Positions 1 through 52,252 of a stretch of DNA of 52,252 bases are shown here, one piece after another. The notes under the pieces were generated by a model that saw nothing but the letters and a program-made list of their open reading frames with translations, was not told the origin of the DNA and did not search any database. Within the stretch, counting starts at the first letter, position 1, and the number at the start of each line of letters is the position of its first letter. A program made the translations under genes and the position numbers. This DNA comes from a virus, in the IMG/VR virus record IMGVR_UViG_3300045918_000152, positions 1-52,252 of that record. The stretch is one strand, 5' to 3'.

Positions 1-922
1 CCTTGGCAGCCCATAACTTACCACCTACAGCAACGTTACTCTGCACAGTTCGATTGCATACCTGAGTAGCATTATAAAAGCTCTCGAGGTCTAGCTTAGA
101 GGTATCAAGTCCTCTACCATATATTGTATTTGTAAGATAGTTAGCAAGGCATTCTGCAGGGCAATTACTATATCGAGCTGTGCCAAATGCATAGGTATAT
201 GCACCAGGACTTCCACTGCGTACGATAGGGCTTACCCACGCACCCTCCATATAGAATTGAGCATCGGGTACTCCAGCACCATACTGTGGATCATCCCGAT
301 TTAATCTGTATACAAGACTCGCATAAGCTGTGTAGGGGAAGGTGGCCTGATCACGTCCTGCGCTGGGGAATGTCCCAACTAGCATAGGATCAGCCTGGCT
401 ACCTGCAACGCTTATGTTCGCTCTAAAGCCATACTGAAAGTCTTTGTCTGTGTAGGGACGGCTATCAATATCGATATGCCATGCCTTCTCAATTCTTCCA
501 AAACTAAGAACTTGTTGCACATAAAGAAATTCGTTCTTTGATCCATTAATGTTGGACGACATTGGATCGCTAGCAGCAACAGTCGTAGTTACCTCAGAGA
601 TATTTCCATCACCCCAGGACTCGTAATCAGTCTTAGTATATCCTGGTTTTGTTACTTGCATTACATATCGGCCATTACTAGTGTCCCATGCACCGACTAC
701 ATAATTAGGTGATACATTGTGGTAAGCTCTTACACCACCAACTAAATTGCGCCCATACACAATAGGCACAGGAGACGATTCTCCGGTAACAGAAAATTCA
801 AATCCTTTTGCATTCTCCGCAGCAGTTCTCGCCTGACTGCGTGCTTTTCTAGATTGTTCGTAATTGTATGCAGTAGATGCAACGAATAACGTCCAAGCAA
901 CTATTTCTAAACCTGTTCCCAT
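1..922 (-). CDS. Tail tip attachment protein, lambda J-like (partial, C-terminus outside window)
   Basis: The ORF starts with ATG at 922, overlapping the stop of the previous gene (TAATG), and stays open to the left edge, giving about 307 N-terminal residues. Near the N-terminus are a hydrophobic stretch and a PVPIVYGR-type segment. Further on, a CLANYLTNTIYGRGL stretch is followed by a DLESF..A..VCN pattern, both typical of the central fiber / tip attachment proteins of lambda J type. These proteins form the tail tip hub and contact the host receptor. The position downstream of the tape measure and two distal tail genes agrees with this role. The C-terminal receptor-binding part is not in the window. 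Confidence 0.75.
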   Translation of the reverse strand, partial: MGTGLEIVAWTLFVASTAYNYEQSRKARSQARTAAENAKGFEFSVTGESSPVPIVYGRNLVGGVRAYHNVSPNYVVGAWDTSNGRYVMQVTKPGYTKTDYESWGDGNISEVTTTVAASDPMSSNINGSKNEFLYVQQVLSFGRIEKAWHIDIDSRPYTDKDFQYGFRANISVAGSQADPMLVGTFPSAGRDQATFPYTAYASLVYRLNRDDPQYGAGVPDAQFYMEGAWVSPIVRSGSPGAYTYAFGTARYSNCPAECLANYLTNTIYGRGLDTSKLDLESFYNATQVCNRTVQSNVAVGGKLWAAK

Positions 923-1530
923 TATTCTTTACCCCACTTGTACACTATACCTTGGGCACCCTGATAAATCTGATCATATGAGGTATCCCCTGACCTAAAC
1001 TGATTTATACATTCCTTGGATGTTTGGAAAGTCTTAACTAGATCCAAATCGGCCATTGGGCTAGACCCTTCGATAGTTGCTCTTACGTTACCCTCGCCAA
1101 AGTCGAGTGTATAGCCATGATTATCAACTACACCACCATACGACATTATAGTATCTCGAAGGTCTCTAAATGGCATCCCTGGCGCTACAGAAACGCCATC
1201 AGATCCAGTCATCAGACCTGTAGTAGGATTAAGGAATCCAATCCTGACTACAATTGAATCCCCTACAGCACCCGCCTCAAAATAGGACCTCATAAGGAAT
1301 TGCGGATCTGCAAAAGTAATCTTGTACGATTCCCGGTCGACAGTTGTGGAAAGTCTAGGAGGCTCTACAGCTACAAGACCGTTATCATGATTGTAGGTGA
1401 TACCATCACTCATAACAATACTATACGGTAAGCTGGTAGAGTAGTCCGTGCCGCCAATCCCAACAAGAAAGAAATATTCCGCATTTCGCATGCGAATCAG
1501 ACTAGAAACTACACTTCCTAGATTTCTCAT
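922..1530 (-). CDS. Minor (distal) tail protein
   Basis: 202 residues starting at an ATG preceded by AGGAG at a normal distance. The sequence is rich in beta-type segments, with a DGITYNHDNGLVAVEPPRL stretch near residues 43-61. It lies between the distal tail gene and the J-like tip gene, where lambda carries L and K and gene transfer agents carry hub proteins. I infer a structural role in the tail tip; the exact homologue (DUF2163/DUF1833-like) is a guess from general resemblance and was not tested. The stop overlaps the start of the J-like gene, indicating translational coupling. Confidence 0.5.
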   Translation of the reverse strand: MRNLGSVVSSLIRMRNAEYFFLVGIGGTDYSTSLPYSIVMSDGITYNHDNGLVAVEPPRLSTTVDRESYKITFADPQFLMRSYFEAGAVGDSIVVRIGFLNPTTGLMTGSDGVSVAPGMPFRDLRDTIMSYGGVVDNHGYTLDFGEGNVRATIEGSSPMADLDLVKTFQTSKECINQFRSGDTSYDQIYQGAQGIVYKWGKE

Positions 1531-1538
1531 TTTATCTC

Positions 1539-2153
1539 CTAAAGATCTTCGATCAGTGTTACCTGACCTACATCCATTAAAACTCCATCTTTATAGATCA
1601 TCCCTTTTACCACGGATGTATCATATCTAGCCTTCATAATTACATTGCTGGTTCCTGTCGCAACAGTGGTGCTAATTGGACAATTCGCAATCAGCGGGGG
1701 AAAAATCTGAAGATCCCCATTACCATTCAATGTTGCACCCTTAACCATATAAATCTTTTTGTGATTCGCAAACTTAATAAATTCGCCCGACGATACCCTT
1801 TTCCCTACGTTGTTGCCTACAGTTATAAGTGTGTCACCTATGGATCCAGCCACAGTGAGAGATAAAGAAGAGTCGGCAGTTGTGCCACCGACCCCACTAG
1901 CACGATATATTTGTGGCATCTCTACGTCAATCACAGTATCACTATCGTTAGTAATCATGTGGATGTAGAGAGATGGATCCCCGACTAATGGCTCGAGTTG
2001 GGTTTGTATCTCCCATCTCTGGATATTAGCCTGAGACCCTGTTTTACGCTTAAGGGACAGGGTATCAGTAGCGAATACAGGACGATTGCTAATAACGCTC
2101 ATCGGCGCTACAAATCTAGCAATCAATACTGATCCATTCCTGATACCTGCCAT
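1539..2153 (-). CDS. Distal tail protein (Dit-like position)
   Basis: 204 residues. The start overlaps the end of the tape measure gene at 2153. The protein is beta-rich with many Gly, Thr and Val and has no membrane segment or obvious catalytic motif. The gene immediately after a tape measure gene usually encodes the distal tail protein that joins the tube to the tip complex. The assignment rests on position and composition only; a minor tail protein of lambda M type is the alternative. Confidence 0.45.
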   Translation of the reverse strand: MAGIRNGSVLIARFVAPMSVISNRPVFATDTLSLKRKTGSQANIQRWEIQTQLEPLVGDPSLYIHMITNDSDTVIDVEMPQIYRASGVGGTTADSSLSLTVAGSIGDTLITVGNNVGKRVSSGEFIKFANHKKIYMVKGATLNGNGDLQIFPPLIANCPISTTVATGTSNVIMKARYDTSVVKGMIYKDGVLMDVGQVTLIEDL

Positions 2154-5100
2154 TACTTATTCCCCTTTTCCCTGTTATGGGCGTTAACCCCTAGAGCGAT
2201 CTGGGGGAGCATTTCAAAGATTGCCGACTTGGTTTGTCTCGACACATCGCCAACTATCTGAAGATTAATCACTGTGCTACCAAATGCATTTGCATTCTTC
2301 TTATGTGTAGGTAGAATAGTTTCACCACCGTGGGCCAGTACAACCATGGGCTTGCCAATACCACCCGGTACAATACCACCTGTATCAAATCCAGGCATCG
2401 GAGGGAATGGTGTATCAAAGCCACTCATATTACCAACACCACCGCGATTTGTAACCCCACCCGCACCATTATCAGTACCACCGCCACTACCAAGTAGCAT
2501 CTGACCAGCTTGCAGTATAGTACCAACCCAATTGAAGCCAGGACCCACGACGTTACCCATTATGGTGGAGAACATCTTTGTGATATTCTTCCCTAGTACA
2601 TCGAGAGTACCTCCGAGACTATCGCCTGCAGTTTGGAAAGAATTACTCAGTTCATTTGCAGCGCCTGTAATTCCAGATGTATCAGTGGCTGGCGTCAGCA
2701 ATCCTTCAAGATTACCAACCCCTTGCCTTGCAAACTGAACCCACATAGCATTTCGTTCGCTACTACCATCGAATGTTGGAGTACCACCAAATATACTTGA
2801 GAACAAATCCCCGACACTACTAAGCGCACCGCCACTACTGAACAAATCTCCGACACTGCTAAGCATACCGCCACTTGAGAACATTCCCTTTATACCATTA
2901 AATAACTGACCGCCCATACCGCCATCAGGGGTAAGAATCTTGGCCATATTTGTGCTGAGACCCGTGAATAGTTTATCACTAAATCCCTTGATCACAGTAC
3001 CTTGGATTGTTGTCGCTAGTGCGCTGAGTAATCCCCCAGTACCTTCACCCTTGAATAGTGACATAATGCCATCACTAAATTCTTGTTTGAATGTATCTTG
3101 AAGTTGCTTTCTCTCAGCAATCTGTGCAGTAACTTGTTCCTCAAATCTAAGACGTTCTTGGATACGCTGGCTAAGAATAGCCGCACGACCAACCTCATCT
3201 ACACCAAGAGTCTGAAGCTCATTAAAGAGTTTCGTTATATTCTCTCGATTAGTCTTAAGGTCAAGCAATACCCTAGGCGCAATATTTGTAAGATCAGTAA
3301 GATCAATTTTAAGTGCCTCAGCAAGATCCTTCATATTGGTAATTGGCGTCATCGAATCAGCTCTCGACGCAATAATCCCAAGTTTCTCTCGAAGCTTAAC
3401 CATCGCCTTTAGCTGTTCAAGTTCACCCTCAGAAGCAGTACCATCATTAGCCTTACGCTGAAGCTCCTGGAACTCTTTGAATTGCCCTGTGGCATCCTTG
3501 AGTACATCAGTAAACTCTCTACGAAGAGCGATATCCATCATTACCTTAGAAGAATCAACACCGCTAACCTGAATTGCTTCAAGTCTGGCCGCGATATCTG
3601 TCTTGGTAACTGCTGCGGCTTCTAATTGAGCAGCAATACGTGCCTTAAGCAGTTTCACCCAATCATCTTGCGTCTGCCCTGAAAGTGCAAACTCACGCTC
3701 GGATCCAGCAAGGTTATTCCCAATTGTAACGAGGCGCTGCATTTGATCTGCGGTAATCCGGATAAGATCTTTGTCAGTAAGACTTAGTCCGAGTTTATCA
3801 GCGAATCCAGTCATTTGCCTATACGCAGGAAGACTCAAATCTGCAAGTGCCTTCTTCTCTTCCCGCTTGACGAGTTCCTGACGATTTAGATCTCGGAATG
3901 TTGCAAGGTCGGCAGGACCGAGGTCACCCTTAGCCTTAAGCAATTTCTTCTTGTTGACAATGTCTTCAAGTTCAGTATTTATCTTCGAGAGTTGCATCAC
4001 AGTAGTGTTATCAAGAAGGAAGAAATCTTCCATCTTAATAGCTGTGCCATCAATAGCTCCAGTGATAGACTCCATAACACCAACAGGAATCTTAGCCAAC
4101 TCGAGTGCAATACCATCACGTGCAGCCTGAACAGCATCCGCAAGTTTCTTCGCAAATGCACTCTTCGGGAAATTGCCGCCCTGACCCGCAAGCTTCGTCA
4201 TAGAGGACGCCGCAGATGTCATGAAGTCGTGAACCTTGACCTTAGCCTCGTCGCTAAGCTGAATCCATTTCTCAAGTGTAATGTCAACACCACCCTGCTG
4301 AGCAATCTCAGCAAATCTGTCAAAGATAGAATCCTTAGGATCTTCAAATAGCTTAGAAGTACGGAACTGCTTATAGATATCATCAAGCTTCAACTGAACA
4401 GCTCTCGCCGCAGTTTCGCTAAGCCCTGTGTCGGGTGCCTTGAGCACATTCTGGAGGGCCTCAATAGCAGGTGCCATATTCTTAAGCTGCTCTTGCTTTG
4501 ATACAGGCAAACGACGAATCTTATCTGCTGCACCGCCGGCAGGACCAAAGATTTCTCCGAGGCGTTCGCTGGTAGACTTAGCAATATCATTAAGATTCTT
4601 GTTAGCATCCGCAAGCTGTTGATTAACAATACGCCATCCCGCAATAAATGCATCAGGAGTCTTTGGAGGATTCCTGTCGAAGTCTTCCTTGGCGTGTACA
4701 GCGTCACGAAGCTTAACAACAGCAATATCGATACCCGAATTGAAGTATTTGAATTGATCAGCAGTAATCGACGAGCCACCACTCTTAGAAAGCAGATCGT
4801 TGAGCTGATTAAACAGACCACCCTTCCCAACACCCTTATCCTCAAGCATCCTATTTGCTTTAGTCTTCAGGTCCTGGATATTCTTCATAGCTGCCGTAAT
4901 AACTTCAGGATTAGTGAAATCTGTAGACATTGCCATATATTCACGAGTACGTGAAGCAATCTCGGAAGTAATACCGGACCATTCCTGGAATCCTTCCTGG
5001 TTCGTTTGATAGAACTTGAGGATCTCTTCCTTGGATACATCAGTACCACTAACCTTAATTTTCAGCTCAATACCAGCATCGAATAGAGCGTTACCATGTA

Positions 5101-8100
5101 CCCAATCAACCATGTCGTTCATCTGCTGACGAAGGCCCATTTGCTCTATCTTGATAGGAATAGCAACTTCGTCTTTGTTTGCAGAGTCGCGGAGTACCTT
5201 AATATTTTCTTCGAACTTAGTGTTGAGCCCAACCAATTGTGCATTGAAGTCAGGTCCGAAGATCATTTCATCAACAGGAATACCCTTGCCGAGACCCACA
5301 GCAAGTATTTTGGAAAGTTTCTCCATGTAGTCCTTGTATCCTGCAACAGAAGCTCTGAATTCGCCCTCAGCAATTTTCTGAGGAACTATTTCTTCAAAGG
5401 CAGCCTTGGCACGATCTTTAATACGCTTAAGCTTACGGAGTTCTTCGTTATCGTTAATGAACATCATCGGGGCCTTAGTACGACCAACATCATCAAGAGC
5501 TTTCGCGTATGCAGCGCTAAGCTCAAGGATATTCTTCTTCTCGTCGTCAGTAAGGAAGGAGGATACTCCTGCCATCTTGTAGGCTTGCTGCTTTATGGTA
5601 TTCGACTCGCCCGAGTTAGGATTAAATCCAGTATTACCAGTAGCTTCCTTAAACCAATTACTAAACAGATTGATGTTGTCTGACATCCGAGCATCCGCCT
5701 CAGCAGCCTGACGTCTCTGATCAGCCTGGATCTGAGCACCTTGGCGATGTAATTCATCAAAGTAATCTGAGATTGGCTTAAATGCCGTTGTAATCTTATC
5801 GCCAATTCTCTTGAAGATGCCATCTGTCTGATCTGGAAGTTTGGTCTGAGAGCTAGTAAATCTAGCCACAAAATCATTCCACACAGAACCAATAATGTCT
5901 ACCTTAGCACCAATAGCTGCGGAAAGATCTCTTGCTCTTTGAATAGCCTTTGCAGGCGCATCACCCCAGATTGTATCAAAGAAGTTGTAGAATTGATTGG
6001 ACCACGACACAGTATTGTCATCCAGCAATTTGGTTATTTGCGTGAACGACTTCTCTACACTAGTAGCAACGTCAAGCTTGGCTGCACGATTAGCAAGTCT
6101 ATCGAACTCATTGAAGGCAGCGTCAACTTGATGACGAGTTTCTTTGTCTACACTACCAGCACTATCAAGAACTTCATTGTATCTCTTTACAGAATCCTGA
6201 ACTGCAGTGGCAACCTTGAGGAGATTGTTGTATTCAGTATCAGACATCTTACTGTAGTCAATACTATTTATCTTGGAGCGAACCTCATAACGCTTACCAT
6301 CAAGTGTAGTGTTATCCACAAGATCAGACAGAGCTTGAGCGCGAGGATGATTAACAGCGTCGCCAGTGAACAGAGAGACTATGGCATTTTTAGCGTAGTC
6401 AAGCTTTTCAAAGAAAGTATTACCCTTGCCGAACAATGCAACTGCAAGCAGGCCAACCCCTAATGTTACAACAGCAATAACTGCAGCGCCAAGAGTTGCC
6501 ATGGCGCTAGCAGCAGCTAGAAGTATACGACCAATATTAAGTAATCCTGCAACAAATGTAGTTACAAACCACCACACTCCTCTTATCAGTGCACCAATTA
6601 AAGTACTAATACTGGTCATCGTTAGCCAAAGACCACTCATTGCCGTAGCAAGACCGCTACCTATTGCCACAACAAGACCCCAAATTGCAGCTCCAAACTT
6701 TTCTACTGCTAGTACAAGACCAATCCAGAATCCCTTTGTAAATATTGGAGCAATACCAATACTATAGAGAGCGGTAGATAGCCTCCATACTAATCCAGTG
6801 GTATTAACAATGGCGCCACCCACAAGGGTCATACCACTATACAGCAGCTTAGAGTCTCTCAACGCCGCGGCCATACCAGCTTGCCAGCCACTTGTGAACG
6901 CCGTAAATGCAAAGCTAAGAATCGGAATAGACACAAGCACACCAACAATACCCATAAGAGAATACTTGATAATGCTAAGGACTTGATTCATTGTAGACAA
7001 ATTGTCTACTGTTTTCCCGGCGCTTGTGCTAGCAGCATTGGCTGTAGTTGCAAATAAAGTAAGGATACCAGCCAGCAGCGCAATGATAGCTATTTTACCG
7101 CCGGCGCCTGTGAGAAGCATTCCGATCACTCCACTAGAACCAGCGAGGTTAGCTGCAAAGGCCTTGATCGAATTCCCGAATCCTACTGCAGCAGACTTTA
7201 TGTCGCCAAATCCTGATTTAAACTTGGAAAGAATTGCGGGACTGAACCTTGCAACCTCTGCGAGCAGCGGAGCAAATGTAGCTGAGATACCTGACTTGAC
7301 TGAATTCTTCCAGCCAGATATCGATTGAGACACACCACTAATGTAGTTACGAACATTGCTAAGGGCAGAGCCAGGGAGTAATAGCGAGGACTGGATAGTA
7401 GCCCACCCGCTCTTAACGTCAGTAGCACCCTTCTTAATCGAATCAAATACATTCTGATACTTCTTAGGGATATCAACAAAGTTAGCTGAGCCTCTTCTCC
7501 CAAAGAACAACTCACCAAGAGTCATACCATTAACAGCATAGGCCATCTTGTTCTTGCTGATATTGCTGAATACCTTCGAGCCAAGGTCGGCTACTTCCGT
7601 TATTGCGGACTTTATAGGGGAGTAAATACCCTTGGCAATTTTAGCACCGGCGGCAGCGTATACACTACGCCCACCAGATATTAGTGGATCAATAAGATCC
7701 CTTACCAATCCAATACCTGCAAAGGTATCCTTTACAGCCCCAAATACTGCTGTCGCAACTTTCCAACCGCCCTTGCGCATCGTGGCAATCAATTTACTAC
7801 CACCATCCTTACCGAGAAATGCCCATGAGAGAAGCGGCACTGCAGCAATAAGACTCTCTACCATTGATACAGACTCAAATACGCTAGTAGTTAGCGCAGC
7901 AATACCTGCAATAAGGAGTGTGGGATTGGCTTCAGCACCAAATAACTTAGTTCCAAAGAAGTTGTCCTTCTTATCATCCTTGCCGTTCTTCTTATTCTTC
8001 CTCGCGGCTGCTCTAATCACGGAAGCCTTCGGGGCAACAGCTTTCCCTAGAAAGTCCGGAAGTAGGGCTGTGCCGAGACTTGCAGCGTAAGAGCCAATAG

Positions 8101-10972
8101 TCTTCACGAGACCGAACACATCACCAAGTTTACCTGTAACAAGCTTAAAACCTACAAACCCAAACAGCATTGTATACAAGAGGCCTGTATTGTTAAATGT
8201 CACAAACTTAACCAGGGCCTTGAGACCCTTACCGATAAGGCCAAACTCATCAAGGAGTGCCTCAACGAATGCAGGGACTGACTGCACGAGTACACCCACA
8301 TAGAACACAATATTCTGAATCAGACCCTTTATAAAGATACCGACTCCGGTACCGAGTGCCTTCGCGAGTTCTGCGGGAATAAACACGCCAATGCTATCTT
8401 TGAGCATATTCATTAATGGAAATACAATACTATTTTCAAGTATGTCGGCTACTGAAGAAACCGCGAGGACCTTACCCCAAATCCCGCCGAATGCATATAG
8501 CACAGCTGCTGTGAATGCGGCCGCAACCACACGGTAGATGTTGTTTCCAAATGCATCGAAATCTATTGCAAGCTTAAACTTCTCAACACCACCGCCCTGG
8601 AAGAAATCAAACACCTTGACTTTGATGCCTGCAAACTTTTGCTTTACAGCATCTGCGAAGCTTTCTACTTTCTTGAGTGCAGTCTTGAGACGGCTGGAAT
8701 CATTGATAACACCATCAATAAGATCAGGCCAGTATGAATGCCCAACAACCCTATCGTATGTGTCAAAGAAAGCCCTTGAAACCATCCGTGTGAATTTAGT
8801 AACAATTCCACCTGCAATGTTGTATAGCCTACCCGCTTCCTCGATCACCTTATCAGCCATGTCGCGCATAGCTCTAGGGAGAGAATCACGAACTTCTCGG
8901 CCAATCTCAAGAAGGAAAACTTTGATGAATGTATAGATTTGAGCGAGCGCCTTCATGAACTTGTCAGGCGCATCCCCAAGGCTGAATATCTTGTCAAAAA
9001 CACTTTCCTTGAATGTAATACCTCTGAGAGCTACGGCTAAAGATTTAAATGTAGTCATAATACTGCTAATCATAACCTTACCGAGCTTTTCTGCGCGGCC
9101 GGTTGTAAGGTTATCGATGATAGCATCAAGAATAGCATCAGTAACAGCCCCTGCGGATTGTGCCACACTAGCCACAAGCTTAGAGATAGGGTACCTAAAG
9201 TTATCTTGATAAACTCTCGCGATAGTACTTCCAAGAATTGAGAAAGCGTTTATGATACGATCGAAACGGATATTGTTAATGAACAACACTCGGTTATCGA
9301 TCAGATTAAGGTAGATGCCAATAGTCTTAAGATTCTCCATCCAGTAGTTGGAAGCCTGAATTGCATCATTACTGAAGATATCAAGATTACCACCGCGGAT
9401 ACTATTTAACGCATCACCAAGGTCATTGAAGTTCGAGGTAAGTTCTACAATCGAGTTACTGCGAAATAACCTTGAAGTAGCTCTCTCGATAGCGTTATCT
9501 GCACCGACCTTTAGGATATTCCCGCTGATGTATTGATACACACCCTCAACTTGCCTTGAAAATAGTGTAGCCTGCTGCATATACCAGGAAGAAATTATTG
9601 TTGTGTAGTAGGTAAATCCGCGCTTTAACTGACTGGTAATTTCCTGAACAGGCAGCAATATGTTAGGCACAACAGTCTTGAATTTGCTAAACAAGCTAAC
9701 AAATGCGTACCCTACGGACACAACAAGGCTAAAGGACTCCTTGAGGATATCAACATATGATCTCGGAGGCTCAGGCCATTCCAACTTGGGGAATGAGAAC
9801 GCAGGGAGATTACTCGTGATAGAGCTAGAGAGTTTGCTAAATGTGCTCTCTTCACGTTTCACAAGACCAATCTTTTGCAGAAGCTCTGTGACAGTTTCAA
9901 GAGCTTTCTTGGAATTTTCGTAGCTAGAATAGATATTAAATATCTGAGCAAAGCTAAGAGTAGAAAGGACTTTCTTAGCAGTAAGAGCTACAGTGCTAAA
10001 AGAATTCAATTCATAGATGTACTGCGAAATGGAATGCTTAAAGAGGAAGATCTCCGACTTAATCCTAGGGGTAAATTCACTGAGGTAGCTCGCAGCCTTA
10101 CCCAGATATGTGCCCATCCGAGTGCTCGCATGATCAAGGCTATCAATCTCTCCTACGAGATTCCTGACCTGTAGTGTGAGTGCATTCAAACCCATCGCGG
10201 CAGTACGGGTAGCACCACCAAATTCTTTCTCGATAGCACCTGATTGTTTAGTGATTGCCTGGAGAACTAGCTCAGTTGTTACCTGACCCTGCGCCGCAAG
10301 ATCACGCAGCTTACCAGCGCTGACACCCAACTCTTTTGTGAGAGCTTCTCCAAGACGAGGGAGCTGCTCCATGACAGAGTTAAGTTCATCACCACGAAGA
10401 GTACCACTACTAAGTGCCTGCGCTAACTGAACAATGGCGCCCCTGGCGGATTCCGCGCCTGCACCGCTAAGTAAGATTGTCTGTTGAATTGTCTTTGTGA
10501 TACCAAGTATGGCATCGTTATTCCTGCCAGTATCCTTTACAGCTCTGGATATTTTATAGAATAAATCAGCTGTATCTTCAAGCTGAGTATTTGTATAGGT
10601 GGAAATGTCAAGAAGCTTACGCTGAACTTGAAGCATGTCCCCTGAAGACTTTGTAACCAGTTTAAGTTTATTGTTGACCAGTGTAAGACTGTCAGCGATT
10701 TGGTAGTAGCCTGTGAGGGATGTGCCAAGTGCAATAGCACCAACAAATCCAATGGCTAACTTTGTAACCTTCTGAAGACCATCGCTAGTCTCCTTTAATG
10801 GAGCAGACATCTCTCTCAGAGACGCCGCACCTTCCTTGCCAATCCTCGCAGATGAATTCGCTGCTTTATCCGCTGATGTTGCTATCTTATCTACTGATTG
10901 AGATAAACGTGTTATGTCACTTCTAGCCGCAGTCGAGTCAGATGATACAACGATCTTAATGTCGTCGCTCAT
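2153..10972 (-). CDS. Tail tape measure protein
   Basis: 2939 residues, the largest gene in the window. The N-terminal 250 residues match the tape measure domain: an early coiled segment (TRLSQSVDKIATSADKAA), then a GTLRGDELNSVMEQLPRLGEALTKE-type region at about 195-220. The middle has many hydrophobic stretches (roughly residues 750-1550) and long alpha-helical, charged segments (about 1600-2600). The C-terminus is Gly-rich and ends with a GGIVPGG...HGGETILPT motif seen in many tape measure proteins. It sets tail length and is extruded into the cell envelope at infection. The start is preceded by AAGGAGG directly after a terminator-like hairpin. At about 0.15 nm per residue it predicts a tail of roughly 440 nm, unusually long. 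Confidence 0.93.
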   Translation of the reverse strand: MSDDIKIVVSSDSTAARSDITRLSQSVDKIATSADKAANSSARIGKEGAASLREMSAPLKETSDGLQKVTKLAIGFVGAIALGTSLTGYYQIADSLTLVNNKLKLVTKSSGDMLQVQRKLLDISTYTNTQLEDTADLFYKISRAVKDTGRNNDAILGITKTIQQTILLSGAGAESARGAIVQLAQALSSGTLRGDELNSVMEQLPRLGEALTKELGVSAGKLRDLAAQGQVTTELVLQAITKQSGAIEKEFGGATRTAAMGLNALTLQVRNLVGEIDSLDHASTRMGTYLGKAASYLSEFTPRIKSEIFLFKHSISQYIYELNSFSTVALTAKKVLSTLSFAQIFNIYSSYENSKKALETVTELLQKIGLVKREESTFSKLSSSITSNLPAFSFPKLEWPEPPRSYVDILKESFSLVVSVGYAFVSLFSKFKTVVPNILLPVQEITSQLKRGFTYYTTIISSWYMQQATLFSRQVEGVYQYISGNILKVGADNAIERATSRLFRSNSIVELTSNFNDLGDALNSIRGGNLDIFSNDAIQASNYWMENLKTIGIYLNLIDNRVLFINNIRFDRIINAFSILGSTIARVYQDNFRYPISKLVASVAQSAGAVTDAILDAIIDNLTTGRAEKLGKVMISSIMTTFKSLAVALRGITFKESVFDKIFSLGDAPDKFMKALAQIYTFIKVFLLEIGREVRDSLPRAMRDMADKVIEEAGRLYNIAGGIVTKFTRMVSRAFFDTYDRVVGHSYWPDLIDGVINDSSRLKTALKKVESFADAVKQKFAGIKVKVFDFFQGGGVEKFKLAIDFDAFGNNIYRVVAAAFTAAVLYAFGGIWGKVLAVSSVADILENSIVFPLMNMLKDSIGVFIPAELAKALGTGVGIFIKGLIQNIVFYVGVLVQSVPAFVEALLDEFGLIGKGLKALVKFVTFNNTGLLYTMLFGFVGFKLVTGKLGDVFGLVKTIGSYAASLGTALLPDFLGKAVAPKASVIRAAARKNKKNGKDDKKDNFFGTKLFGAEANPTLLIAGIAALTTSVFESVSMVESLIAAVPLLSWAFLGKDGGSKLIATMRKGGWKVATAVFGAVKDTFAGIGLVRDLIDPLISGGRSVYAAAGAKIAKGIYSPIKSAITEVADLGSKVFSNISKNKMAYAVNGMTLGELFFGRRGSANFVDIPKKYQNVFDSIKKGATDVKSGWATIQSSLLLPGSALSNVRNYISGVSQSISGWKNSVKSGISATFAPLLAEVARFSPAILSKFKSGFGDIKSAAVGFGNSIKAFAANLAGSSGVIGMLLTGAGGKIAIIALLAGILTLFATTANAASTSAGKTVDNLSTMNQVLSIIKYSLMGIVGVLVSIPILSFAFTAFTSGWQAGMAAALRDSKLLYSGMTLVGGAIVNTTGLVWRLSTALYSIGIAPIFTKGFWIGLVLAVEKFGAAIWGLVVAIGSGLATAMSGLWLTMTSISTLIGALIRGVWWFVTTFVAGLLNIGRILLAAASAMATLGAAVIAVVTLGVGLLAVALFGKGNTFFEKLDYAKNAIVSLFTGDAVNHPRAQALSDLVDNTTLDGKRYEVRSKINSIDYSKMSDTEYNNLLKVATAVQDSVKRYNEVLDSAGSVDKETRHQVDAAFNEFDRLANRAAKLDVATSVEKSFTQITKLLDDNTVSWSNQFYNFFDTIWGDAPAKAIQRARDLSAAIGAKVDIIGSVWNDFVARFTSSQTKLPDQTDGIFKRIGDKITTAFKPISDYFDELHRQGAQIQADQRRQAAEADARMSDNINLFSNWFKEATGNTGFNPNSGESNTIKQQAYKMAGVSSFLTDDEKKNILELSAAYAKALDDVGRTKAPMMFINDNEELRKLKRIKDRAKAAFEEIVPQKIAEGEFRASVAGYKDYMEKLSKILAVGLGKGIPVDEMIFGPDFNAQLVGLNTKFEENIKVLRDSANKDEVAIPIKIEQMGLRQQMNDMVDWVHGNALFDAGIELKIKVSGTDVSKEEILKFYQTNQEGFQEWSGITSEIASRTREYMAMSTDFTNPEVITAAMKNIQDLKTKANRMLEDKGVGKGGLFNQLNDLLSKSGGSSITADQFKYFNSGIDIAVVKLRDAVHAKEDFDRNPPKTPDAFIAGWRIVNQQLADANKNLNDIAKSTSERLGEIFGPAGGAADKIRRLPVSKQEQLKNMAPAIEALQNVLKAPDTGLSETAARAVQLKLDDIYKQFRTSKLFEDPKDSIFDRFAEIAQQGGVDITLEKWIQLSDEAKVKVHDFMTSAASSMTKLAGQGGNFPKSAFAKKLADAVQAARDGIALELAKIPVGVMESITGAIDGTAIKMEDFFLLDNTTVMQLSKINTELEDIVNKKKLLKAKGDLGPADLATFRDLNRQELVKREEKKALADLSLPAYRQMTGFADKLGLSLTDKDLIRITADQMQRLVTIGNNLAGSEREFALSGQTQDDWVKLLKARIAAQLEAAAVTKTDIAARLEAIQVSGVDSSKVMMDIALRREFTDVLKDATGQFKEFQELQRKANDGTASEGELEQLKAMVKLREKLGIIASRADSMTPITNMKDLAEALKIDLTDLTNIAPRVLLDLKTNRENITKLFNELQTLGVDEVGRAAILSQRIQERLRFEEQVTAQIAERKQLQDTFKQEFSDGIMSLFKGEGTGGLLSALATTIQGTVIKGFSDKLFTGLSTNMAKILTPDGGMGGQLFNGIKGMFSSGGMLSSVGDLFSSGGALSSVGDLFSSIFGGTPTFDGSSERNAMWVQFARQGVGNLEGLLTPATDTSGITGAANELSNSFQTAGDSLGGTLDVLGKNITKMFSTIMGNVVGPGFNWVGTILQAGQMLLGSGGGTDNGAGGVTNRGGVGNMSGFDTPFPPMPGFDTGGIVPGGIGKPMVVLAHGGETILPTHKKNANAFGSTVINLQIVGDVSRQTKSAIFEMLPQIALGVNAHNREKGNK
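2801..2878 (-). repeat. Two 39-bp tandem repeats inside the tape measure gene
   Basis: Units 2801-2839 and 2840-2878 are near-identical in-frame repeats of 13 codons, encoding the Ser/Gly-rich motif LSSVGDLFSSGG twice near the tape measure C-terminus. They look like a recent in-frame duplication in a flexible linker. Confidence 0.7.
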
Positions 10973-10984
10973 TGTAACCTCCTT

Positions 10985-11019
10985 AAAAAATTGCCCCTTG
11001 GATTGTTAGTCCTTGGGGC
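10985..11019 (-). terminator. Intrinsic terminator-like hairpin before the tape measure gene
   Basis: On the minus strand GCCCC at 11019-11015 pairs with GGGGC at 10997-10993. Three further inner pairs follow a 2x2 mismatch, and the hairpin is followed by AATTTTTT. The Shine-Dalgarno AAGGAGG of the tape measure gene begins right after the T-run, so read-through is needed for the large gene to be translated. Confidence 0.65.
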
Positions 11020-11036
11020 TGCCAGTATTGGCGTGG

Positions 11037-11405
11037 CTATCTAGATGTGACAGCGTTATTTATCTTGAAACCTTGGGACAGAATAGTTGCTTCTATGAAA
11101 AATGCAGGTGCCTGCCGAGAGCTACCCCGATTGAGGTAGATTATGTATGGTGCATCATTACTGATAGTATATTTAAATTCACTAAACAATAGACTTGGAT
11201 TACTAACATCATACTTAACTGTGTACGACTTGCGGTAGTCTATCGTCCATCTACTTCTAGCGTATCCTGTGCGAATGGGTGTATTCAACACAATAGCGCT
11301 AAGAAGTCTAGACGCAGCAAGCCTACCTGTCACATCAACAGCATTCTCAAGTGTCTTGCGGATTCTTGTGAATAGGCCGGTACCATCAACTTTAAGTTTG
11401 ATCAT
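11037..11405 (-). CDS. HK97 gp10-like / tail completion-type minor protein
   Basis: 122 residues. A C-terminal APYIIYLNRGSSRQAPAFFIE stretch (about 90-110) resembles the conserved end of HK97 gp10 family proteins, which act at the head-tail joint or tail completion. An RTGYARSRW segment in the middle also fits. The start overlaps the end of the chaperone frameshift ORF by 14 nt. The family usually sits between head connector genes and the tail terminator; here the gene is instead directly upstream of the tape measure. Function is inferred from this partial resemblance. Confidence 0.5.
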   Translation of the reverse strand: MIKLKVDGTGLFTRIRKTLENAVDVTGRLAASRLLSAIVLNTPIRTGYARSRWTIDYRKSYTVKYDVSNPSLLFSEFKYTISNDAPYIIYLNRGSSRQAPAFFIEATILSQGFKINNAVTSR

Positions 11406-12056
11406 CCAACCTCCATTCAGAATTGTTTACCGCAGCAGCAGCCTGAAGTCTCGCAAGGAATCCTGAAGATTTGAGCCTTGCAGCCTGAACCATAGGATCG
11501 CTACCATCAACTTCTTCCACATGGGACTGTATCGCTTTGATTGAGGGAAACAATTCCGCAGCAGACTTTGTAACACCCTGCGCGCTAAGCATCATGTGGG
11601 TTCGGCTATCCTCCCGCCAGCCCAATGGGCGACGCTTGAAATAGTAGAACCATCCCTGTATCTCTGTGTATGGGAGAGAAAGGACTTCAGTATAACTCTT
11701 ACCGAGCTGAAGAGCTAATTCGTATAGCTCCAGCTCCTCATCAGTTAACTTGAAGCTTTCTCCGGTGCCTTTCCCAGGCCCGAATACTTAAGGATATCCT
11801 CCGAGAGTTTGTTAAGATCCTCGATCGGGAATTTCCGGAATTCATCCTCGGTCATTTCCTCAGCACCTTCGACGGACAACACAATAACGCTCATCAACAT
11901 CTTGAGGGCGTTACCTTCGTTCTCACCAATGTTCTTTGCTTGTTCCTGAATTTCTTGCGTTTGTTCAAGAGACAACTTGCGGATAACAATTTCGCTATCC
12001 AAAAACTTGATCTTCTTAGAGATCACCTTACCAATCAGATCCTTAAAACCAGCCAT
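11392..12056 (-). CDS. Tail assembly chaperone GT frameshift fusion
   Basis: Predicted -1 frameshift product of 221 residues: minus-strand 12056-11769 in frame 0, then 11769-11392 in frame -1. The shift site is the heptamer GGGAAAG, read G GGA AAG in the zero frame, at 11775-11769; it is the same heptamer as in lambda G/GT. The -1 frame is open from just upstream of the site and encodes LTDEELELYELA, a FYYFKRRPLGWRED segment and a C-terminal part resembling phage minor tail protein T. The T part has no good start of its own: the first available start in that frame is a TTG at 11625, well inside the domain. The fusion would bind the tape measure and recruit tube subunits during tail assembly. 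Confidence 0.85.
11745..12056 (-). CDS. Tail assembly chaperone G-like (zero-frame product)
   Basis: 103 residues, the product when no frameshift occurs. It is acidic and helical in its second half, with SLEQTQEIQEQAK near residues 28-40, and ends seven codons after the slippery site. In lambda the short G form is made in large excess over GT and coats the tape measure before tube polymerisation. The location between the major tail protein and the tape measure is as expected. Confidence 0.8.
   Translation of the reverse strand: MAGFKDLIGKVISKKIKFLDSEIVIRKLSLEQTQEIQEQAKNIGENEGNALKMLMSVIVLSVEGAEEMTEDEFRKFPIEDLNKLSEDILKYSGLGKAPEKASS
11769..11775 (-). promoter_or_regulatory. Programmed -1 ribosomal frameshift heptamer GGGAAAG
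   Basis: Minus-strand GGGAAAG is in the right phase (G GGA AAG) to move ribosomes from the G frame to the T frame. After the slip, decoding continues GGC ACC GGA in the -1 frame. Phase, heptamer and open downstream frame all agree. Confidence 0.85.
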
Positions 12057-12073
12057 ACTAATACTCCTTGTTA

Positions 12074-12316
12074 TTAACTCTTTTCAGTGAAGATTTCACG
12101 ATTGGCTTCTTGGAAGTCATCGAGCATCTTACGCTGACGATGTAGTACGTCGAGTGTCTTCATGATTTCCATGACAATCACTTGATCATCTTTGAATTCA
12201 GGAAGTCGATCATACGTCTTTCTAATGCTAATGTCAATGCTACGACGCATGTGACGCGCTGTAGTCTTAAGAACAAACGCCATACTAAAAGGCGGATTAC
12301 CTACTTGATCACTCAT
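12074..12316 (-). CDS. Conserved-position hypothetical protein upstream of tail chaperones
   Basis: 80 residues, not recognised. It is mostly helical and charged, with a basic ARHMRRSIDISIRKTYDR segment and an acidic C-terminal part. It is the first gene after the 12.3-12.5 kb intergenic region and lies 17 nt upstream of the G-like chaperone, so it probably takes part in tail assembly or is an extra chaperone. No motif supports more. Confidence 0.55.
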   Translation of the reverse strand: MSDQVGNPPFSMAFVLKTTARHMRRSIDISIRKTYDRLPEFKDDQVIVMEIMKTLDVLHRQRKMLDDFQEANREIFTEKS

Positions 12317-12410
12317 TATAAATTACTTTCTATGAATGTATATCAATAAAGATTAATATAAATAAAAGGATTTATAAATACTCTTATTAATATACCTAGG
12401 AAGGCCACCG
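12317..12410 (-). promoter_or_regulatory. AT-rich leader / putative promoter region of the tail gene block
   Basis: About 95 bp of strongly AT-rich sequence follows the GC-rich repeat element and precedes the 80-residue ORF. It contains TTAATAAGAGTATTTATAAA on the minus strand; a similar string, TTAATAAGAGATATTGTTAAA, occurs in the 39.7 kb gap. The order terminator, GC-rich element, AT-rich leader suggests a promoter. No clear sigma-70 -35/-10 pair was found. Confidence 0.4.
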
Positions 12411-12439
12411 GGGGAGGGTGCTTTAGCGTCCCCTGGAGG
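12411..12439 (-). repeat. GC-rich intergenic repeat element, copy A
   Basis: The minus strand reads CCTCC, then CCAGGGGACGCTAAAG, then a C-rich end. It is nearly identical over 29-30 nt to copy C at 39737-39766. AGGG and CCCT can pair around GC-TAAA-GC. It is noncoding and lies between a terminator and an AT-rich leader. Confidence 0.7.
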
Positions 12440-12455
12440 CTCCCTTCTACTCTTC

Positions 12456-12478
12456 AATAAAAGAGGGTATCTCTACCC
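12456..12478 (-). terminator. Intrinsic terminator after the major tail protein gene
   Basis: On the minus strand GGGTA-GAGA-TACCC forms a 5-bp stem with a 4-nt loop, followed by TCTTTTATT. It lies 10 nt past the stop of the major tail protein, an expected end for the head/tail-tube transcript. Confidence 0.65.
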
Positions 12479-12487
12479 CCTTTATGA

Positions 12488-13024
12488 TTACGCGTAGGTA
12501 ACCGGGCCGAACAGTTGGGTGGCCATCGAAAGGGTCATCTTGGCTGTAATAGAATCGGTCAGCGAAGGCATAACAGACAGCGACTCAAACTTACCGGCGA
12601 AATTGAACACAGTATTCAGGGTAGTACCCGTAGAAATACCAGTGGTGGCAATTTGCTTGAAGTTCGCGGGCTTCTTGCTGCACAGAGCGATCTGGAAAGG
12701 ATACAGCAGACCGTCACCGACGCGAGCGTGTGTGATAGATGTTTCAAAGGAATCCGGAACATAGTTGAGCGTAAACTCAAGCGTGTTCAAGTCCGACTGA
12801 CCACCAATCTGCGTGGACGAGGGTGAACCGTAAGTCGGGATATTCACAATGTTCGACGGATTGCCGAACTCAGGGAAGTCGCGAATGCCGGTAATTTCGA
12901 CACCACCAGAAGCGAACAACGTGACCAGCTCAGCAGCCGTGTCCATTGTCGTGATGGCGCCCGCCGAGGCAACGAAGCACAGCGAGGTGTAAATACCGTT
13001 TTGAAGTGTGTTAACGTGTGACAT
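12488..13024 (-). CDS. Major tail tube protein
   Basis: 178 residues, beta-rich and without membrane segments. It contains DLNTLEFTLNYVPDSFETSI (about 78-97) and VMPSLTDSITAKMTLSMA near the C-terminus, typical of phage tail tube subunits. It sits between a tail terminator-like gene and the chaperone frameshift genes, the usual place for the tube gene, and is followed by its own terminator, consistent with a highly expressed structural protein. Assigned from context and fold-type composition. Confidence 0.75.
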   Translation of the reverse strand: MSHVNTLQNGIYTSLCFVASAGAITTMDTAAELVTLFASGGVEITGIRDFPEFGNPSNIVNIPTYGSPSSTQIGGQSDLNTLEFTLNYVPDSFETSITHARVGDGLLYPFQIALCSKKPANFKQIATTGISTGTTLNTVFNFAGKFESLSVMPSLTDSITAKMTLSMATQLFGPVTYA

Positions 13025-13027
13025 TAT

Positions 13028-13426
13028 TTATTCTCCGTAAAGATTGAAACTGATGTAGTAATCGCCAGTGTATAGCGCACTATTATCCTTGTCTATTCCG
13101 ATTGGTTTCAGCGATCCAAGATCCATCATTGTACCCTGTGTGAGTACCTTCCTCTGGAATATACCGTCGAGAGTATTTGCAACATTAAATAACTCCACAT
13201 CTCCTTTTGTTGTAGGCACATAAATGCTTACAATAAGAAGACCTGAAATACATTTCTGATGTTGAGTGCTCGAAGGCTTAGTTTTACCTGGAATGATTGA
13301 AATTAGAACGTACTTATTCTCTGTTAGTGTTCCCTGGAAACTCCTGGGGACTGCCTTGATACCTGTATTTACCCATACTGAGCTAGCGAATACTTCGTAT
13401 ATATCCTGAACTATCTTCTCAAACAT
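13028..13426 (-). CDS. Tail terminator / tail completion protein
   Basis: 132 residues. The segment LFNVANTLDGIFQRK (about 77-91) and the beta-rich ends (YVLISIIPG, LIVSIYVP, YYISFNLYG) are typical of phage tail terminator proteins (lambda gpU / DUF4128-like), which cap the tube and connect it to the head. It is directly upstream of the major tail gene. Family assignment is by pattern and position. Confidence 0.6.
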   Translation of the reverse strand: MFEKIVQDIYEVFASSVWVNTGIKAVPRSFQGTLTENKYVLISIIPGKTKPSSTQHQKCISGLLIVSIYVPTTKGDVELFNVANTLDGIFQRKVLTQGTMMDLGSLKPIGIDKDNSALYTGDYYISFNLYGE

Positions 13427-13770
13427 TATGCTACTCCAGTAAGTTCTATTGTAGTAACATACTGGTCGCTCTCAAGTGTACAACAGCTATAAAGTGTACC
13501 ATTTACATCAACAGTAGTATATCCATTAAACACAATCCCCGCCGTTTTCATGATGAGGATTGTCTTAACAACTGAGCTGCCGTCAATATAAGACTTCTTG
13601 GTTGTCTGAAATGCTCTCGTGGAGTATACAGAATCTGTAGTGGTAACAACCCCTGCAGAAAAGTCAAATGAGTTTGATGCTTTATTTGAAAAGATAACAG
13701 GCACGAGAACGTCATCAATAGCAGCGAATGCCTTATCTACTGACTTCTGAATCTTAGTACCTAAGCCCAT
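13426..13770 (-). CDS. Head-tail connector / head closure-like protein
   Basis: 114 residues, beta-rich, with a TVDVNGTLYSCCTLESDQY segment near the C-terminus. Stop and start overlap its neighbours on both sides. Its place between the connector adaptor-like gene and the tail terminator suggests a head closure (stopper) role. I do not recognise a specific family motif. Confidence 0.5.
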   Translation of the reverse strand: MGLGTKIQKSVDKAFAAIDDVLVPVIFSNKASNSFDFSAGVVTTTDSVYSTRAFQTTKKSYIDGSSVVKTILIMKTAGIVFNGYTTVDVNGTLYSCCTLESDQYVTTIELTGVA

Positions 13771-14273
13771 TAGTTAGCCCTCCACACAGTACGATCGGTT
13801 CCCCCGGACACCAGTAAAGGTCCGAGAATCTTCCTAAGCGTAGGAGGAAAGCGAGGTATATCTTTGAAATCGCTAAGACTGTCCTGTAGTTCAATAGGAC
13901 CAATCTTAATCTTCTCAAATGTCTGCTCGCCTTCACTCAGGAGAGTTGGATTCCGAAGCAGGTGCTCGGCCAGGGTCTGCACCGCGAGCACAACCCGAGG
14001 GGGTGCTACGGCGTCATTAGCGTCCGTTAGGCGGCCGGTTTTGGGGTCGGTATACTGTGCCCCGTCCCTGGGCCACGCCAGCGGCTGCGGATCACTAACA
14101 GTGACGCCTATGAACTGATATTCTTCATCAATCATACTTGTCGCTGTAATTAGCGCAGCCTCTTTTGTGACGTCATCAGCCGAGGTCCATGCAGTATTTT
14201 GCAGTCTTGTAGCAAAGAAAGTATCTGTATTCCCAACCGAAACGTATGAGTTGGTACCTACGGTAAGAGTCAT
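13770..14273 (-). CDS. Head-tail adaptor (DnaT-like / connector family)
   Basis: 167 residues. It opens with MTLTVGTNSYVSVGNTDTFF, followed by SADDVTKEAALITATSMIDEEYQFIG and a QPLAWPRDGA segment, a pattern common in phage head-tail adaptor proteins often annotated DnaT-like. These bind the portal and begin the neck. It sits directly after the major capsid gene, as expected. The DnaT name reflects sequence similarity in databases and does not imply primosome activity. Confidence 0.7.
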   Translation of the reverse strand: MTLTVGTNSYVSVGNTDTFFATRLQNTAWTSADDVTKEAALITATSMIDEEYQFIGVTVSDPQPLAWPRDGAQYTDPKTGRLTDANDAVAPPRVVLAVQTLAEHLLRNPTLLSEGEQTFEKIKIGPIELQDSLSDFKDIPRFPPTLRKILGPLLVSGGTDRTVWRAN

Positions 14274-14289
14274 AAGTACCCCCTATAGT

Positions 14290-15375
14290 TTAGGCGTGGA
14301 AGATCGGCAGAATGCCAAGGGCCAGATAGTCCAGCTTACGGCCCCACGAAGCGGCAGTACCGAACAGGGTATCTGTGGCGAACGCATTGGTAGCGCCAGC
14401 CCAGTCATAACCCCACGGATGCACCACGAAGCCCCAGCGATTCCAGACGTTGGTCGAGCCACCGCCGGTATACAAGTCAGCCAAGCGCTGAACTTCAACA
14501 GGCACATCAAGAGGAATCGGCGTGAAGGAAATGGCACCCGGCTTGCAGATGAATGTCGTCTTGACAGAGCGGTCATTCACGTTAGCAGTAGCGCTAAGGT
14601 CACCCTGAGCAGCACGCGTCAGGATCAGACGGAACTTACCACCAAAGATGGTTTGGAATGTCAGGTTACCATCGGTCACAACAACGGTATCCACCAGGTT
14701 AGCCGCGCGGAGTTCCGCAAGGTTTTCCGGCGAAGTAACCATGTACATGTAATCCGGCTCGTAGTCCTTGAAAGCAGCGCCAATGGACTTGAACAGACGC
14801 TCGCCACGAGCGGCACCAACGGCGGTGCTATCAATCAACTTACGCTCATCGCCAGCGCCAGTCGCAGCGGCACCAAACAAGCCCAGAGCGTTGATGTCAA
14901 CGTAGAAGCCAGTAGAGGTGGCATCAGTCGTGTAGGCAGTAATACCAACACCACGAGCAACTTCGGCAGCGGCAACACCCTTGAGCACAGCCAGGATGGC
15001 GTTATGCTCGTCCTGAGCGCGAACTTCACTGAAGTCACGAGCGATCTTCTGCAGACCGTCTTCCTGAGTCACAACCTTTTGCAGGTTAACTTGCTGAGCA
15101 CCGAAAGTACGAACAGTCTTAACGTAGTTCGCGATATCGGTCGAGATATCAGTATAGGTACCGGCGGTAGAAACCGACAGCGACGCAATATTGATATTCG
15201 GGCTCAGCGGCTTGTACCAACGCATTTGGCCAACATAAGATTCGCCACTAACATCAATACGGGCATCCGTACCGACAATAGCTGTCGAATTCAGCTTCTT
15301 GGCCGAAGTGTACATTGCATCGCTGTACTGCGAGATAGCCAGGGCAACCGCCTGGAAAAGTGTGTTTGAAATCAT
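14290..15375 (-). CDS. Major capsid protein
   Basis: 361 residues starting at ATG 15375 with AGGAGA upstream. It follows a scaffold-like gene and precedes connector genes, the classical place of the HK97-fold capsid subunit. Features include an N-terminal helix (LFQAVALAISQYSDAMYTSAKKL), a long central helix (VTQEDGLQKIARDFSEVRAQDEHNAILAVL) and an aromatic C-terminal part with WNRWGFVVHPWGYDW. There is no N-terminal delta domain; assembly would depend on the separate scaffold. Higher GC and favoured codons compared with neighbours suggest high expression. Confidence 0.82.
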   Translation of the reverse strand: MISNTLFQAVALAISQYSDAMYTSAKKLNSTAIVGTDARIDVSGESYVGQMRWYKPLSPNINIASLSVSTAGTYTDISTDIANYVKTVRTFGAQQVNLQKVVTQEDGLQKIARDFSEVRAQDEHNAILAVLKGVAAAEVARGVGITAYTTDATSTGFYVDINALGLFGAAATGAGDERKLIDSTAVGAARGERLFKSIGAAFKDYEPDYMYMVTSPENLAELRAANLVDTVVVTDGNLTFQTIFGGKFRLILTRAAQGDLSATANVNDRSVKTTFICKPGAISFTPIPLDVPVEVQRLADLYTGGGSTNVWNRWGFVVHPWGYDWAGATNAFATDTLFGTAASWGRKLDYLALGILPIFHA

Positions 15376-15386
15376 TTAAGTTTCTC

Positions 15387-16022
15387 CTAGATATTGAATT
15401 GTCCAAACTCCCCAGCCATTGCAGCAGCGAGAGCTTCTTGAGTAGTCATTTCAGTAATTTTCTTCTTTTGATCCTTGGGGCCACCACTACCAGTACCACC
15501 GTTAGTACCCGCACCACCACTAGACTTAGGCTTGAAGAGGAAAGAATTATCCTCATCCTTCGCGAAAGTGGTCACGTAGTCCTTAATGGTAACGCCAGTC
15601 TTGTGAACCCATTGTCCATCTTTATCCTGCACCAATTGATCCACAACATCCCGGTAGGCCATTTCACGGCTACGGTCATTACGGAATTCCAAGCCACCAA
15701 TAGCTTCCTTGACAACGCTATCACGCTCATACGTGACAATGCGAGCCTTGGCAATCTTCAGTTCTTCTTCAAGAGCAGTCATCTTCAGCGCAGTAACTTC
15801 AGTATGCTTACCTGCGGCGGTAAGGTCATCGAGTTCCTTTTGCTTCCGATCTGCTTCCAATTGGGTAGCCTTACGAATAGCTTCATCACGAGCGGCGAAC
15901 GCTCCATCCAACTTAGTCTTGATTTCCTTAAGCTTGTCTTCCACTTGCGCAGCGACTTGAGCTTCGATTTCTTCCTTAGTCAGGGGCTTCACATTGTTGT
16001 CATCGTTATTTTCAGCGGGCAT
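15387..16022 (-). CDS. Capsid scaffold protein
   Basis: 211 residues from the ATG at 16022; a TTG at 16049 would add nine residues but is a poorer start. The protein is acidic and helical, with a coiled-coil-like KEEIEAQVAAQVEDKLKEI segment and further heptads to about residue 110. The C-terminus has a Gly/Ser-rich linker followed by a short QEALAAAMAGEFGQFN tail. Such helical, charged proteins immediately upstream of a major capsid gene are scaffolds that leave or are cleaved from the prohead. No protease domain is present. Confidence 0.72.
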   Translation of the reverse strand: MPAENNDDNNVKPLTKEEIEAQVAAQVEDKLKEIKTKLDGAFAARDEAIRKATQLEADRKQKELDDLTAAGKHTEVTALKMTALEEELKIAKARIVTYERDSVVKEAIGGLEFRNDRSREMAYRDVVDQLVQDKDGQWVHKTGVTIKDYVTTFAKDEDNSFLFKPKSSGGAGTNGGTGSGGPKDQKKKITEMTTQEALAAAMAGEFGQFNI

Positions 16023-16087
16023 TTTATAGTTCTTTCTTGACACAGTCAATTTTTAATGATTCAAATCTAGGCACAGCCTTAAATTCG

Positions 16088-19000
16088 TTACGGTCCGATT
16101 CCATACCAATCCCATCCAGGCGGTATCTTCTTCAGAATATCTTCTCTAGTGATAGCGTTAGGTGGATCAATAAGTCCATCATTCCTTGCTTGCTCTACAA
16201 GAGCCCTATAGGATTCGTCGCTAAGTCCTAACTCTCTCATCTTCTTCAACGTATTGAGAATAGTTTCACTCTCTACGGCATCAGCGTAAATCTCGCGTAA
16301 TGCATCCTTGGCCTTACTAACATCACCAATATTGGTAAAGAAAGCATCATGAATAGTGGCAGTCGGAATATTATTCTTTCTACCCCACAATAAGAATTGT
16401 CTAACAATAGACGCATCGTTCATGTGGTTACCATTAACACCCATACCAATTCTAGCGCGGCTAATAGAAGCCTTACCCAACAATGTTGCATCTTTTGCAG
16501 CATCTTCGTAAATATTACGGACCATCCTCTTCGACTCAGGGTCAAAGAATTCAATCGAAGTTTGGATTTTAGGTCTATATCTCTGGAACAGTGTCTTACC
16601 ATCAAAGGTAACCCAGGGAATATCCACTGCCTGAGTTTCTTCAACGTAAGCCTTCGCGGCTGCATTCCAGAACTTAACGAATTTCTGCGTAACAGGTGCA
16701 CGCTCAGCAAGGTGCCTTGACATGATTTCAGAAACTTTCTTGAAATCTTCAGGGCCAACAATACCTACTCGTACATTGCTTAGTCTTTCGACAAAAGTGT
16801 CTACATCGGGGTGGAGACCTGCAGCGTCTCTCAATAGCTCACGCCCCACAGGGACTTCACCATTGATAACATCTGCAATCTCACTTTTTAAATTCTTCAA
16901 TCCAGTGACAACGTTATCAGCACCAATATAGTTTGCATCCTTGATGGACCTATCAATTATATTGTATATACCTCTCGCGTCTTCTCTAGTTACAACTGTA
17001 TAACCCTTCTTTTCAAGTACACTAGCAAACTTAGACTCAATGTTTGCAGCCTGAGTTGCCTTACCGGCACCATAGAAGGAGACCATGTTCTGAGCCTTCG
17101 CAGCTTTCTGAAGGTCAGTCCATGAGATGTTTGCATCTCTTAATGCCTGAATAGCCTGAAATTCAGGGTCAGCCACAGTGTCCATCGCAACCAAGTCGTA
17201 AAGACGATTCTTGCGGGTTGTTGCAAGGACATTACTGTTTACTGCGATACTGCGATCGCGAGTACTAAGGCCGATAATTTGAGCACCAGAACTACTAGCA
17301 TCATTCTCAATCATCAATTTTGATTCAAACCCATCAAAAGCGCCGGCAATATTAAATCTACCACGGGTATATTTATGTGCACGGGCATACTCAAGGGCTA
17401 GCCTTGTGATTTTAGGAACTTCCTCTGCTTCCATCGCTCTCACAAGGGGATGCTCAAGGAAATCTCGAATCTTCTGATCTTTTTGTGTCTTAGCCATCAA
17501 CAATTCGCCGAGAGAACGAATCTTGGATTCATTATCAGCGAAGATCTGAAGACGCCCTGCCTGGGTAAGTGCCTCAGTAGCGGGTCCTATGAGCGATCCT
17601 GTCTGTACCATGAGTTCACGTAATTCGGCAGGGCCAAATTGTCGTGATACGGCACTATTCAGAAAAGGTCTTACAACTTCACCGCCTGTAGGCGAAAGGT
17701 AACCCTGATAGTAGACACGGCCACGACCGTCAATTTGCGCTAAATTAGTAAATGGTACACCACGTTGTCGGTGCCACTTGATTGTTTGCATAAGGCCGTA
17801 GCCCTGATCTCCGCGCTGAATAATCAGTTTGCGGAAATCATTAAGCTCATCCCACTTCTTTGTGTTACCGCGAGGATCTCTGAAGCGAACAACCTCATCC
17901 ATAAATCCTGCAAACTCATCATCAATTTCATACTTCACAGACATTGCATGGTTAAGCATATCAGCAAAGTCGTTATCAACAAGGATCTTGTCGTAATTTT
18001 CTGAGGCGCGCCTAGTAATGATGGCTATCTTGGTGTCATTACCACGAGCATCAAAGTATGTCTTCTTTCCAGGGATCACATAAAGTTTATCCCGATCGCT
18101 GACTACACCGATACGCTGTGCAATAAGAACTTGTCTATTTCTTGACTGGAGCTCGAGCATATCAGGATCAAGAATGGTAACCTCACGACTAACAGTGTCC
18201 CTCCACTCTCCGGAAGGCCTGCCAGTCTCGAGATCGATCGCGGCTCGTCGTGTCTTACCACGGCTAAGTACTCTAATCTTTCCTTGTTTACGAAGGCCCT
18301 CAAGTATTCTCGATCCGTCCGCATGGAAGTCCTGTAGTGTTGGCTTGTGCCATGGAAATGTAGGCTGCCAATTATCACGAAGGCTCTTGCCAATATCAAT
18401 AGCAATACTGTCGTAATCAGTAGCAAAACCACTTGCAACAACCTTCATGGCTCTTGCAATAACACCCACAGCCTTTTCGTTATCTAATGCGCTAGTAAGA
18501 AGCTTGTCCTTGTACGATCGCTTAGAGCTAAGAAAGTTAATCTCCATATCAATGATGCTACGGAAACCTTCTCTTTGCCCTCGCATGAACTCATCAATAA
18601 GGCTTTCGTTAGGAACACCCTTAATGAAGTTCAGAAGGCGGCTACCCCCAGGGACCTTCTTGGCTTCTCCACTAACAAACTTGTCAACTCGTTTAAGAAT
18701 CTCTTTCTTTGTAATCGGAAGTTTAGTCTTGTCAGGATCGGTGAAATAGGCTTTTAAAGGAGCCCTGCCACTAAGATACGAATCCTGAGCGGTACTACGA
18801 CCGTATTTCTCAGCCCATGCAGCGGAATATCTTTGGTTATCAAGCAAATTATCTGCGATGTCCTGGAAGCGGAAGTACTTACCTAAAATTGAAACCTTGG
18901 CGTCTTCTCCAGAGCCATAGGACCCGAATAGCTCAGCACGCTCTCGTGATCGCCTATCCAGAATCCTGGAGACGTTCACAACAGAGAATTGTGCTTCTTT

Positions 19001-20509
19001 ACGTGCGACAGCGCTAAAGTTCTCCCATTGTTCTTTGTTCGTAGCATAACGCTCAAACAGTAGTCGGAGATTTTCAACAACAACGCTTTGGTTATTTACA
19101 CCAATCTTGTCTTCAAGAGATTCGGCGAAAGATTCAATAAACTTCTTTTGGTCTTGTGAAAGGACCTTTGAGTTCTTCATGAAGTCGATACGTTCCTGAT
19201 ACACAGAAAAATCGGGATCATAAAGAAGGGTTGATTTTTGTTCACCAGTAAAAGGATCAAATTGTTGGTTACGCTCATCAAATACGTTATTAGCGCGTAG
19301 ACGAACTGAACGCTTACCAGGGAGACTTGTACCACGGAAGTCTGTAAGAGACATTGCCTGGTTCATCGATTCAGCATCACTGATATACATATCTCGTAGC
19401 TGGTTTTGTATACTCGTAGAGCGCATGATGTCGTAGGGCCTAGATGCCTCCACAATCAGCTCTGCTGCGTTGGCCTTACTGAATGCCCCCTGGAGTGTGG
19501 GGAAGATGCTTGTGCGGGCGTTGTCAAGACGTCTAAGGCGTTCAATACCAATGGCGTCACCGATACTAGTAAAGAATTCCTTGATATCAAGAAGACCCTG
19601 CTCAAACAATCCAACCTTCTCTTCAGTTCCGAGATGGGATACTTTAACATCCATCGGCTGTCTACGAAGCCATCCTGTGTAATTCTCCGCAGCGGGTGCT
19701 GTACCATCAAGAACCTTAGGATCAAGTGATGTGAATCCTAGTTTGAACCTAGAATTCTTCTGCATCTGGGATTTGCTCTTCAGCACAGGAACCATACACG
19801 AACGGCAATTCCAATGGAGAGGGGGGCGATACCTAGTATCACCTAACTCATACACTTCACCATCATGCCTTGAGCAAACCTCACTAGTGCGAGAGTCAAG
19901 TACAGCAGTAAAGCGATACCCGAAGACAATATCCTTGTTGGCATTCATCACCTTATCAAGGGACGATGAGCTAACATTCGTGAGGGAAGTTCTTACAAGA
20001 GCCTTGATCTGATGTTGCGTAACCGAGACAGATTGCGCTACATCAGCAATGATATCCTTCTGGGATTTCTTTGCAGCAGCACCTCTTGCGAGAACACCAC
20101 GAATTCGGATGAGTTCTCCAGTACCAATCCGATTGAATTGTTCTCGTAATGGCCTTCCGAGTCCAATATTAGGACCCACAAGATCAGACGCAATGTCTGC
20201 ACCACGAGGTGGCATATTTACTTTGAAGAAACTTCCTGCAGCCTTCTCGAGGTTATTCGCATGAAAGGTAATAGAGGCATCACTAAAATCATTAATAGCA
20301 CCACGACTATTGCTATGAAGTTCAGTCATCGCCCTCTTAATCTCTTCAGAGGTATCCGCCCTAAGATTCCTATTGAGGATATCCCTAAGTCTCTTTTGAT
20401 GTCTACGCACACTACGATCATTGTTGATGTGCGTTTCCATCTCATAGAGGCGTACGTCAGCAAGATGCTGCACGACTCGATCGTACAAGTCTTGATTTAT
20501 ACCTGACAT
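16088..20509 (-). CDS. Mu gpF-like head morphogenesis protein fused to a T7/N4-type single-subunit RNA polymerase
   Basis: 1473 residues with a clear ATG and AGGAG upstream. Residues about 130-260 form a Mu gpF/SPP1 gp7-type minor head domain with D205-R-T-S-E-V-C212 and H232-W-N-C235-R-S-C238. A helical region of unknown role covers about 270-850. The C-terminal 550 residues carry single-subunit RNA polymerase motifs: DGRGRVYYQGY at about 926-936 (T/DxxGR); NDASSSGAQ with D1070 (motif A, T7 D537); K1138...FYGAG with Y1146 (motif B, T7 K631/Y639, same 8-residue spacing); and IHDAFF with H1387-D1388 (motif C, T7 H811/D812). All catalytic residues are present, so it should be active. Because gpF-type proteins are carried in the head, I infer a virion-packaged polymerase used early in infection. 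It is followed by scaffold and capsid genes. Confidence 0.88.
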   Translation of the reverse strand: MSGINQDLYDRVVQHLADVRLYEMETHINNDRSVRRHQKRLRDILNRNLRADTSEEIKRAMTELHSNSRGAINDFSDASITFHANNLEKAAGSFFKVNMPPRGADIASDLVGPNIGLGRPLREQFNRIGTGELIRIRGVLARGAAAKKSQKDIIADVAQSVSVTQHQIKALVRTSLTNVSSSSLDKVMNANKDIVFGYRFTAVLDSRTSEVCSRHDGEVYELGDTRYRPPLHWNCRSCMVPVLKSKSQMQKNSRFKLGFTSLDPKVLDGTAPAAENYTGWLRRQPMDVKVSHLGTEEKVGLFEQGLLDIKEFFTSIGDAIGIERLRRLDNARTSIFPTLQGAFSKANAAELIVEASRPYDIMRSTSIQNQLRDMYISDAESMNQAMSLTDFRGTSLPGKRSVRLRANNVFDERNQQFDPFTGEQKSTLLYDPDFSVYQERIDFMKNSKVLSQDQKKFIESFAESLEDKIGVNNQSVVVENLRLLFERYATNKEQWENFSAVARKEAQFSVVNVSRILDRRSRERAELFGSYGSGEDAKVSILGKYFRFQDIADNLLDNQRYSAAWAEKYGRSTAQDSYLSGRAPLKAYFTDPDKTKLPITKKEILKRVDKFVSGEAKKVPGGSRLLNFIKGVPNESLIDEFMRGQREGFRSIIDMEINFLSSKRSYKDKLLTSALDNEKAVGVIARAMKVVASGFATDYDSIAIDIGKSLRDNWQPTFPWHKPTLQDFHADGSRILEGLRKQGKIRVLSRGKTRRAAIDLETGRPSGEWRDTVSREVTILDPDMLELQSRNRQVLIAQRIGVVSDRDKLYVIPGKKTYFDARGNDTKIAIITRRASENYDKILVDNDFADMLNHAMSVKYEIDDEFAGFMDEVVRFRDPRGNTKKWDELNDFRKLIIQRGDQGYGLMQTIKWHRQRGVPFTNLAQIDGRGRVYYQGYLSPTGGEVVRPFLNSAVSRQFGPAELRELMVQTGSLIGPATEALTQAGRLQIFADNESKIRSLGELLMAKTQKDQKIRDFLEHPLVRAMEAEEVPKITRLALEYARAHKYTRGRFNIAGAFDGFESKLMIENDASSSGAQIIGLSTRDRSIAVNSNVLATTRKNRLYDLVAMDTVADPEFQAIQALRDANISWTDLQKAAKAQNMVSFYGAGKATQAANIESKFASVLEKKGYTVVTREDARGIYNIIDRSIKDANYIGADNVVTGLKNLKSEIADVINGEVPVGRELLRDAAGLHPDVDTFVERLSNVRVGIVGPEDFKKVSEIMSRHLAERAPVTQKFVKFWNAAAKAYVEETQAVDIPWVTFDGKTLFQRYRPKIQTSIEFFDPESKRMVRNIYEDAAKDATLLGKASISRARIGMGVNGNHMNDASIVRQFLLWGRKNNIPTATIHDAFFTNIGDVSKAKDALREIYADAVESETILNTLKKMRELGLSDESYRALVEQARNDGLIDPPNAITREDILKKIPPGWDWYGIGP

Positions 20510-20529
20510 ACACTCTCCTAATTATCTAT

Positions 20530-20772
20530 TTAACCAACTTTCCAGGCGGTCCCGTCAGAGAATACTGGCATGGTGACTGCGCCAGTACCGGCAACAGTAG
20601 CACCGAAGGTAGGTGTGAGGGCATCACTAACCATCATTCTCCAGCCCTTGTTTGCGGCTGAAGCGGCAGGGAGTAATGCAACTGTGGTACATACGGTCAA
20701 TTCAGCGAAATTCGCGTTCATGATACGCATTGTTTCTTTCTCGTTAGTACGAGCGAGTGCGCTGAGGTCCAT
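20530..20772 (-). CDS. Small virion-associated protein with NANF anchor motif
   Basis: 80 residues. The N-terminus (NEKETMRIMNANFAEL) matches the start of two other structural proteins in this window (27845-28939 and 31063-32514). The rest is a short beta-type segment ending in PVFSDGTAWKVG, a pattern seen at the ends of phage tail or head fiber subunits. Its place just upstream of the head morphogenesis gene, among fiber-like genes, suggests a decoration or fiber component. Confidence 0.55.
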   Translation of the reverse strand: MDLSALARTNEKETMRIMNANFAELTVCTTVALLPAASAANKGWRMMVSDALTPTFGATVAGTGAVTMPVFSDGTAWKVG

Positions 20773-20782
20773 TTTTTAATCC

Positions 20783-22237
20783 TTAATCAAAGTGTGAGTT
20801 AAAACCAACTACAAAAGCTAATACCTGAGAGACTGTAGCTGTTCCAATAAGAGGCTTGGCCAATAAAGCAATGAATTCGCCAGGAGCTACAATAATAGGA
20901 GCCTCAAAATCAAATGATATTGGGACAGATGTCGCTCCAATAGCTGTTCCTACAGGCAAGGAGATAATACCAACAGGTAACCTTCTAGGTGCTTTAGTTG
21001 TAGCTGTAGCAAATGAGGCTGATTCTGCTGTAGCCAGAGAAACGGCAGTGTGACCAAAAGCAATTGCAATTGCAAGAGTGGTTCCCGTAACTGCAACTGC
21101 TGCTCCAAGGTTGGCGCAGTGAACTACAATTCCGCGAATAATCAAATTGCGTTGTGTGATATTAACAGTACCTACTGGATTCTGATAGCTGCTAATAATC
21201 AGATCAGTAGTTCCTGTTGCAGGAGCATTAAGCTGAAAAATACCACCAAGACCAGTTCCTAGGGCGGCTGTTGTGTTGGTTCCTGCAGCAGCAGTAGGAA
21301 GTGTCGCATTTGCCCACTGAGCCGTTTGGCCCATAGTACTTCCGTTTTGGGCTTGAGCGCCTATTAGCCCCATTCCTGCCATTTGGCTAGCGTAAGGCCT
21401 GTTAAAAGCAAGGTCATTAGTTAACACGTTTACACTTGTTAGCTTTGCTTGCATAACAGGAGCGCCCGAAACAGTACCCGAATTTCTGAATTGAATACTG
21501 TACGGTAATGCTATAGACATAAAGGGCTGGCCATTACCGGCTGCTCTATTTAAGCTACCAAGGTAATTTCCATCAAACCAAAATTCAATTGTGGCTTCTG
21601 AGACATAGAAAGAAAACTTGTATACAACTCCCGCCGAAATTTGTACTGCAGTTCTCAATGCAGCAGTAGAATTTTCAACTCCGTTAAACGTTGAAATACC
21701 AAACAAACCTGCGCTGGAAAATCTGAAGAAGACGCCATCAAGGGGTGCCACAATTCCGGTATTATGCTGAAAGCTACCAAATTCAATCACTTGATTAGCT
21801 AATGGCTGCGCTGTAATTGCAAGTGTAGTTTCAAAATAAATTGTTGCTGAACTAGACACTCTAAATGATCTTACTGTAGATAGCTGACAGCCAGTACTAG
21901 TAGTAAGGGTGGATGTGCTATTAAGGAGAATACTTCCACTACCCATTGTACTTGTCAGGGTAGCAAAAACATATTTCCAGAGGGAAGTGTTTTGAGCGGT
22001 ACCGTTAAAAGCATCAGAAAATAGCAAGCTATCTATACCCGTCTTAAGTCTGCTATCAACCGAAGTGTCGGGGCTTTTTAGGTAAGGAACTCCTGTAATA
22101 ACTCCCGCATCATTCTCAGACATCATCCTCACTGCGCCAACACTAGCGGGGATATTTGATAATGCTACATTTAAGTTGTAATTCGAGTCTACGTTTGCCA
22201 AACCAGCGGTACTACCGCCTGTATTAATTGATGCCAT
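20783..22237 (-). CDS. Large virion structural protein (fiber/decoration type)
   Basis: 484 residues. The N-terminus has a NVDSNYNLNVALSNIP segment and a SPDTSVDSRLKTGIDSLLF segment (about 55-73), a combination seen in phage virion proteins. The middle (about 75-270) is a beta-sandwich, possibly concanavalin/LamG-like, with TIEFWFDGNYLGSLN. The C-terminus is Ala/Thr/Val-rich. It has no membrane or catalytic motif. It lies between portal and gpF-like genes, so it may decorate the head rather than the tail. Confidence 0.55.
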   Translation of the reverse strand: MASINTGGSTAGLANVDSNYNLNVALSNIPASVGAVRMMSENDAGVITGVPYLKSPDTSVDSRLKTGIDSLLFSDAFNGTAQNTSLWKYVFATLTSTMGSGSILLNSTSTLTTSTGCQLSTVRSFRVSSSATIYFETTLAITAQPLANQVIEFGSFQHNTGIVAPLDGVFFRFSSAGLFGISTFNGVENSTAALRTAVQISAGVVYKFSFYVSEATIEFWFDGNYLGSLNRAAGNGQPFMSIALPYSIQFRNSGTVSGAPVMQAKLTSVNVLTNDLAFNRPYASQMAGMGLIGAQAQNGSTMGQTAQWANATLPTAAAGTNTTAALGTGLGGIFQLNAPATGTTDLIISSYQNPVGTVNITQRNLIIRGIVVHCANLGAAVAVTGTTLAIAIAFGHTAVSLATAESASFATATTKAPRRLPVGIISLPVGTAIGATSVPISFDFEAPIIVAPGEFIALLAKPLIGTATVSQVLAFVVGFNSHFD

Positions 22238-22672
22238 TTATACCACCTGATAAAGAATATTTCGAGTACCCTCAACAGGGCTATTTGAACTAGCGTACAC
22301 AGTAAAATTGCCTGTGCCAGCTTTTGCAGCAAAGTTAATTAGATCCCACTCCCAATCGTCAGAGAATCTTCCCGATGGAGGATTTCCTGAAGGTGCCACT
22401 ATAATCTTTTGGCTAGAATTAACACTTGCATCAGTAATGACAAATGATTTGCTTGTAGTTGGTTTTGTGCCAAAATTAACTGTTACTTCCGTCCATGTGC
22501 TACTTCCTCCGCCACCGCCAGTAGTGTCAACAGCATTCCAGGTAGTACCATTCCACCTAACAAGCTTTGACAATACAGTGCTGTAAGCAAGGCATCTGTA
22601 GCCAGGATTAGGCGATGTGTCACCTTCAGCAACTGCTAAATCTGGTACTCCAAGAAATGATAATGATTTCAT
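22238..22672 (-). CDS. Hypothetical virion protein (fiber-associated)
   Basis: 144 residues. The N-terminal 50 residues include GYRCLAYSTVLSKLVRWNGTTW, a common phage 'value plus label' beta motif, followed by a Gly-rich linker and a beta domain of about 85 residues. Stop and start are nearly contiguous with both neighbours. Probably part of a fiber or decoration complex with them. Confidence 0.45.
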   Translation of the reverse strand: MKSLSFLGVPDLAVAEGDTSPNPGYRCLAYSTVLSKLVRWNGTTWNAVDTTGGGGGSSTWTEVTVNFGTKPTTSKSFVITDASVNSSQKIIVAPSGNPPSGRFSDDWEWDLINFAAKAGTGNFTVYASSNSPVEGTRNILYQVV

Positions 22673-23658
22673 TATCCAAGCACCACAACTCTAAGACTAT
22701 TGGTTGCCGGAGCTGCAGCAAAAGTAAATGTTGTTTGAGTAGTACTAGTATTAACTACATCACACCCAACTTCTGCATTAGTAGACGCATCTCTAATAGC
22801 AGAAATTACATCTTGTGTTCCCAAGTTATGAGTAACAGTAATGCTTGTCGATGAGCTATCACCAATAGTTACTGCATACTTTCTAGTTACAACTGCAGGA
22901 TCAATTGCGATACTATTACCGGTAATTGTAATACCAGAGCCCTGTACATAAGCACTTCCCGCGCCAAATTGCGTGAATACAATGTTCGTAGAGCCAATTG
23001 TAATAGTGCCGGTAGTGCTAAGACGCCACTGCGTACCAGCATTAGTCGAGCCTTCTTCTACCATAACAGCAGTATTAGTGGTCAGCTCGATATTAGCATC
23101 TGCATCAATTGTTCTAGACCAAGCGCCCGCGGATGCTAAGTACAGACCATTTTGAGTTTGTGTAGTTTGATTTTTAACTAAAACTCTGTCATTAGCAACA
23201 GGAGTGACACCATCAATCGCAGCTAATCCAGTAAGGGTAGCAATATTTGCTGTTGTTGCGATTCTAACAGAATTCTTCCAATCCGTACCATTTGCAATAC
23301 CTAACAGCTGGCCATAAGTGGCGGCATCTTGATTACCAGTGCCATCAAGCAAGTTAGTAATCTTTTGGCTATTCAGCGATACGCTAGCGGTAGGAGCAGC
23401 TAACTGATCAAGTCGGCTAACTCTGACTTGCGTATCAAAATCGCTAATCGTACTTGCTGTTTGAGTTCCTGTATGATTGGCTCTTGCTGTAGGGTCGATA
23501 TTGCTGGCCGAGCCCCTGAATTCTATTCTGTTAGTTGATGTGTTAAACCACATTTGGCCAACTACTGGCGATCCAGGAACTCCAGCAATATTTTGAATTC
23601 TAGCGTTTAGTAATTCATTCTGATTTAAATCAACTGAATTTAAATATTTCTTTGACAT
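22672..23658 (-). CDS. Phage fiber-like structural protein
   Basis: 328 residues. The middle contains the widespread tail/head fiber module KNSVRIATTANIATL...IDGVTPVANDRVLVKNQT...NGLYLASAGAWSRTIDAD (about 128-187), normally part of phage fiber shafts. The N-terminus (SVDLNQNELLNARIQN) and the FRGSAS..DP segment are also typical of fibers. The C-terminus ends in a HNLG...V tip module that is also found in the next gene. A structural fiber or appendage protein is well supported; the attachment site is not. Confidence 0.7.
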   Translation of the reverse strand: MSKKYLNSVDLNQNELLNARIQNIAGVPGSPVVGQMWFNTSTNRIEFRGSASNIDPTARANHTGTQTASTISDFDTQVRVSRLDQLAAPTASVSLNSQKITNLLDGTGNQDAATYGQLLGIANGTDWKNSVRIATTANIATLTGLAAIDGVTPVANDRVLVKNQTTQTQNGLYLASAGAWSRTIDADANIELTTNTAVMVEEGSTNAGTQWRLSTTGTITIGSTNIVFTQFGAGSAYVQGSGITITGNSIAIDPAVVTRKYAVTIGDSSSTSITVTHNLGTQDVISAIRDASTNAEVGCDVVNTSTTQTTFTFAAAPATNSLRVVVLG

Positions 23659-23670
23659 TTACAATGCTCC

Positions 23671-24024
23671 TTAGTTAAGGTAGGCTACTCCTGAAAAAGC
23701 AGCACTAAAAATTAGTGTTAGTTGATTTACAGTATTATACACCAAATCACCTTCAACAGAATCATTTGCACTGTCTTGAATAGTTACACTAGGGTATTTA
23801 CTTAGGTTATGATTAATAACCCAATTACTAGAAGGCACGGCTTGTATATGCCTATACGAAAGATCGCCACTTCCACCAGCACTACCTATTGCGGTAGCAC
23901 TTGTAGTAATTATTTCAGAAAGAGAGTTAGTTGAAACAGCAGTAACAGGGCCAGAATTAAAAGAGATATTGGTAGTTGGTACCGCAGCATTAATCTTTAC
24001 TTCTGTGACAATTGTATTAGGCAT
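23671..24024 (-). CDS. Short fiber-tip-like protein
   Basis: 117 residues. The C-terminal half (WVINHNLSKYPSVTIQDS...SGVAYLN) is a tip-type module widely seen at the ends of phage tail fibers and also similar to the end of the preceding fiber-like protein. The N-terminal half is a short extended region. It probably forms part of the same appendage. Confidence 0.55.
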   Translation of the reverse strand: MPNTIVTEVKINAAVPTTNISFNSGPVTAVSTNSLSEIITTSATAIGSAGGSGDLSYRHIQAVPSSNWVINHNLSKYPSVTIQDSANDSVEGDLVYNTVNQLTLIFSAAFSGVAYLN

Positions 24025-24025
24025 C

Positions 24026-24337
24026 TCACACTATGCCCTTCTTGCAGTCTATAGTCATGGTCTCAGTACTAAACTTAACACCAGTATCCGTAGTGTAGCG
24101 AATATCCCAGCTAAGCTGACCTGTTGGCCAATCTGCTTCTGCGTAACCTGTTGCAGGTTTAAGCTGATAAGTTCCTAAAGAATCTGATCTATTAAACACT
24201 TCAAGCACTGCAACAACAACACCCTGGCTATTACGAATTTTGCTTTCAATTCCCCAGCCAGTAATTACTTGTGGTGTTAAGTTAATAACTACAGCAAGCG
24301 CAGGCTGAAAGGAATCACCCTTTTTAAACTCTATCAT
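24026..24337 (-). CDS. Hypothetical beta-rich structural protein
   Basis: 103 residues, entirely beta-type with a FKKGDSFQPALAVVIN start that recalls small phage baseplate-associated domains such as BppU N-terminal domains. The start overlaps the portal stop (ATGA-like). Likely an accessory to the adjacent fiber-like genes. Confidence 0.45.
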   Translation of the reverse strand: MIEFKKGDSFQPALAVVINLTPQVITGWGIESKIRNSQGVVVAVLEVFNRSDSLGTYQLKPATGYAEADWPTGQLSWDIRYTTDTGVKFSTETMTIDCKKGIV

Positions 24338-25929
24338 GCGCCTACTCCATTAATAGCAATTTTTGTGGGTGTAAGATCGATCAATGGATCTGTCTGAATT
24401 TCAGAGATACCTTCCTTGTCATCATAATCAGTAGGAAGAATATCATTTTGCTGAGCAATACTGATAAAAACACTCCGAGGGATCTTACCTGATTCGTACC
24501 ATTCAGTAACGAGGCGCATCCAATCAGCACCAATAGGGACAGGGTTGAAGTCCTGGCTTAGCATGAAGTCGATATCGCCTGTGTTTACCTCGATATCATA
24601 CTTCCAAAAGATCATCACTTGGAGCACCTTCTCAAGTACTTTGCTGATCTTAACGTTAAGAAGACCAAGTTGAGCTGTTTGTGCAGCATTCCGAATTTCA
24701 AGGCTAACCCCAGATTCTGCACCACTACCCTCAGGACTAAGCATTCGAATACCCATCCTGGACATTTCTTCAATGGCAGAGGCGATAGCTTTCTCCATAT
24801 CCTGAAGAGCTGCTGTAGGAGTTTCTAGAGCAGTTACCGTCTCGCCCTTCTGCACGTGAATCCAGCTGCCAAGACCACTCTCAACAATAGATTCGAAATT
24901 AGCATCAGTCATGTCGCTAGAAACCACAGGGGTATACGTAGCAGCGCCATAAAGAAGGTGATTCCGACGGGAAATCTTGTTGTAGAGAGCACACTCGCGA
25001 TCCACAAGAGCCTGCAGAATTGGCTCCTTGACATCAACATCGCCATTCATTGGATACGCAGGGATAAAGTCAAGACGCTTCCCGTGAGCCATTGGGAATA
25101 TTGGAGCGCCGTCTTCCCTCCACCCCTGTGTATTAGAATCCGTGTTTGGATTCATCACACCAACGTTTACACTGATTGTCTCGTTAGTATCCCGAATATG
25201 CTTCTGAATTACAAGAAATCCAGTTTCATCTAGAAAGTAATCGTACACTGTATCAACATAAGAAGGATGATGTGCATTAGCTTCATACGTTTCAGTATAC
25301 ATCCGAACAGTAAACTTTGTAAGTTGCTGCTTTCCAGTGTTTCCTGATTTACCCTTGCGCCAATTGATTACTTGTTCACCACGATAAAGGACACAGTAAG
25401 GACTGAGATCTTTACGTTCTTCCGCAGTAAGTGCTTCAAATTCTGCATCAGTAAGTGACGGGTGGTCTACTACAATCCAAGCGCGACTAATACTAAGCTC
25501 ATCCCAGAGAGCCTGGTCAAGAAAACTAACCATTGATTGGCTTTCAGCACCAAACTCAGTCTCAAGCCATTCCTTTGCATCCGTAGGGACACTTGGAGGA
25601 ATTGTAAATTGGGGGTGCTTTCGTAGAAGTCCGCCTACAAGAATCTTAGCGTATTGTGCAACAAGGCCAGGGAGTTCTGCCTCTGACTTATAGAATTCAT
25701 ATTGCTCAGGTTTCATGAATGGCGAGAATGGAATAAGAATATTCTTTCTGCAATTCACAGTAGAATCGTATGCCTTGGCTGTTTTCTCGCCACCAAGAAT
25801 AGCTCTCGCACGAGCCCAGGTGTCTTTCATACTGAGGTACGCTGCGCAGGGATCACCCACTGTTTTTGGGGTGGCCTTGCTTTCTGTCGCGGTATTGGCC
25901 GTACTACCAATAACAATAGGTGATGTCAT
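24334..25929 (-). CDS. Portal protein (DUF4055-like)
   Basis: 531 residues, the typical size for a portal. The N-terminal segment with PCAAYLSMKDTWARARAILGG, NILIPFSPFMKPEQYEFYKSEAE and the region about LVGGLLRKHPQF (about 80-105) match phage proteins annotated as DUF4055, a portal family. Helical wing and stem regions follow, with QLGLLNVKISKVLEKVLQVM near 430-450. The portal is the dodecameric DNA channel at the capsid vertex and docks the terminase. Fiber-like genes separate it from the gpF-like gene, which is unusual. Confidence 0.78.
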   Translation of the reverse strand: MTSPIVIGSTANTATESKATPKTVGDPCAAYLSMKDTWARARAILGGEKTAKAYDSTVNCRKNILIPFSPFMKPEQYEFYKSEAELPGLVAQYAKILVGGLLRKHPQFTIPPSVPTDAKEWLETEFGAESQSMVSFLDQALWDELSISRAWIVVDHPSLTDAEFEALTAEERKDLSPYCVLYRGEQVINWRKGKSGNTGKQQLTKFTVRMYTETYEANAHHPSYVDTVYDYFLDETGFLVIQKHIRDTNETISVNVGVMNPNTDSNTQGWREDGAPIFPMAHGKRLDFIPAYPMNGDVDVKEPILQALVDRECALYNKISRRNHLLYGAATYTPVVSSDMTDANFESIVESGLGSWIHVQKGETVTALETPTAALQDMEKAIASAIEEMSRMGIRMLSPEGSGAESGVSLEIRNAAQTAQLGLLNVKISKVLEKVLQVMIFWKYDIEVNTGDIDFMLSQDFNPVPIGADWMRLVTEWYESGKIPRSVFISIAQQNDILPTDYDDKEGISEIQTDPLIDLTPTKIAINGVGA

Positions 25930-25935
25930 ATCTTG

Positions 25936-26520
25936 TTACTTTCTAGGAATTTGAATTGCAGGAGGAATTGCAGGATCTGCTTGCATCTTTCCCCTAAAGT
26001 AGCTAGCAATACCAAGGATAGGTAGCGTGGTGGTATTCAAAGCTGCCAGCGCCCCAAGAATTGTAGGGAGATTCGCCGTAGCAGTAGCAGATACAGCAAC
26101 ACCAAACATCGTAGGAACAAACACCATAAGGACAAGCAAGCTACTCGCTAGGATATTCACTCCGACACTAAATCCAATGAAGGGCCTCCACGAGTATGTC
26201 TGCCAATGCTCACTAGAAGCCTCAGCCTGCATAGTCTTGTTGACTTCTACAGCAGATTCTTTTGTTGCATTAATCTCAGCAATAGCAAGAGAAGTAGCAA
26301 TTTCTTCAAGCTTAGCCTTGTTGTTAAGTTCTAATTCCTTGAGCTTAAGGTAAGCGTCAGGGTTATTCGCAATGGCTGCGCTAACACCCTCAGGAGTGTT
26401 CTCACTGCCAAGGGCGCTTGCAATCATTCCGCCAATCAGTGCACCAGGAGGGCCTCCAATAAGAGTGCCTAGGAGTGGTGCTCCCTTGCCTACAATAGAG
26501 GCGATGTCTTTCCAATCCAT
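25936..26520 (-). CDS. Holin (3TM, GTA-type)
   Basis: 194 residues. The Gly-rich N-terminal segment APLLGTLIGGPPGALIGGMIASAL is followed by a helical cytoplasmic-type stretch, then SWRPFIGFSVGVNILASSLLVLMVFVPTMF and a third hydrophobic stretch near residues 155-172. The layout matches the 3TM holin family found in GTAs and proteobacterial phages. It would form lesions in the inner membrane so endolysins can reach the wall. It lies close to the M15 peptidase gene, giving a partial lysis module. Confidence 0.8.
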   Translation of the reverse strand: MDWKDIASIVGKGAPLLGTLIGGPPGALIGGMIASALGSENTPEGVSAAIANNPDAYLKLKELELNNKAKLEEIATSLAIAEINATKESAVEVNKTMQAEASSEHWQTYSWRPFIGFSVGVNILASSLLVLMVFVPTMFGVAVSATATANLPTILGALAALNTTTLPILGIASYFRGKMQADPAIPPAIQIPRK

Positions 26521-26532
26521 AGCTAATCCTAT

Positions 26533-27843
26533 CTATGCTAAAATGATAAATGATCGGAGGTCTACCTCACGAATACCATAGTTATTTGTGTCTGCCTTAT
26601 CCTTGACAGAATTCATCAGAGAATTCAAATGAATAGCCTGACCAGATACCAATCCGCCAATACCAGAGTAACCAAACTGTGTAATCAACACCGTATCATT
26701 GTTAACCCTACAGAACGTCGGAGCACCCGAATTTCCACCATCAGTGTTCATCCAACCGCCACCTGCAGTAAACACAGTATCACCTACAGTAAGTGTATCA
26801 ATAAATTTGTAGGTGTAGGTAGCTAACTGACACAGGCCCTGCACAAGCGGTCCTGAAGCGGACATAGCAACTTCCCCAAAGCATACGCCTTGGATTTGTA
26901 TGTTAGGCCCTGCAACAGGAGACAAGTAGAATAATCTCAATGGAGGAGTTCTGGTATTTCCGGCTGAGAATCCAAACGAGCCAGCCAGATGTGGCATGTA
27001 CTTAGTATAATTATCAGGGAAAATTGATGCGGGGGTCACAGCAGCAGGCATGGCTGCGTCAAGGTAGCTAATCATAGTATCCATTAATACACTGGATACA
27101 ACAGTCTTAGTTACGGTAGCTGTATACACAAGACCATCTGCGCCTACAAATGCATATTTGCTACCTACACCAGCACCTACGTGGTTTGCCGATATAAGGT
27201 GGCGAGGGCTGATTAGTGTAGCCTGATAGAGACCATCCGCCCGGCCTAATTTAGCAGCACTAAAGCAAGTAAGATTAGTATTGCCTGCGAGCACGCAAGT
27301 AGGACTGCGAGTTGCAACAAGAGCATTAACGTTGAAGTTATTTGCACTCCAGATATTGCCAAGGCCAGTTGTCTTCACAGCTCCATCGAATGCCGCTGCA
27401 GCATTTGCGGAAATGTGTGCTGCGAGAGTTCCAGGTTTAAATGTTAATGGTTCAACAAACCATCTCCCATCACAGGAAAATACTGCTGGCCATGAGAATA
27501 CTTCACCTGTAGACATCGTTGCGGTTATGTTAGCGGTACCCATAAATACCCCTCGTGGGAGGATATCCGTTCCTGATACATAAAGGTTTGCCTCAGGGAG
27601 TCCTGTTGAGGTATTTCTTACAGATATAGTGTAATCACTACGACCTGTCGATGTAAGACGCCACGCAATAGCCACCGGGGGAGTGCATACTGTATTATAG
27701 CCAGTAGCAATTTCTGAATTGTTATAGCTAGTGTTAGTAATACCAGATGTAAGGGGTAGTCTCGTAAGAGTAAACGAAGGATATTGGCTTGACTGCGGCC
27801 CCTTTATGTAGGTACCATTTGCAGAATATGATCCTACAATCAT
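26533..27843 (-). CDS. Virion protein with trypsin-like serine peptidase domain
   Basis: 436 residues. The N-terminal 140 residues are beta-rich and resemble a virion attachment module. The region from about 160 to 415 has the order of a trypsin-fold peptidase: HLISANHV with H221, MDTMISYLD with D255, and DGGNSGAPTF with S372 (cf. GDSGGP). Its context among appendage genes suggests a virion-borne protease, for example to process host-surface protein or a neighbouring structural protein. Activity is inferred from the triad; no cleavage target is visible. It does not look like a prohead protease. Confidence 0.68.
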   Translation of the reverse strand: MIVGSYSANGTYIKGPQSSQYPSFTLTRLPLTSGITNTSYNNSEIATGYNTVCTPPVAIAWRLTSTGRSDYTISVRNTSTGLPEANLYVSGTDILPRGVFMGTANITATMSTGEVFSWPAVFSCDGRWFVEPLTFKPGTLAAHISANAAAAFDGAVKTTGLGNIWSANNFNVNALVATRSPTCVLAGNTNLTCFSAAKLGRADGLYQATLISPRHLISANHVGAGVGSKYAFVGADGLVYTATVTKTVVSSVLMDTMISYLDAAMPAAVTPASIFPDNYTKYMPHLAGSFGFSAGNTRTPPLRLFYLSPVAGPNIQIQGVCFGEVAMSASGPLVQGLCQLATYTYKFIDTLTVGDTVFTAGGGWMNTDGGNSGAPTFCRVNNDTVLITQFGYSGIGGLVSGQAIHLNSLMNSVKDKADTNNYGIREVDLRSFIILA

Positions 27844-27844
27844 G

Positions 27845-28939
27845 TTAGAACCCCTTGAGAGTTACATACGCAGTCCAGGTAGTAGTCTTGGCGGCAGTTC
27901 CTGTAACTGTAATGTCAGTAAAGCCAGAGGCAGGACTACTAATTGTAATCGTTGCGGCAGTCATGCCAGCAGCCGTTACGTCAGTACCAACTGTACTTGT
28001 TGAAGCAGACGAGAGTGCGCCAGTAGGAAGCAAAACAAATTGTCTACGATAGAGTTGAATTTCTCCAAGAGGACCCTTACCAACAAGGTCGAGCTCAGCA
28101 ATGGCGCCATTGGTAAACATACTAACGGCCATCTTATTTGCATTACCTGTAGCGGCAACCCCTGTCGAAGTAAGCGAAACTGCTGTTGCGCTGGTTGTTG
28201 TAGCATTAAGCAGAACCACTGAAAAAGTCTTATCACCAATGCCAACAGTAAAATTTCTAGCCTGGACAGGGCTACTACCTGTGTTAATTATAACAGAGCC
28301 ATCAACCAGTTGAGCACTATTTCCAATAGCAATACCTGTGTTGACATAGTAAGTGCAGTAAATCCCATCACCAATAATAATGCTTCCATTGGCAGCAAGT
28401 CCTGTAGCAGGACCATAGAAACCTTGCGCTCCACATAGGATAAGGTTGCTAGCTGCTGTGCCACCGCTGCTAAGGTCAATTCTTGTAGTAGGATCACCGA
28501 CACCAAACACTATATTGCCACCTGCATCAATTTGGCCACCTGGAAGATAGGTACCAGTACCTGCAGTTCCTGACAATTGGATAAGTCTAAGATAATCGGT
28601 AGAAACGGCAATTTCGCCTGCATATCCTGCAGTACCTGCGAGTGTGGTGGCAGTTGCAGCGCGAGGTACAATAGCACCGAGCACTACTGTATTACTCTGC
28701 GCATCTACAGTAGTTGTGATTATACGCTCAAGAGCAGTACCATTACTCCGATATCTAGAGTAGGGTGACACATTAAGTGCATATGTTGCGTTCGTATCAG
28801 CAAGCTGAGGGGCTGTAGGAGATGCAATCTGAGCGGCACTAAGAGGAGTAATCCCTGTAGCTACCTGCGCAAAATTAGCATTAACTTTCCGAAGTTCTTC
28901 TTTCTTACTGTCTTTACTGAGAATTGTTTCCATAGCCAT
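27845..28939 (-). CDS. Tail/virion fiber-like protein with NANF anchor motif
   Basis: 364 residues. The N-terminus (DSKKEELRKVNANFAQV) matches the 31063-32514 and 20530-20772 proteins. The remainder is rich in Ala, Thr and Gly with repetitive beta-type segments typical of fiber shafts, ending in a WTAYVTLKGF C-terminus. It lies between the M15 peptidase and the trypsin-like virion protein. An appendage subunit is probable; no enzymatic motif was seen. Confidence 0.55.
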   Translation of the reverse strand: MAMETILSKDSKKEELRKVNANFAQVATGITPLSAAQIASPTAPQLADTNATYALNVSPYSRYRSNGTALERIITTTVDAQSNTVVLGAIVPRAATATTLAGTAGYAGEIAVSTDYLRLIQLSGTAGTGTYLPGGQIDAGGNIVFGVGDPTTRIDLSSGGTAASNLILCGAQGFYGPATGLAANGSIIIGDGIYCTYYVNTGIAIGNSAQLVDGSVIINTGSSPVQARNFTVGIGDKTFSVVLLNATTTSATAVSLTSTGVAATGNANKMAVSMFTNGAIAELDLVGKGPLGEIQLYRRQFVLLPTGALSSASTSTVGTDVTAAGMTAATITISSPASGFTDITVTGTAAKTTTWTAYVTLKGF

Positions 28940-28977
28940 AGTAGGCCTCCTGTTTAAAAGTTAGGCCATCCACTGGC

Positions 28978-29319
28978 TTATTTCATTCCATTGTGCTCAA
29001 GACTGTAATGATTGCCGTCATGGAATCTTCCACCCCAGCAGCCACCCTGCGATTCCCACCATTCCCCAAGAGGACGATGCGATTCTGTATCGGCAAGATA
29101 TTTCCCATCCTTGAACAGGTTTAAATCAAAAGCGAGCTTGTTCTTATGATTGCTATTGCTCTCACCATAGCCCATCCGTACACCCAACTCGCCGAATACA
29201 CGAGGGTCCCTATAGGCATCGCCCTCAGTACATTCGAAGCCCATCTCATGAGCCTTGTCGATGAGTCTGGGGAGCATCCTCATGAATCTACGCTGCTTAT
29301 CACCTAATGTTTCAGTCAT
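28978..29319 (-). CDS. M15 family peptidase endolysin (L-Ala-D-Glu/D-Ala-D-Ala type)
   Basis: 113 residues from the ATG at 29319, chosen because it gives an ATGA overlap with the upstream stop and a GGAG at a proper distance. The M15 zinc/catalytic pattern is visible: H58 and D65 in SNHKNKLAFD and H104 in DGNHYSLEH. Short single-domain M15 enzymes such as T5 endolysin cut the peptide of peptidoglycan. There is no signal peptide, so access to the wall would need the holin encoded about 2.5 kb downstream. Confidence 0.83.
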   Translation of the reverse strand: MTETLGDKQRRFMRMLPRLIDKAHEMGFECTEGDAYRDPRVFGELGVRMGYGESNSNHKNKLAFDLNLFKDGKYLADTESHRPLGEWWESQGGCWGGRFHDGNHYSLEHNGMK

Positions 29320-30248
29320 TTCAACATCTCCGGACACACAGTAGTTTTGAATACTTGTCCATATCTACTGGAATATGTAATTGAAGTCATTTCTCGGTCA
29401 GACACATAACCACTTCTTGTAGAGTGTGAATCACTCGCAGCAATAGTTGGGTGCTGAACCATTGTAACACCCGGAAATTCTTTCTCATGCTTATGGTGGA
29501 GGTGTCCTGTATGCACATATCTCTTGGTGGTCCTACCCCACAGCCTTGAAAACTTAGCAGCGAATGTCAGTGGTAGCTCAAGGAATTTCTGGAGGTGTCC
29601 GTGATGCCATCCAAGGAAAGTCTTTCCGTGCTGATACACATAGTATGCCGATTCATTCTCAATGACAGTAACTCTAGGCTCATTCTTATAGAGAACCCTG
29701 ATTAGCGTCCTTAGCCAAACAGAGCCTGCGGGATCATGATTACCCTCGGCAATTAGCACAAGAACTCTTTCATGTTTAGCAAGGGCTAGCTCAATGGACG
29801 CCGTGATGATCTCAACAGCAGCCTCAACAATTTGAGGATATCGCCCATCGCTATCAAGAGGGTGCTTAGATCGTGTCGTAACAGAATCAAGACCATCCTG
29901 ATGCATGAAATCCCCAAGATTAGCAAGAACACAAGTAGATGCTGTAGGGGATTTATCAATAAGATAAGCCACTGCATTTACGAGCATCTCGCGTGCAATC
30001 TTAAGGTCCCACTTATTTCCTGTCTCCTCGAGCCATGCACGCATACCGATGTGTGTATCAGTAAGTGTGATTAGATTAAGGAGTTCCTTGTCAGAAGGAC
30101 CCGAGAAAGTCTTATGTGCTATAGGGAGAACTCTCTCAGAGACGTCCCTATAGATAGCTTCCTTGTCGACTACCCTCGATCGTTTAGTTTTAATCCACTC
30201 TCGATTAATTACACCCTTTACAACAAGGGTAGTTCGGCCTTCTTCCAT
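29316..30248 (-). CDS. Metallophosphoesterase
   Basis: 310 residues. Calcineurin-like phosphoesterase motifs are in order: DTH at 64-66, GD at 112-113, GNHD at 169-172, HGH at 216-218 and GHLHH at 248-252. The enzyme should cleave a phosphodiester or phosphomonoester using two metal ions. Phage members of this family sometimes act on nucleic acids or on nucleotide second messengers; the sequence cannot tell which. The start overlaps the PhoH gene stop. Confidence 0.82.
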   Translation of the reverse strand: MEEGRTTLVVKGVINREWIKTKRSRVVDKEAIYRDVSERVLPIAHKTFSGPSDKELLNLITLTDTHIGMRAWLEETGNKWDLKIAREMLVNAVAYLIDKSPTASTCVLANLGDFMHQDGLDSVTTRSKHPLDSDGRYPQIVEAAVEIITASIELALAKHERVLVLIAEGNHDPAGSVWLRTLIRVLYKNEPRVTVIENESAYYVYQHGKTFLGWHHGHLQKFLELPLTFAAKFSRLWGRTTKRYVHTGHLHHKHEKEFPGVTMVQHPTIAASDSHSTRSGYVSDREMTSITYSSRYGQVFKTTVCPEMLK

Positions 30249-31039
30249 CAGGTCACCTCTAGTTTAGGTTGGGCAGTGCGCCTAGACACATCAACTTCAG
30301 TGAACATTCTCACAAGCTGACCGACAATGTCACTGCGAACAATGTCTTCAATACCAAAAGCAACAACAGGAACTTCGATCTGATGCTTTCTGCAGAGATC
30401 GGTGAATCGGATTAGTGCAAGACCATTATCAATATCGCTCTGATTGGGATCGCCCATAAGGATCATCTTGGATCCCTCCCCCATGCGAGTAGTAATGGCC
30501 TTGATCTCTTCCATATTGAGGTTCTGAGATTCGTCCACAAGAACAAGGCTGTTCTCATAGGACATTCCCCGAATAGTTTCGAGGGGCTGAATCTCAATCT
30601 GACCTTTGTTGACAAGATACTCAAACTTCTGTGTAGTGAACGCCTTCTTGAGCACACTAGTCATAGGTGCTAGCCATGGGGCCATCTTCTCTTGGATAGA
30701 CCCTGGGAATGCGCCTAAGGATTTACCCGTAGGAACGTTAGCACGACACAAAACAATCTTCTCATACTTACCCGTATTGAACAGTTGAGCTGCTTTCATA
30801 CAGCCAATATAAGTCTTACCTGTACCAGCAGGACCAATAGCAACTACAATGCTAAACAGTTCGATGGCATCAAGAAGCATGCTCTGATGCTCTGACTTTG
30901 GCTGTATATGGAACTTCTTAGGGGCATCAGAATACTCCTTTTCTGCAATAGCATTAAGTAGTTCCTTCTGGTCATTCTTGAAATTCTGAGCACGTTCACG
31001 ACGAGTCACTGCAGGGCGATGAGAAGCGTTTCGGGTCAT
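30248..31039 (-). CDS. phoH: PhoH-like ATPase
   Basis: 263 residues. The PhoH P-loop domain covers most of the protein, with Walker A GPAGTGKT at 69-76 and Walker B VLVDE at about 166-170. Phage PhoH-like proteins are common and some are linked to RNA or phosphate stress functions, but their role in infection is not settled. It is translationally coupled to the downstream phosphoesterase. Assignment to the family is secure; role is not. Confidence 0.88.
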   Translation of the reverse strand: MTRNASHRPAVTRRERAQNFKNDQKELLNAIAEKEYSDAPKKFHIQPKSEHQSMLLDAIELFSIVVAIGPAGTGKTYIGCMKAAQLFNTGKYEKIVLCRANVPTGKSLGAFPGSIQEKMAPWLAPMTSVLKKAFTTQKFEYLVNKGQIEIQPLETIRGMSYENSLVLVDESQNLNMEEIKAITTRMGEGSKMILMGDPNQSDIDNGLALIRFTDLCRKHQIEVPVVAFGIEDIVRSDIVGQLVRMFTEVDVSRRTAQPKLEVT

Positions 31040-31062
31040 TGTGGTCCTTAGGTTGGTATTCG

Positions 31063-32514
31063 TTAACGCTTACGAACTTCTGCGCATCCAATATCAATTA
31101 CAGCACCACTCTGGGCTATAACGATAATTCGAGCATTGAAGAAACCAGTCGTAGCAGGAACTACGAAAGGTAAAGTGCAAAGTGTTACAGGTACATTTTG
31201 TGCAGCAGACGAGGGCAATGTATAGGTAGCATCTGCGTAGTGTCCCTTGGCAGTGGAAATCAATACGCTAGCAATGGTATAGAAAGCGAGTTCTAACCGT
31301 ATAGTACCAACTAAATTGTTAAAGTTTTGAGCTGCAATCTCAACAACAAATTCTACTGTATCACCGACATCAATAGATTCAACGCAGAGCAGAGTCTGGG
31401 TGCCATCTATGACGACAGCGCCCACAGTAGTAGACCACCCATTGGTGGGGTCGGCTCCATTCGCAGAAGTTCCAGTAGTAGTGACAATATAATGACGTCC
31501 ATTAGCTATTGTAGGACGAATACGGATATTCACTGCACGAGCAACGTTAGCAGCCCAATCTTGAACATATCCACGGCCCACCTCAAGACCAACAAAGTCT
31601 GTTGCGGCAGTACCAGCAGAAAATGTAAGACGTGTATACTCACCAGTCTTGAAATCAGTCCTTGCGACCTTGCTAATTGCAGCAGCGGCTGCACCATTGG
31701 GCGTAGCTGTCCACGATGTAGGAGGAGTACCCGTCACAAGACCAGAGACAGTTCCGGTAGAACCTACACCAGTAGGATTAACAACGATTTGGCTATAGTT
31801 GTTGGGCTGGCTCGTATAGCGGGGATACTTCGGGATAATTGGATCAAGGACTGCGAATGCAACTCTTGCCACATCCCATCCACCCTGATAATTAGGGTGC
31901 ACACTGTCGTAAGTCTTTGCAGCAAGAAATTGTCCTGTAGCAGGATCTACTACAGCAGAATGACCATCGAAATAGAAGACACCTCGCTGAGTCCCATTCT
32001 GCTCAAGTAAGAATCTATTGTATGTGGCTAAATGCTTTAGTGCTGTAGCTGTAACAATAAGATTACTAGGCAGACTTGTAGAGCCAATAAGAGCAACACC
32101 ACCTGCAGCAAGAGCATCACGAACTGCTTGCCAGCTAGCAATTGTTGCAGCAGCCGTCTTATTACTAAGCGAGGGAGCAATGTCATTGTGACCACACTCC
32201 ATAAATGCAAAGGCAGGACGCGGGTTTAATGCAAGCACCTGAGGAACTTGCTCAAGAAGAACTTGGTCTAGTGTCTTACCACCTACTGCAAACCTACCCA
32301 CCACATTAAGCCTACCACCAAGCAGGGCGTTTAAGTTGGTAAAATAGCCTTGCTGCTGAGTTTGTGTGGCACTGTATCCGTTGGAAATTCTACTATCACC
32401 AATAAGAGCTACCCTATTTGCGGGTGTAGTAAATAGGCCCATACTAAAATTAGCATTGACCTTTCTGATCTCTTCTTGCTTATTATCTCTGTTGTAAATT
32501 GTCTCAAAAGCCAT
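31063..32514 (-). CDS. Virion-associated SGNH hydrolase with NANF anchor motif
   Basis: 483 residues. The N-terminus has DNKQEEIRKVNANFS, the shared anchor motif. Residues about 35-215 form an SGNH esterase: IGDSR with S41 (block I), GGK at 78-80 (block II), CGHND with N110 (block III) and DSVH with D203 and H206 (block V). The rest is beta-rich, compatible with a trimeric or carbohydrate-binding part. An esterase on a virion appendage could de-acetylate a surface glycan such as capsule or O-antigen during adsorption. This is inference from the fold and attachment motif. Confidence 0.75.
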   Translation of the reverse strand: MAFETIYNRDNKQEEIRKVNANFSMGLFTTPANRVALIGDSRISNGYSATQTQQQGYFTNLNALLGGRLNVVGRFAVGGKTLDQVLLEQVPQVLALNPRPAFAFMECGHNDIAPSLSNKTAAATIASWQAVRDALAAGGVALIGSTSLPSNLIVTATALKHLATYNRFLLEQNGTQRGVFYFDGHSAVVDPATGQFLAAKTYDSVHPNYQGGWDVARVAFAVLDPIIPKYPRYTSQPNNYSQIVVNPTGVGSTGTVSGLVTGTPPTSWTATPNGAAAAAISKVARTDFKTGEYTRLTFSAGTAATDFVGLEVGRGYVQDWAANVARAVNIRIRPTIANGRHYIVTTTGTSANGADPTNGWSTTVGAVVIDGTQTLLCVESIDVGDTVEFVVEIAAQNFNNLVGTIRLELAFYTIASVLISTAKGHYADATYTLPSSAAQNVPVTLCTLPFVVPATTGFFNARIIVIAQSGAVIDIGCAEVRKR

Positions 32515-32529
32515 AGCGTACCCCTTAAA

Positions 32530-32910
32530 TTAGTTATAACTGCCAATGCTAGGCTTATTTGTTTGTTTGAGACTGATCAGTAGCTTCTCAAGCATATTCA
32601 CAATCTCATGCTCGTTAGCTTCACTCTGATCCATCTTGAATTTACGGAGAACTACATGCAGAAGCTCGTGAAGGGCTGTGCGCTCCAACACATCAGGAGT
32701 AATTACCATAGCACCAAAATTAACACCAACTCTGTATGTAGCAAGCATAGCACCATCATCAAATATGACATCTGCCATACCACTCTTAAGTCTTGCCGCG
32801 CTACGCTCAATACGCCAATTATCTAGGTTAAGTAGATCTTGCCACTCCTCAACATACTGGTCAAATACCTTACAATCTTCCTCAGTAACTTTAGCAGTAG
32901 CAACCTTCAT
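32530..32910 (-). CDS. Zinc metallopeptidase-like protein (HExxH)
   Basis: 126 residues. A helix carries H81-E-L-L-H85, followed 14 residues later by NEHE (E100/E102), compatible with a zinc-binding minigluzincin arrangement. The preceding NFGAMVITPDVLERTAL is typical of phage proteins of this type, near terminase genes. It may be a small protease or a SprT-like domain; no substrate is suggested by the sequence. Confidence 0.6.
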   Translation of the reverse strand: MKVATAKVTEEDCKVFDQYVEEWQDLLNLDNWRIERSAARLKSGMADVIFDDGAMLATYRVGVNFGAMVITPDVLERTALHELLHVVLRKFKMDQSEANEHEIVNMLEKLLISLKQTNKPSIGSYN

Positions 32911-32918
32911 AAGATCTC

Positions 32919-34238
32919 CTAGAATCCAAAACCCTTGTGAACACTCTTTTGACTGCTCCTGACAGGGAATCTATAGTCGGTTATGTATCGAACACCATCG
33001 CTGAAATGTTCGACACCTGTACGTTTATCAATGACAGCCACATTGGGATTAGTCTCAAGCCATACTGTACGCTCAACACTGGAAATAGTCCTAGGGGCGC
33101 GCTTGGGACAGAAGAACATTTCTACTGCGCCATGAGCATTCTTAAGCTTACGATTCACAGCATTAACGCTGTCCACAATAGGAGGATGGGCATCATGTGC
33201 TAAAGTGATAATCTTGTGTGCTTGGAGTATGCTGAAGTCAGTAATACCCACGAGCGACGAGGTTTTCCTTGCACGTCCAGCAGGATCAGGGTACGCGAAT
33301 ATTCGTCTTCCAGGGAAATCTGCGACGAGTCGTTTTGCGAGGGAGTCAGTGTCAGGGTGTCCTGAAAACTCTCCAATGGCATGCATTTGACTTCCTCTAA
33401 TGGCCCAGACGGTACACGCCATAACGCCAACGTTAAAGTCGATTGAGCAATGCACATCCTCACCTTCCTGGAGAGGTAGTAGATTGGGATCAAGATGTAA
33501 TTCGCGATCGAAGCAATAGAATACATTAGCACCGGACTCCTGAAATGAGGCTTCATATTCTCTCGCGAAACGCAGAGGATCAATGTTGCCCTTGATTTTG
33601 TTAATCTCATCTTCACTAAGATAAGGGGAATCCCTATAAGTGTAATGAAAGCTTTTCCAGCGATCAGGCTCGACGTCCTGTCGCAGATACATCTCATGGA
33701 AGTAATCCTTACCACGTGGTGTACTAATGGCGAGGAATCTATGATTACCAGGCCATCGAGTTATCATCGTGGGCTGTATAATACTTTCGAAAGAATCTTG
33801 AAGACCAGGTCGACCTTCCCATGTAGTGACCTCATCGCCTACAACCAGGAATTGGCCGCTACCGCGCATTCTTTCGGAAGCTTCATAAGACCAGAGATTA
33901 AGGGATACATTACCTGGAAACAGGAAGAATCCATCGCGCTCTGAGTGCTTAATTGCGTAAGCCTTGAGATTGAACATTGTTGTAAGTAGGGGCCAATAGA
34001 TATCAGTCACTTGACCGTATGTAGGGGCAACAATACTTACGTTCTTATTTGGAATCCTTGGGGAGAGCCGCATTAAGTAGTCTACGGCCTTTACCGCTAC
34101 AGCACTACCAAGGACTGACTTACCATATCCCCGCGATGCTACTACGCATGCATACCTAGCCACTTCAGGCTGGTCTTTAGGAAACAGGTAACGCATCACC
34201 TGGGACTGGCCCCTGTGAAGAGTTACCATGTTTGCCAT
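32919..34238 (-). CDS. Terminase large subunit
   Basis: 439 residues. Walker A SRGYGKS at 35-41 and Walker B with D135-E136 (LVVGDE) define the packaging ATPase. The C-terminal part has the RNase H-like nuclease pattern with SIDFNVG (near 260), a Pro/Asp-rich YPDPAGRA segment and a final acidic stretch with HFSDGVRY. The enzyme packages and cuts concatemeric DNA into the prohead. The start overlaps the SET gene stop (TAATG). Confidence 0.9.
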   Translation of the reverse strand: MANMVTLHRGQSQVMRYLFPKDQPEVARYACVVASRGYGKSVLGSAVAVKAVDYLMRLSPRIPNKNVSIVAPTYGQVTDIYWPLLTTMFNLKAYAIKHSERDGFFLFPGNVSLNLWSYEASERMRGSGQFLVVGDEVTTWEGRPGLQDSFESIIQPTMITRWPGNHRFLAISTPRGKDYFHEMYLRQDVEPDRWKSFHYTYRDSPYLSEDEINKIKGNIDPLRFAREYEASFQESGANVFYCFDRELHLDPNLLPLQEGEDVHCSIDFNVGVMACTVWAIRGSQMHAIGEFSGHPDTDSLAKRLVADFPGRRIFAYPDPAGRARKTSSLVGITDFSILQAHKIITLAHDAHPPIVDSVNAVNRKLKNAHGAVEMFFCPKRAPRTISSVERTVWLETNPNVAVIDKRTGVEHFSDGVRYITDYRFPVRSSQKSVHKGFGF

Positions 34239-34732
34239 TACTTACTCCGCTGCGTTAGGTTACTAATGAAAAGCTTACGGGACTTATCCCTAATTAGTTG
34301 ATTACCTGACATTGTGCCATAGCAGGTAGAGGATCCACAATAACATTTGTGTGTAGTGAACTCAGTACCTGAGGTTACCTGCAGGGAGTAGTCGTATGTG
34401 ATCTCATCACCCTTGCTAATATTCCTAAGGGCGCAGATAAGAATGCCTGTGGTACTCGTGGCATCCCTCACAAGAATGCACGTGGCGTTAGGGCTACAGC
34501 TATGGTTGATCCTATAGCTACCATTATTAGAAGGTGAAGCGCCATCTACCATGAAGCCATTCTGGAGATCAAACATAGAGACACCCGCCGAGGGGTCTAG
34601 CTGTGTTCTTGTCCAGGCATCTTCGTATGATAGCTCATCGCCATTGTATTGACAGATTGGTGTGCCTGCGGGAATATTTCTTGTGGCAAACACCCCAAGG
34701 CCGTGTATTAAAGAGTTCTTTATTTCAAACAT
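34238..34732 (-). CDS. SET-domain lysine methyltransferase-like protein
   Basis: 164 residues. It begins with a canonical SET N-terminal motif (HGLGVFATRNIPAGTPI, about 10-27). NHSCSPNA at 76-83 and GDEITYDY at 108-115 are the SAM-binding and catalytic motifs. A post-SET zinc-type CYCGSSTCYG segment is at 130-139. All hallmark residues are conserved. Known SET proteins methylate lysine on histones and other proteins; in a phage the target could be a host or virion protein. The gene is translationally coupled to terminase, so it is expressed with late genes. Confidence 0.85.
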   Translation of the reverse strand: MFEIKNSLIHGLGVFATRNIPAGTPICQYNGDELSYEDAWTRTQLDPSAGVSMFDLQNGFMVDGASPSNNGSYRINHSCSPNATCILVRDATSTTGILICALRNISKGDEITYDYSLQVTSGTEFTTHKCYCGSSTCYGTMSGNQLIRDKSRKLFISNLTQRSK

Positions 34733-34743
34733 TTATGCCTTCT

Positions 34744-34790
34744 GATTTGATAAAATAAAGGTGCATGACCCACCACATCCAATAAGGGCA
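34744..34790 (-). terminator. Terminator-like repeat after the tRNA genes
   Basis: The minus strand has a GGTG-ggtcatg-CACC hairpin followed by TTTATTTTATCAAA. It shares TTTGATAAAATAAAGGTG (plus strand 34746-34763) with the copy at 35013-35030, so a terminator unit appears on each side of the tRNA pair. Confidence 0.5.
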
Positions 34791-34818
34791 TGATGGGCGT
34801 CGCGAATGCGACAAGACA

Positions 34819-34894
34819 TGGTGCTACTTCACGGTTTCGAACTGTGGACCTTCCGCTTACAAGGCGGGTGCTCTACCTACTGAGCTAAAGTAGC
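34819..34894 (-). tRNA. tRNA-Thr (anticodon TGT)
   Basis: 76 nt including an encoded CCA. The acceptor GCTACTT pairs with AAGTAGC. The D stem GCTC/GAGC, the anticodon loop CTTGTAA with normal U33, and the T loop TTCGAAA are present. The T stem has one A-C mismatch and the anticodon stem one mismatch at 27-43. The anticodon TGT reads ACA. Confidence 0.85.
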
Positions 34895-34898
34895 AAAT

Positions 34899-34973
34899 TG
34901 GAGCCCTGTACGAGATTCGAACTCGTATCCGCGGAGTGAAGTTCCGCTGATCTGACCATTGATCTAACAGGAC
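34899..34973 (-). tRNA. tRNA-Glu-like (anticodon TTC, C at position 33)
   Basis: 75 nt with encoded CCA. The acceptor GTCCTGT pairs with ACAGGGC (one G-T pair). The D stem GATC/GATC, a T stem ACGAG/CTCGT and a normal T loop are present. The anticodon stem GCGGA/TCCGC encloses ACTTCAC, giving anticodon TTC for Glu with C at the almost universal U33 position. The two tRNAs are separated by only 4 nt. Confidence 0.75.
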
Positions 34974-35001
34974 AATACTTTATTAGATTACACCACAAAA
35001 T

Positions 35002-35048
35002 GTGTAGTGGAATTTGATAAAATAAAGGTGTATGAGCCCCACTACACC
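35002..35048 (-). terminator. Terminator-like region with overlapping alternative hairpins
   Basis: On the minus strand a GGTGTA...TACACC hairpin (35048-35027) is followed by the T-rich TTTATTTTATC. A 9-bp perfect inverted repeat (35002-35010 with 35039-35047) overlaps one arm, so the two structures exclude each other. It separates the accessory gene block from the tRNA genes. Confidence 0.5.
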
Positions 35049-35070
35049 CGAAGGTATAGCGGAGCGAGCA

Positions 35071-35283
35071 TTATTGACGAGTAAAAGGACGTGACTTTCC
35101 TGCGGCCTTGTAGAGACCTTCCTCAAATTCATCCATCAGTTCCCTGAGAGTTTCATAACTTAGTTCAGTGATGGGAATCCCAGGATTTTGGCGAGGACCA
35201 TCTCCCTTATTTCCAGGAGGTTGCCTCACAAAGACAAGCTCAGGGATATTCCAAGGAATCAATTTTACTTTGTGTTCAGCCAT
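35071..35283 (-). CDS. Hypothetical protein
   Basis: 70 residues from the ATG at 35283, preferred over the longer ORF because it matches the usual small overlap with the previous gene (stop at 35276). Pro/Gly-rich middle (PPGNKGDGPRQNPG) and an acidic helix ELRELMDEFEEGLYKAA. No family recognised. Last gene before the tRNA region. Confidence 0.45.
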   Translation of the reverse strand: MAEHKVKLIPWNIPELVFVRQPPGNKGDGPRQNPGIPITELSYETLRELMDEFEEGLYKAAGKSRPFTRQ

Positions 35284-35506
35284 ATTTGTTCTTGACGTAG
35301 TTGTGCATACCAAGATAATCTTCGTAGCTAACAAGCTCGAATAGAATTCCCTGGTGAGTTTTGGTCATCGGCTCATTACGAATGTCCACCGTATAAAACT
35401 TAACACGATAGTGGACACCATTAGAATCATTAGCCGACTTGTAATGAGCGTACCCACTATAGTCAGGCTTCCTTGGGTAATCCCAATTAGTATGACAGCA
35501 GGTCAT
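35276..35506 (-). CDS. Hypothetical protein
   Basis: 76 residues, rich in Tyr and aromatic residues, with no hydrophobic segment. It overlaps the preceding SLOG gene by one nucleotide and the following gene by 8 nt. The beta-type segment VHYRVKFYTVDIRNEPMTK is the only notable feature. No function suggested. Confidence 0.5.
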   Translation of the reverse strand: MTCCHTNWDYPRKPDYSGYAHYKSANDSNGVHYRVKFYTVDIRNEPMTKTHQGILFELVSYEDYLGMHNYVKNKYG

Positions 35507-35931
35507 CAGCTTAGCATATTCTGAATTGTTGCATGATTAAGTTCCACATTAAAATTACGAGGACGAAATGTAAAGACACGCTTCTCGCGAGCCTTCATCC
35601 ATTCCATCATGTGGAGGGTACCTCGCGATTGCCCATCCCAGACTGCAAGGAGGATGTCAGCGTATTCGCCCATTTCAACGTTTCGCTTAAATCCAGCGGA
35701 GTAGTCAAACTTTCCGCTTTCGTTATACCATCGAGCTGGAAATCTTCTAACTCCAACGCCCAGAATTCTTGCAGCTTCTTCTCCGAGGGAGTCAACACCC
35801 TTGGCTCCTCCGCTAACGATCTCGGAAATGTATGATGATTCAGCATTAAGTACTCCCTGCACTCGCTCGATAGCGTCAACGACGATATCAAGAGAGGTAA
35901 TTGATCTTGAACCTGCAACAATTAGTTTCAT
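35506..35931 (-). CDS. SLOG/DUF2493-like nucleotide-binding protein
   Basis: 141 residues. An N-terminal MKLIVAGSRSI beta strand and a glycine loop SGGAKGVDSLGEEAA (about 40-54) with a second DILLAVWDGQSRGT motif (about 92-105) match the DUF2493/YspA-type SLOG superfamily related to DprA. Members are thought to bind nucleotides or derived ligands. Phage copies are frequent, but their role is unknown. Confidence 0.75.
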   Translation of the reverse strand: MKLIVAGSRSITSLDIVVDAIERVQGVLNAESSYISEIVSGGAKGVDSLGEEAARILGVGVRRFPARWYNESGKFDYSAGFKRNVEMGEYADILLAVWDGQSRGTLHMMEWMKAREKRVFTFRPRNFNVELNHATIQNMLS

Positions 35932-35932
35932 A

Positions 35933-36091
35933 CTAATAAAGCTTCACAGGATAATGGTTTACAGGGTCTATTGTAGTAGCAGAAAGCCTATTAAAGGCAT
36001 TATCAGCATCTACAATATTCTTGTAACTAAGTACAGTTGTACACATACAGTCTCGGAATAGCGTAACTGTAGTCACGAGGATCTTATACAT
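35933..36091 (-). CDS. Small hypothetical protein
   Basis: 52 residues encoded at 36091-35933, with AGGAG about 11 nt upstream of the ATG and its stop one base before the SLOG gene start. It contains TLFRDCMCTTVLSYKN and ends in PVKLY. Spacing and the Shine-Dalgarno support a real gene. No family recognised. Confidence 0.5.
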   Translation of the reverse strand: MYKILVTTVTLFRDCMCTTVLSYKNIVDADNAFNRLSATTIDPVNHYPVKLY

Positions 36092-36156
36092 GCGCGCGTA
36101 ATCTCCTAGCTAGAGAGCTTGTGTAGGGTTTGACTCAAATTAATAAATAACTTCGT

Positions 36157-36486
36157 TCATTGATTTTGATTGTGGAGCACACTCGGTTTCTTCGTAAGCA
36201 GCACCTTCGCGGCAGCTATTTCAGCATCCGCAATGCCACCCCAATTATAGCCCTCGCACTTAACCCCAAGCGTGTGTACTGTGGAGGTCTCTTGCAAGTA
36301 CAATTCCCAATTATCTTCAGCACCCACAAGAAGTCGTCCCAATATTTTTCCATTGGCACTAATATAGAACCTGTAATCAATCTCGAGCAATTCTTTCTGA
36401 GTAGCTAGATCAATAACAGAACGGCTGTCATCCTCATTGTTATGCCGAAGCCTATAGTAACCACTCTCAAAATGAAAGTTTTTCAT
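36157..36486 (-). CDS. Hypothetical protein
   Basis: 109 residues with several beta-type segments (GYYRLRH, YRFYISANGKILGRLLV) and an Ala-rich C-terminal helix. There is no membrane segment. It is the last of a run of small genes before a 65-bp gap leading to the small ORF at 36091. No function can be assigned. Confidence 0.5.
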   Translation of the reverse strand: MKNFHFESGYYRLRHNNEDDSRSVIDLATQKELLEIDYRFYISANGKILGRLLVGAEDNWELYLQETSTVHTLGVKCEGYNWGGIADAEIAAAKVLLTKKPSVLHNQNQ

Positions 36487-36492
36487 GCAAGA

Positions 36493-36831
36493 CTACCATT
36501 TATAGCCAAGAATTTTGAAATCAGCCTTGGTTGCATACTGATCGTGCTCACTCATGATATCCCTGAATGTCAGGAACGGCATTTCCTCAGTCCTTTCAAA
36601 GAGAGCCATCACTTCATACTTGTGTTCAAACACAGGTGCTGTGTCTAGATCAGTGCAGTCGCTAACCTTGGACCAGAAACCCAATCCAAGGAAGCTACCC
36701 ATGAATATCCCAAGATCCTTATGGAACACAAATTTCCTGTGGTATCTGCAAAGCTCCCACTCAGCAAACGAGAGCAGGAACTTCTTTGATTGCCTCTCCA
36801 CAGGATCCCAGTCATCACCTAGGGTATACAT
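36493..36831 (-). CDS. Hypothetical protein
   Basis: 112 residues from the ATG at 36831, which overlaps the previous stop as ATGA; the upstream GTG at 36834 is less likely. Aromatic-rich, with FAEWELCRYHRKFVFHKDLGIF and a second acidic helix near the C-terminus. No motif recognised. Confidence 0.5.
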   Translation of the reverse strand: MYTLGDDWDPVERQSKKFLLSFAEWELCRYHRKFVFHKDLGIFMGSFLGLGFWSKVSDCTDLDTAPVFEHKYEVMALFERTEEMPFLTFRDIMSEHDQYATKADFKILGYKW

Positions 36832-37052
36832 CACAGTTCGTGATGCATGTGCGAGAGGAACAAACAGGCCAGTACTGCAGGAGCTCCCTTGCGAGAACCT
36901 TCAGATGGCATTGTTGCCTTGTCGAAGATATCCCACGCGGCATTGCCAATATCGCTGTATGGAAATGTATCCCACGCAGGAAGTGTATGATCACTGTCGA
37001 GACTCATAGCTACTTCAAGAAACGTATTGTTGATTTCTTTACGAGTTGGCAT
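36831..37052 (-). CDS. Hypothetical protein
   Basis: 73 residues, acidic N-terminal half (LDSDHTLPAWDTFPYSD) and a hydrophobic end (AVLACLFLSH). It overlaps the PDZ-like lipoprotein gene by 14 nt. No function suggested. Confidence 0.45.
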   Translation of the reverse strand: MPTRKEINNTFLEVAMSLDSDHTLPAWDTFPYSDIGNAAWDIFDKATMPSEGSRKGAPAVLACLFLSHMHHEL

Positions 37053-37488
37053 AGCAAATCTTTCTTGCTTTGATGTTAAAGAACATTTCCTTACCCTTAC
37101 GAAGTATCCCTACTCGGATTACATCGCCTATTTTGTGCACACTGTCAGGAGTCATTGACATGAACACATCGTTGATTCTTATGCCAGCAGTATACGCAGG
37201 GTATCCTATAGGCGCCTCGCTGATTATTCCTGTTAGGGGACTGTGTACAAATCCTGCACCAATATACTCCCTGTCCTTTCCGCATAGCACACCTAGTGCT
37301 CCTGGAGGACCCTCAGCGTTACCTACAGTGGTATCACCTTGAGGAGGTACGAGGGTCACGCCAACAACATCATACTTTGGAGTGAGAACAACATTTGCGG
37401 TAGGAGTGCAGCTTACAATTATTGAAAGTAGTATTGCAATGTGCACCGCGGGGCTTATCAAGCCAATGAGTTTAGAGTTGTGAGCCAC
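37039..37488 (-). CDS. Putative PDZ-domain lipoprotein
   Basis: 149 residues. A hydrophobic signal (about 7-26) is followed by a lipobox-like LSIIVSC with C27, suggesting export and lipid attachment. Residues about 75-145 resemble a PDZ domain: ISEAPIGYPAYTAGIRINDVFMSM with the typical AxxAGI/NDVI pattern, then VIRVGILRKGKEMFFNIKAR. A phage-encoded envelope protein with a PDZ fold could bind a periplasmic protease or its substrates. Function in the phage is not known. Confidence 0.65.
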   Translation of the reverse strand: MAHNSKLIGLISPAVHIAILLSIIVSCTPTANVVLTPKYDVVGVTLVPPQGDTTVGNAEGPPGALGVLCGKDREYIGAGFVHSPLTGIISEAPIGYPAYTAGIRINDVFMSMTPDSVHKIGDVIRVGILRKGKEMFFNIKARKICYANS

Positions 37489-37690
37489 CGCTGATACTCT
37501 TGCAAGCTACGGCAGTGTTGTCGATCACAACAGGACTAGGATTATTGAGACAATACCTGTGGTAAAGTCGGAGACCAGCCTCTTCACCTCTGCTATAGGA
37601 CTGACTTGCAGTAACACAAACAAAGGCGATTGTGGCAAGCACACCGGTAGTCCAGCGGAGCCACCTAGGAACAGATACATTAATCATCAT
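37472..37690 (-). CDS. Small membrane-anchored or secreted protein
   Basis: 72 residues. The start WLRWTTGVLATIAFVCVTAS forms one membrane segment or uncleaved signal near residues 9-28, and the rest would face the periplasm with two Cys residues. The start overlaps the previous stop (ATGA). Located next to the PDZ-like lipoprotein, so an envelope role is likely. Confidence 0.5.
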   Translation of the reverse strand: MMINVSVPRWLRWTTGVLATIAFVCVTASQSYSRGEEAGLRLYHRYCLNNPSPVVIDNTAVACKSISGGSQL

Positions 37691-37980
37691 GATTGGATTA
37701 TCTCGATTAGATCAACAATTTCAGGGCTATACATTCTCAATTTGTCGGTTTCCCCTGCGAGGTGATATATTGCCTCACGGGGTTTACCCTCCTGGAAAGC
37801 TACTCTTGCCAGACGTACACAAGTGTACACAGCAAGCTCATGGTTGTGAATTAGCAACTCTACACGCTTAAGAGCAAACTCCTTGAGTTCATTCTGGATG
37901 GCAATAGCCTTACCCTCAAGCTCATTAAGGCGAGAATTTTTGAGGTCCTCAATTTTCCAGTACACATCAGCTATTTTCAT
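37687..37980 (-). CDS. Hypothetical coiled protein
   Basis: 97 residues from the ATG at 37980, which gives an ATGA overlap. The first half is a helical heptad-like stretch (LNELEGKAIAIQNELKEFALKRVELL). No recognised domain. It sits upstream of the membrane-anchored protein. Confidence 0.5.
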   Translation of the reverse strand: MKIADVYWKIEDLKNSRLNELEGKAIAIQNELKEFALKRVELLIHNHELAVYTCVRLARVAFQEGKPREAIYHLAGETDKLRMYSPEIVDLIEIIQS

Positions 37981-38201
37981 GGTCGATACCACCCACAATG
38001 ACCAAGATTATCACAATCGAATCGTGTACCCTGTGGAAATCTCGGAGTTGCAGGACGATTCTCAATCTCATCAATCCTTGTGATTCCCGCACTATCTCCA
38101 AGGAGAGCAGCGGCGCGATCCCATCCTGATTCGACTACACAACGGTATCGATACTTATTCCAGGATGGCATCACAAGGTAGAACACATATAACCTACTCA
38201 T
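37977..38201 (-). CDS. Hypothetical protein
   Basis: 74 residues with an aromatic N-terminal part (LYVFYLVMPSWNKYRYR) and a C-terminal DCDNLGHCGWYRP segment with two close Cys residues. No function suggested. Confidence 0.45.
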   Translation of the reverse strand: MSRLYVFYLVMPSWNKYRYRCVVESGWDRAAALLGDSAGITRIDEIENRPATPRFPQGTRFDCDNLGHCGWYRP

Positions 38202-38421
38202 TAGGGATGCACTCCTTGCCGATGCACTCGCGGCAGAATGCGAACATCACACCAGTGTAATTCCCGTCGTACTCCATGTGGGCTCGACTGAACGAATGCC
38301 CAAACTGAACAAAGAAAGTCCCTGTCGCACCATCCTCAGAATCCACAACATAGTGGTCACATCGATTGCACCAAAATTGGGCTTTCTTTGTGGGTGTGTA
38401 GGGCTCAAGATCAATTTTCAT
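38194..38421 (-). CDS. Hypothetical protein with CxxC pairs (possible zinc ribbon)
   Basis: 75 residues. CNRC at 18-21 and CREC near the C-terminus, separated by a beta segment, could bind one zinc ion. Such small zinc-ribbon proteins are common in phages, often with nucleic-acid or protein-contact roles, but nothing here gives a target. Stop overlaps the next start. Confidence 0.5.
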   Translation of the reverse strand: MKIDLEPYTPTKKAQFWCNRCDHYVVDSEDGATGTFFVQFGHSFSRAHMEYDGNYTGVMFAFCRECIGKECIPNE

Positions 38422-38461
38422 GCTGCGCTCATTTGGTTAAGCGTTGCGGACGCGAACAAGA

Positions 38462-38893
38462 CTAGTCCGTAAGAAGGATACCCATGGGTTCAATCTCAGG
38501 AGGTGTCTCACTACGATCAGGAACTTGATTATAGCCGTATTTCAATAGATCATTACTAATTTTCTGTTGAAGAGTAAGGAGCTGTGCAATGGCAATCATT
38601 GAAGGTTTGCTAGACATCATCACTTGATCGATAATTGTCTGGACCTCATCAAACTTCTTTACCATCGTCTCAATAGGATCAAAGCCAAGTGCTGAAAGCT
38701 TAGCCGCTGATTCCCTTGCGTTAATAAGTGTGGACTTTGTAGAGCGTGCCCATGTAGAGCGTGCCTTCACATACTCCACATCAAACAATCCCTTCTTGTC
38801 TTCCTCAACATGCTTATGTTCAGCAAGAGGAATGTCAGGGATAGTCTTACGAGGGTTCTGGCTGTCTAGCGCAGCGGAGCAAGCATCAGTCAT
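38462..38893 (-). CDS. Possible terminase small subunit
   Basis: 143 residues, mostly helical, with ARESAAKLSALGFDPIETM (about 56-74) and a LLTLQQKISNDLLKYGYNQVP segment (about 108-128). The pattern 'LGFDPI...QK..NDLLKYGY.RVP' recalls small terminase/maturase-like proteins. The gene overlaps the coiled-coil membrane gene by 4 nt. It lies some 4 kb upstream of the large terminase. I treat this as a tentative assignment. Confidence 0.4.
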   Translation of the reverse strand: MTDACSAALDSQNPRKTIPDIPLAEHKHVEEDKKGLFDVEYVKARSTWARSTKSTLINARESAAKLSALGFDPIETMVKKFDEVQTIIDQVMMSSKPSMIAIAQLLTLQQKISNDLLKYGYNQVPDRSETPPEIEPMGILLTD

Positions 38894-39216
38894 TTGAGCC
38901 TCTCAATAATTCCCTTGAGAGTGTTTATCTCAGCGGTAGCCTCAGCTAGCTTAGCACGAACCTCGTACAGCTCAGCCATAAGCTCACCGCGAGTCTCATA
39001 AAGCTCCTCAATCTTATGCATTAGTGAGGATATCTGCTCAGACAATTCCCCACGATACTTACTCTCGGCCTCATCCCCATGGGATTTAAGCTCAGCCTTC
39101 TTTGTCCAATAAGCCCAGAATCCAGCTCCGCTGAATATTCCTATAACAGCAAGAATAAGGGGACCTGCTGCTGTTGCTAACGTACTAACTAAACTGTTTA
39201 TTTCTTCTGGCAGCAT
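38890..39216 (-). CDS. Membrane protein with coiled-coil domain
   Basis: 108 residues. One membrane segment (LATAAGPLILAVIGIFSGAGFWAYW, about 13-37) is followed by a long coiled coil (about 40-105) rich in Glu, Lys and Leu. This topology, N-anchor plus periplasmic coil, is like i-spanins such as Rz, but no partner o-spanin was clearly identified. The upstream GGAGG and the GC-rich repeat element precede the start. Confidence 0.55.
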   Translation of the reverse strand: MLPEEINSLVSTLATAAGPLILAVIGIFSGAGFWAYWTKKAELKSHGDEAESKYRGELSEQISSLMHKIEELYETRGELMAELYEVRAKLAEATAEINTLKGIIERLK

Positions 39217-39308
39217 GGCATCCTCCTTTTATTGTTTGCTGTGACTCTTTAGCGTCCCCTGGTGACCCAGGGCAAGCGACCTGGTGCACCTGGCACGAAA
39301 TCAAGGAG
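39217..39308 (-). promoter_or_regulatory. Intergenic region with GC-rich element, copy B
   Basis: 92 bp between two ORFs. The minus strand carries CCAGGGGACGCTAAAG (39262-39247), GTGCCAGGTGC (39296-39286) and several CCAGG-type repeats able to form small hairpins. The AAAGGAGG of the next gene follows. It lacks the C-rich arm of copies A and C. Confidence 0.55.
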
Positions 39309-39626
39309 TTATAGATCCCCAAAGACTTCCTCAGGTTTCTCTTCCTTGATAATTTTCCGACAGTTATCAGGCAACTCAAACTTGAACTTACTTCTGTGGT
39401 CAGGGTAGTAGATTGTATTCATTGTCTCGACTTCACCACTGAACATATCAACACCAAGGACTGCTGTTGTATCGTTTGCAGTGCCATTGTACAGCGAGCC
39501 TAGGACGTTACCAGGATGATCAATGGGATGGATGCTACAATAAACGCAGGTCTTACCCCTACTATTAGAGTTTCTTCGATAGAACTCTACAGGATACTCA
39601 GAAAGGTATTTTACTCTTTTCTTCAT
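39309..39626 (-). CDS. Hypothetical protein
   Basis: 105 residues. Contains CVYC (about 27-30) and a beta-type middle (AVLGVDMFSGEVETMN), with a basic start and acidic end. The ATG has AAAGGAAG upstream, after the AT-rich intergenic region. No family recognised. Confidence 0.5.
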   Translation of the reverse strand: MKKRVKYLSEYPVEFYRRNSNSRGKTCVYCSIHPIDHPGNVLGSLYNGTANDTTAVLGVDMFSGEVETMNTIYYPDHRSKFKFELPDNCRKIIKEEKPEEVFGDL

Positions 39627-39774
39627 TGATCTTCCTTTATTATAAATATACTTTAATAAATAATTTACAATAAATATGTATTTAACAATATCTCTTATTA
39701 AAGATATTATTAATACTTACGTTAATAGGCTCACACGGGGAGGGGTGCTTTAGCGTCCCCTGGAGGTCCCTGTG
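39627..39774 (-). promoter_or_regulatory. AT-rich intergenic region with GC-rich element, copy C
   Basis: 148 bp. The GC-rich element copy C (39737-39766) lies just after the previous stop, then about 110 bp of highly AT-rich sequence with TTAATAAGAGATATT and TTTATAATAAAGG up to the next start. On the minus strand AGGGG and CCCCT pair around ACGCTAAAGCA. It resembles the 12.3-12.5 kb region, suggesting a shared promoter or processing signal. Confidence 0.5.
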
Positions 39775-40212
39775 CTATGCCATAAGGTCTAGGAAGCGTA
39801 ACTCAGCATCATGGAAGTATTGAGGGTGAGACAGCTTAAGCTCCTTCATGGTTGGAATAAGGAATTCTTCTTCCTGATTTACCAATGATAGCCATTGAAC
39901 AAACTCACGGCGCTTACGTTGGTCCATCTGAAAAATTTGCCCCGGACTCTCCCCATTGTACATATAACCTGTGATGCACCCAATACCTCCTAAACCAGTT
40001 TCAGGGCTATCACCCTTATCCAGCATTCGTGGTACATAAAGAGGCTGCCATTCAAGGAGCAGTCTTGCGAGGAGAGTTGACAACTTTCGGGCACTAACAC
40101 GGCAGTCCTCAAATCGATCAATCTCATTGCAGAGGAATCCATATTCTTGCTCCTGGAATTCCTCGATGAGTTGGTCCAGATAGTCTACAAGTTTAGCTTT
40201 TATGATAATCAT
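39775..40212 (-). CDS. Hypothetical protein, paralogue of the next gene
   Basis: 145 residues from the ATG at 40212, chosen for the ATGA overlap with the upstream stop. The motif RRREFVQWLSLVNQEEEFLIP near the C-terminus matches RRQFVEWLRNVNQEKEFILL in the adjacent upstream gene, and both share CITGY/CIHTI-type and ECRV/WP segments in the middle. The two genes are tandem paralogues. No domain recognised. Confidence 0.6.
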   Translation of the reverse strand: MIIIKAKLVDYLDQLIEEFQEQEYGFLCNEIDRFEDCRVSARKLSTLLARLLLEWQPLYVPRMLDKGDSPETGLGGIGCITGYMYNGESPGQIFQMDQRKRREFVQWLSLVNQEEEFLIPTMKELKLSHPQYFHDAELRFLDLMA

Positions 40213-40679
40213 TCGAGTCCCCAAAGATGAGGGTTAGCTTCCTTGAAATCATGCTCGTCGAGAAGGATGAATTCCTTTTCCTGATTCACATTCCTTAACC
40301 ATTCAACAAATTGCCTCCGGTATGGCTGAGACGAATTAAATGTGTAATCCCTAGGATCTCCATCCCCATCAAGACCATTTACTATTGTGTGAATGCAATG
40401 AAGCCCATCAGATGGATTATACCTGTCATTGGCTAGCACCTCGAGATGCTCAGGCCAGCACTCAAAGAGCAACTTTGTGATAAGCAGGTACAGATTGAAG
40501 TGATAGCAGTCCCTAAACACAAAGCAGAAGTAGCCATGCAAATTCTTGTCGAACTCATCAAGAGCCCACTCCAGCACCAACAACAGCTGTGTCTTGCTTA
40601 TCACCTTTGGGCAGTAGCTCTGCCTAAACTCGATGAGTGGGTAGGGTACGCCGATTGATATACCGTTATTGTTATTCAT
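40209..40679 (-). CDS. Hypothetical protein, paralogue of 39775-40212
   Basis: 156 residues. The pattern FxxWP followed by a Gly/Asp-rich stretch and RRQFVEWLRNVNQEKEF is shared with the neighbouring downstream gene, indicating a tandem duplication. The N-terminal 30 residues are unique. No known family. Confidence 0.6.
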   Translation of the reverse strand: MNNNNGISIGVPYPLIEFRQSYCPKVISKTQLLLVLEWALDEFDKNLHGYFCFVFRDCYHFNLYLLITKLLFECWPEHLEVLANDRYNPSDGLHCIHTIVNGLDGDGDPRDYTFNSSQPYRRQFVEWLRNVNQEKEFILLDEHDFKEANPHLWGLE

Positions 40680-40993
40680 TATGGCTCTAACCTTTGTGTC
40701 CAGGAGTTATCAAGGATGGCATTAATCGCATCAACCTCAGTGGGGTAGTACTCCTGACTTTCCCTTGAGATTGGACTGCCATTTCCTGATGCAGTACCTA
40801 TGTAGTATCCTGCATTACTTCGAAGAACTCTTACTGCGTGAAGCTCTCCAAGGATAGTCCTTGCGAGATATCCGAAGCTATTATCGAATTTTCTTCCTGT
40901 GCCTTTCGTAGCAATCTCGAATGCCCCTATGAGCCGATCTCCAAGTGGGCGCCGCGTGCCCTGTGGCGCAAGTGGGAATGTACTGTTAGTCAT
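40679..40993 (-). CDS. Hypothetical protein
   Basis: 104 residues. Contains RPLGDRLIGAFEIATKGTGR and a C-terminal helix (TEVDAINAILDNSW). It ends one base before the start of the paralogous gene. No function suggested. Confidence 0.45.
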   Translation of the reverse strand: MTNSTFPLAPQGTRRPLGDRLIGAFEIATKGTGRKFDNSFGYLARTILGELHAVRVLRSNAGYYIGTASGNGSPISRESQEYYPTEVDAINAILDNSWTQRLEP

Positions 40994-41000
40994 TGTTAGT

Positions 41001-41077
41001 GTGCCAGGTGCGTGGTTGTTCGTGTGGGGGATGGCCAGGGTAATCTCTCCCTAGGGCCACCCGCCAGGGACGCCTAA
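41001..41077 (+). repeat. Intergenic GC-rich hairpin region (copy D, divergent)
   Basis: The plus strand has GTGCCAGGTGC (41001-41011), then GGCCAGGG/CCCTagGGCC (41033-41058) forming a strong hairpin, then CCAGGGACGCCTAA (41064-41077). The first and last strings resemble copy B on the opposite strand. Noncoding. Confidence 0.45.
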
Positions 41078-41083
41078 TGTGGA

Positions 41084-41299
41084 CTAGTGTGTGCTAAGCT
41101 CCACAATCTTGAGATCATAAACGCTAGGATAGTATTCCAGCTCCTTATCATCAATAAGCACAGTAATACGACCTGTCGAGGGAGGACTTAGGACACGGAA
41201 TGAGACCAATTGGGCGTGCATACCGCGATGGCTGGTAAGCATATCACCTGGCTTTACGGTAAGGCCGGTGGATTCGTTAATGAGTTGATGTGTTGCCAT
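41084..41299 (-). CDS. Hypothetical protein
   Basis: 71 residues, beta-rich (ITVLIDDKELEYYP), no recognised family. The start of the gene overlaps the end of the 41277 gene slightly. Could be a small SH3-like domain, but this is only a guess. Confidence 0.45.
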   Translation of the reverse strand: MATHQLINESTGLTVKPGDMLTSHRGMHAQLVSFRVLSPPSTGRITVLIDDKELEYYPSVYDLKIVELSTH

Positions 41300-41672
41300 C
41301 GATATCGCCTAGGCGTTTGGGGAAGCCATCATACAGGACTACTGTTTGTGGATAGAGTGCCCACCCGTGGGTATCCTTCATTGTTGCAGCTTGAATCCTT
41401 AGAGATTTGTAGAAGATCTCTCCTCCACATTGCTGCTCCACATGAAACAAGAAACCCAACAGTGCAGCGTCACTTCTACTGCTATGCTCAAGTAGATAGT
41501 CTAGCCACCCAGCAGCACCTACGTCTGAATCAATTTCGTAGTCAACAAATGTGATATCACCAATGATGAATACGTACCTGTCATTCTTGCTTTTGTGGAA
41601 GCCCTCAAATGGCCTATCCTTTGAAAGGAACCACCAAGCCTTTCGCAAGACCAGCGCGAAACTTGTCCACAT
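41277..41672 (-). CDS. Hypothetical protein
   Basis: 131 residues if started at the ATG at 41672; longer starts (41705 ATG with GGGAA upstream, 41720) are possible but overlap the upstream gene more. Contains SKNDRYVFIIGDITFVDYEIDSD (beta strands) and an acidic middle. No known family; start is uncertain. Confidence 0.4.
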   Translation of the reverse strand: MWTSFALVLRKAWWFLSKDRPFEGFHKSKNDRYVFIIGDITFVDYEIDSDVGAAGWLDYLLEHSSRSDAALLGFLFHVEQQCGGEIFYKSLRIQAATMKDTHGWALYPQTVVLYDGFPKRLGDIDGNTSTH

Positions 41673-42531
41673 AGTTTTCGCTGTAGAGGCTGAGTACAGT
41701 GTCATAGTTTTCCCATGCAAATTCCCGGAACCAGCCGGAGGTAATACTAGTACAGACCTTTTCGAGGGCCATCAGGAATGACTCTCTTGGAGTTAGCACG
41801 CCAGGGTGAGGGATTTGAGAACGCTCAAGTGCAAGCACATAGGCCTCCTCAAGAACAGCGTTTAGCTTTACGGTAGCGCTGCACTGTTCAAACTTAGCCT
41901 TGCTGCTGAGCACCTCATGGTTATCCACCATAAAGAACTTGTATGCAGGTGAGGGGCTTTGCGCGACAGTAAGGTGAAGGCTATCATGATCGTACAGATA
42001 GTTTATCTCCTCAGAATTAAAGAAGGTACTCTTCCCTTGATTGAGATTAGGCCTGCTGTATGTGTAGGTATCCCTCATGCGCCATTCATACGTTTCCACA
42101 AACAGCTCAAGTACCCTCTGTGGATCTATGATGAGCTTGCGGAGCATACGAATATCCCGCATTGTCTTCATGAAATGAGGATTATTCTTGAGGTACCTAT
42201 GTGACATCTTCAGCATATAGCATAGCTGAATACTTGCATAGGTTACACCGCCAACACCTGCAGTGTGAATCTGAAGAATCCTCTCGGCGCAAGTACCGGG
42301 CCATGCAATCTCAGCCTCAAGAACGTGGCCACTCAAGAACTTGACAATTACTTTCTTACCACCCTCAGTGGGGTAATTTGAACGAATACTCCCGTGAATA
42401 GGTTTCAAAAGATTGGCATACTCAATGGCGTCATCATAGCTTGAGATGATATCGGTATCAATCCCGGCCTTGCGCCATGTGAGTAGCCTGTGATGTTGAA
42501 GTGCACGACTTCCGATCACAAGCACTCGCAT
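41614..42531 (-). CDS. Conserved phage protein of unknown function
   Basis: 305 residues. The start MRVLVIGSRALQHH resembles small Rossmann-like proteins with GSRA loops. The middle has SHRYLKNNPHFMKTMRDIRMLRKL, a pattern I recall from uncharacterised phage proteins. No catalytic motif is visible. It is the largest gene in the accessory block around 41-43 kb and overlaps the next ORF. Confidence 0.55.
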   Translation of the reverse strand: MRVLVIGSRALQHHRLLTWRKAGIDTDIISSYDDAIEYANLLKPIHGSIRSNYPTEGGKKVIVKFLSGHVLEAEIAWPGTCAERILQIHTAGVGGVTYASIQLCYMLKMSHRYLKNNPHFMKTMRDIRMLRKLIIDPQRVLELFVETYEWRMRDTYTYSRPNLNQGKSTFFNSEEINYLYDHDSLHLTVAQSPSPAYKFFMVDNHEVLSSKAKFEQCSATVKLNAVLEEAYVLALERSQIPHPGVLTPRESFLMALEKVCTSITSGWFREFAWENYDTVLSLYSENYVDKFRAGLAKGLVVPFKG

Positions 42532-42532
42532 A

Positions 42533-42901
42533 TTATTTGTTGTACCAGGTTACACAAGTTGCCCATTCAGGTTTTGGGCTGAATGCACTGATTGTGGATT
42601 CGAGCAGTTGCCCGTCCATGCCGAGCTTGGCCCAATATCCAATCCCATCATCATCAGTGAACATTTGCCGTGATCCCTCAGACTGCCAATCTTCAATGGT
42701 GAATACATCACCGCTCCCATCCTTGTACAAACGAAAGCCATCAACCTTCTGTGGGCCAACAGCAGTACGTGCACGGCCAAGAAAGCTCTTGTGGGTTCGG
42801 CGATGATGCGCATTGATGATCTTGATGGCCTCACGAAGGAGACTCTCAACGGTGTCCGTAGCAGGGAACGTTGCAGTAGGAATGAATTCAGTGGTATTCA
42901 T
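42533..42901 (-). CDS. Hypothetical protein
   Basis: 122 residues. The SLLREAIKIINAHHRRTHKSFLGRARTAVG helix and a Trp/Gly-rich C-terminal half (FTIEDWQSEG, WATCVTWYNK) are visible. The stop is one base before the start of the 41614 gene. No family recognised. Confidence 0.5.
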   Translation of the reverse strand: MNTTEFIPTATFPATDTVESLLREAIKIINAHHRRTHKSFLGRARTAVGPQKVDGFRLYKDGSGDVFTIEDWQSEGSRQMFTDDDGIGYWAKLGMDGQLLESTISAFSPKPEWATCVTWYNK

Positions 42902-42938
42902 GATAACCTTGTTTAGTTAAATCACAGCGGAGCGAGCA

Positions 42939-43406
42939 TCAGCAAGAAGAATCACTACGATCCCAGCCAGCACCGCCACTACCATCACCATAGTAGGTGT
43001 GGCCATACTGAAGACTAATGTGGAAAGTGAGGCCACAATCGTCCGCAATCGACTTGGCAGTCTGTACAAGCCCAACCATCCTGGTGACATCCTCAGAAAT
43101 CTTCTCAAGACCTTCCTTTTGCTTCACGGGATTACTCTTGATCCCATCATAGCTCCATTCGTAGGGGTTGTACTTAATATCGTCATCGTAGCCCCCGCTA
43201 TCGATCTTGAAGGTAACACGGCATTCATCAGCCACAACCTTGCACTTTTCAATAAGCCGGTTAATCTCAGAGGTGATCCCCTCAAGTTCTCCAGAGCGAT
43301 CCTTCTTGTAACGCACACGGCAACGTTCAAGAAGTCCACGATCAACAACGGCAGCAATGATATCGTTATCGCTGGCGAGGGTAGTACCGTCAGTGTACAA
43401 ACTCAT
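42939..43406 (-). CDS. Hypothetical protein ending in GWxxSxxxC, with internal repeat
   Basis: 155 residues. Two similar segments occur: IEKCKVVADECRVTFKI and VQTAKSIADDCGLTFHIS, each followed by a short aromatic stretch. The C-terminus GWDRSDSSC closely resembles GWNSSSANC at the end of the next upstream gene (43472). The two genes look like duplicates of a small repeat unit. Function unknown. Confidence 0.5.
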   Translation of the reverse strand: MSLYTDGTTLASDNDIIAAVVDRGLLERCRVRYKKDRSGELEGITSEINRLIEKCKVVADECRVTFKIDSGGYDDDIKYNPYEWSYDGIKSNPVKQKEGLEKISEDVTRMVGLVQTAKSIADDCGLTFHISLQYGHTYYGDGSGGAGWDRSDSSC

Positions 43407-43424
43407 TATAATGTCCTAGTTACG

Positions 43425-43465
43425 TCACATCCGTGCCGTTAATAAATAAGTGCGAGCGGATGTGA
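43425..43465 (-). other. Inverted repeat in an intergenic gap
   Basis: TCACATCCG (43425-43433) and CGGATGTGA (43457-43465) are a perfect 9-bp inverted repeat around a 23-nt loop, between two paralogous genes. No T-run; role unknown, possibly an mRNA hairpin. Confidence 0.45.
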
Positions 43466-43471
43466 GCAAGA

Positions 43472-43732
43472 TTAGCAATTAGCCGAAGAACTGTTCCAGC
43501 CCGGAGTACGATCAAAATTGATGTACAACTCAAGATCATGATCGCTGACGCTGAATTGGAGTTCAAACAATTCAGCCAGCTCCGTAGCTTCCTTGTACAG
43601 CTTCTTGATCCCCTCCACATTGTCGGAAATCCTGGAGATTGCATCACGGCGCTCCTGGCTATTACTACCACGACGGCGCTCAAGGGCAGCCACGAGTTCG
43701 CTGAGGGGGATGCTATTCAGATCGGTATTCAT
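43472..43732 (-). CDS. Hypothetical protein ending in GWNSSSANC
   Basis: 86 residues. One copy of the repeat unit (YKEATELAELFELQFSVS) and the terminal GWNSSSANC. It is shorter than the downstream gene, which has two units. The N-terminal 45 residues are acidic and helical. Part of a run of small proteins with no known family. Confidence 0.5.
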   Translation of the reverse strand: MNTDLNSIPLSELVAALERRRGSNSQERRDAISRISDNVEGIKKLYKEATELAELFELQFSVSDHDLELYINFDRTPGWNSSSANC

Positions 43733-44088
43733 TACAGGCTCACTTTGTCGAATTGGGAAAGGGCAACGGTGAAGCGGGAGTAGCTCCCGTCATTGTCATC
43801 AACAGATCGAACAAATCGATCACGTTCATTTTCGGAATCGAAATCCTTACTGTGGTCAGGGAGAATACCCTTAGAGTCCACGATAGTAGCCCTGTACATT
43901 GTAACAGTCTCAGGCTCGTAGACTTCAACGCTGTACGAGTTCACATACACTTCAATGTATGAGCCACCCTCAACAAAAATACGAATGCGCTTAATGGCAC
44001 TCTCAGTACATTCAAATTCAAGACGGTCAAGCTTCAGATTTTCAAACTTGCCGACAGACTTCACGGGAACCAGCTTTTGCTTCTTCAT
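43732..44088 (-). CDS. Hypothetical protein
   Basis: 118 residues from the ATG at 44088, which gives a TAATG overlap with the upstream stop. Beta-rich N-terminus (KFENLKLDRLEFEC) and FDSENERDRFVRSVDD near the C-terminus. No family recognised. Confidence 0.5.
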   Translation of the reverse strand: MKKQKLVPVKSVGKFENLKLDRLEFECTESAIKRIRIFVEGGSYIEVYVNSYSVEVYEPETVTMYRATIVDSKGILPDHSKDFDSENERDRFVRSVDDNDGSYSRFTVALSQFDKVSL

Positions 44089-44369
44089 TATTCGCACTTT
44101 TCAGGTTGAAGAACACCACCAACTCGTGTATGAGCGGCGCATGTCTTTATGATATTCGTTGCTACTTCTCTAACGTCAACATAGTCTCCACGACGGCTAA
44201 TTAATTCATATCTATGGCCGTTCTTAAGAGACCTAGGGCCAAGGCGGTATATACCACCATCGATGAAGCCGGCCCTTGCAATAAACACATCATGTAATTC
44301 AAGATCCCCAACGCGCATTCCTGCAGGATCCCTACGCTTTCCAAGAATCCAGGTCAGTAGTCGGGACAT
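44088..44369 (-). CDS. Hypothetical protein
   Basis: 93 residues. Beta-rich with GDLELHDVFIARAGFIDGGIYRLG and a C-terminal Cys pair. Overlaps both neighbours by one nucleotide (stop/start). It lies directly after the macro-domain gene. No family recognised. Confidence 0.5.
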   Translation of the reverse strand: MSRLLTWILGKRRDPAGMRVGDLELHDVFIARAGFIDGGIYRLGPRSLKNGHRYELISRRGDYVDVREVATNIIKTCAAHTRVGGVLQPEKCE

Positions 44370-44923
44370 CAGGTGCGCTCCTGGAACACAGGGAAGTGAA
44401 GCACAACAGGAATAGCCTCCGGGACTACACTTAGAATGATTTCGAGAATAGCACGTAGATCACCTCCTGCTAGCCCTGCACCAATCCTGGGAATGTGCAG
44501 AGTAGGAGTAAATCCTCGCTTCTGAGTGACCTCATAAATGAGTCGCACAACTTCCCTGAATGCAATCTCGATAGCATCATAGCTAACATACCGCTTGTTG
44601 TCCTTCCCGAAAGCGAATTGGGTAGTTGCATTCACAATCCACTTGTTGATGCTTACCTCGACGCTAGATATGCTACCCATAGGCAGAGTACCAGTGCGAG
44701 GCCTCCCAACAGCAGAATCAGTGCGTACAGGAGGAAGAGCAGGCATGTGTCTACGATATTCCTCATAGACCTCAGGATACTTCTCCCGTACTTGTGCTGC
44801 GAGACCACTCTTCATTACTCCCTGGGCGTTGCATCCATGAACAATAACACCGTACTCAACAGCAAGAATGTCACTCGCTACGATTGTTAGCCTTGGCAGT
44901 CGCGATAGCAACGGATGTGGCAT
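44369..44923 (-). CDS. Macro-domain protein (ADP-ribose-binding)
   Basis: 184 residues. Macro-domain motifs: SDILAVEYGVIVHGCNAQGVMKSGLA (about 17-42, the GxNAxG ribose/diphosphate region), a WIVNATTQFAFG segment (about 94-105) and IPRIGAGLAGGD (about 144-155). Such domains bind ADP-ribose and some remove it from proteins or hydrolyse ADP-ribose 1''-phosphate. A phage copy might reverse host ADP-ribosylation or interfere with NAD-based defense; that is inference. The annotated start overlaps the MazG-like gene by 53 nt. Confidence 0.82.
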   Translation of the reverse strand: MPHPLLSRLPRLTIVASDILAVEYGVIVHGCNAQGVMKSGLAAQVREKYPEVYEEYRRHMPALPPVRTDSAVGRPRTGTLPMGSISSVEVSINKWIVNATTQFAFGKDNKRYVSYDAIEIAFREVVRLIYEVTQKRGFTPTLHIPRIGAGLAGGDLRAILEIILSVVPEAIPVVLHFPVFQERT

Positions 44924-45410
44924 AATTCTTTCTTACCTCAGGTCTGAGAAGGCCCTGCCACGGAAATTCATGGCTGCCTTCAGTAATCAATCGGATGGCC
45001 ACACATGCAACTTGAACGAGTTCCTTGTAGATGCTCTGACGAGTATCCTTGCGGAATGCATGGTCAATCATGGCCTGGGCTGACTCACCAACCTCTTCTG
45101 TGAGAGCGCCGACCATGAACTTATTCGCAGGAAATTTCTTACGAGCCGCCTCGATCTCTTCCTTGATGTCCTTGAAGACTTCATCAATAATCGAATTGGG
45201 ATTCAGTACAGTAAAGTACTTTTTCTTGACATCAAATCCCATAGGAGTACGGAAGTAACCCCGATGTCCAAGATCAACAAGTTCTACAATACGACCCATA
45301 TTCTTATTCAGGAATCGTGTTGCAGTAAATCCCTCAAGCCCATCATACTCGCCGATCTTTACTCGGCAGAGGATGTCCTTAGGCGCTTGCGATTTTGTTA
45401 TCTTCGGCAT
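44871..45410 (-). CDS. MazG-like NTP pyrophosphohydrolase domain protein
   Basis: 179 residues from the ATG at 45410. N-terminal 60 residues contain NKNMGRIVELVDLGHRGYF, similar to small SH3-like domains. The C-terminal part has the MazG-type metal-binding pattern with E105, E106 and E109 in LTEEVGES and E130 in YKELVQVACVAIRLITEG. Phage MazG-like enzymes may cut ppGpp or non-canonical NTPs. Overlaps the downstream macro gene. Confidence 0.65.
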   Translation of the reverse strand: MPKITKSQAPKDILCRVKIGEYDGLEGFTATRFLNKNMGRIVELVDLGHRGYFRTPMGFDVKKKYFTVLNPNSIIDEVFKDIKEEIEAARKKFPANKFMVGALTEEVGESAQAMIDHAFRKDTRQSIYKELVQVACVAIRLITEGSHEFPWQGLLRPEVRKNYATSVAIATAKANNRSE

Positions 45411-45696
45411 AGATCTTTTGTGCGAGTTGTTGAACACCACGACCGTCGCCTTTGTCAGCGAGCTCTCGCGCAAGCTTCAGCTCAGGACTCTGCATTTCCT
45501 TTCCTTCCATGAAGAAAGTAGGACGACGCTTCTTGATGAATTTCATAGGGGACAGAATGTAGATGCCCCGCTTGACAATGTTGTTCAGTTGGATGGATCG
45601 TGCATGAGCGCGTTCCTGCTCATCTCGCATGGCCTTGATTTGTGAAGGCGTCATGGGAGTATTGTCGTAATGCACTTCTTCAGCTTGATTCATCAT
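45379..45696 (-). CDS. Hypothetical protein
   Basis: 105 residues, mostly helical and charged, with a basic MKFIKKRRPTFFMEGKE segment. Overlaps the MazG-like gene by 32 nt. No family recognised. Confidence 0.45.
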   Translation of the reverse strand: MMNQAEEVHYDNTPMTPSQIKAMRDEQERAHARSIQLNNIVKRGIYILSPMKFIKKRRPTFFMEGKEMQSPELKLARELADKGDGRGVQQLAQKIYAEDNKIASA

Positions 45697-46001
45697 GTCG
45701 TTTCTTTTTCAGTTTCCTTGGTAACTTCAGGGAGGGGATCATCCTCAATAGGCTCAAGAATGTATTCAGAGAAATGGGCAACTTGAATTATAGATCCCCA
45801 ATAGAGCACAATACAGGGTGTACCTGCGTCACATTCCCACACATTGCCAAGGTTAGGGGACTCATCCTTAAACTTGACAATAGTAACTATACGACCCACA
45901 TTAGGGCCAACTCCAGGGACAGCACGATAGTTGTTCTCATCGATCTGTTCATGGCTTCCAATTATGCGGCATCGCACGCCAGGTTTAATCCCCTTGGCCA
46001 T
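45693..46001 (-). CDS. Hypothetical protein with NVGRIV motif
   Basis: 102 residues if started at the ATG at 46001. KPGVRCRIIGSHEQIDENNYR and GPNVGRIVTIVKF resemble the N-terminal domain of the MazG-like protein (NKNMGRIVELVDLGH). The C-terminus is a Lys/Glu/Thr-rich tail. Start uncertain; a non-ATG start at 46091 would extend it. Confidence 0.45.
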   Translation of the reverse strand: MAKGIKPGVRCRIIGSHEQIDENNYRAVPGVGPNVGRIVTIVKFKDESPNLGNVWECDAGTPCIVLYWGSIIQVAHFSEYILEPIEDDPLPEVTKETEKETT

Positions 46002-46101
46002 CTCGAAATACCACTTGTGTGACGATATTAGGATTACCACATTGGTAAATGAAGGCGTAAATATCCGCAACGATCCTCCATCGATGCTCAAACACAGTCA
46101 T
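45985..46101 (-). CDS. Possible small ORF
   Basis: 38-residue ORF starting at ATG 46101: a TVFEHRWRIVADIYAFI helix followed by PNIVTQVVFRDGQGD. It fills the gap between two genes, but has no strong ribosome binding site and overlaps the next gene by 17 nt. Confidence 0.3.
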   Translation of the reverse strand: MTVFEHRWRIVADIYAFIYQCGNPNIVTQVVFRDGQGD

Positions 46102-46126
46102 CGGTTGTTGATACAGTGAGAATACC

Positions 46127-46513
46127 TTAACCCTGTACATATATCACCCTCGAGTAAAGATTGGTGTGCTTGATTGTTGCGAGTCCACAGAAAGCTGCCT
46201 GAGCCCACCCAAGTAGTGCCTCATCAAACTTCTTTTCTTGCTTATCCCGCTTCAGGTCGTCACTAAATACCATCGAGCCTGATCGAGTGTGACCCTTCTC
46301 ACCAAGAATCCAAAGGCGATCCGTCTGAATGTCCATCTGTGATTGACTAATGATCTCGACACCGTTATCATGGCGGTACACCATCCTTGTTTCTTCAGTG
46401 CCATCCCAGGAGTTGTCCTGGTAATGGATGTCAAACGTAAGCCTTCGACAAGTGGGTATAAGCTGATAAATCAGGATGATCTTAAGGCGAGCATCAAGAT
46501 CAGCTTGCGTCAT
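46127..46513 (-). CDS. Hypothetical protein
   Basis: 128 residues from the ATG at 46513, with GAGG at normal spacing; the longer ORF overlaps the ligase gene and is less likely. Contains LDARLKIILIYQLIPTCRRLTF and a WDGTEETRMVYRHDNG segment; no family recognised. A hydrophobic C-terminal half near AALLGWAQAAFCGLATIKH does not look like a membrane segment. Confidence 0.5.
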   Translation of the reverse strand: MTQADLDARLKIILIYQLIPTCRRLTFDIHYQDNSWDGTEETRMVYRHDNGVEIISQSQMDIQTDRLWILGEKGHTRSGSMVFSDDLKRDKQEKKFDEALLGWAQAAFCGLATIKHTNLYSRVIYVQG

Positions 46514-46523
46514 GAAAACCTCG

Positions 46524-47462
46524 TCATTGGAGCATGTCCGATTCGTCTCGAATACCCTTAAAGATGGGGTGTCGAGGGGCATCTTTGGATCCTGGAGCAA
46601 AATACTTGTATGTAACAAGCTTCCCATAGTATTTCTCACGGTCATTCCAGTAGAGAATCCGGTCAGCAGCATCAAAGCCACTACCTATATTGAAAGTAAC
46701 ACCATAGAACTTATGACTGGCGTCGTTCTCCTGAACATCCTGCACAATGAATGATCCCAGGGTGCCCTTCGGAATCATGTTCTCCTGAAGGGTCTGACGC
46801 TTAGTCCTCCCGAGTTCATTCACAAGGGCTTCATTGGCATTGTGCAATTCCTCAACAAAGCCAATAATACGAGCCTCTGAATCAATAAACCGCTTTAGCT
46901 TAAAGGCATTCTGCTCTCGTTCAGTTGTCCTGTTGAACTTGTAAGGGCCATTGGGGCATCGAATGATTACCCCCTCGTAGCCAAGAAGGAGAATCCGCTC
47001 TTCTTCCTCAAGAAGCTCCTGCTCAGAATTCACCCAACTGTGCGCAAGGAGGTGTACTCTAACGCCTTCCAGGTTCTGGTCAAGGGATCGTATACGGTCA
47101 GAAAGCTTCCGATATCGATCGTAGTACTTCCAATCAGGGCGAGAGAAATCATCGAAAGCGTAGTAGTTGAAAGGCGTGACCATATCATGACGCTTCCAGA
47201 ACGTGTCTGTTCGATTGAATACGTCATGAGCGTTAGGCTCCCCCACAATGATTTCCCCGTCCATCCCACTCAACAATTCGTGAGTGAGGCTCTTCCGAAG
47301 AAACCGGTTTGGAGGCTCCTTAAGAGTGCGCGACACAGGACGACCACGATAAATAGGGCAGCGAATACCATCGAGCTTGGGGCTGATCAGCACCGGGTAC
47401 GGCAGCCTCGAGGTATCAGGATTGCTACGATACAACAACTGTGGTTTAAAACCTTCAGGCAT
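46524..47462 (-). CDS. ATP-dependent DNA ligase (T7-like)
   Basis: 312 residues. Motif I SPKLDGIR with K29 (adenylated lysine), motif III GMDGEIIVG with E70, motif IV YEGVII at 162-167 and motif V AFKLKRF near 186-192. An OB-fold C-terminal part (about 215-312) follows. Such phage ligases seal nicks during replication and repair. Overlaps the preceding small gene by 8 nt. Size is close to T7 ligase (359) but slightly shorter. Confidence 0.87.
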   Translation of the reverse strand: MPEGFKPQLLYRSNPDTSRLPYPVLISPKLDGIRCPIYRGRPVSRTLKEPPNRFLRKSLTHELLSGMDGEIIVGEPNAHDVFNRTDTFWKRHDMVTPFNYYAFDDFSRPDWKYYDRYRKLSDRIRSLDQNLEGVRVHLLAHSWVNSEQELLEEEERILLLGYEGVIIRCPNGPYKFNRTTEREQNAFKLKRFIDSEARIIGFVEELHNANEALVNELGRTKRQTLQENMIPKGTLGSFIVQDVQENDASHKFYGVTFNIGSGFDAADRILYWNDREKYYGKLVTYKYFAPGSKDAPRHPIFKGIRDESDMLQ

Positions 47463-47691
47463 TGCGAAGAATCTCCATTATTTCATGCTCAATCTCTCGA
47501 TACTTCACAATCAGCTCAAGAAGTGTCGAATCGCCCTCCCGGAGCATCTTCTCGGAGTCCAGCTCGGCATCGCCAAGAGCCTCGTCAAGAGGAATATTGT
47601 AATCAACGGCACACTCTTTGAGTTTAGCCTTCTCGGAAGGCCCATCAGGAATAGTATTAGCCTCACGGATAGCCGACACTTCAGGGTGCAT
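47455..47691 (-). CDS. Hypothetical protein
   Basis: 78 residues from the ATG at 47691. Acidic helical protein with DEALGDAELDSEKMLREGDSTLLELI. It overlaps the ligase gene by 8 nt and follows the 47693-48094 gene by one base, so these genes are coupled. No family recognised. Confidence 0.45.
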   Translation of the reverse strand: MHPEVSAIREANTIPDGPSEKAKLKECAVDYNIPLDEALGDAELDSEKMLREGDSTLLELIVKYREIEHEIMEILRNA

Positions 47692-47692
47692 A

Positions 47693-48094
47693 TCAGCCCT
47701 TCTTGGTTGGCGCCGTAATCGCACGACGAATCGTGGTACCCTTCTTGATGGGCTTCATGGCAAACTCGGCAGCAGCCTGGAGAGCTTGCGCACGAGCGTG
47801 AGCATTCTTGATCACATTGCCGATGGCATACTTGTTGCGCGTCTCGCTGTAACGCTTACCGAACTCAACACGACGCTTCGTCTTGGGATCGGTGTGCAGC
47901 ATGTCGAAGATGGTATTCGCACGCCGCAAGGCGCTAAGCGGAAACTTGCAGCCGTAGGGGCCATGCGCGCGGGCTTCAAGAATGGCGTCTTCAATCGAGG
48001 GATGCTGGCCATCCGGCTTGGTATTCTCGAGGATGTATTGAGCGGCCAGCTGAAGAAGACGGGTGGTGGTGTAGAGAGGAGCAGACTTAGTCAT
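47693..48094 (-). CDS. Hypothetical basic protein
   Basis: 133 residues, basic and Ala-rich. ARAHGPYGCKFPLSALRRANTIFD is the most distinct segment, with a strongly basic C-terminus (PIKKGTTIRRAITAPTKKG). Higher GC than neighbours. It may bind nucleic acid, but no domain was recognised. Confidence 0.5.
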   Translation of the reverse strand: MTKSAPLYTTTRLLQLAAQYILENTKPDGQHPSIEDAILEARAHGPYGCKFPLSALRRANTIFDMLHTDPKTKRRVEFGKRYSETRNKYAIGNVIKNAHARAQALQAAAEFAMKPIKKGTTIRRAITAPTKKG

Positions 48095-48096
48095 GA

Positions 48097-48468
48097 TTAA
48101 ACTTTGTAGAATTTATGGCGGCCAATAGTAATGATGTGCCGTCGTGACCATCGCGGTGATACGCTGGTCGAGTGAAAGAATAAAGCGCCCTGGGTGGGAT
48201 CCTCATGGAATCCTCCGATGTAGGTCGCTGCAAGAGAATACGCAATGGCCATCGCCAAAAGATCCTTAGGGGGACCTACATTTTGGCATGTCCAGGAAAA
48301 TTGGCAAGTTTTGTGGTTCTTCTGGTAGACTACCTCACAAATTGTCTTTGGAAACCTTGGATCCCTTACCCTGTTTAGTGTAACAGCCGCAACAGCGATT
48401 TGTCCTGTACGAGACTCCACACGGGCCTCATAGTATATATTCAGAGCAAGGCATTGTATATCACCCAT
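48097..48468 (-). CDS. SleB-type cell wall hydrolase
   Basis: 123 residues from the ATG at 48468 (8-nt overlap with the upstream gene). ALNIYYEARVESRTGQIAVAAVTLNRVRDPRFPKTICEVVYQ is the Hydrolase_2/SleB N-terminal half with the catalytic Glu in YYEAR. FSWTC and GALFFHSTSVSPRW complete the family pattern. It should cleave peptidoglycan glycan strands. No signal peptide; it lies far from the holin and M15 enzyme, so it could be a second endolysin or an entry enzyme. Confidence 0.82.
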   Translation of the reverse strand: MGDIQCLALNIYYEARVESRTGQIAVAAVTLNRVRDPRFPKTICEVVYQKNHKTCQFSWTCQNVGPPKDLLAMAIAYSLAATYIGGFHEDPTQGALFFHSTSVSPRWSRRHIITIGRHKFYKV

Positions 48469-48664
48469 CACATAGTAAGGCTTTCTTTGCCAACGATCCA
48501 CGAGTATCGTAATCGTAGTCATACTTAGGCTTTAGCAGCGCGGCCATCTGAGGCGGCTTGCCAAATAGCGAAACAACAAGACCTTGCAATTCCTTTACCT
48601 CATCATAGCTAAGAAAGTTTAACACAGACAGCTCTTGAAGTCGCAATTGCTCGGAGTGTGTCAT
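48461..48664 (-). CDS. Hypothetical protein
   Basis: 67 residues with a SVLNFLSYDEVKELQGLVVSLF helix and a charged end. Start overlaps the next upstream stop by one nucleotide. No function suggested. Confidence 0.4.
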   Translation of the reverse strand: MTHSEQLRLQELSVLNFLSYDEVKELQGLVVSLFGKPPQMAALLKPKYDYDYDTRGSLAKKALLCDG

Positions 48665-49104
48665 CAGATCTTATTCCAATAGTCTGACGTTGCCTGAATA
48701 GGAGTGGGATACGCCTCAACAGTATTGTTCTTTTCTTCGAGGGGCTTGTACTTGTAATCGAAATAAACCTTTGAATACACGATAGGCTCTACAGGCCCCT
48801 TGTGTACAATAAAGTCACCGCTCTTCACAATACGCACACCCTTCTTGGTGGCAAAGTATCCCATAGGGGCTACATCACTGGGAACACCCTCAAACTCGCG
48901 AACCAGGGGATGGTCCCCATGATTGAACCACTGCACGGCTTCAATAGAGCGCGGCTTCTTTTCTACGTATGTTTGCATTTTCTTGAAATACTTTAGTGTT
49001 TGTTCAGCAGCCATATTCTCGGATTCAAACCGATTAAATTGGCCGTCATACTCAATTATACCTGCGCGTTCTTCAAAGAATTCGCGCTCATTTTCTGTAA
49101 TCAT
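48664..49104 (-). CDS. Hypothetical protein
   Basis: 146 residues. A helical acidic N-terminal part is followed by KPRSIEAVQWFNHGDHPLVREFEG and GDFIVHKGPVEPIVYSKVYFDYKYKPL, a combination common in uncharacterised phage proteins with a KPxxIEAxxW motif. No enzymatic motif. Confidence 0.5.
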   Translation of the reverse strand: MITENEREFFEERAGIIEYDGQFNRFESENMAAEQTLKYFKKMQTYVEKKPRSIEAVQWFNHGDHPLVREFEGVPSDVAPMGYFATKKGVRIVKSGDFIVHKGPVEPIVYSKVYFDYKYKPLEEKNNTVEAYPTPIQATSDYWNKI

Positions 49105-49295
49105 CCTAGCCAGTAAATCAGACTACCAAGCGGAGGAAAGAACACGCCAATAATCATGAGTAGCGTCTTGACGCCGAACACAAGAGTATCCGCGTTCTGC
49201 ACAAGGGCTACAATATTCATCAGCCATCCAAATAGGATTGCGAGAAATAGTGAGAAGAATCCCACGAAGGTAGTAACTGCGAGCAGACCTTGAAT
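49101..49295 (-). CDS. Small membrane protein (non-AUG start probable)
   Basis: About 64 residues with two membrane segments (AVTTFVGFFSLFLAILFGWLM and LLMIIGVFFPPLGSLIYWLG). The TGA stop overlaps the next ATG (ATGA). No ATG is found at the front: the frame reads ATT or ATA at the place where the previous stop gives TAATT, next to a GAGGAG Shine-Dalgarno. An ATT start, or a GTG at a later residue, is therefore likely. The alternative ORF in another frame (49123-49341) is less convincing. Confidence 0.5.
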   Translation of the reverse strand: MQGLLAVTTFVGFFSLFLAILFGWLMNIVALVQNADTLVFGVKTLLMIIGVFFPPLGSLIYWLG

Positions 49296-49513
49296 TATAA
49301 AAATACTCCTCGTTCCATATCACGCTGATAATGCGTTGCAAGCTGCTCCATTGAGGGCTTCTTCAGCATTTTCAGATAGTACACACTGCCAATCTCCATG
49401 AGACCAGCGCTGAGAGTCCTAAATCCAGACATTGCAAAAGAAGCTAGGTCATCAGGATACTCCTCATTTATTCGACGGATAAACTCGGATCTAGAAAGGG
49501 ATGTCGTCTTCAT
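49295..49513 (-). CDS. Hypothetical protein
   Basis: 72 residues from the ATG at 49513, with GGGAGGG at good spacing. Helical, with SLSRSEFIRRINEEYPDDLASF and EQLATHYQRDMERG segments. Overlaps the preceding gene by 23 nt. No family recognised. Confidence 0.45.
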   Translation of the reverse strand: MKTTSLSRSEFIRRINEEYPDDLASFAMSGFRTLSAGLMEIGSVYYLKMLKKPSMEQLATHYQRDMERGVFL

Positions 49514-49784
49514 CACCCTCCCACTCGCTATCAAACTCATCACTATCGGTACCCTCACAGAGTGTACACAGCTCATAGAAAGGAACACGGTGAATTGAGG
49601 GACTATCAGGAAGTGCTGCCCAGAAGTCGTTCAAGAATCCACAGATTACCGAGTCCTCAAGCTTCAAGAGCTCATCAACTACGTAATTCTTGCTGCTTAG
49701 CAGGGCATCAAATCGACCGACATAGTAATCCTCGCTGCGAATGCGATTGAAGAGTACTTGGGCTTGTTCAGCGTATGGTGTCAT
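49491..49784 (-). CDS. Hypothetical acidic protein
   Basis: 97 residues. The C-terminus is strongly acidic (SDEFDSEWEGDEDDIPF), resembling the DDIPF tail of single-stranded DNA-binding proteins, where such tails recruit partners. The preceding region has one CxxC pair (ELCTLCEG) but no OB-fold pattern, so I do not call SSB. Function unknown. Confidence 0.5.
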   Translation of the reverse strand: MTPYAEQAQVLFNRIRSEDYYVGRFDALLSSKNYVVDELLKLEDSVICGFLNDFWAALPDSPSIHRVPFYELCTLCEGTDSDEFDSEWEGDEDDIPF

Positions 49785-49796
49785 TTTTAATAAGGT

Positions 49797-49816
49797 GGCC
49801 CTCCCGAAGGAAGGCC
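49797..49816 (-). other. UUCG-tetraloop hairpin between ClpP-like and acidic-protein genes
   Basis: On the minus strand GGCCTTCC-TTCG-GGAGGGCC forms an 8-bp stem, with one G-T pair, closed by the very stable C(UUCG)G loop. No T-run follows, so it may stabilise or process mRNA instead of terminating. Confidence 0.55.
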
Positions 49817-49822
49817 GTTTAA

Positions 49823-50458
49823 TTAGTTTGTTTTGATGACCTGATCAATAAGGCCATGCTCAAGAGCTTGCTCTGCAGTAAGGTACACATCATTTGCAGG
49901 TAGGAGATTCTTCCTGATATAGGACTCCGATTTCCCTGTGAACTTCTTGTATCGCTTCATGATAATCGCATCGATCATCTTATGCTCAATATTTGCAGCA
50001 ATCAATTCATGATGCTTTCCATCAGAACCCGAACTGTATTGGTGTGACATCAGGATTGTCCCATCAGTAGCACACCTAGTACCCTTATTACCCGCCATGA
50101 GAATCATCAACCCTGCGCTAGCAACCATACCGGTGCCGTATGTAATTACAGGAATTGGAATTTCTCGAATCAAATCAATTAACTGACAGGCGGCATCCAT
50201 ACGACCACCAACACTATTGATAAACAGAATCGTATTTTCAGGCTGAGCATGCGGAGGCATCATGGCAATCTCCGTAAGCTGCTCAATAACAGGGCCTACG
50301 CTATTATGGTCAATCACTCCAGTAAGATATAAGAATCCCTCCTCAGAGATATCAATACGTGAATAGTCACCCCTACCAGATCTAACCCTAGCCAATCGAC
50401 TCTGGCTTGCAATAAACTTATTGCGAAGGCTTACGGGGACTGATTGTGTGTTTAGCAT
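49823..50458 (-). CDS. ClpP-like serine protease
   Basis: 211 residues from the ATG at 50458, with AGGGA at proper spacing. FINSVGG (79-85), GMVASAGLMIL with S114, MSHQ with H139 and AND with D190 give a complete ClpP-type triad. Cellular ClpP is a barrel protease fed by Clp ATPases. A phage copy might alter host proteolysis or cleave phage proteins; no ATPase partner is seen here. It overlaps the upstream gene by 41 nt. Confidence 0.85.
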   Translation of the reverse strand: MLNTQSVPVSLRNKFIASQSRLARVRSGRGDYSRIDISEEGFLYLTGVIDHNSVGPVIEQLTEIAMMPPHAQPENTILFINSVGGRMDAACQLIDLIREIPIPVITYGTGMVASAGLMILMAGNKGTRCATDGTILMSHQYSSGSDGKHHELIAANIEHKMIDAIIMKRYKKFTGKSESYIRKNLLPANDVYLTAEQALEHGLIDQVIKTN

Positions 50459-50750
50459 TGATGATCCCTGTAGGTTCATTGAGTTTCACAAATACCTCCG
50501 CTTGTTCCAAATGAATGGCGCCAAAGGATACATGCTTGTATCGGTGCATACTACCCGCAAGTTCATGAATGACTTTATTTAAAATCGAAATATTTTCAAG
50601 AACAGGATCGGATGCGTAAACTGTAGCCCCTAGATGGAATAGGTTGGTGACTAGTGTCCTGGCGGGTGCAGTACACCCATTGACACAAATCCTAACACCC
50701 TTAAATCCATCAGGATACAGCTTCTTTATTTCTTCAATTATGTAGCTCAT
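50418..50750 (-). CDS. Hypothetical protein with Rossmann-like segment
   Basis: 110 residues. RICVNGCTAPARTLVTNLFHLGATVYASDP has a beta-loop-helix-beta pattern like a nucleotide-binding fold. The start overlaps the upstream stop (ATGA). No specific family recognised. Confidence 0.45.
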   Translation of the reverse strand: MSYIIEEIKKLYPDGFKGVRICVNGCTAPARTLVTNLFHLGATVYASDPVLENISILNKVIHELAGSMHRYKHVSFGAIHLEQAEVFVKLNEPTGIINAKHTISPRKPSQ

Positions 50751-50923
50751 TCTCGTTTGTGAATTGAAGTTTCAAGCTTCTTCAGATCTGCCCGAATACC
50801 TTCAATACGCTTCTCGTAAGAATTGCACTGAGCTTCGAGTGGACCGGTACCTGAAGAAAGTTCCCTGATACGACTGTCAATCTTCTGAAATGTCGCTAAA
50901 ATCATCGACTTCTGTAAACTCAT
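50747..50923 (-). CDS. Small coiled-coil protein
   Basis: 58 residues from ATG 50923 (or 52 from ATG 50905). Helical: IDSRIRELSS, then SYEKRIEGIRADLKKLE, which fits a short coiled coil. The stop overlaps the next start (ATGA). It overlaps the upstream gene by 47 nt, so the start is uncertain. No family recognised. Confidence 0.45.
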   Translation of the reverse strand: MSLQKSMILATFQKIDSRIRELSSGTGPLEAQCNSYEKRIEGIRADLKKLETSIHKRE

Positions 50924-51059
50924 CATACGCTACCTTCTTTCGATCTCTTTTGTAGGGTGTCGCCCTGGTATGCTTATCGCGACCAGGAACATCCTTGTAT
51001 TTGCGATCATCGTCAAGAAGATTATTCATTTCTTCTTTCTGACGATTAATCTTGATCAT
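50877..51059 (-). CDS. Hypothetical small charged protein
   Basis: 60 residues from the ATG at 51059, overlapping the NrdB stop. Strongly charged, basic in the middle and acidic at the end (EVDDFSDISED). No domain recognised. Confidence 0.4.
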   Translation of the reverse strand: MIKINRQKEEMNNLLDDDRKYKDVPGRDKHTRATPYKRDRKKVAYDEFTEVDDFSDISED

Positions 51060-51999
51060 AGCCCCACTCCCCGACCATACCATTCACGGAGTATTCACTA
51101 ACACGCTTCTCAAAGAAATTGTCATGGCTTACACCATTAATAATCCAATCGAGCCAATCGAACGGACTCTTGGTATGGTACTTCTCTTTAAGGCCAAGCT
51201 GAATTAGCCTGCGATCTGCAATACAGCGGATATACTGCTTTGTTTCCTCAGCGGTGATCCCTGCAATAGGAAATCCTGCGAAAGCAAGATCGATGAATTT
51301 ATCTTCAAGAGAGACAATCGTGTCGATCATCTTGTACAGCTTACTCTTGAATTCATCATTAACAATCTGCGGATGTTCGGCACAGAACTGCCGGAATACC
51401 ATCGCGTTACCCTGTACGTGAAGTGTCTCATCCCGAATAGACCACTCCACAATGGTATTCATTCCCTTCATCTTCCCTGATCGTTGGAAATTGAGTAGCA
51501 TTGCAAAAGAAGCAAAGAGAGAAATACCCTCAAGGCCCACAGTCTTCGCAAATGCAAACGCTTTTCCGGTAGTCGTCTCGATTGAGTTTTCTTGCATGAA
51601 CCCAATTTTATCCGACATTTCTTTATATTCAAGGAAGGCATGGTATTCCTCATCAGGCAGTCCAAGGGTATCATTCAGCAGTGCATAGGCGCGTTGGTGT
51701 GTACCTTCACGACCTGCAAAGCTAGAGAGCATCACACGAACTTCGTTATTCCGAACAATTGGAATTAGGAAGTCATGATAGTTCTGCCCCACCTGAGCAT
51801 CTGATTGAGTAAACAATCGAAGAATATTCGTAACGAAGGCTTTTTCTTGAAGACTAAGCTTAATAGCCCAATCAGTAACATCTTCAGAAAGCTCCGCTTC
51901 GTCTTCAGTCCAATGAACCTCTTCGTGGGTTCTCGTAAGCTCAACAGCCCAAGGGTAGTAGAAGGGCTTGTATGTCTTACTTTCTTGTTGTAGTCCCAT
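51046..51999 (-). CDS. nrdB: Ribonucleotide reductase small subunit (class I)
   Basis: 317 residues. Metal and radical residues are in order: D67 in LRLFTQSDAQVG, E98 and H101 in REGTHQRAY with Y105 in the place of the radical Tyr (cf. E. coli E115, H118, Y122), a LEGISLFASF segment with Glu, and the RDETLHVQG motif with Glu and His. The enzyme holds the diiron-tyrosyl cofactor and works with a large subunit, which is probably encoded upstream of the window. It provides dNTPs for phage replication. Confidence 0.9.
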   Translation of the reverse strand: MGLQQESKTYKPFYYPWAVELTRTHEEVHWTEDEAELSEDVTDWAIKLSLQEKAFVTNILRLFTQSDAQVGQNYHDFLIPIVRNNEVRVMLSSFAGREGTHQRAYALLNDTLGLPDEEYHAFLEYKEMSDKIGFMQENSIETTTGKAFAFAKTVGLEGISLFASFAMLLNFQRSGKMKGMNTIVEWSIRDETLHVQGNAMVFRQFCAEHPQIVNDEFKSKLYKMIDTIVSLEDKFIDLAFAGFPIAGITAEETKQYIRCIADRRLIQLGLKEKYHTKSPFDWLDWIINGVSHDNFFEKRVSEYSVNGMVGEWGYDQD

Positions 52000-52034
52000 T
52001 ATCTTCTTATTTTAGTTATTCAAAAGTTAATTTA

Positions 52035-52220
52035 TCACTGAGATTCGTTCTTAAGCCAGTTTTCAAGATCTTCAAGGAGCCACTTAAATCTATTAGGGAT
52101 ATCAAACGGGAGTTCCCTTTTGAATTTATTAAGGGAGATTACTGCTTTTTTGGCATTTTTCTTGCGATGCGCCCTGGCCTCATCTGCCTGATGCTCATAG
52201 TCGTCGTCGTAGTGACCCAT
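52035..52220 (-). CDS. Hypothetical small charged protein
   Basis: 61 residues, very charged at the N-terminus (HYDDDYEHQADEARAHRKK) with an aromatic helical end (FKWLLEDLENWLKN). First gene in the window in transcription order; lies 35 nt upstream of nrdB. No family recognised. Confidence 0.45.
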   Translation of the reverse strand: MGHYDDDYEHQADEARAHRKKNAKKAVISLNKFKRELPFDIPNRFKWLLEDLENWLKNESQ

Positions 52221-52252
52221 TTTCTTCCTATTTATTCAATCGTCAATTACCC

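Follow-up and report, generated by a model that had tools for sequence, protein, structure and literature searches.

A MuF Head Protein Fused to a T7-Type RNA Polymerase in Long-Tailed Phages: A Candidate Virion RNA Polymerase

Introduction

MuF proteins are head-assembly factors in other phages, and their delivery into cells is mostly predicted. Known virion RNA polymerases come from N4-like podoviruses, jumbo phages, and the P23-45 group. A preliminary description of the DNA analyzed here held that packaged polymerases belong to podoviruses, which is too narrow; those of jumbo phages are multisubunit enzymes. The siphovirus P23-45 has one as well (PMC10770324).

The polymerase of N4 gp50 (Schitoviridae) belongs to the T7 superfamily and lies in a large multidomain protein encoded among the virion genes; it is the first of two phage polymerases that form a cascade (PMC4496689). 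Virion RNA polymerases (RNAPs) of this type are reported from N4-like phages only (PMC5512222). In P23-45 gp96, a two-barrel cellular-type RNAP with a DxDxD motif is joined to the tape measure protein, and a separate, non-virion polymerase acts later in the cascade (PMC10770324). MuF-effector or polyvalent proteins (relatives of Mu gpF and SPP1 gp7) carry an N-terminal MuF domain and an enzymatic C-terminus thought to be delivered to the host. Toxins and modifying enzymes make up the described C-terminal parts (PBECR RNase, 2H, RelA/SpoT, PRTase, and zeta-type kinase), and the passages drawn on name no MuF-linked polymerase (PMC5512222). MuF joined to effector enzymes and the N4 virion RNAP are precedents for the protein described below, which is likely a virion RNA polymerase, packaged via its MuF domain, ejected with the DNA, and transcribing early genes that include a second polymerase.

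The Fusion Gene and the Head Operon

The window, meaning the whole 52,252-nt stretch of viral DNA that was analyzed, contains the following morphogenesis genes and domain.

2153..10972, minus strand: tail tape measure protein (long-tail phage), PHROG 339, E 3e-61
12488-13024: major tail protein
14290..15375, minus strand: major head protein, PHROG 247, E 2e-24
15387..16049, minus strand: head scaffolding protein, adjoining the fusion downstream, PHROG 206, E 6e-14
16088..20509, minus strand: MuF-RNA polymerase fusion protein, 1473 aa and about 165 kDa at full length, a single uninterrupted ORF matched at each end by Pfam and PHROG
19799..20101, minus strand: Phage_Mu_F (SPP1 gp7-type minor head) domain of the fusion, residues 137-237
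24334..25929, minus strand: portal protein, upstream of the fusion, PHROG 145, E 1.5e-51
32919..34238, minus strand: terminase large subunit, PHROG 2, E 5e-30, and PF03237

The fusion gene sits inside the head operon, with the portal gene upstream and the scaffold and major head protein genes directly downstream, and the head-operon gene order is the same in phage DSS3_VP1. The tape measure and major tail protein genes bear out the siphovirus-type tail proposed earlier, and the joining of a gpF-type N-terminus to a T7-type polymerase C-terminus in one ORF is upheld at both ends by Pfam scores above cut-off and significant PHROG matches. At the N-terminus, Phage_Mu_F (PF04233) scores 37.1 bits against a curated cut-off of 29.6 (E 6e-9), PHROG 241 (head morphogenesis) matches with E 3e-44, and the gene lies between those for the portal and the major head protein, which places it in the PF04233 family. 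Three of the MuF residues singled out in the preliminary description (D205, C212, and H232) are identical in 44 nonredundant close relatives and in 47 sequences belonging to a second clade. The fourth was misplaced: the invariant second cysteine is C235, and DSS3_VP1 has threonine at the position of C238. Each of 17 records tested (17/17) has one MuF gene, which is the fusion. With every MuF key residue unchanged across these relatives and no other MuF gene in those records, the MuF part is not vestigial.

The Polymerase Domain

The C-terminal part carries every T7-type motif reported in the preliminary description, each where that description had placed it.

16091..17932, minus strand: T7-type polymerase catalytic region, residues about 860-1473, profile match to T7 and stand-alone RNAPs (E 6e-9) and fold match
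17717..17731, minus strand: DxxGR motif, D927-x-x-G-R931
17279..17302, minus strand: motif A, D1070-A-S-S-S-G-A-Q1077
17069..17098, minus strand: motif B, K1138...Y1146-G1147
16346..16351, minus strand: motif C, H1387-D1388

RNA_pol (PF00940) matches residues 1013-1435 over its cut-off (E 2e-10), and PHROG 414 (RNA polymerase) matches with E 4e-26. The polymerase key residues tested are identical in the same 44 close relatives and 47 second-clade members. We compared an AlphaFold model of residues 285-1473 (pLDDT 76) with known structures by Foldseek. The best PDB matches are the mitochondrial RNAP POLRMT and T7 RNAP (E 1e-18 to 1e-15; for T7 RNAP, E about 1e-17 and TM on target up to 0.59), and the viral matches include N4 virion RNAPs. 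By these motifs and the predicted right-hand T7 RNAP fold, the C-terminal part is a T7-type single-subunit RNA polymerase, and it is predicted to carry out DNA-dependent RNA synthesis.

Between the two domains, about 600 residues had been described as unexplained. In profile comparison, homology to T7-like polymerases begins near residue 703, which leaves about 430.

18410..19702, minus strand: conserved helical linker, residues about 270-700, modeled within residues 1-720 (pLDDT 82), conservation 0.53-0.82 per 30-residue block

Structure prediction, which the preliminary description had proposed for the middle of the protein, gave no counterpart for this stretch: a search of the PDB with the model of residues 1-720 found no match. 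A conserved linker with no assigned role leaves room for a cleavage site, and one could suppose that the polymerase is cut from the head protein during assembly for use elsewhere, or that it primes replication with RNA. Both ideas seem to us highly improbable. No protease was recognized near the fusion gene among the scanned proteins (many small ORFs were left out), and DSS3_VP1 itself encodes a primase-helicase.

Relatives and Their Annotation

The MuF-polymerase fusion is real and widespread in environmental phage sequences. We found 75 full-length, single-ORF relatives that are about 47-63% identical to it and 47 further single-ORF relatives, ~30% identical, that form a second clade. Two separate contigs (L002 and L004) each carry part of the fusion at 100% identity. 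These contigs and the 75 single-ORF relatives rule out a frameshift or assembly error merging two genes, the possibility against which the preliminary description had cautioned. Two scans of IMG/VR yielded 263 and 508 contigs encoding relatives, counts that may overlap, and a scan of GTDB genome contigs with two peptide patterns gave no match to a cellular or prophage relative.

Among named phages, the "minor head protein-like protein" YP_010105321 of DSS3_VP1/PM1 (Naomviridae) is a full-length homolog, 47% identical; in DSS3_VP1, whose host is Ruegeria pomeroyi DSS-3, it is gp108, and its gene has the same operon position. EBPR siphovirus 1 gp47/gp49 is also a full-length homolog (28% identical); unlike the intact fusion, it is interrupted by an insert with an HNH endonuclease gene, in which Rfam found no match at gathering score. 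These homologs are annotated as head or hypothetical proteins only, with no mention of a polymerase, so the assignment made here corrects the annotations of DSS3_VP1, DSS3_PM1, and EBPR siphovirus 1.

In at least one member of the Naomviridae, deoxyuridine takes the place of thymidine in the DNA (PMC12697855). Four contigs of the window's clade, DSS3_VP1, and 2 of 11 contigs of the other clade encode a dCMP-deaminase relative, which is absent in the window; because of this patchy distribution, we reject deoxyuridine DNA as a general requirement.

Relation to Known Virion Polymerases

Like N4 gp50, the fusion places a T7-superfamily polymerase in a large multidomain protein encoded among virion genes. 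The N4 virion RNAP, however, is 3500 aa long and has no MuF domain, against 1473 aa with MuF here, and it has TxxGR where the fusion has DxxGR. Proteins of the N4 type are giants with a C-terminal metallopeptidase and packaging region, whereas the polymerase is C-terminal in the fusion and neither Pfam nor PHROG gives a peptidase match. In our tree the N4 virion RNAPs form a clade separate from the fusion RNAPs. Membership in the N4 family is thus rejected on motif, architecture, and tree; an N4 profile comparison was left out of the evidence because it aligned poorly. P23-45 gp96 shares with the fusion a siphovirus setting and the joining of a polymerase to a virion structural protein, but there a two-barrel enzyme rides on a tape measure protein and here a T7-type enzyme rides on a MuF head protein. 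The two-barrel class (two double-psi beta-barrels, DxDxD) is rejected, as Pfam and the structural comparison give matches to the T7 type alone. The fusion thus belongs to neither family, and in the best reading it would act in the manner of the N4 and P23-45 virion polymerases.

A Second Polymerase and Candidate Promoters

A stand-alone T7-like RNAP of about 740 aa is encoded by 21 relatives (DSS3_VP1, eight contigs of the window's clade, and all 12 of the 12 long contigs of the other clade). It was not found within the window, probably through truncation, since the tape measure gene lies 2.1 kb from the window's end; by analogy with the relatives, the window's own phage probably has it beyond that end. 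In DSS3_VP1 the stand-alone enzyme is gp080. In the tree, of which only the deep grouping was used because motif B is misaligned in T7 and the stand-alone RNAPs, fusion and stand-alone RNAPs are each monophyletic, and both divide into the same two phage clades. The two polymerases are co-inherited. These separate clades give no support to the idea that the fusion polymerase arose recently by duplication of the stand-alone one.

The relatives contain two classes of promoter-like motif, one spread over the genome, the other concentrated upstream of the stand-alone polymerase gene. The genome-wide motif has three copies in the window.

12421..12434, minus strand: AGGGGACGCTAAAG motif, candidate phage polymerase promoter, between the major tail protein and the tape measure
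39247..39260, minus strand: AGGGGACGCTAAAG motif, candidate phage polymerase promoter
39748..39761, minus strand: AGGGGACGCTAAAG motif, candidate phage polymerase promoter

Across four genomes, AGGKNRCGYTAAAG has 30 sites on the gene strand and 0 on the opposite strand. The genome-wide motif stands ahead of late genes too, and the fusion gene belongs to a late structural operon, from which new protein would appear late. Both facts would suit a polymerase that works on late genes in the producing cell and is packaged passively, or whose MuF part is a leftover, with the stand-alone or host enzyme serving the early genes. We consider this unlikely: the MuF part, as noted, is not vestigial, and the relatives already have a second T7-like polymerase for middle and late genes, so that there would be little reason to attach yet another late enzyme to a head protein.

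The second class differs in placement. GAGAAAANTNANGYATCTATAATGA has 15 sites, the majority lying 0.9-6.6 kb upstream of the stand-alone RNAP gene, versus 2 in 1.3 Mb of shuffled sequence, and GCATCTATAATGA sites are the candidate early motif upstream of that gene. The early motif was not found in the window; in one relative (L070) it lies on the opposite strand to the fusion gene. Because it contains a perfect TATAAT, it may be a host-sigma promoter; no -35 element occurs at the usual distance from the TATAAT. The pairing of motif classes with polymerases is therefore put forward as a putative one.

Discrete candidate early promoters upstream of the second polymerase suggest gene-specific transcription, which bears on the idea that the polymerase is chiefly a motor at the portal or envelope channel, pulling DNA in by transcription, with gene expression secondary. 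MuF would place the enzyme near the portal, it has been proposed for P23-45 that transcription accompanies genome translocation (PMC10770324), and a role of the N4 virion RNAP in genome injection has been discussed (PMC4496689). As the chief function we find this very unlikely. A motor activity is compatible with a packaged polymerase that transcribes early genes.

Proposed Role

A packaged, ejected polymerase is the best-supported reading because of the head-operon position, the sole MuF gene, the invariant active site, and the second polymerase that relatives carry, an arrangement also seen in N4 and P23-45; we infer both packaging and ejection. The fusion protein would be produced late, from the head operon, and its N-terminal MuF domain would position it in the capsid near the portal, from which it would exit with the DNA via the long tail. 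In the host, the T7-type C-terminal domain would transcribe the earliest genes from phage-specific promoters without the host polymerase. One early product would be the stand-alone T7-like polymerase, which would in turn transcribe later genes.

About evenly balanced, in our judgment, is the broader proposal of an independent virion-RNAP lineage (a T7-type polymerase plus a portal-associated MuF) that runs a two-polymerase, early-to-late cascade independent of host RNAP from the first minutes in widespread long-tailed phages, with phage-specific early promoters and an enzyme that is either anchored at the portal channel or expelled from it. If true, this would add a large, mostly environmental group of siphoviruses to the phages with virion polymerases, and a polymerase would be carried on the MuF head protein, the most general phage delivery handle. 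It also offers a testable account of how Naomviridae could begin transcription; the two candidate promoter classes and the pair of new single-subunit polymerases can be tested in an isolated phage.

N4-type virion RNAPs have hairpin early promoters. In the phages with the fusion, possible RNA structures lie near the second polymerase and the early motif, and any tie to the fusion enzyme would be conjectural. Three EBPR-clade contigs have pseudoknot-like repeats close to the second RNAP; in the pseudoknot region of one of the genomes (G023), the single Rfam match was to a small nucleolar RNA model and fell below its gathering score. Short hairpins follow some copies of the early motif.

A MuF Protein Joined to an RNA Polymerase

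The 1,473-aa protein that joins a MuF domain to an RNA polymerase (hereafter, the fusion) is encoded in one uninterrupted frame, with Pfam domains in both halves.

16088–20509, minus strand: fusion ORF, 1,473 codons
Fusion residues 137–237: Phage_Mu_F (Pfam, E 6e-9, above cut-off)
Fusion residues 1013–1435: RNA_pol, PF00940 (Pfam, E 2e-10, above cut-off)

PHROGs likewise match its two ends (head morphogenesis, E 3e-44; RNA polymerase, E 4e-26), in agreement with the preliminary description, which had placed both functions in one ORF. The catalytic polymerase motifs it named are all found (D927xxGR931, D1070, K1138...Y1146 and H1387-D1388); the second MuF cysteine, given there as C238, is C235. 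By the tests done, the fusion is a MuF-family protein plus a T7-superfamily polymerase.

Homologues with the same domain order, which had been proposed as a check, do exist. An alignment search of IMG/VR found relatives in 263 contigs, of which 80 were retained for analysis, and a full-length single-ORF fusion is present in 75 loci (phage DSS3_VP1 counted among them). A second IMG/VR search, starting from EBPR siphovirus 1, detected relatives in at least 508 contigs, possibly overlapping the 263; 53 of its 80 retained contigs have a single ORF spanning both domains. GTDB genome contigs, scanned with two peptide patterns, yielded no relative. Two other IMG/VR contigs are 100% identical to the fusion over residues 1–1219 and 799–1473, and these separate contigs, with the many single-ORF relatives, rule out an artefactual joining of two genes. 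Eleven MuF and polymerase residues (D205, C212, H232, C235, D927, R931, D1070, K1138, Y1146, H1387 and D1388) are invariant in 44 sequences of <95% identity, and equally so in 47 sequences of the second, EBPR siphovirus 1–like clade.

Among sequenced phages, full-length homologues occur in DSS3_VP1 and DSS3_PM1 (47% identity) and in EBPR siphovirus 1 (28%), annotated as "minor head protein-like protein," "head morphogenesis," or "head protein"/"hypothetical protein." The polymerase half alone strongly matches these phages only, followed by T7-like RNAPs at marginal E-values. DSS3_VP1 is classified in Naomviridae and is one of the dU-DNA phages (PMC12697855). In the literature that could be searched, which left out many papers behind subscription (the first account of Naomviridae among them), no description of a MuF–polymerase fusion was found.

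The AlphaFold model of residues 285–1473 (pLDDT 76, pTM 0.68) has its best PDB matches in mitochondrial and T7 RNA polymerases; against viral models, the DSS3_VP1 homologue ranks first, then T7-like RNAPs, with N4 virion RNAPs lower. Residues 1–720 give a good model (pLDDT 82) with no match in the PDB, and profile comparison places the start of T7 homology at about residue 703, so that ~430 residues (270–700) are still without an assigned function.

Genome Context and a Second Polymerase

The window covers part of the genome of a long-tailed phage. Genes for terminase, portal, head decoration, fusion, scaffold, major head protein, adaptor, major tail protein and a 2,939-aa tape measure all lie on a single strand. 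Each of 17 records examined (17 of 17), drawn from both clades, has the fusion as its sole MuF gene, counted per record. Elsewhere in the window are:

34733–35070: tRNA-Thr (TGT) and tRNA-Glu (TTC) genes, with hairpin-plus-CACCTTTATTTTATCAAAT elements on both flanks
31063–32514: GDSL-lipase-like protein gene, adjoining the terminase and PhoH genes

DSS3_VP1 and eight contigs of the window's clade encode a stand-alone T7-like RNAP of ~740 aa, as does every long contig of the other clade (12 of 12); none was found in EBPR siphovirus 1 (54 kb, partial). Within the window's clade, the contigs that lack it are all <40 kb, the window itself excepted. The window extends 2.1 kb beyond its tape measure gene; in DSS3_VP1 the stand-alone RNAP starts 6.7 kb beyond the corresponding gene. 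In a polymerase-domain tree, whose details were set aside as T7 motif B is misaligned, the fusion enzymes form one clade (support 0.98) and the stand-alone enzymes another (0.94), each dividing into the same two phage groups, with N4 vRNAPs separate. Fusion and stand-alone RNAP seem to have been inherited as a pair.

The fusion gene lies in the head operon, so its product should be made late, and a late-made enzyme could serve early genes only if packaged. MuF domains are the customary handle of enzymes carried in phage heads (PMC5512222). The fusion is thus probably packaged in the virion, ejected through the tail, and active as the polymerase that starts infection, which would then pass transcription to a non-virion enzyme. 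Given the invariant active site and the second polymerase in the same phages, this is the simplest model, and virion polymerases of P23-45 (PMC10770324) and N4 (PMC4496689) do hand over to non-virion enzymes. The likeness to N4 vRNAP and to P23-45 gp96 would lie in this way of working, but in each case the fusion lacks features tested as marks of membership.

Promoter-Like Motifs

AGGKNRCGYTAAAG has 30 gene-strand sites and none on the opposite strand (window, DSS3_VP1, and related genomes G001 and G002). Its three window copies, at 39761, 39260 and 12434, are each intergenic, and some sites lie directly upstream of the DSS3_VP1 portal gene; this spread would fit the stand-alone RNAP as its polymerase. 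Allowing up to four mismatches, GAGAAAANTNANGYATCTATAATGA occurs at 15 distinct sites in 2.8 Mb, versus two in 1.3 Mb of shuffled sequence; 13 of the 15 have two mismatches or fewer. In DSS3_VP1 and G001, G002, G006, G008 and G012 they precede the stand-alone RNAP by 0.9–6.6 kb, frequently as a pair of copies; at fusion locus L070 they adjoin the fusion gene on the opposite strand. Such placement would fit early promoters for the virion enzyme. GAGAAAANTNANGYATCTATAATGA could also be a host-sigma promoter, as it contains TATAAT, although no −35 box stands at the usual distance. Neither motif was found between genes in the two EBPR-clade genomes examined.

At most loci of both clades (L106, L107, L195, L197–L202 and L204), the stand-alone RNAP gene is preceded, at a distance of a few hundred bases, by a terminator-like hairpin with a T run after it. 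An intergenic repeat near this gene in EBPR-clade contigs, AGCC-CT-GAACA-T-GGCT-NTAAAC-TGTTC, is compatible with an H-type pseudoknot, in which both stems covary, and is a candidate RNA element or hairpin promoter:

G023: 33432, 38514, 38546 and 38603, pseudoknot-like element
L203: 397, pseudoknot-like element
L198: 3382, pseudoknot-like element

Interrupted Polymerase Genes

The fusion gene is interrupted in ten EBPR-like loci and in EBPR siphovirus 1, at or a few codons from one motif B site (KAQNMV/TFYG), by inserts of ~0.5–1.1 kb. Examples are:

L119: 11201–12064
L123: 5377–6413
L171: 9674–10576
L006: 23180–24118

In an eleventh locus, L193, the break is ~40 codons upstream of this site. 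The EBPR siphovirus 1 insert encodes an HNH endonuclease and has no match in Rfam. The motif B site looks like a homing-intron hot spot.

In G016, G020 and G027 (loci L204–L206), the stand-alone RNAP is either longer than usual (926 and 994 aa) or broken into two pieces (523 + 239 aa), suggesting inteins or introns. Relatives of the fusion at L152, L153, L154 and L162 are 1,778 aa long, with an additional ~230-residue segment in the polymerase, after motif B and before motif C.

Follow-up and report, generated by a model that had tools for sequence, protein, structure and literature searches.

Work on SET enzymes has dealt almost exclusively with histone methylation and with pathogen effectors, and few natural targets inside bacteria are known for stand-alone bacterial SET proteins. 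Among the described enzymes, cpnSET acts on the chlamydial histone-like protein Hc1 (PMC10117894), Go1-SET acts on archaeal MC1-alpha (PMC3980110), and vSET is packaged by PBCV-1 and acts on host chromatin (PMC7019647). SET genes of tailed phages are rare but already known, from cyanophages and from uncultured Caudovirales, whose SET proteins are listed in BFVD; we found no characterised phage SET enzyme or functional study of one in the open-access literature. Here we analyse a SET gene in the IMG/VR record IMGVR_UViG_3300045918_000152, of which all 52,252 nucleotides were examined (hereafter referred to as the window) and which belongs to a Naomviridae-related siphovirus.

A SET/post-SET gene overlapping the large terminase gene

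The minus-strand ORF at 34238–34732 starts with ATG and encodes a 164-residue protein, a predicted SAM-dependent protein (lysine) methyltransferase. The initial annotation had called it a SET/post-SET gene from its motifs NHSCSPNA (residues 76–83), GDEITYDY (residues 108–115) and CxCGxxxCxG (CYCGSSTCYG, residues 130–139), each of which is indeed intact. Residues 11–116 matched the Pfam SET family (PF00856) over profile positions 1–105 of 105, with an E-value of 6.1e-21 and 75.3 bits (cut-off, 22.4 bits), and a phmmer search of PDB sequences matched human KMT2 SET domains (best E-value, 2.9e-16). An AlphaFold2 model computed from an alignment of 73 sequences (pLDDT 81.5, pTM 0.76) has the fold of SET-domain methyltransferases, its top Foldseek match in the PDB being the MLL1 SET domain (E-value 2.8e-12, TM about 0.70–0.72). 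The hallmark residues of PF00856 are present (G11/G13, N76-H77-S78-C79 and the catalytic Y115 of ExxxDY), as are the post-SET zinc cysteines of the KMT2-like class (C130, C132 and C137, plus the NHSC cysteine C79). The SET/post-SET assignment is far above chance. No PHROGs family matched the protein, and the G+C content of the gene is 45.5%, that of the window 45.3%.

Downstream lies the gene for the large terminase subunit, TerL (32919–34238, minus strand, 439 residues; Terminase_6N 7.1e-8, phrog_2 4.9e-30). This TerL is 53% identical to its counterpart in DSS3_PM1 and also has a relative in EBPR siphovirus 1. The stop/start coupling of the two genes was confirmed: the TAA of SET and the ATG of TerL share one base (TAATG), with GGAG just 5′ of them. 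SET has a ribosome-binding site of its own (AGAAGG 5′ of its ATG), and SET and TerL are probably translated together. The term ‘late operon’, which had also been applied to the locus, does not follow from the gene arrangement, since the strand that carries SET also carries almost every clear gene in the 52-kb record.

The SET gene lies in a variable slot ahead of TerL

We compared the locus with its TerL relatives, comprising DSS3_PM1, EBPR siphovirus 1 and 80 more taken from IMG/VR. In most of these relatives (L150–L232) TerL is preceded by a conserved gene, here called the FDPIE gene, which in the window lies at 38462–38893 (minus strand) and which phmmer matched in about 50 TerL-bearing relatives (best E-value, 5.3e-16). 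Pfam and PHROGs searches with its product gave no match; the gene is a candidate for, and probably encodes, the small terminase subunit of the lineage. From the FDPIE gene to TerL the relatives have a median of 620 nt, versus 4,223 nt in the window, where this stretch (34239–38461, minus strand) contains SET, two tRNA genes, a YspA/SLOG-like protein gene (35506–35931) and about ten small ORFs that matched no family. Immediately upstream of TerL in the relatives, the ORFs formed 24 sequence clusters across 67 loci, a count based on a simple ORF call that includes near-duplicate contigs and the FDPIE gene itself; GIY-YIG-like and membrane proteins were recognised by eye among their products. One relative, L214, has a tRNA-Thr(TGT) gene, with the same anticodon as that of the window, in the same slot. 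Judged from the profile searches and the comparison with relatives, the stretch bordered upstream by the FDPIE gene and downstream by TerL is best read as a variable cargo slot.

The SET gene is not kept beside TerL in related phages: it was found in none of the 50 TerL-related phage records tested, many of which are fragments. Because of this absence, the variable content of the slot and the tRNA-Thr gene of L214, we regard SET as an accessory gene. A packaging or capsid role had initially been read from its position, and the enzyme might methylate a structural or packaging protein of the phage (capsid, portal or terminase), whence its coupling to TerL. The one-base overlap, with its probable joint translation, and the presence of phage structural genes among those downstream are consistent with such a target; by binding the dose of SET to a packaging gene, the overlap also counts against an accessory status. 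However, the TerL relatives lack SET despite having packaging genes in common, different small genes occupy the same slot elsewhere, and, in the 12 other viral contigs that encode both SET and TerL, the two genes are separated by about 17 kb or more. Stop/start overlaps are, moreover, common between unrelated neighbouring phage genes, and the best reading of the SET–TerL overlap is that it serves to get SET expressed. A structural or packaging target thus appears unlikely to us.

Variable slots often hold anti-defence genes, and the location of SET in one of them would suit an enzyme that inactivates a defence or restriction protein of the host by modifying it. Our literature searches, however, found no paper giving SET proteins such a role, and we consider it very improbable. 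Our preferred reading is still that of an accessory gene acting on another kind of target, as set out below.

The slot has further features. The genes for tRNA-Thr (TGT; 34819–34894, minus strand; Rfam RF00005, 64.3 bits) and tRNA-Glu (TTC; 34899–34973, minus strand; 55.4 bits for the same family), both found by ARAGORN, are flanked by two hairpins, each followed by a 27-nt motif (TCATRCACCTTTATTTTATCAAAT core), at 34745–34798 and 35012–35064 (minus strand), which also precede SET. The first 27-nt copy (34745–34771) stands 3′ of a predicted hairpin (fold z −1.4), just 5′ of the SET ribosome-binding site, and the second (35012–35038) 3′ of a strong hairpin (−23 kcal/mol; fold z −6.4), 5′ of tRNA-Glu. 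A repeat search gave 93% identity between the 27-nt copies, the only two in the window; the hairpins themselves differ in sequence, the 27-nt motif being what they have in common. A terminator scan of the pair found nothing, and the element could be a promoter, an RNA-processing or a recombination element.

In nine relatives (L153, L155, L164, L174, L175 and others), a small lysine-rich protein (GVSGYNKPKRTPGHPTKSHIVVAKV...) stands at the place of SET before TerL. We considered this protein as a SET substrate and rejected it, its homologue being absent from the window. In another relative, DSS3_VP1 (L152, NC_055826; 4390–6410), the TerL gene is split in two by an ORF that carries the annotation endonuclease VII, an arrangement that resembles an intron or the insertion of a homing gene.

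Related SET genes and the origin of the phage gene

A tblastn search with the phage SET protein against 50,697 phage records gave no match at E ≤ 1e-3, in keeping with the initial view that a complete SET gene next to packaging genes is uncommon. At E-values up to 10, the yield was limited to the SET gene of one cyanophage, one SET-like ORF from a phage of 735 kb and matches at chance level. Viral contigs scanned with a single sequence gave no relative; a scan with an alignment as the query found 61 IMG/VR contigs that encode a related SET protein; no close relative of the window gene was found. TerL was recognisable in 12 of the 41 SET-bearing IMG/VR records tested, and these are therefore likely to be tailed phages. 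Another, shorter SET gene is present in seven Synechococcus phage records. In the marine viral contigs L022 and L025, and L012 and L016, a different SET gene lies near ORFs that by eye are oxygenase-like (2-oxoglutarate/iron) or carbamoyltransferase-like.

The closest sequences were short stand-alone SET proteins of Betaproteobacteria, mostly 34–43% identical to the phage protein and with the same CxCG...C.GTM ending. In our trees, the phage SET protein formed a long branch in a post-SET class that contains the betaproteobacterial short SET proteins and human KMT2A. The free tree placed it beside a protein from a Myxococcota MAG (84/85), both branches being long, and grouping with the Betaproteobacteria was not rejected by the AU test (p 0.162). 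We considered a eukaryotic origin and set it aside, since identity is higher to the best bacterial protein (43%) than to human KMT2 (31%), although the tree contained only one eukaryotic sequence. Since viral SET proteins occur in at least two other lineages of the tree, one of them beside Verrucomicrobiota proteins, phages seem to have acquired SET genes on more than one occasion. As a hint to the target, we looked for a conserved gene neighbour among 80 bacterial SET relatives and found none that was general; in subsets, inspection by eye suggested topoisomerase III or dnaA/dnaN-like genes nearby.

The SET domain is complete but its active site is altered

We aligned 117 sequences to compare the active site. 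GxG, Tyr29, N76-H77, Tyr113, Tyr115 (the catalytic residue) and the four zinc cysteines are all retained in the phage protein, which differs from its relatives at three places: position 52 is Ser in the phage protein and Phe, Tyr or Trp in 99 of 112 relatives; a one-residue insertion ahead of NHSC (Ser72/Arg74) shifts an Arg/Lys that is present in 94 of 115; and position 83 is Ala instead of the Cys found in 110 of 115. Of the tyrosine tetrad, which corresponds to Y29, S52, Y113 and Y115 in the phage protein, three of four residues are thus present; most bacterial relatives also lack the second tyrosine and have Phe instead. The description ‘canonical, all intact’ therefore holds for the quoted motifs and fails for the active site as a whole, for which ‘complete, with an altered active site’ is, on the alignment, the better wording.

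With Phe54 as the anchor of the alignment rather than a solved structure, Ser52 is equivalent to MLL1 Y3883, MLL3 Y69 and yeast Set1 Tyr993, and Tyr29 to MLL1 Y3858 and SET7/9 Y245; Set1 Y993 and R1013 were assigned to Ser52 and Ser72 by spacing. The KMT2A residue numbers were counted backwards from the C terminus, which we take to be 3969, and this numbering fits the mutations named in the titles of PDB entries (N3861I, Q3867L and C3882S). We also considered whether Ser52 occupies the position of SET7/9 Tyr245, and rejected this, as Tyr245 aligns with Tyr29, which is kept.

In MLL3, where the tetrad consists of Y44, Y69, Y128 and Y130, Y69 touches the SAM carboxylate (PMC9499395). The yeast Set1 mutant Y993A retains 49% of H3K4me1, 6% of me2 and no me3, and R1013H retains me1 and has 2% of me3 (PMC3585878). 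Because Ser52 replaces the SAM-carboxylate tyrosine and the pre-NHSC Arg is displaced, and these Set1 mutants keep me1 and lose me3, we predict that the phage protein is an active, mainly monomethylating enzyme.

The same substitutions, Ser52, the insertion before NHSC and Ala83, together with the long branch, could also mark a protein that no longer acts on peptides, either a small-molecule methyltransferase or a weak or dead remnant. BurB of Burkholderia thailandensis, a stand-alone SET enzyme that methylates free methionine, shows that metabolites can be substrates of such proteins (PMC12542666). Yet the phage ORF is full-length and has a ribosome-binding site, it keeps Tyr115, the NH pair, GxG and all four zinc cysteines, and loss of the equivalent tyrosine in Set1 still leaves about half of the monomethylation (PMC3585878). 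No BurB-like gene set was recognised among the annotated parts of the window. We judge this alternative improbable, and continue with the prediction of a monomethylating protein methyltransferase.

Other features of the window

The minus-strand gene at 16088–20509 encodes a protein of 1473 residues. Its N-terminal part is a Mu F/SPP1 gp7 head domain (PF04233, TIGR01641), and its C-terminal part matches the single-subunit, T7-like RNA polymerases (PF00940, 2.2e-10). C-terminal stretches homologous to its own (34–57%) occur in DSS3_PM1, in DSS3_VP1 and, in pieces, in EBPR siphovirus 1, in genes called head proteins. The 1473-residue protein may be a fusion of a head protein with an RNA polymerase that is carried in the virion. 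A 71-nt direct repeat with 75% identity is present at 28871–28941 and 32446–32516. The genes at 27845–28939 and 31063–32514 encode related N-termini (METILSKDSKKEELRKVNANF and FETIYNRDNKQEEIRKVNANF, respectively), perhaps a shared virion-attachment tip.

Proposed function

We propose, as a reading that is reasonably likely though far from assured, that the gene encodes an accessory (‘moron’) KMT2-like SET methyltransferase of bacterial origin, carried in the slot, that monomethylates and whose most likely target is a host lysine. A short SET/post-SET gene of the bacterial type would have been taken up from bacteria into the slot between the candidate small-terminase gene and TerL. Its product would bind SAM via the GxG and NHS motifs; Cys79, Cys130, Cys132 and Cys137 would form the post-SET zinc site and thereby complete the lysine channel, in which Tyr29, Tyr113 and Tyr115 would orient the lysine amine. 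With Ser52 and the displaced pre-NHSC Arg, the enzyme would add mainly one methyl group.

A host protein is a possible target and our preferred guess; the host protein would be methylated during infection, to the advantage of the phage, with nucleoid or translation proteins as natural candidates. A phage protein would be the second choice, and the window offers no conspicuous lysine-rich candidate for a substrate. The more specific proposal, that a tailed phage places monomethyl-lysine on host nucleoid or translation proteins through a KMT2-like SET enzyme, as a bacterial counterpart of vSET, is speculative and would surprise us somewhat if correct. A small phage SET protein encoded beside the packaging motor gene offers a compact route to a target, with one protein, one infection and one methyl-lysine map. 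Monomethylation is also a sharp prediction from the changes at Ser52 and the Arg, and it tests ideas on how SET enzymes control the number of methyl groups.

Comparison with known systems

vSET of PBCV-1 resembles the phage protein as a small viral SET methyltransferase, but its virus infects a eukaryote (chlorella), its target is histone H3K27 and it is packaged in the virion, whereas a bacterial host has no histone H3. The SET proteins of other IMG/VR viral contigs and of uncultured Caudovirales (UniProt) are likewise phage-encoded and in many cases have a post-SET region; they belong to at least two other lineages, one of them beside Verrucomicrobiota proteins, and are not near TerL. The cultured tailed Synechococcus phages Sf-CH1b, S-B05, S-B43, RN05-S, RB11-B and SynMITS9220M01 also have SET genes (annotated or not), but these encode proteins of about 123 residues without post-SET, with an E-value of about 3 against the window protein, and adjoin PurM and baseplate genes. 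Among proteins of solved structure, KMT2A–D (MLL1–4) come closest in both sequence and fold, and the phage protein shares with them three of the four active-site tyrosines and the zinc cysteines; they differ in being 31% identical, in being components of large complexes and in having the fourth tyrosine (MLL1 Y3883, MLL3 Y69) where the phage has Ser52. The short betaproteobacterial SET proteins (Polynucleobacter, Alcaligenes, Bordetella and Burkholderia/Paraburkholderia), which unlike the phage gene are encoded on chromosomes and plasmids, mostly have Phe (HTF.F) for Ser52 and Cys for Ala83 and lack the insertion before INHSC, but they are like the phage protein in length, in their combination of SET with a CxCG...C.GTM post-SET and in sequence, with up to 43% identity.
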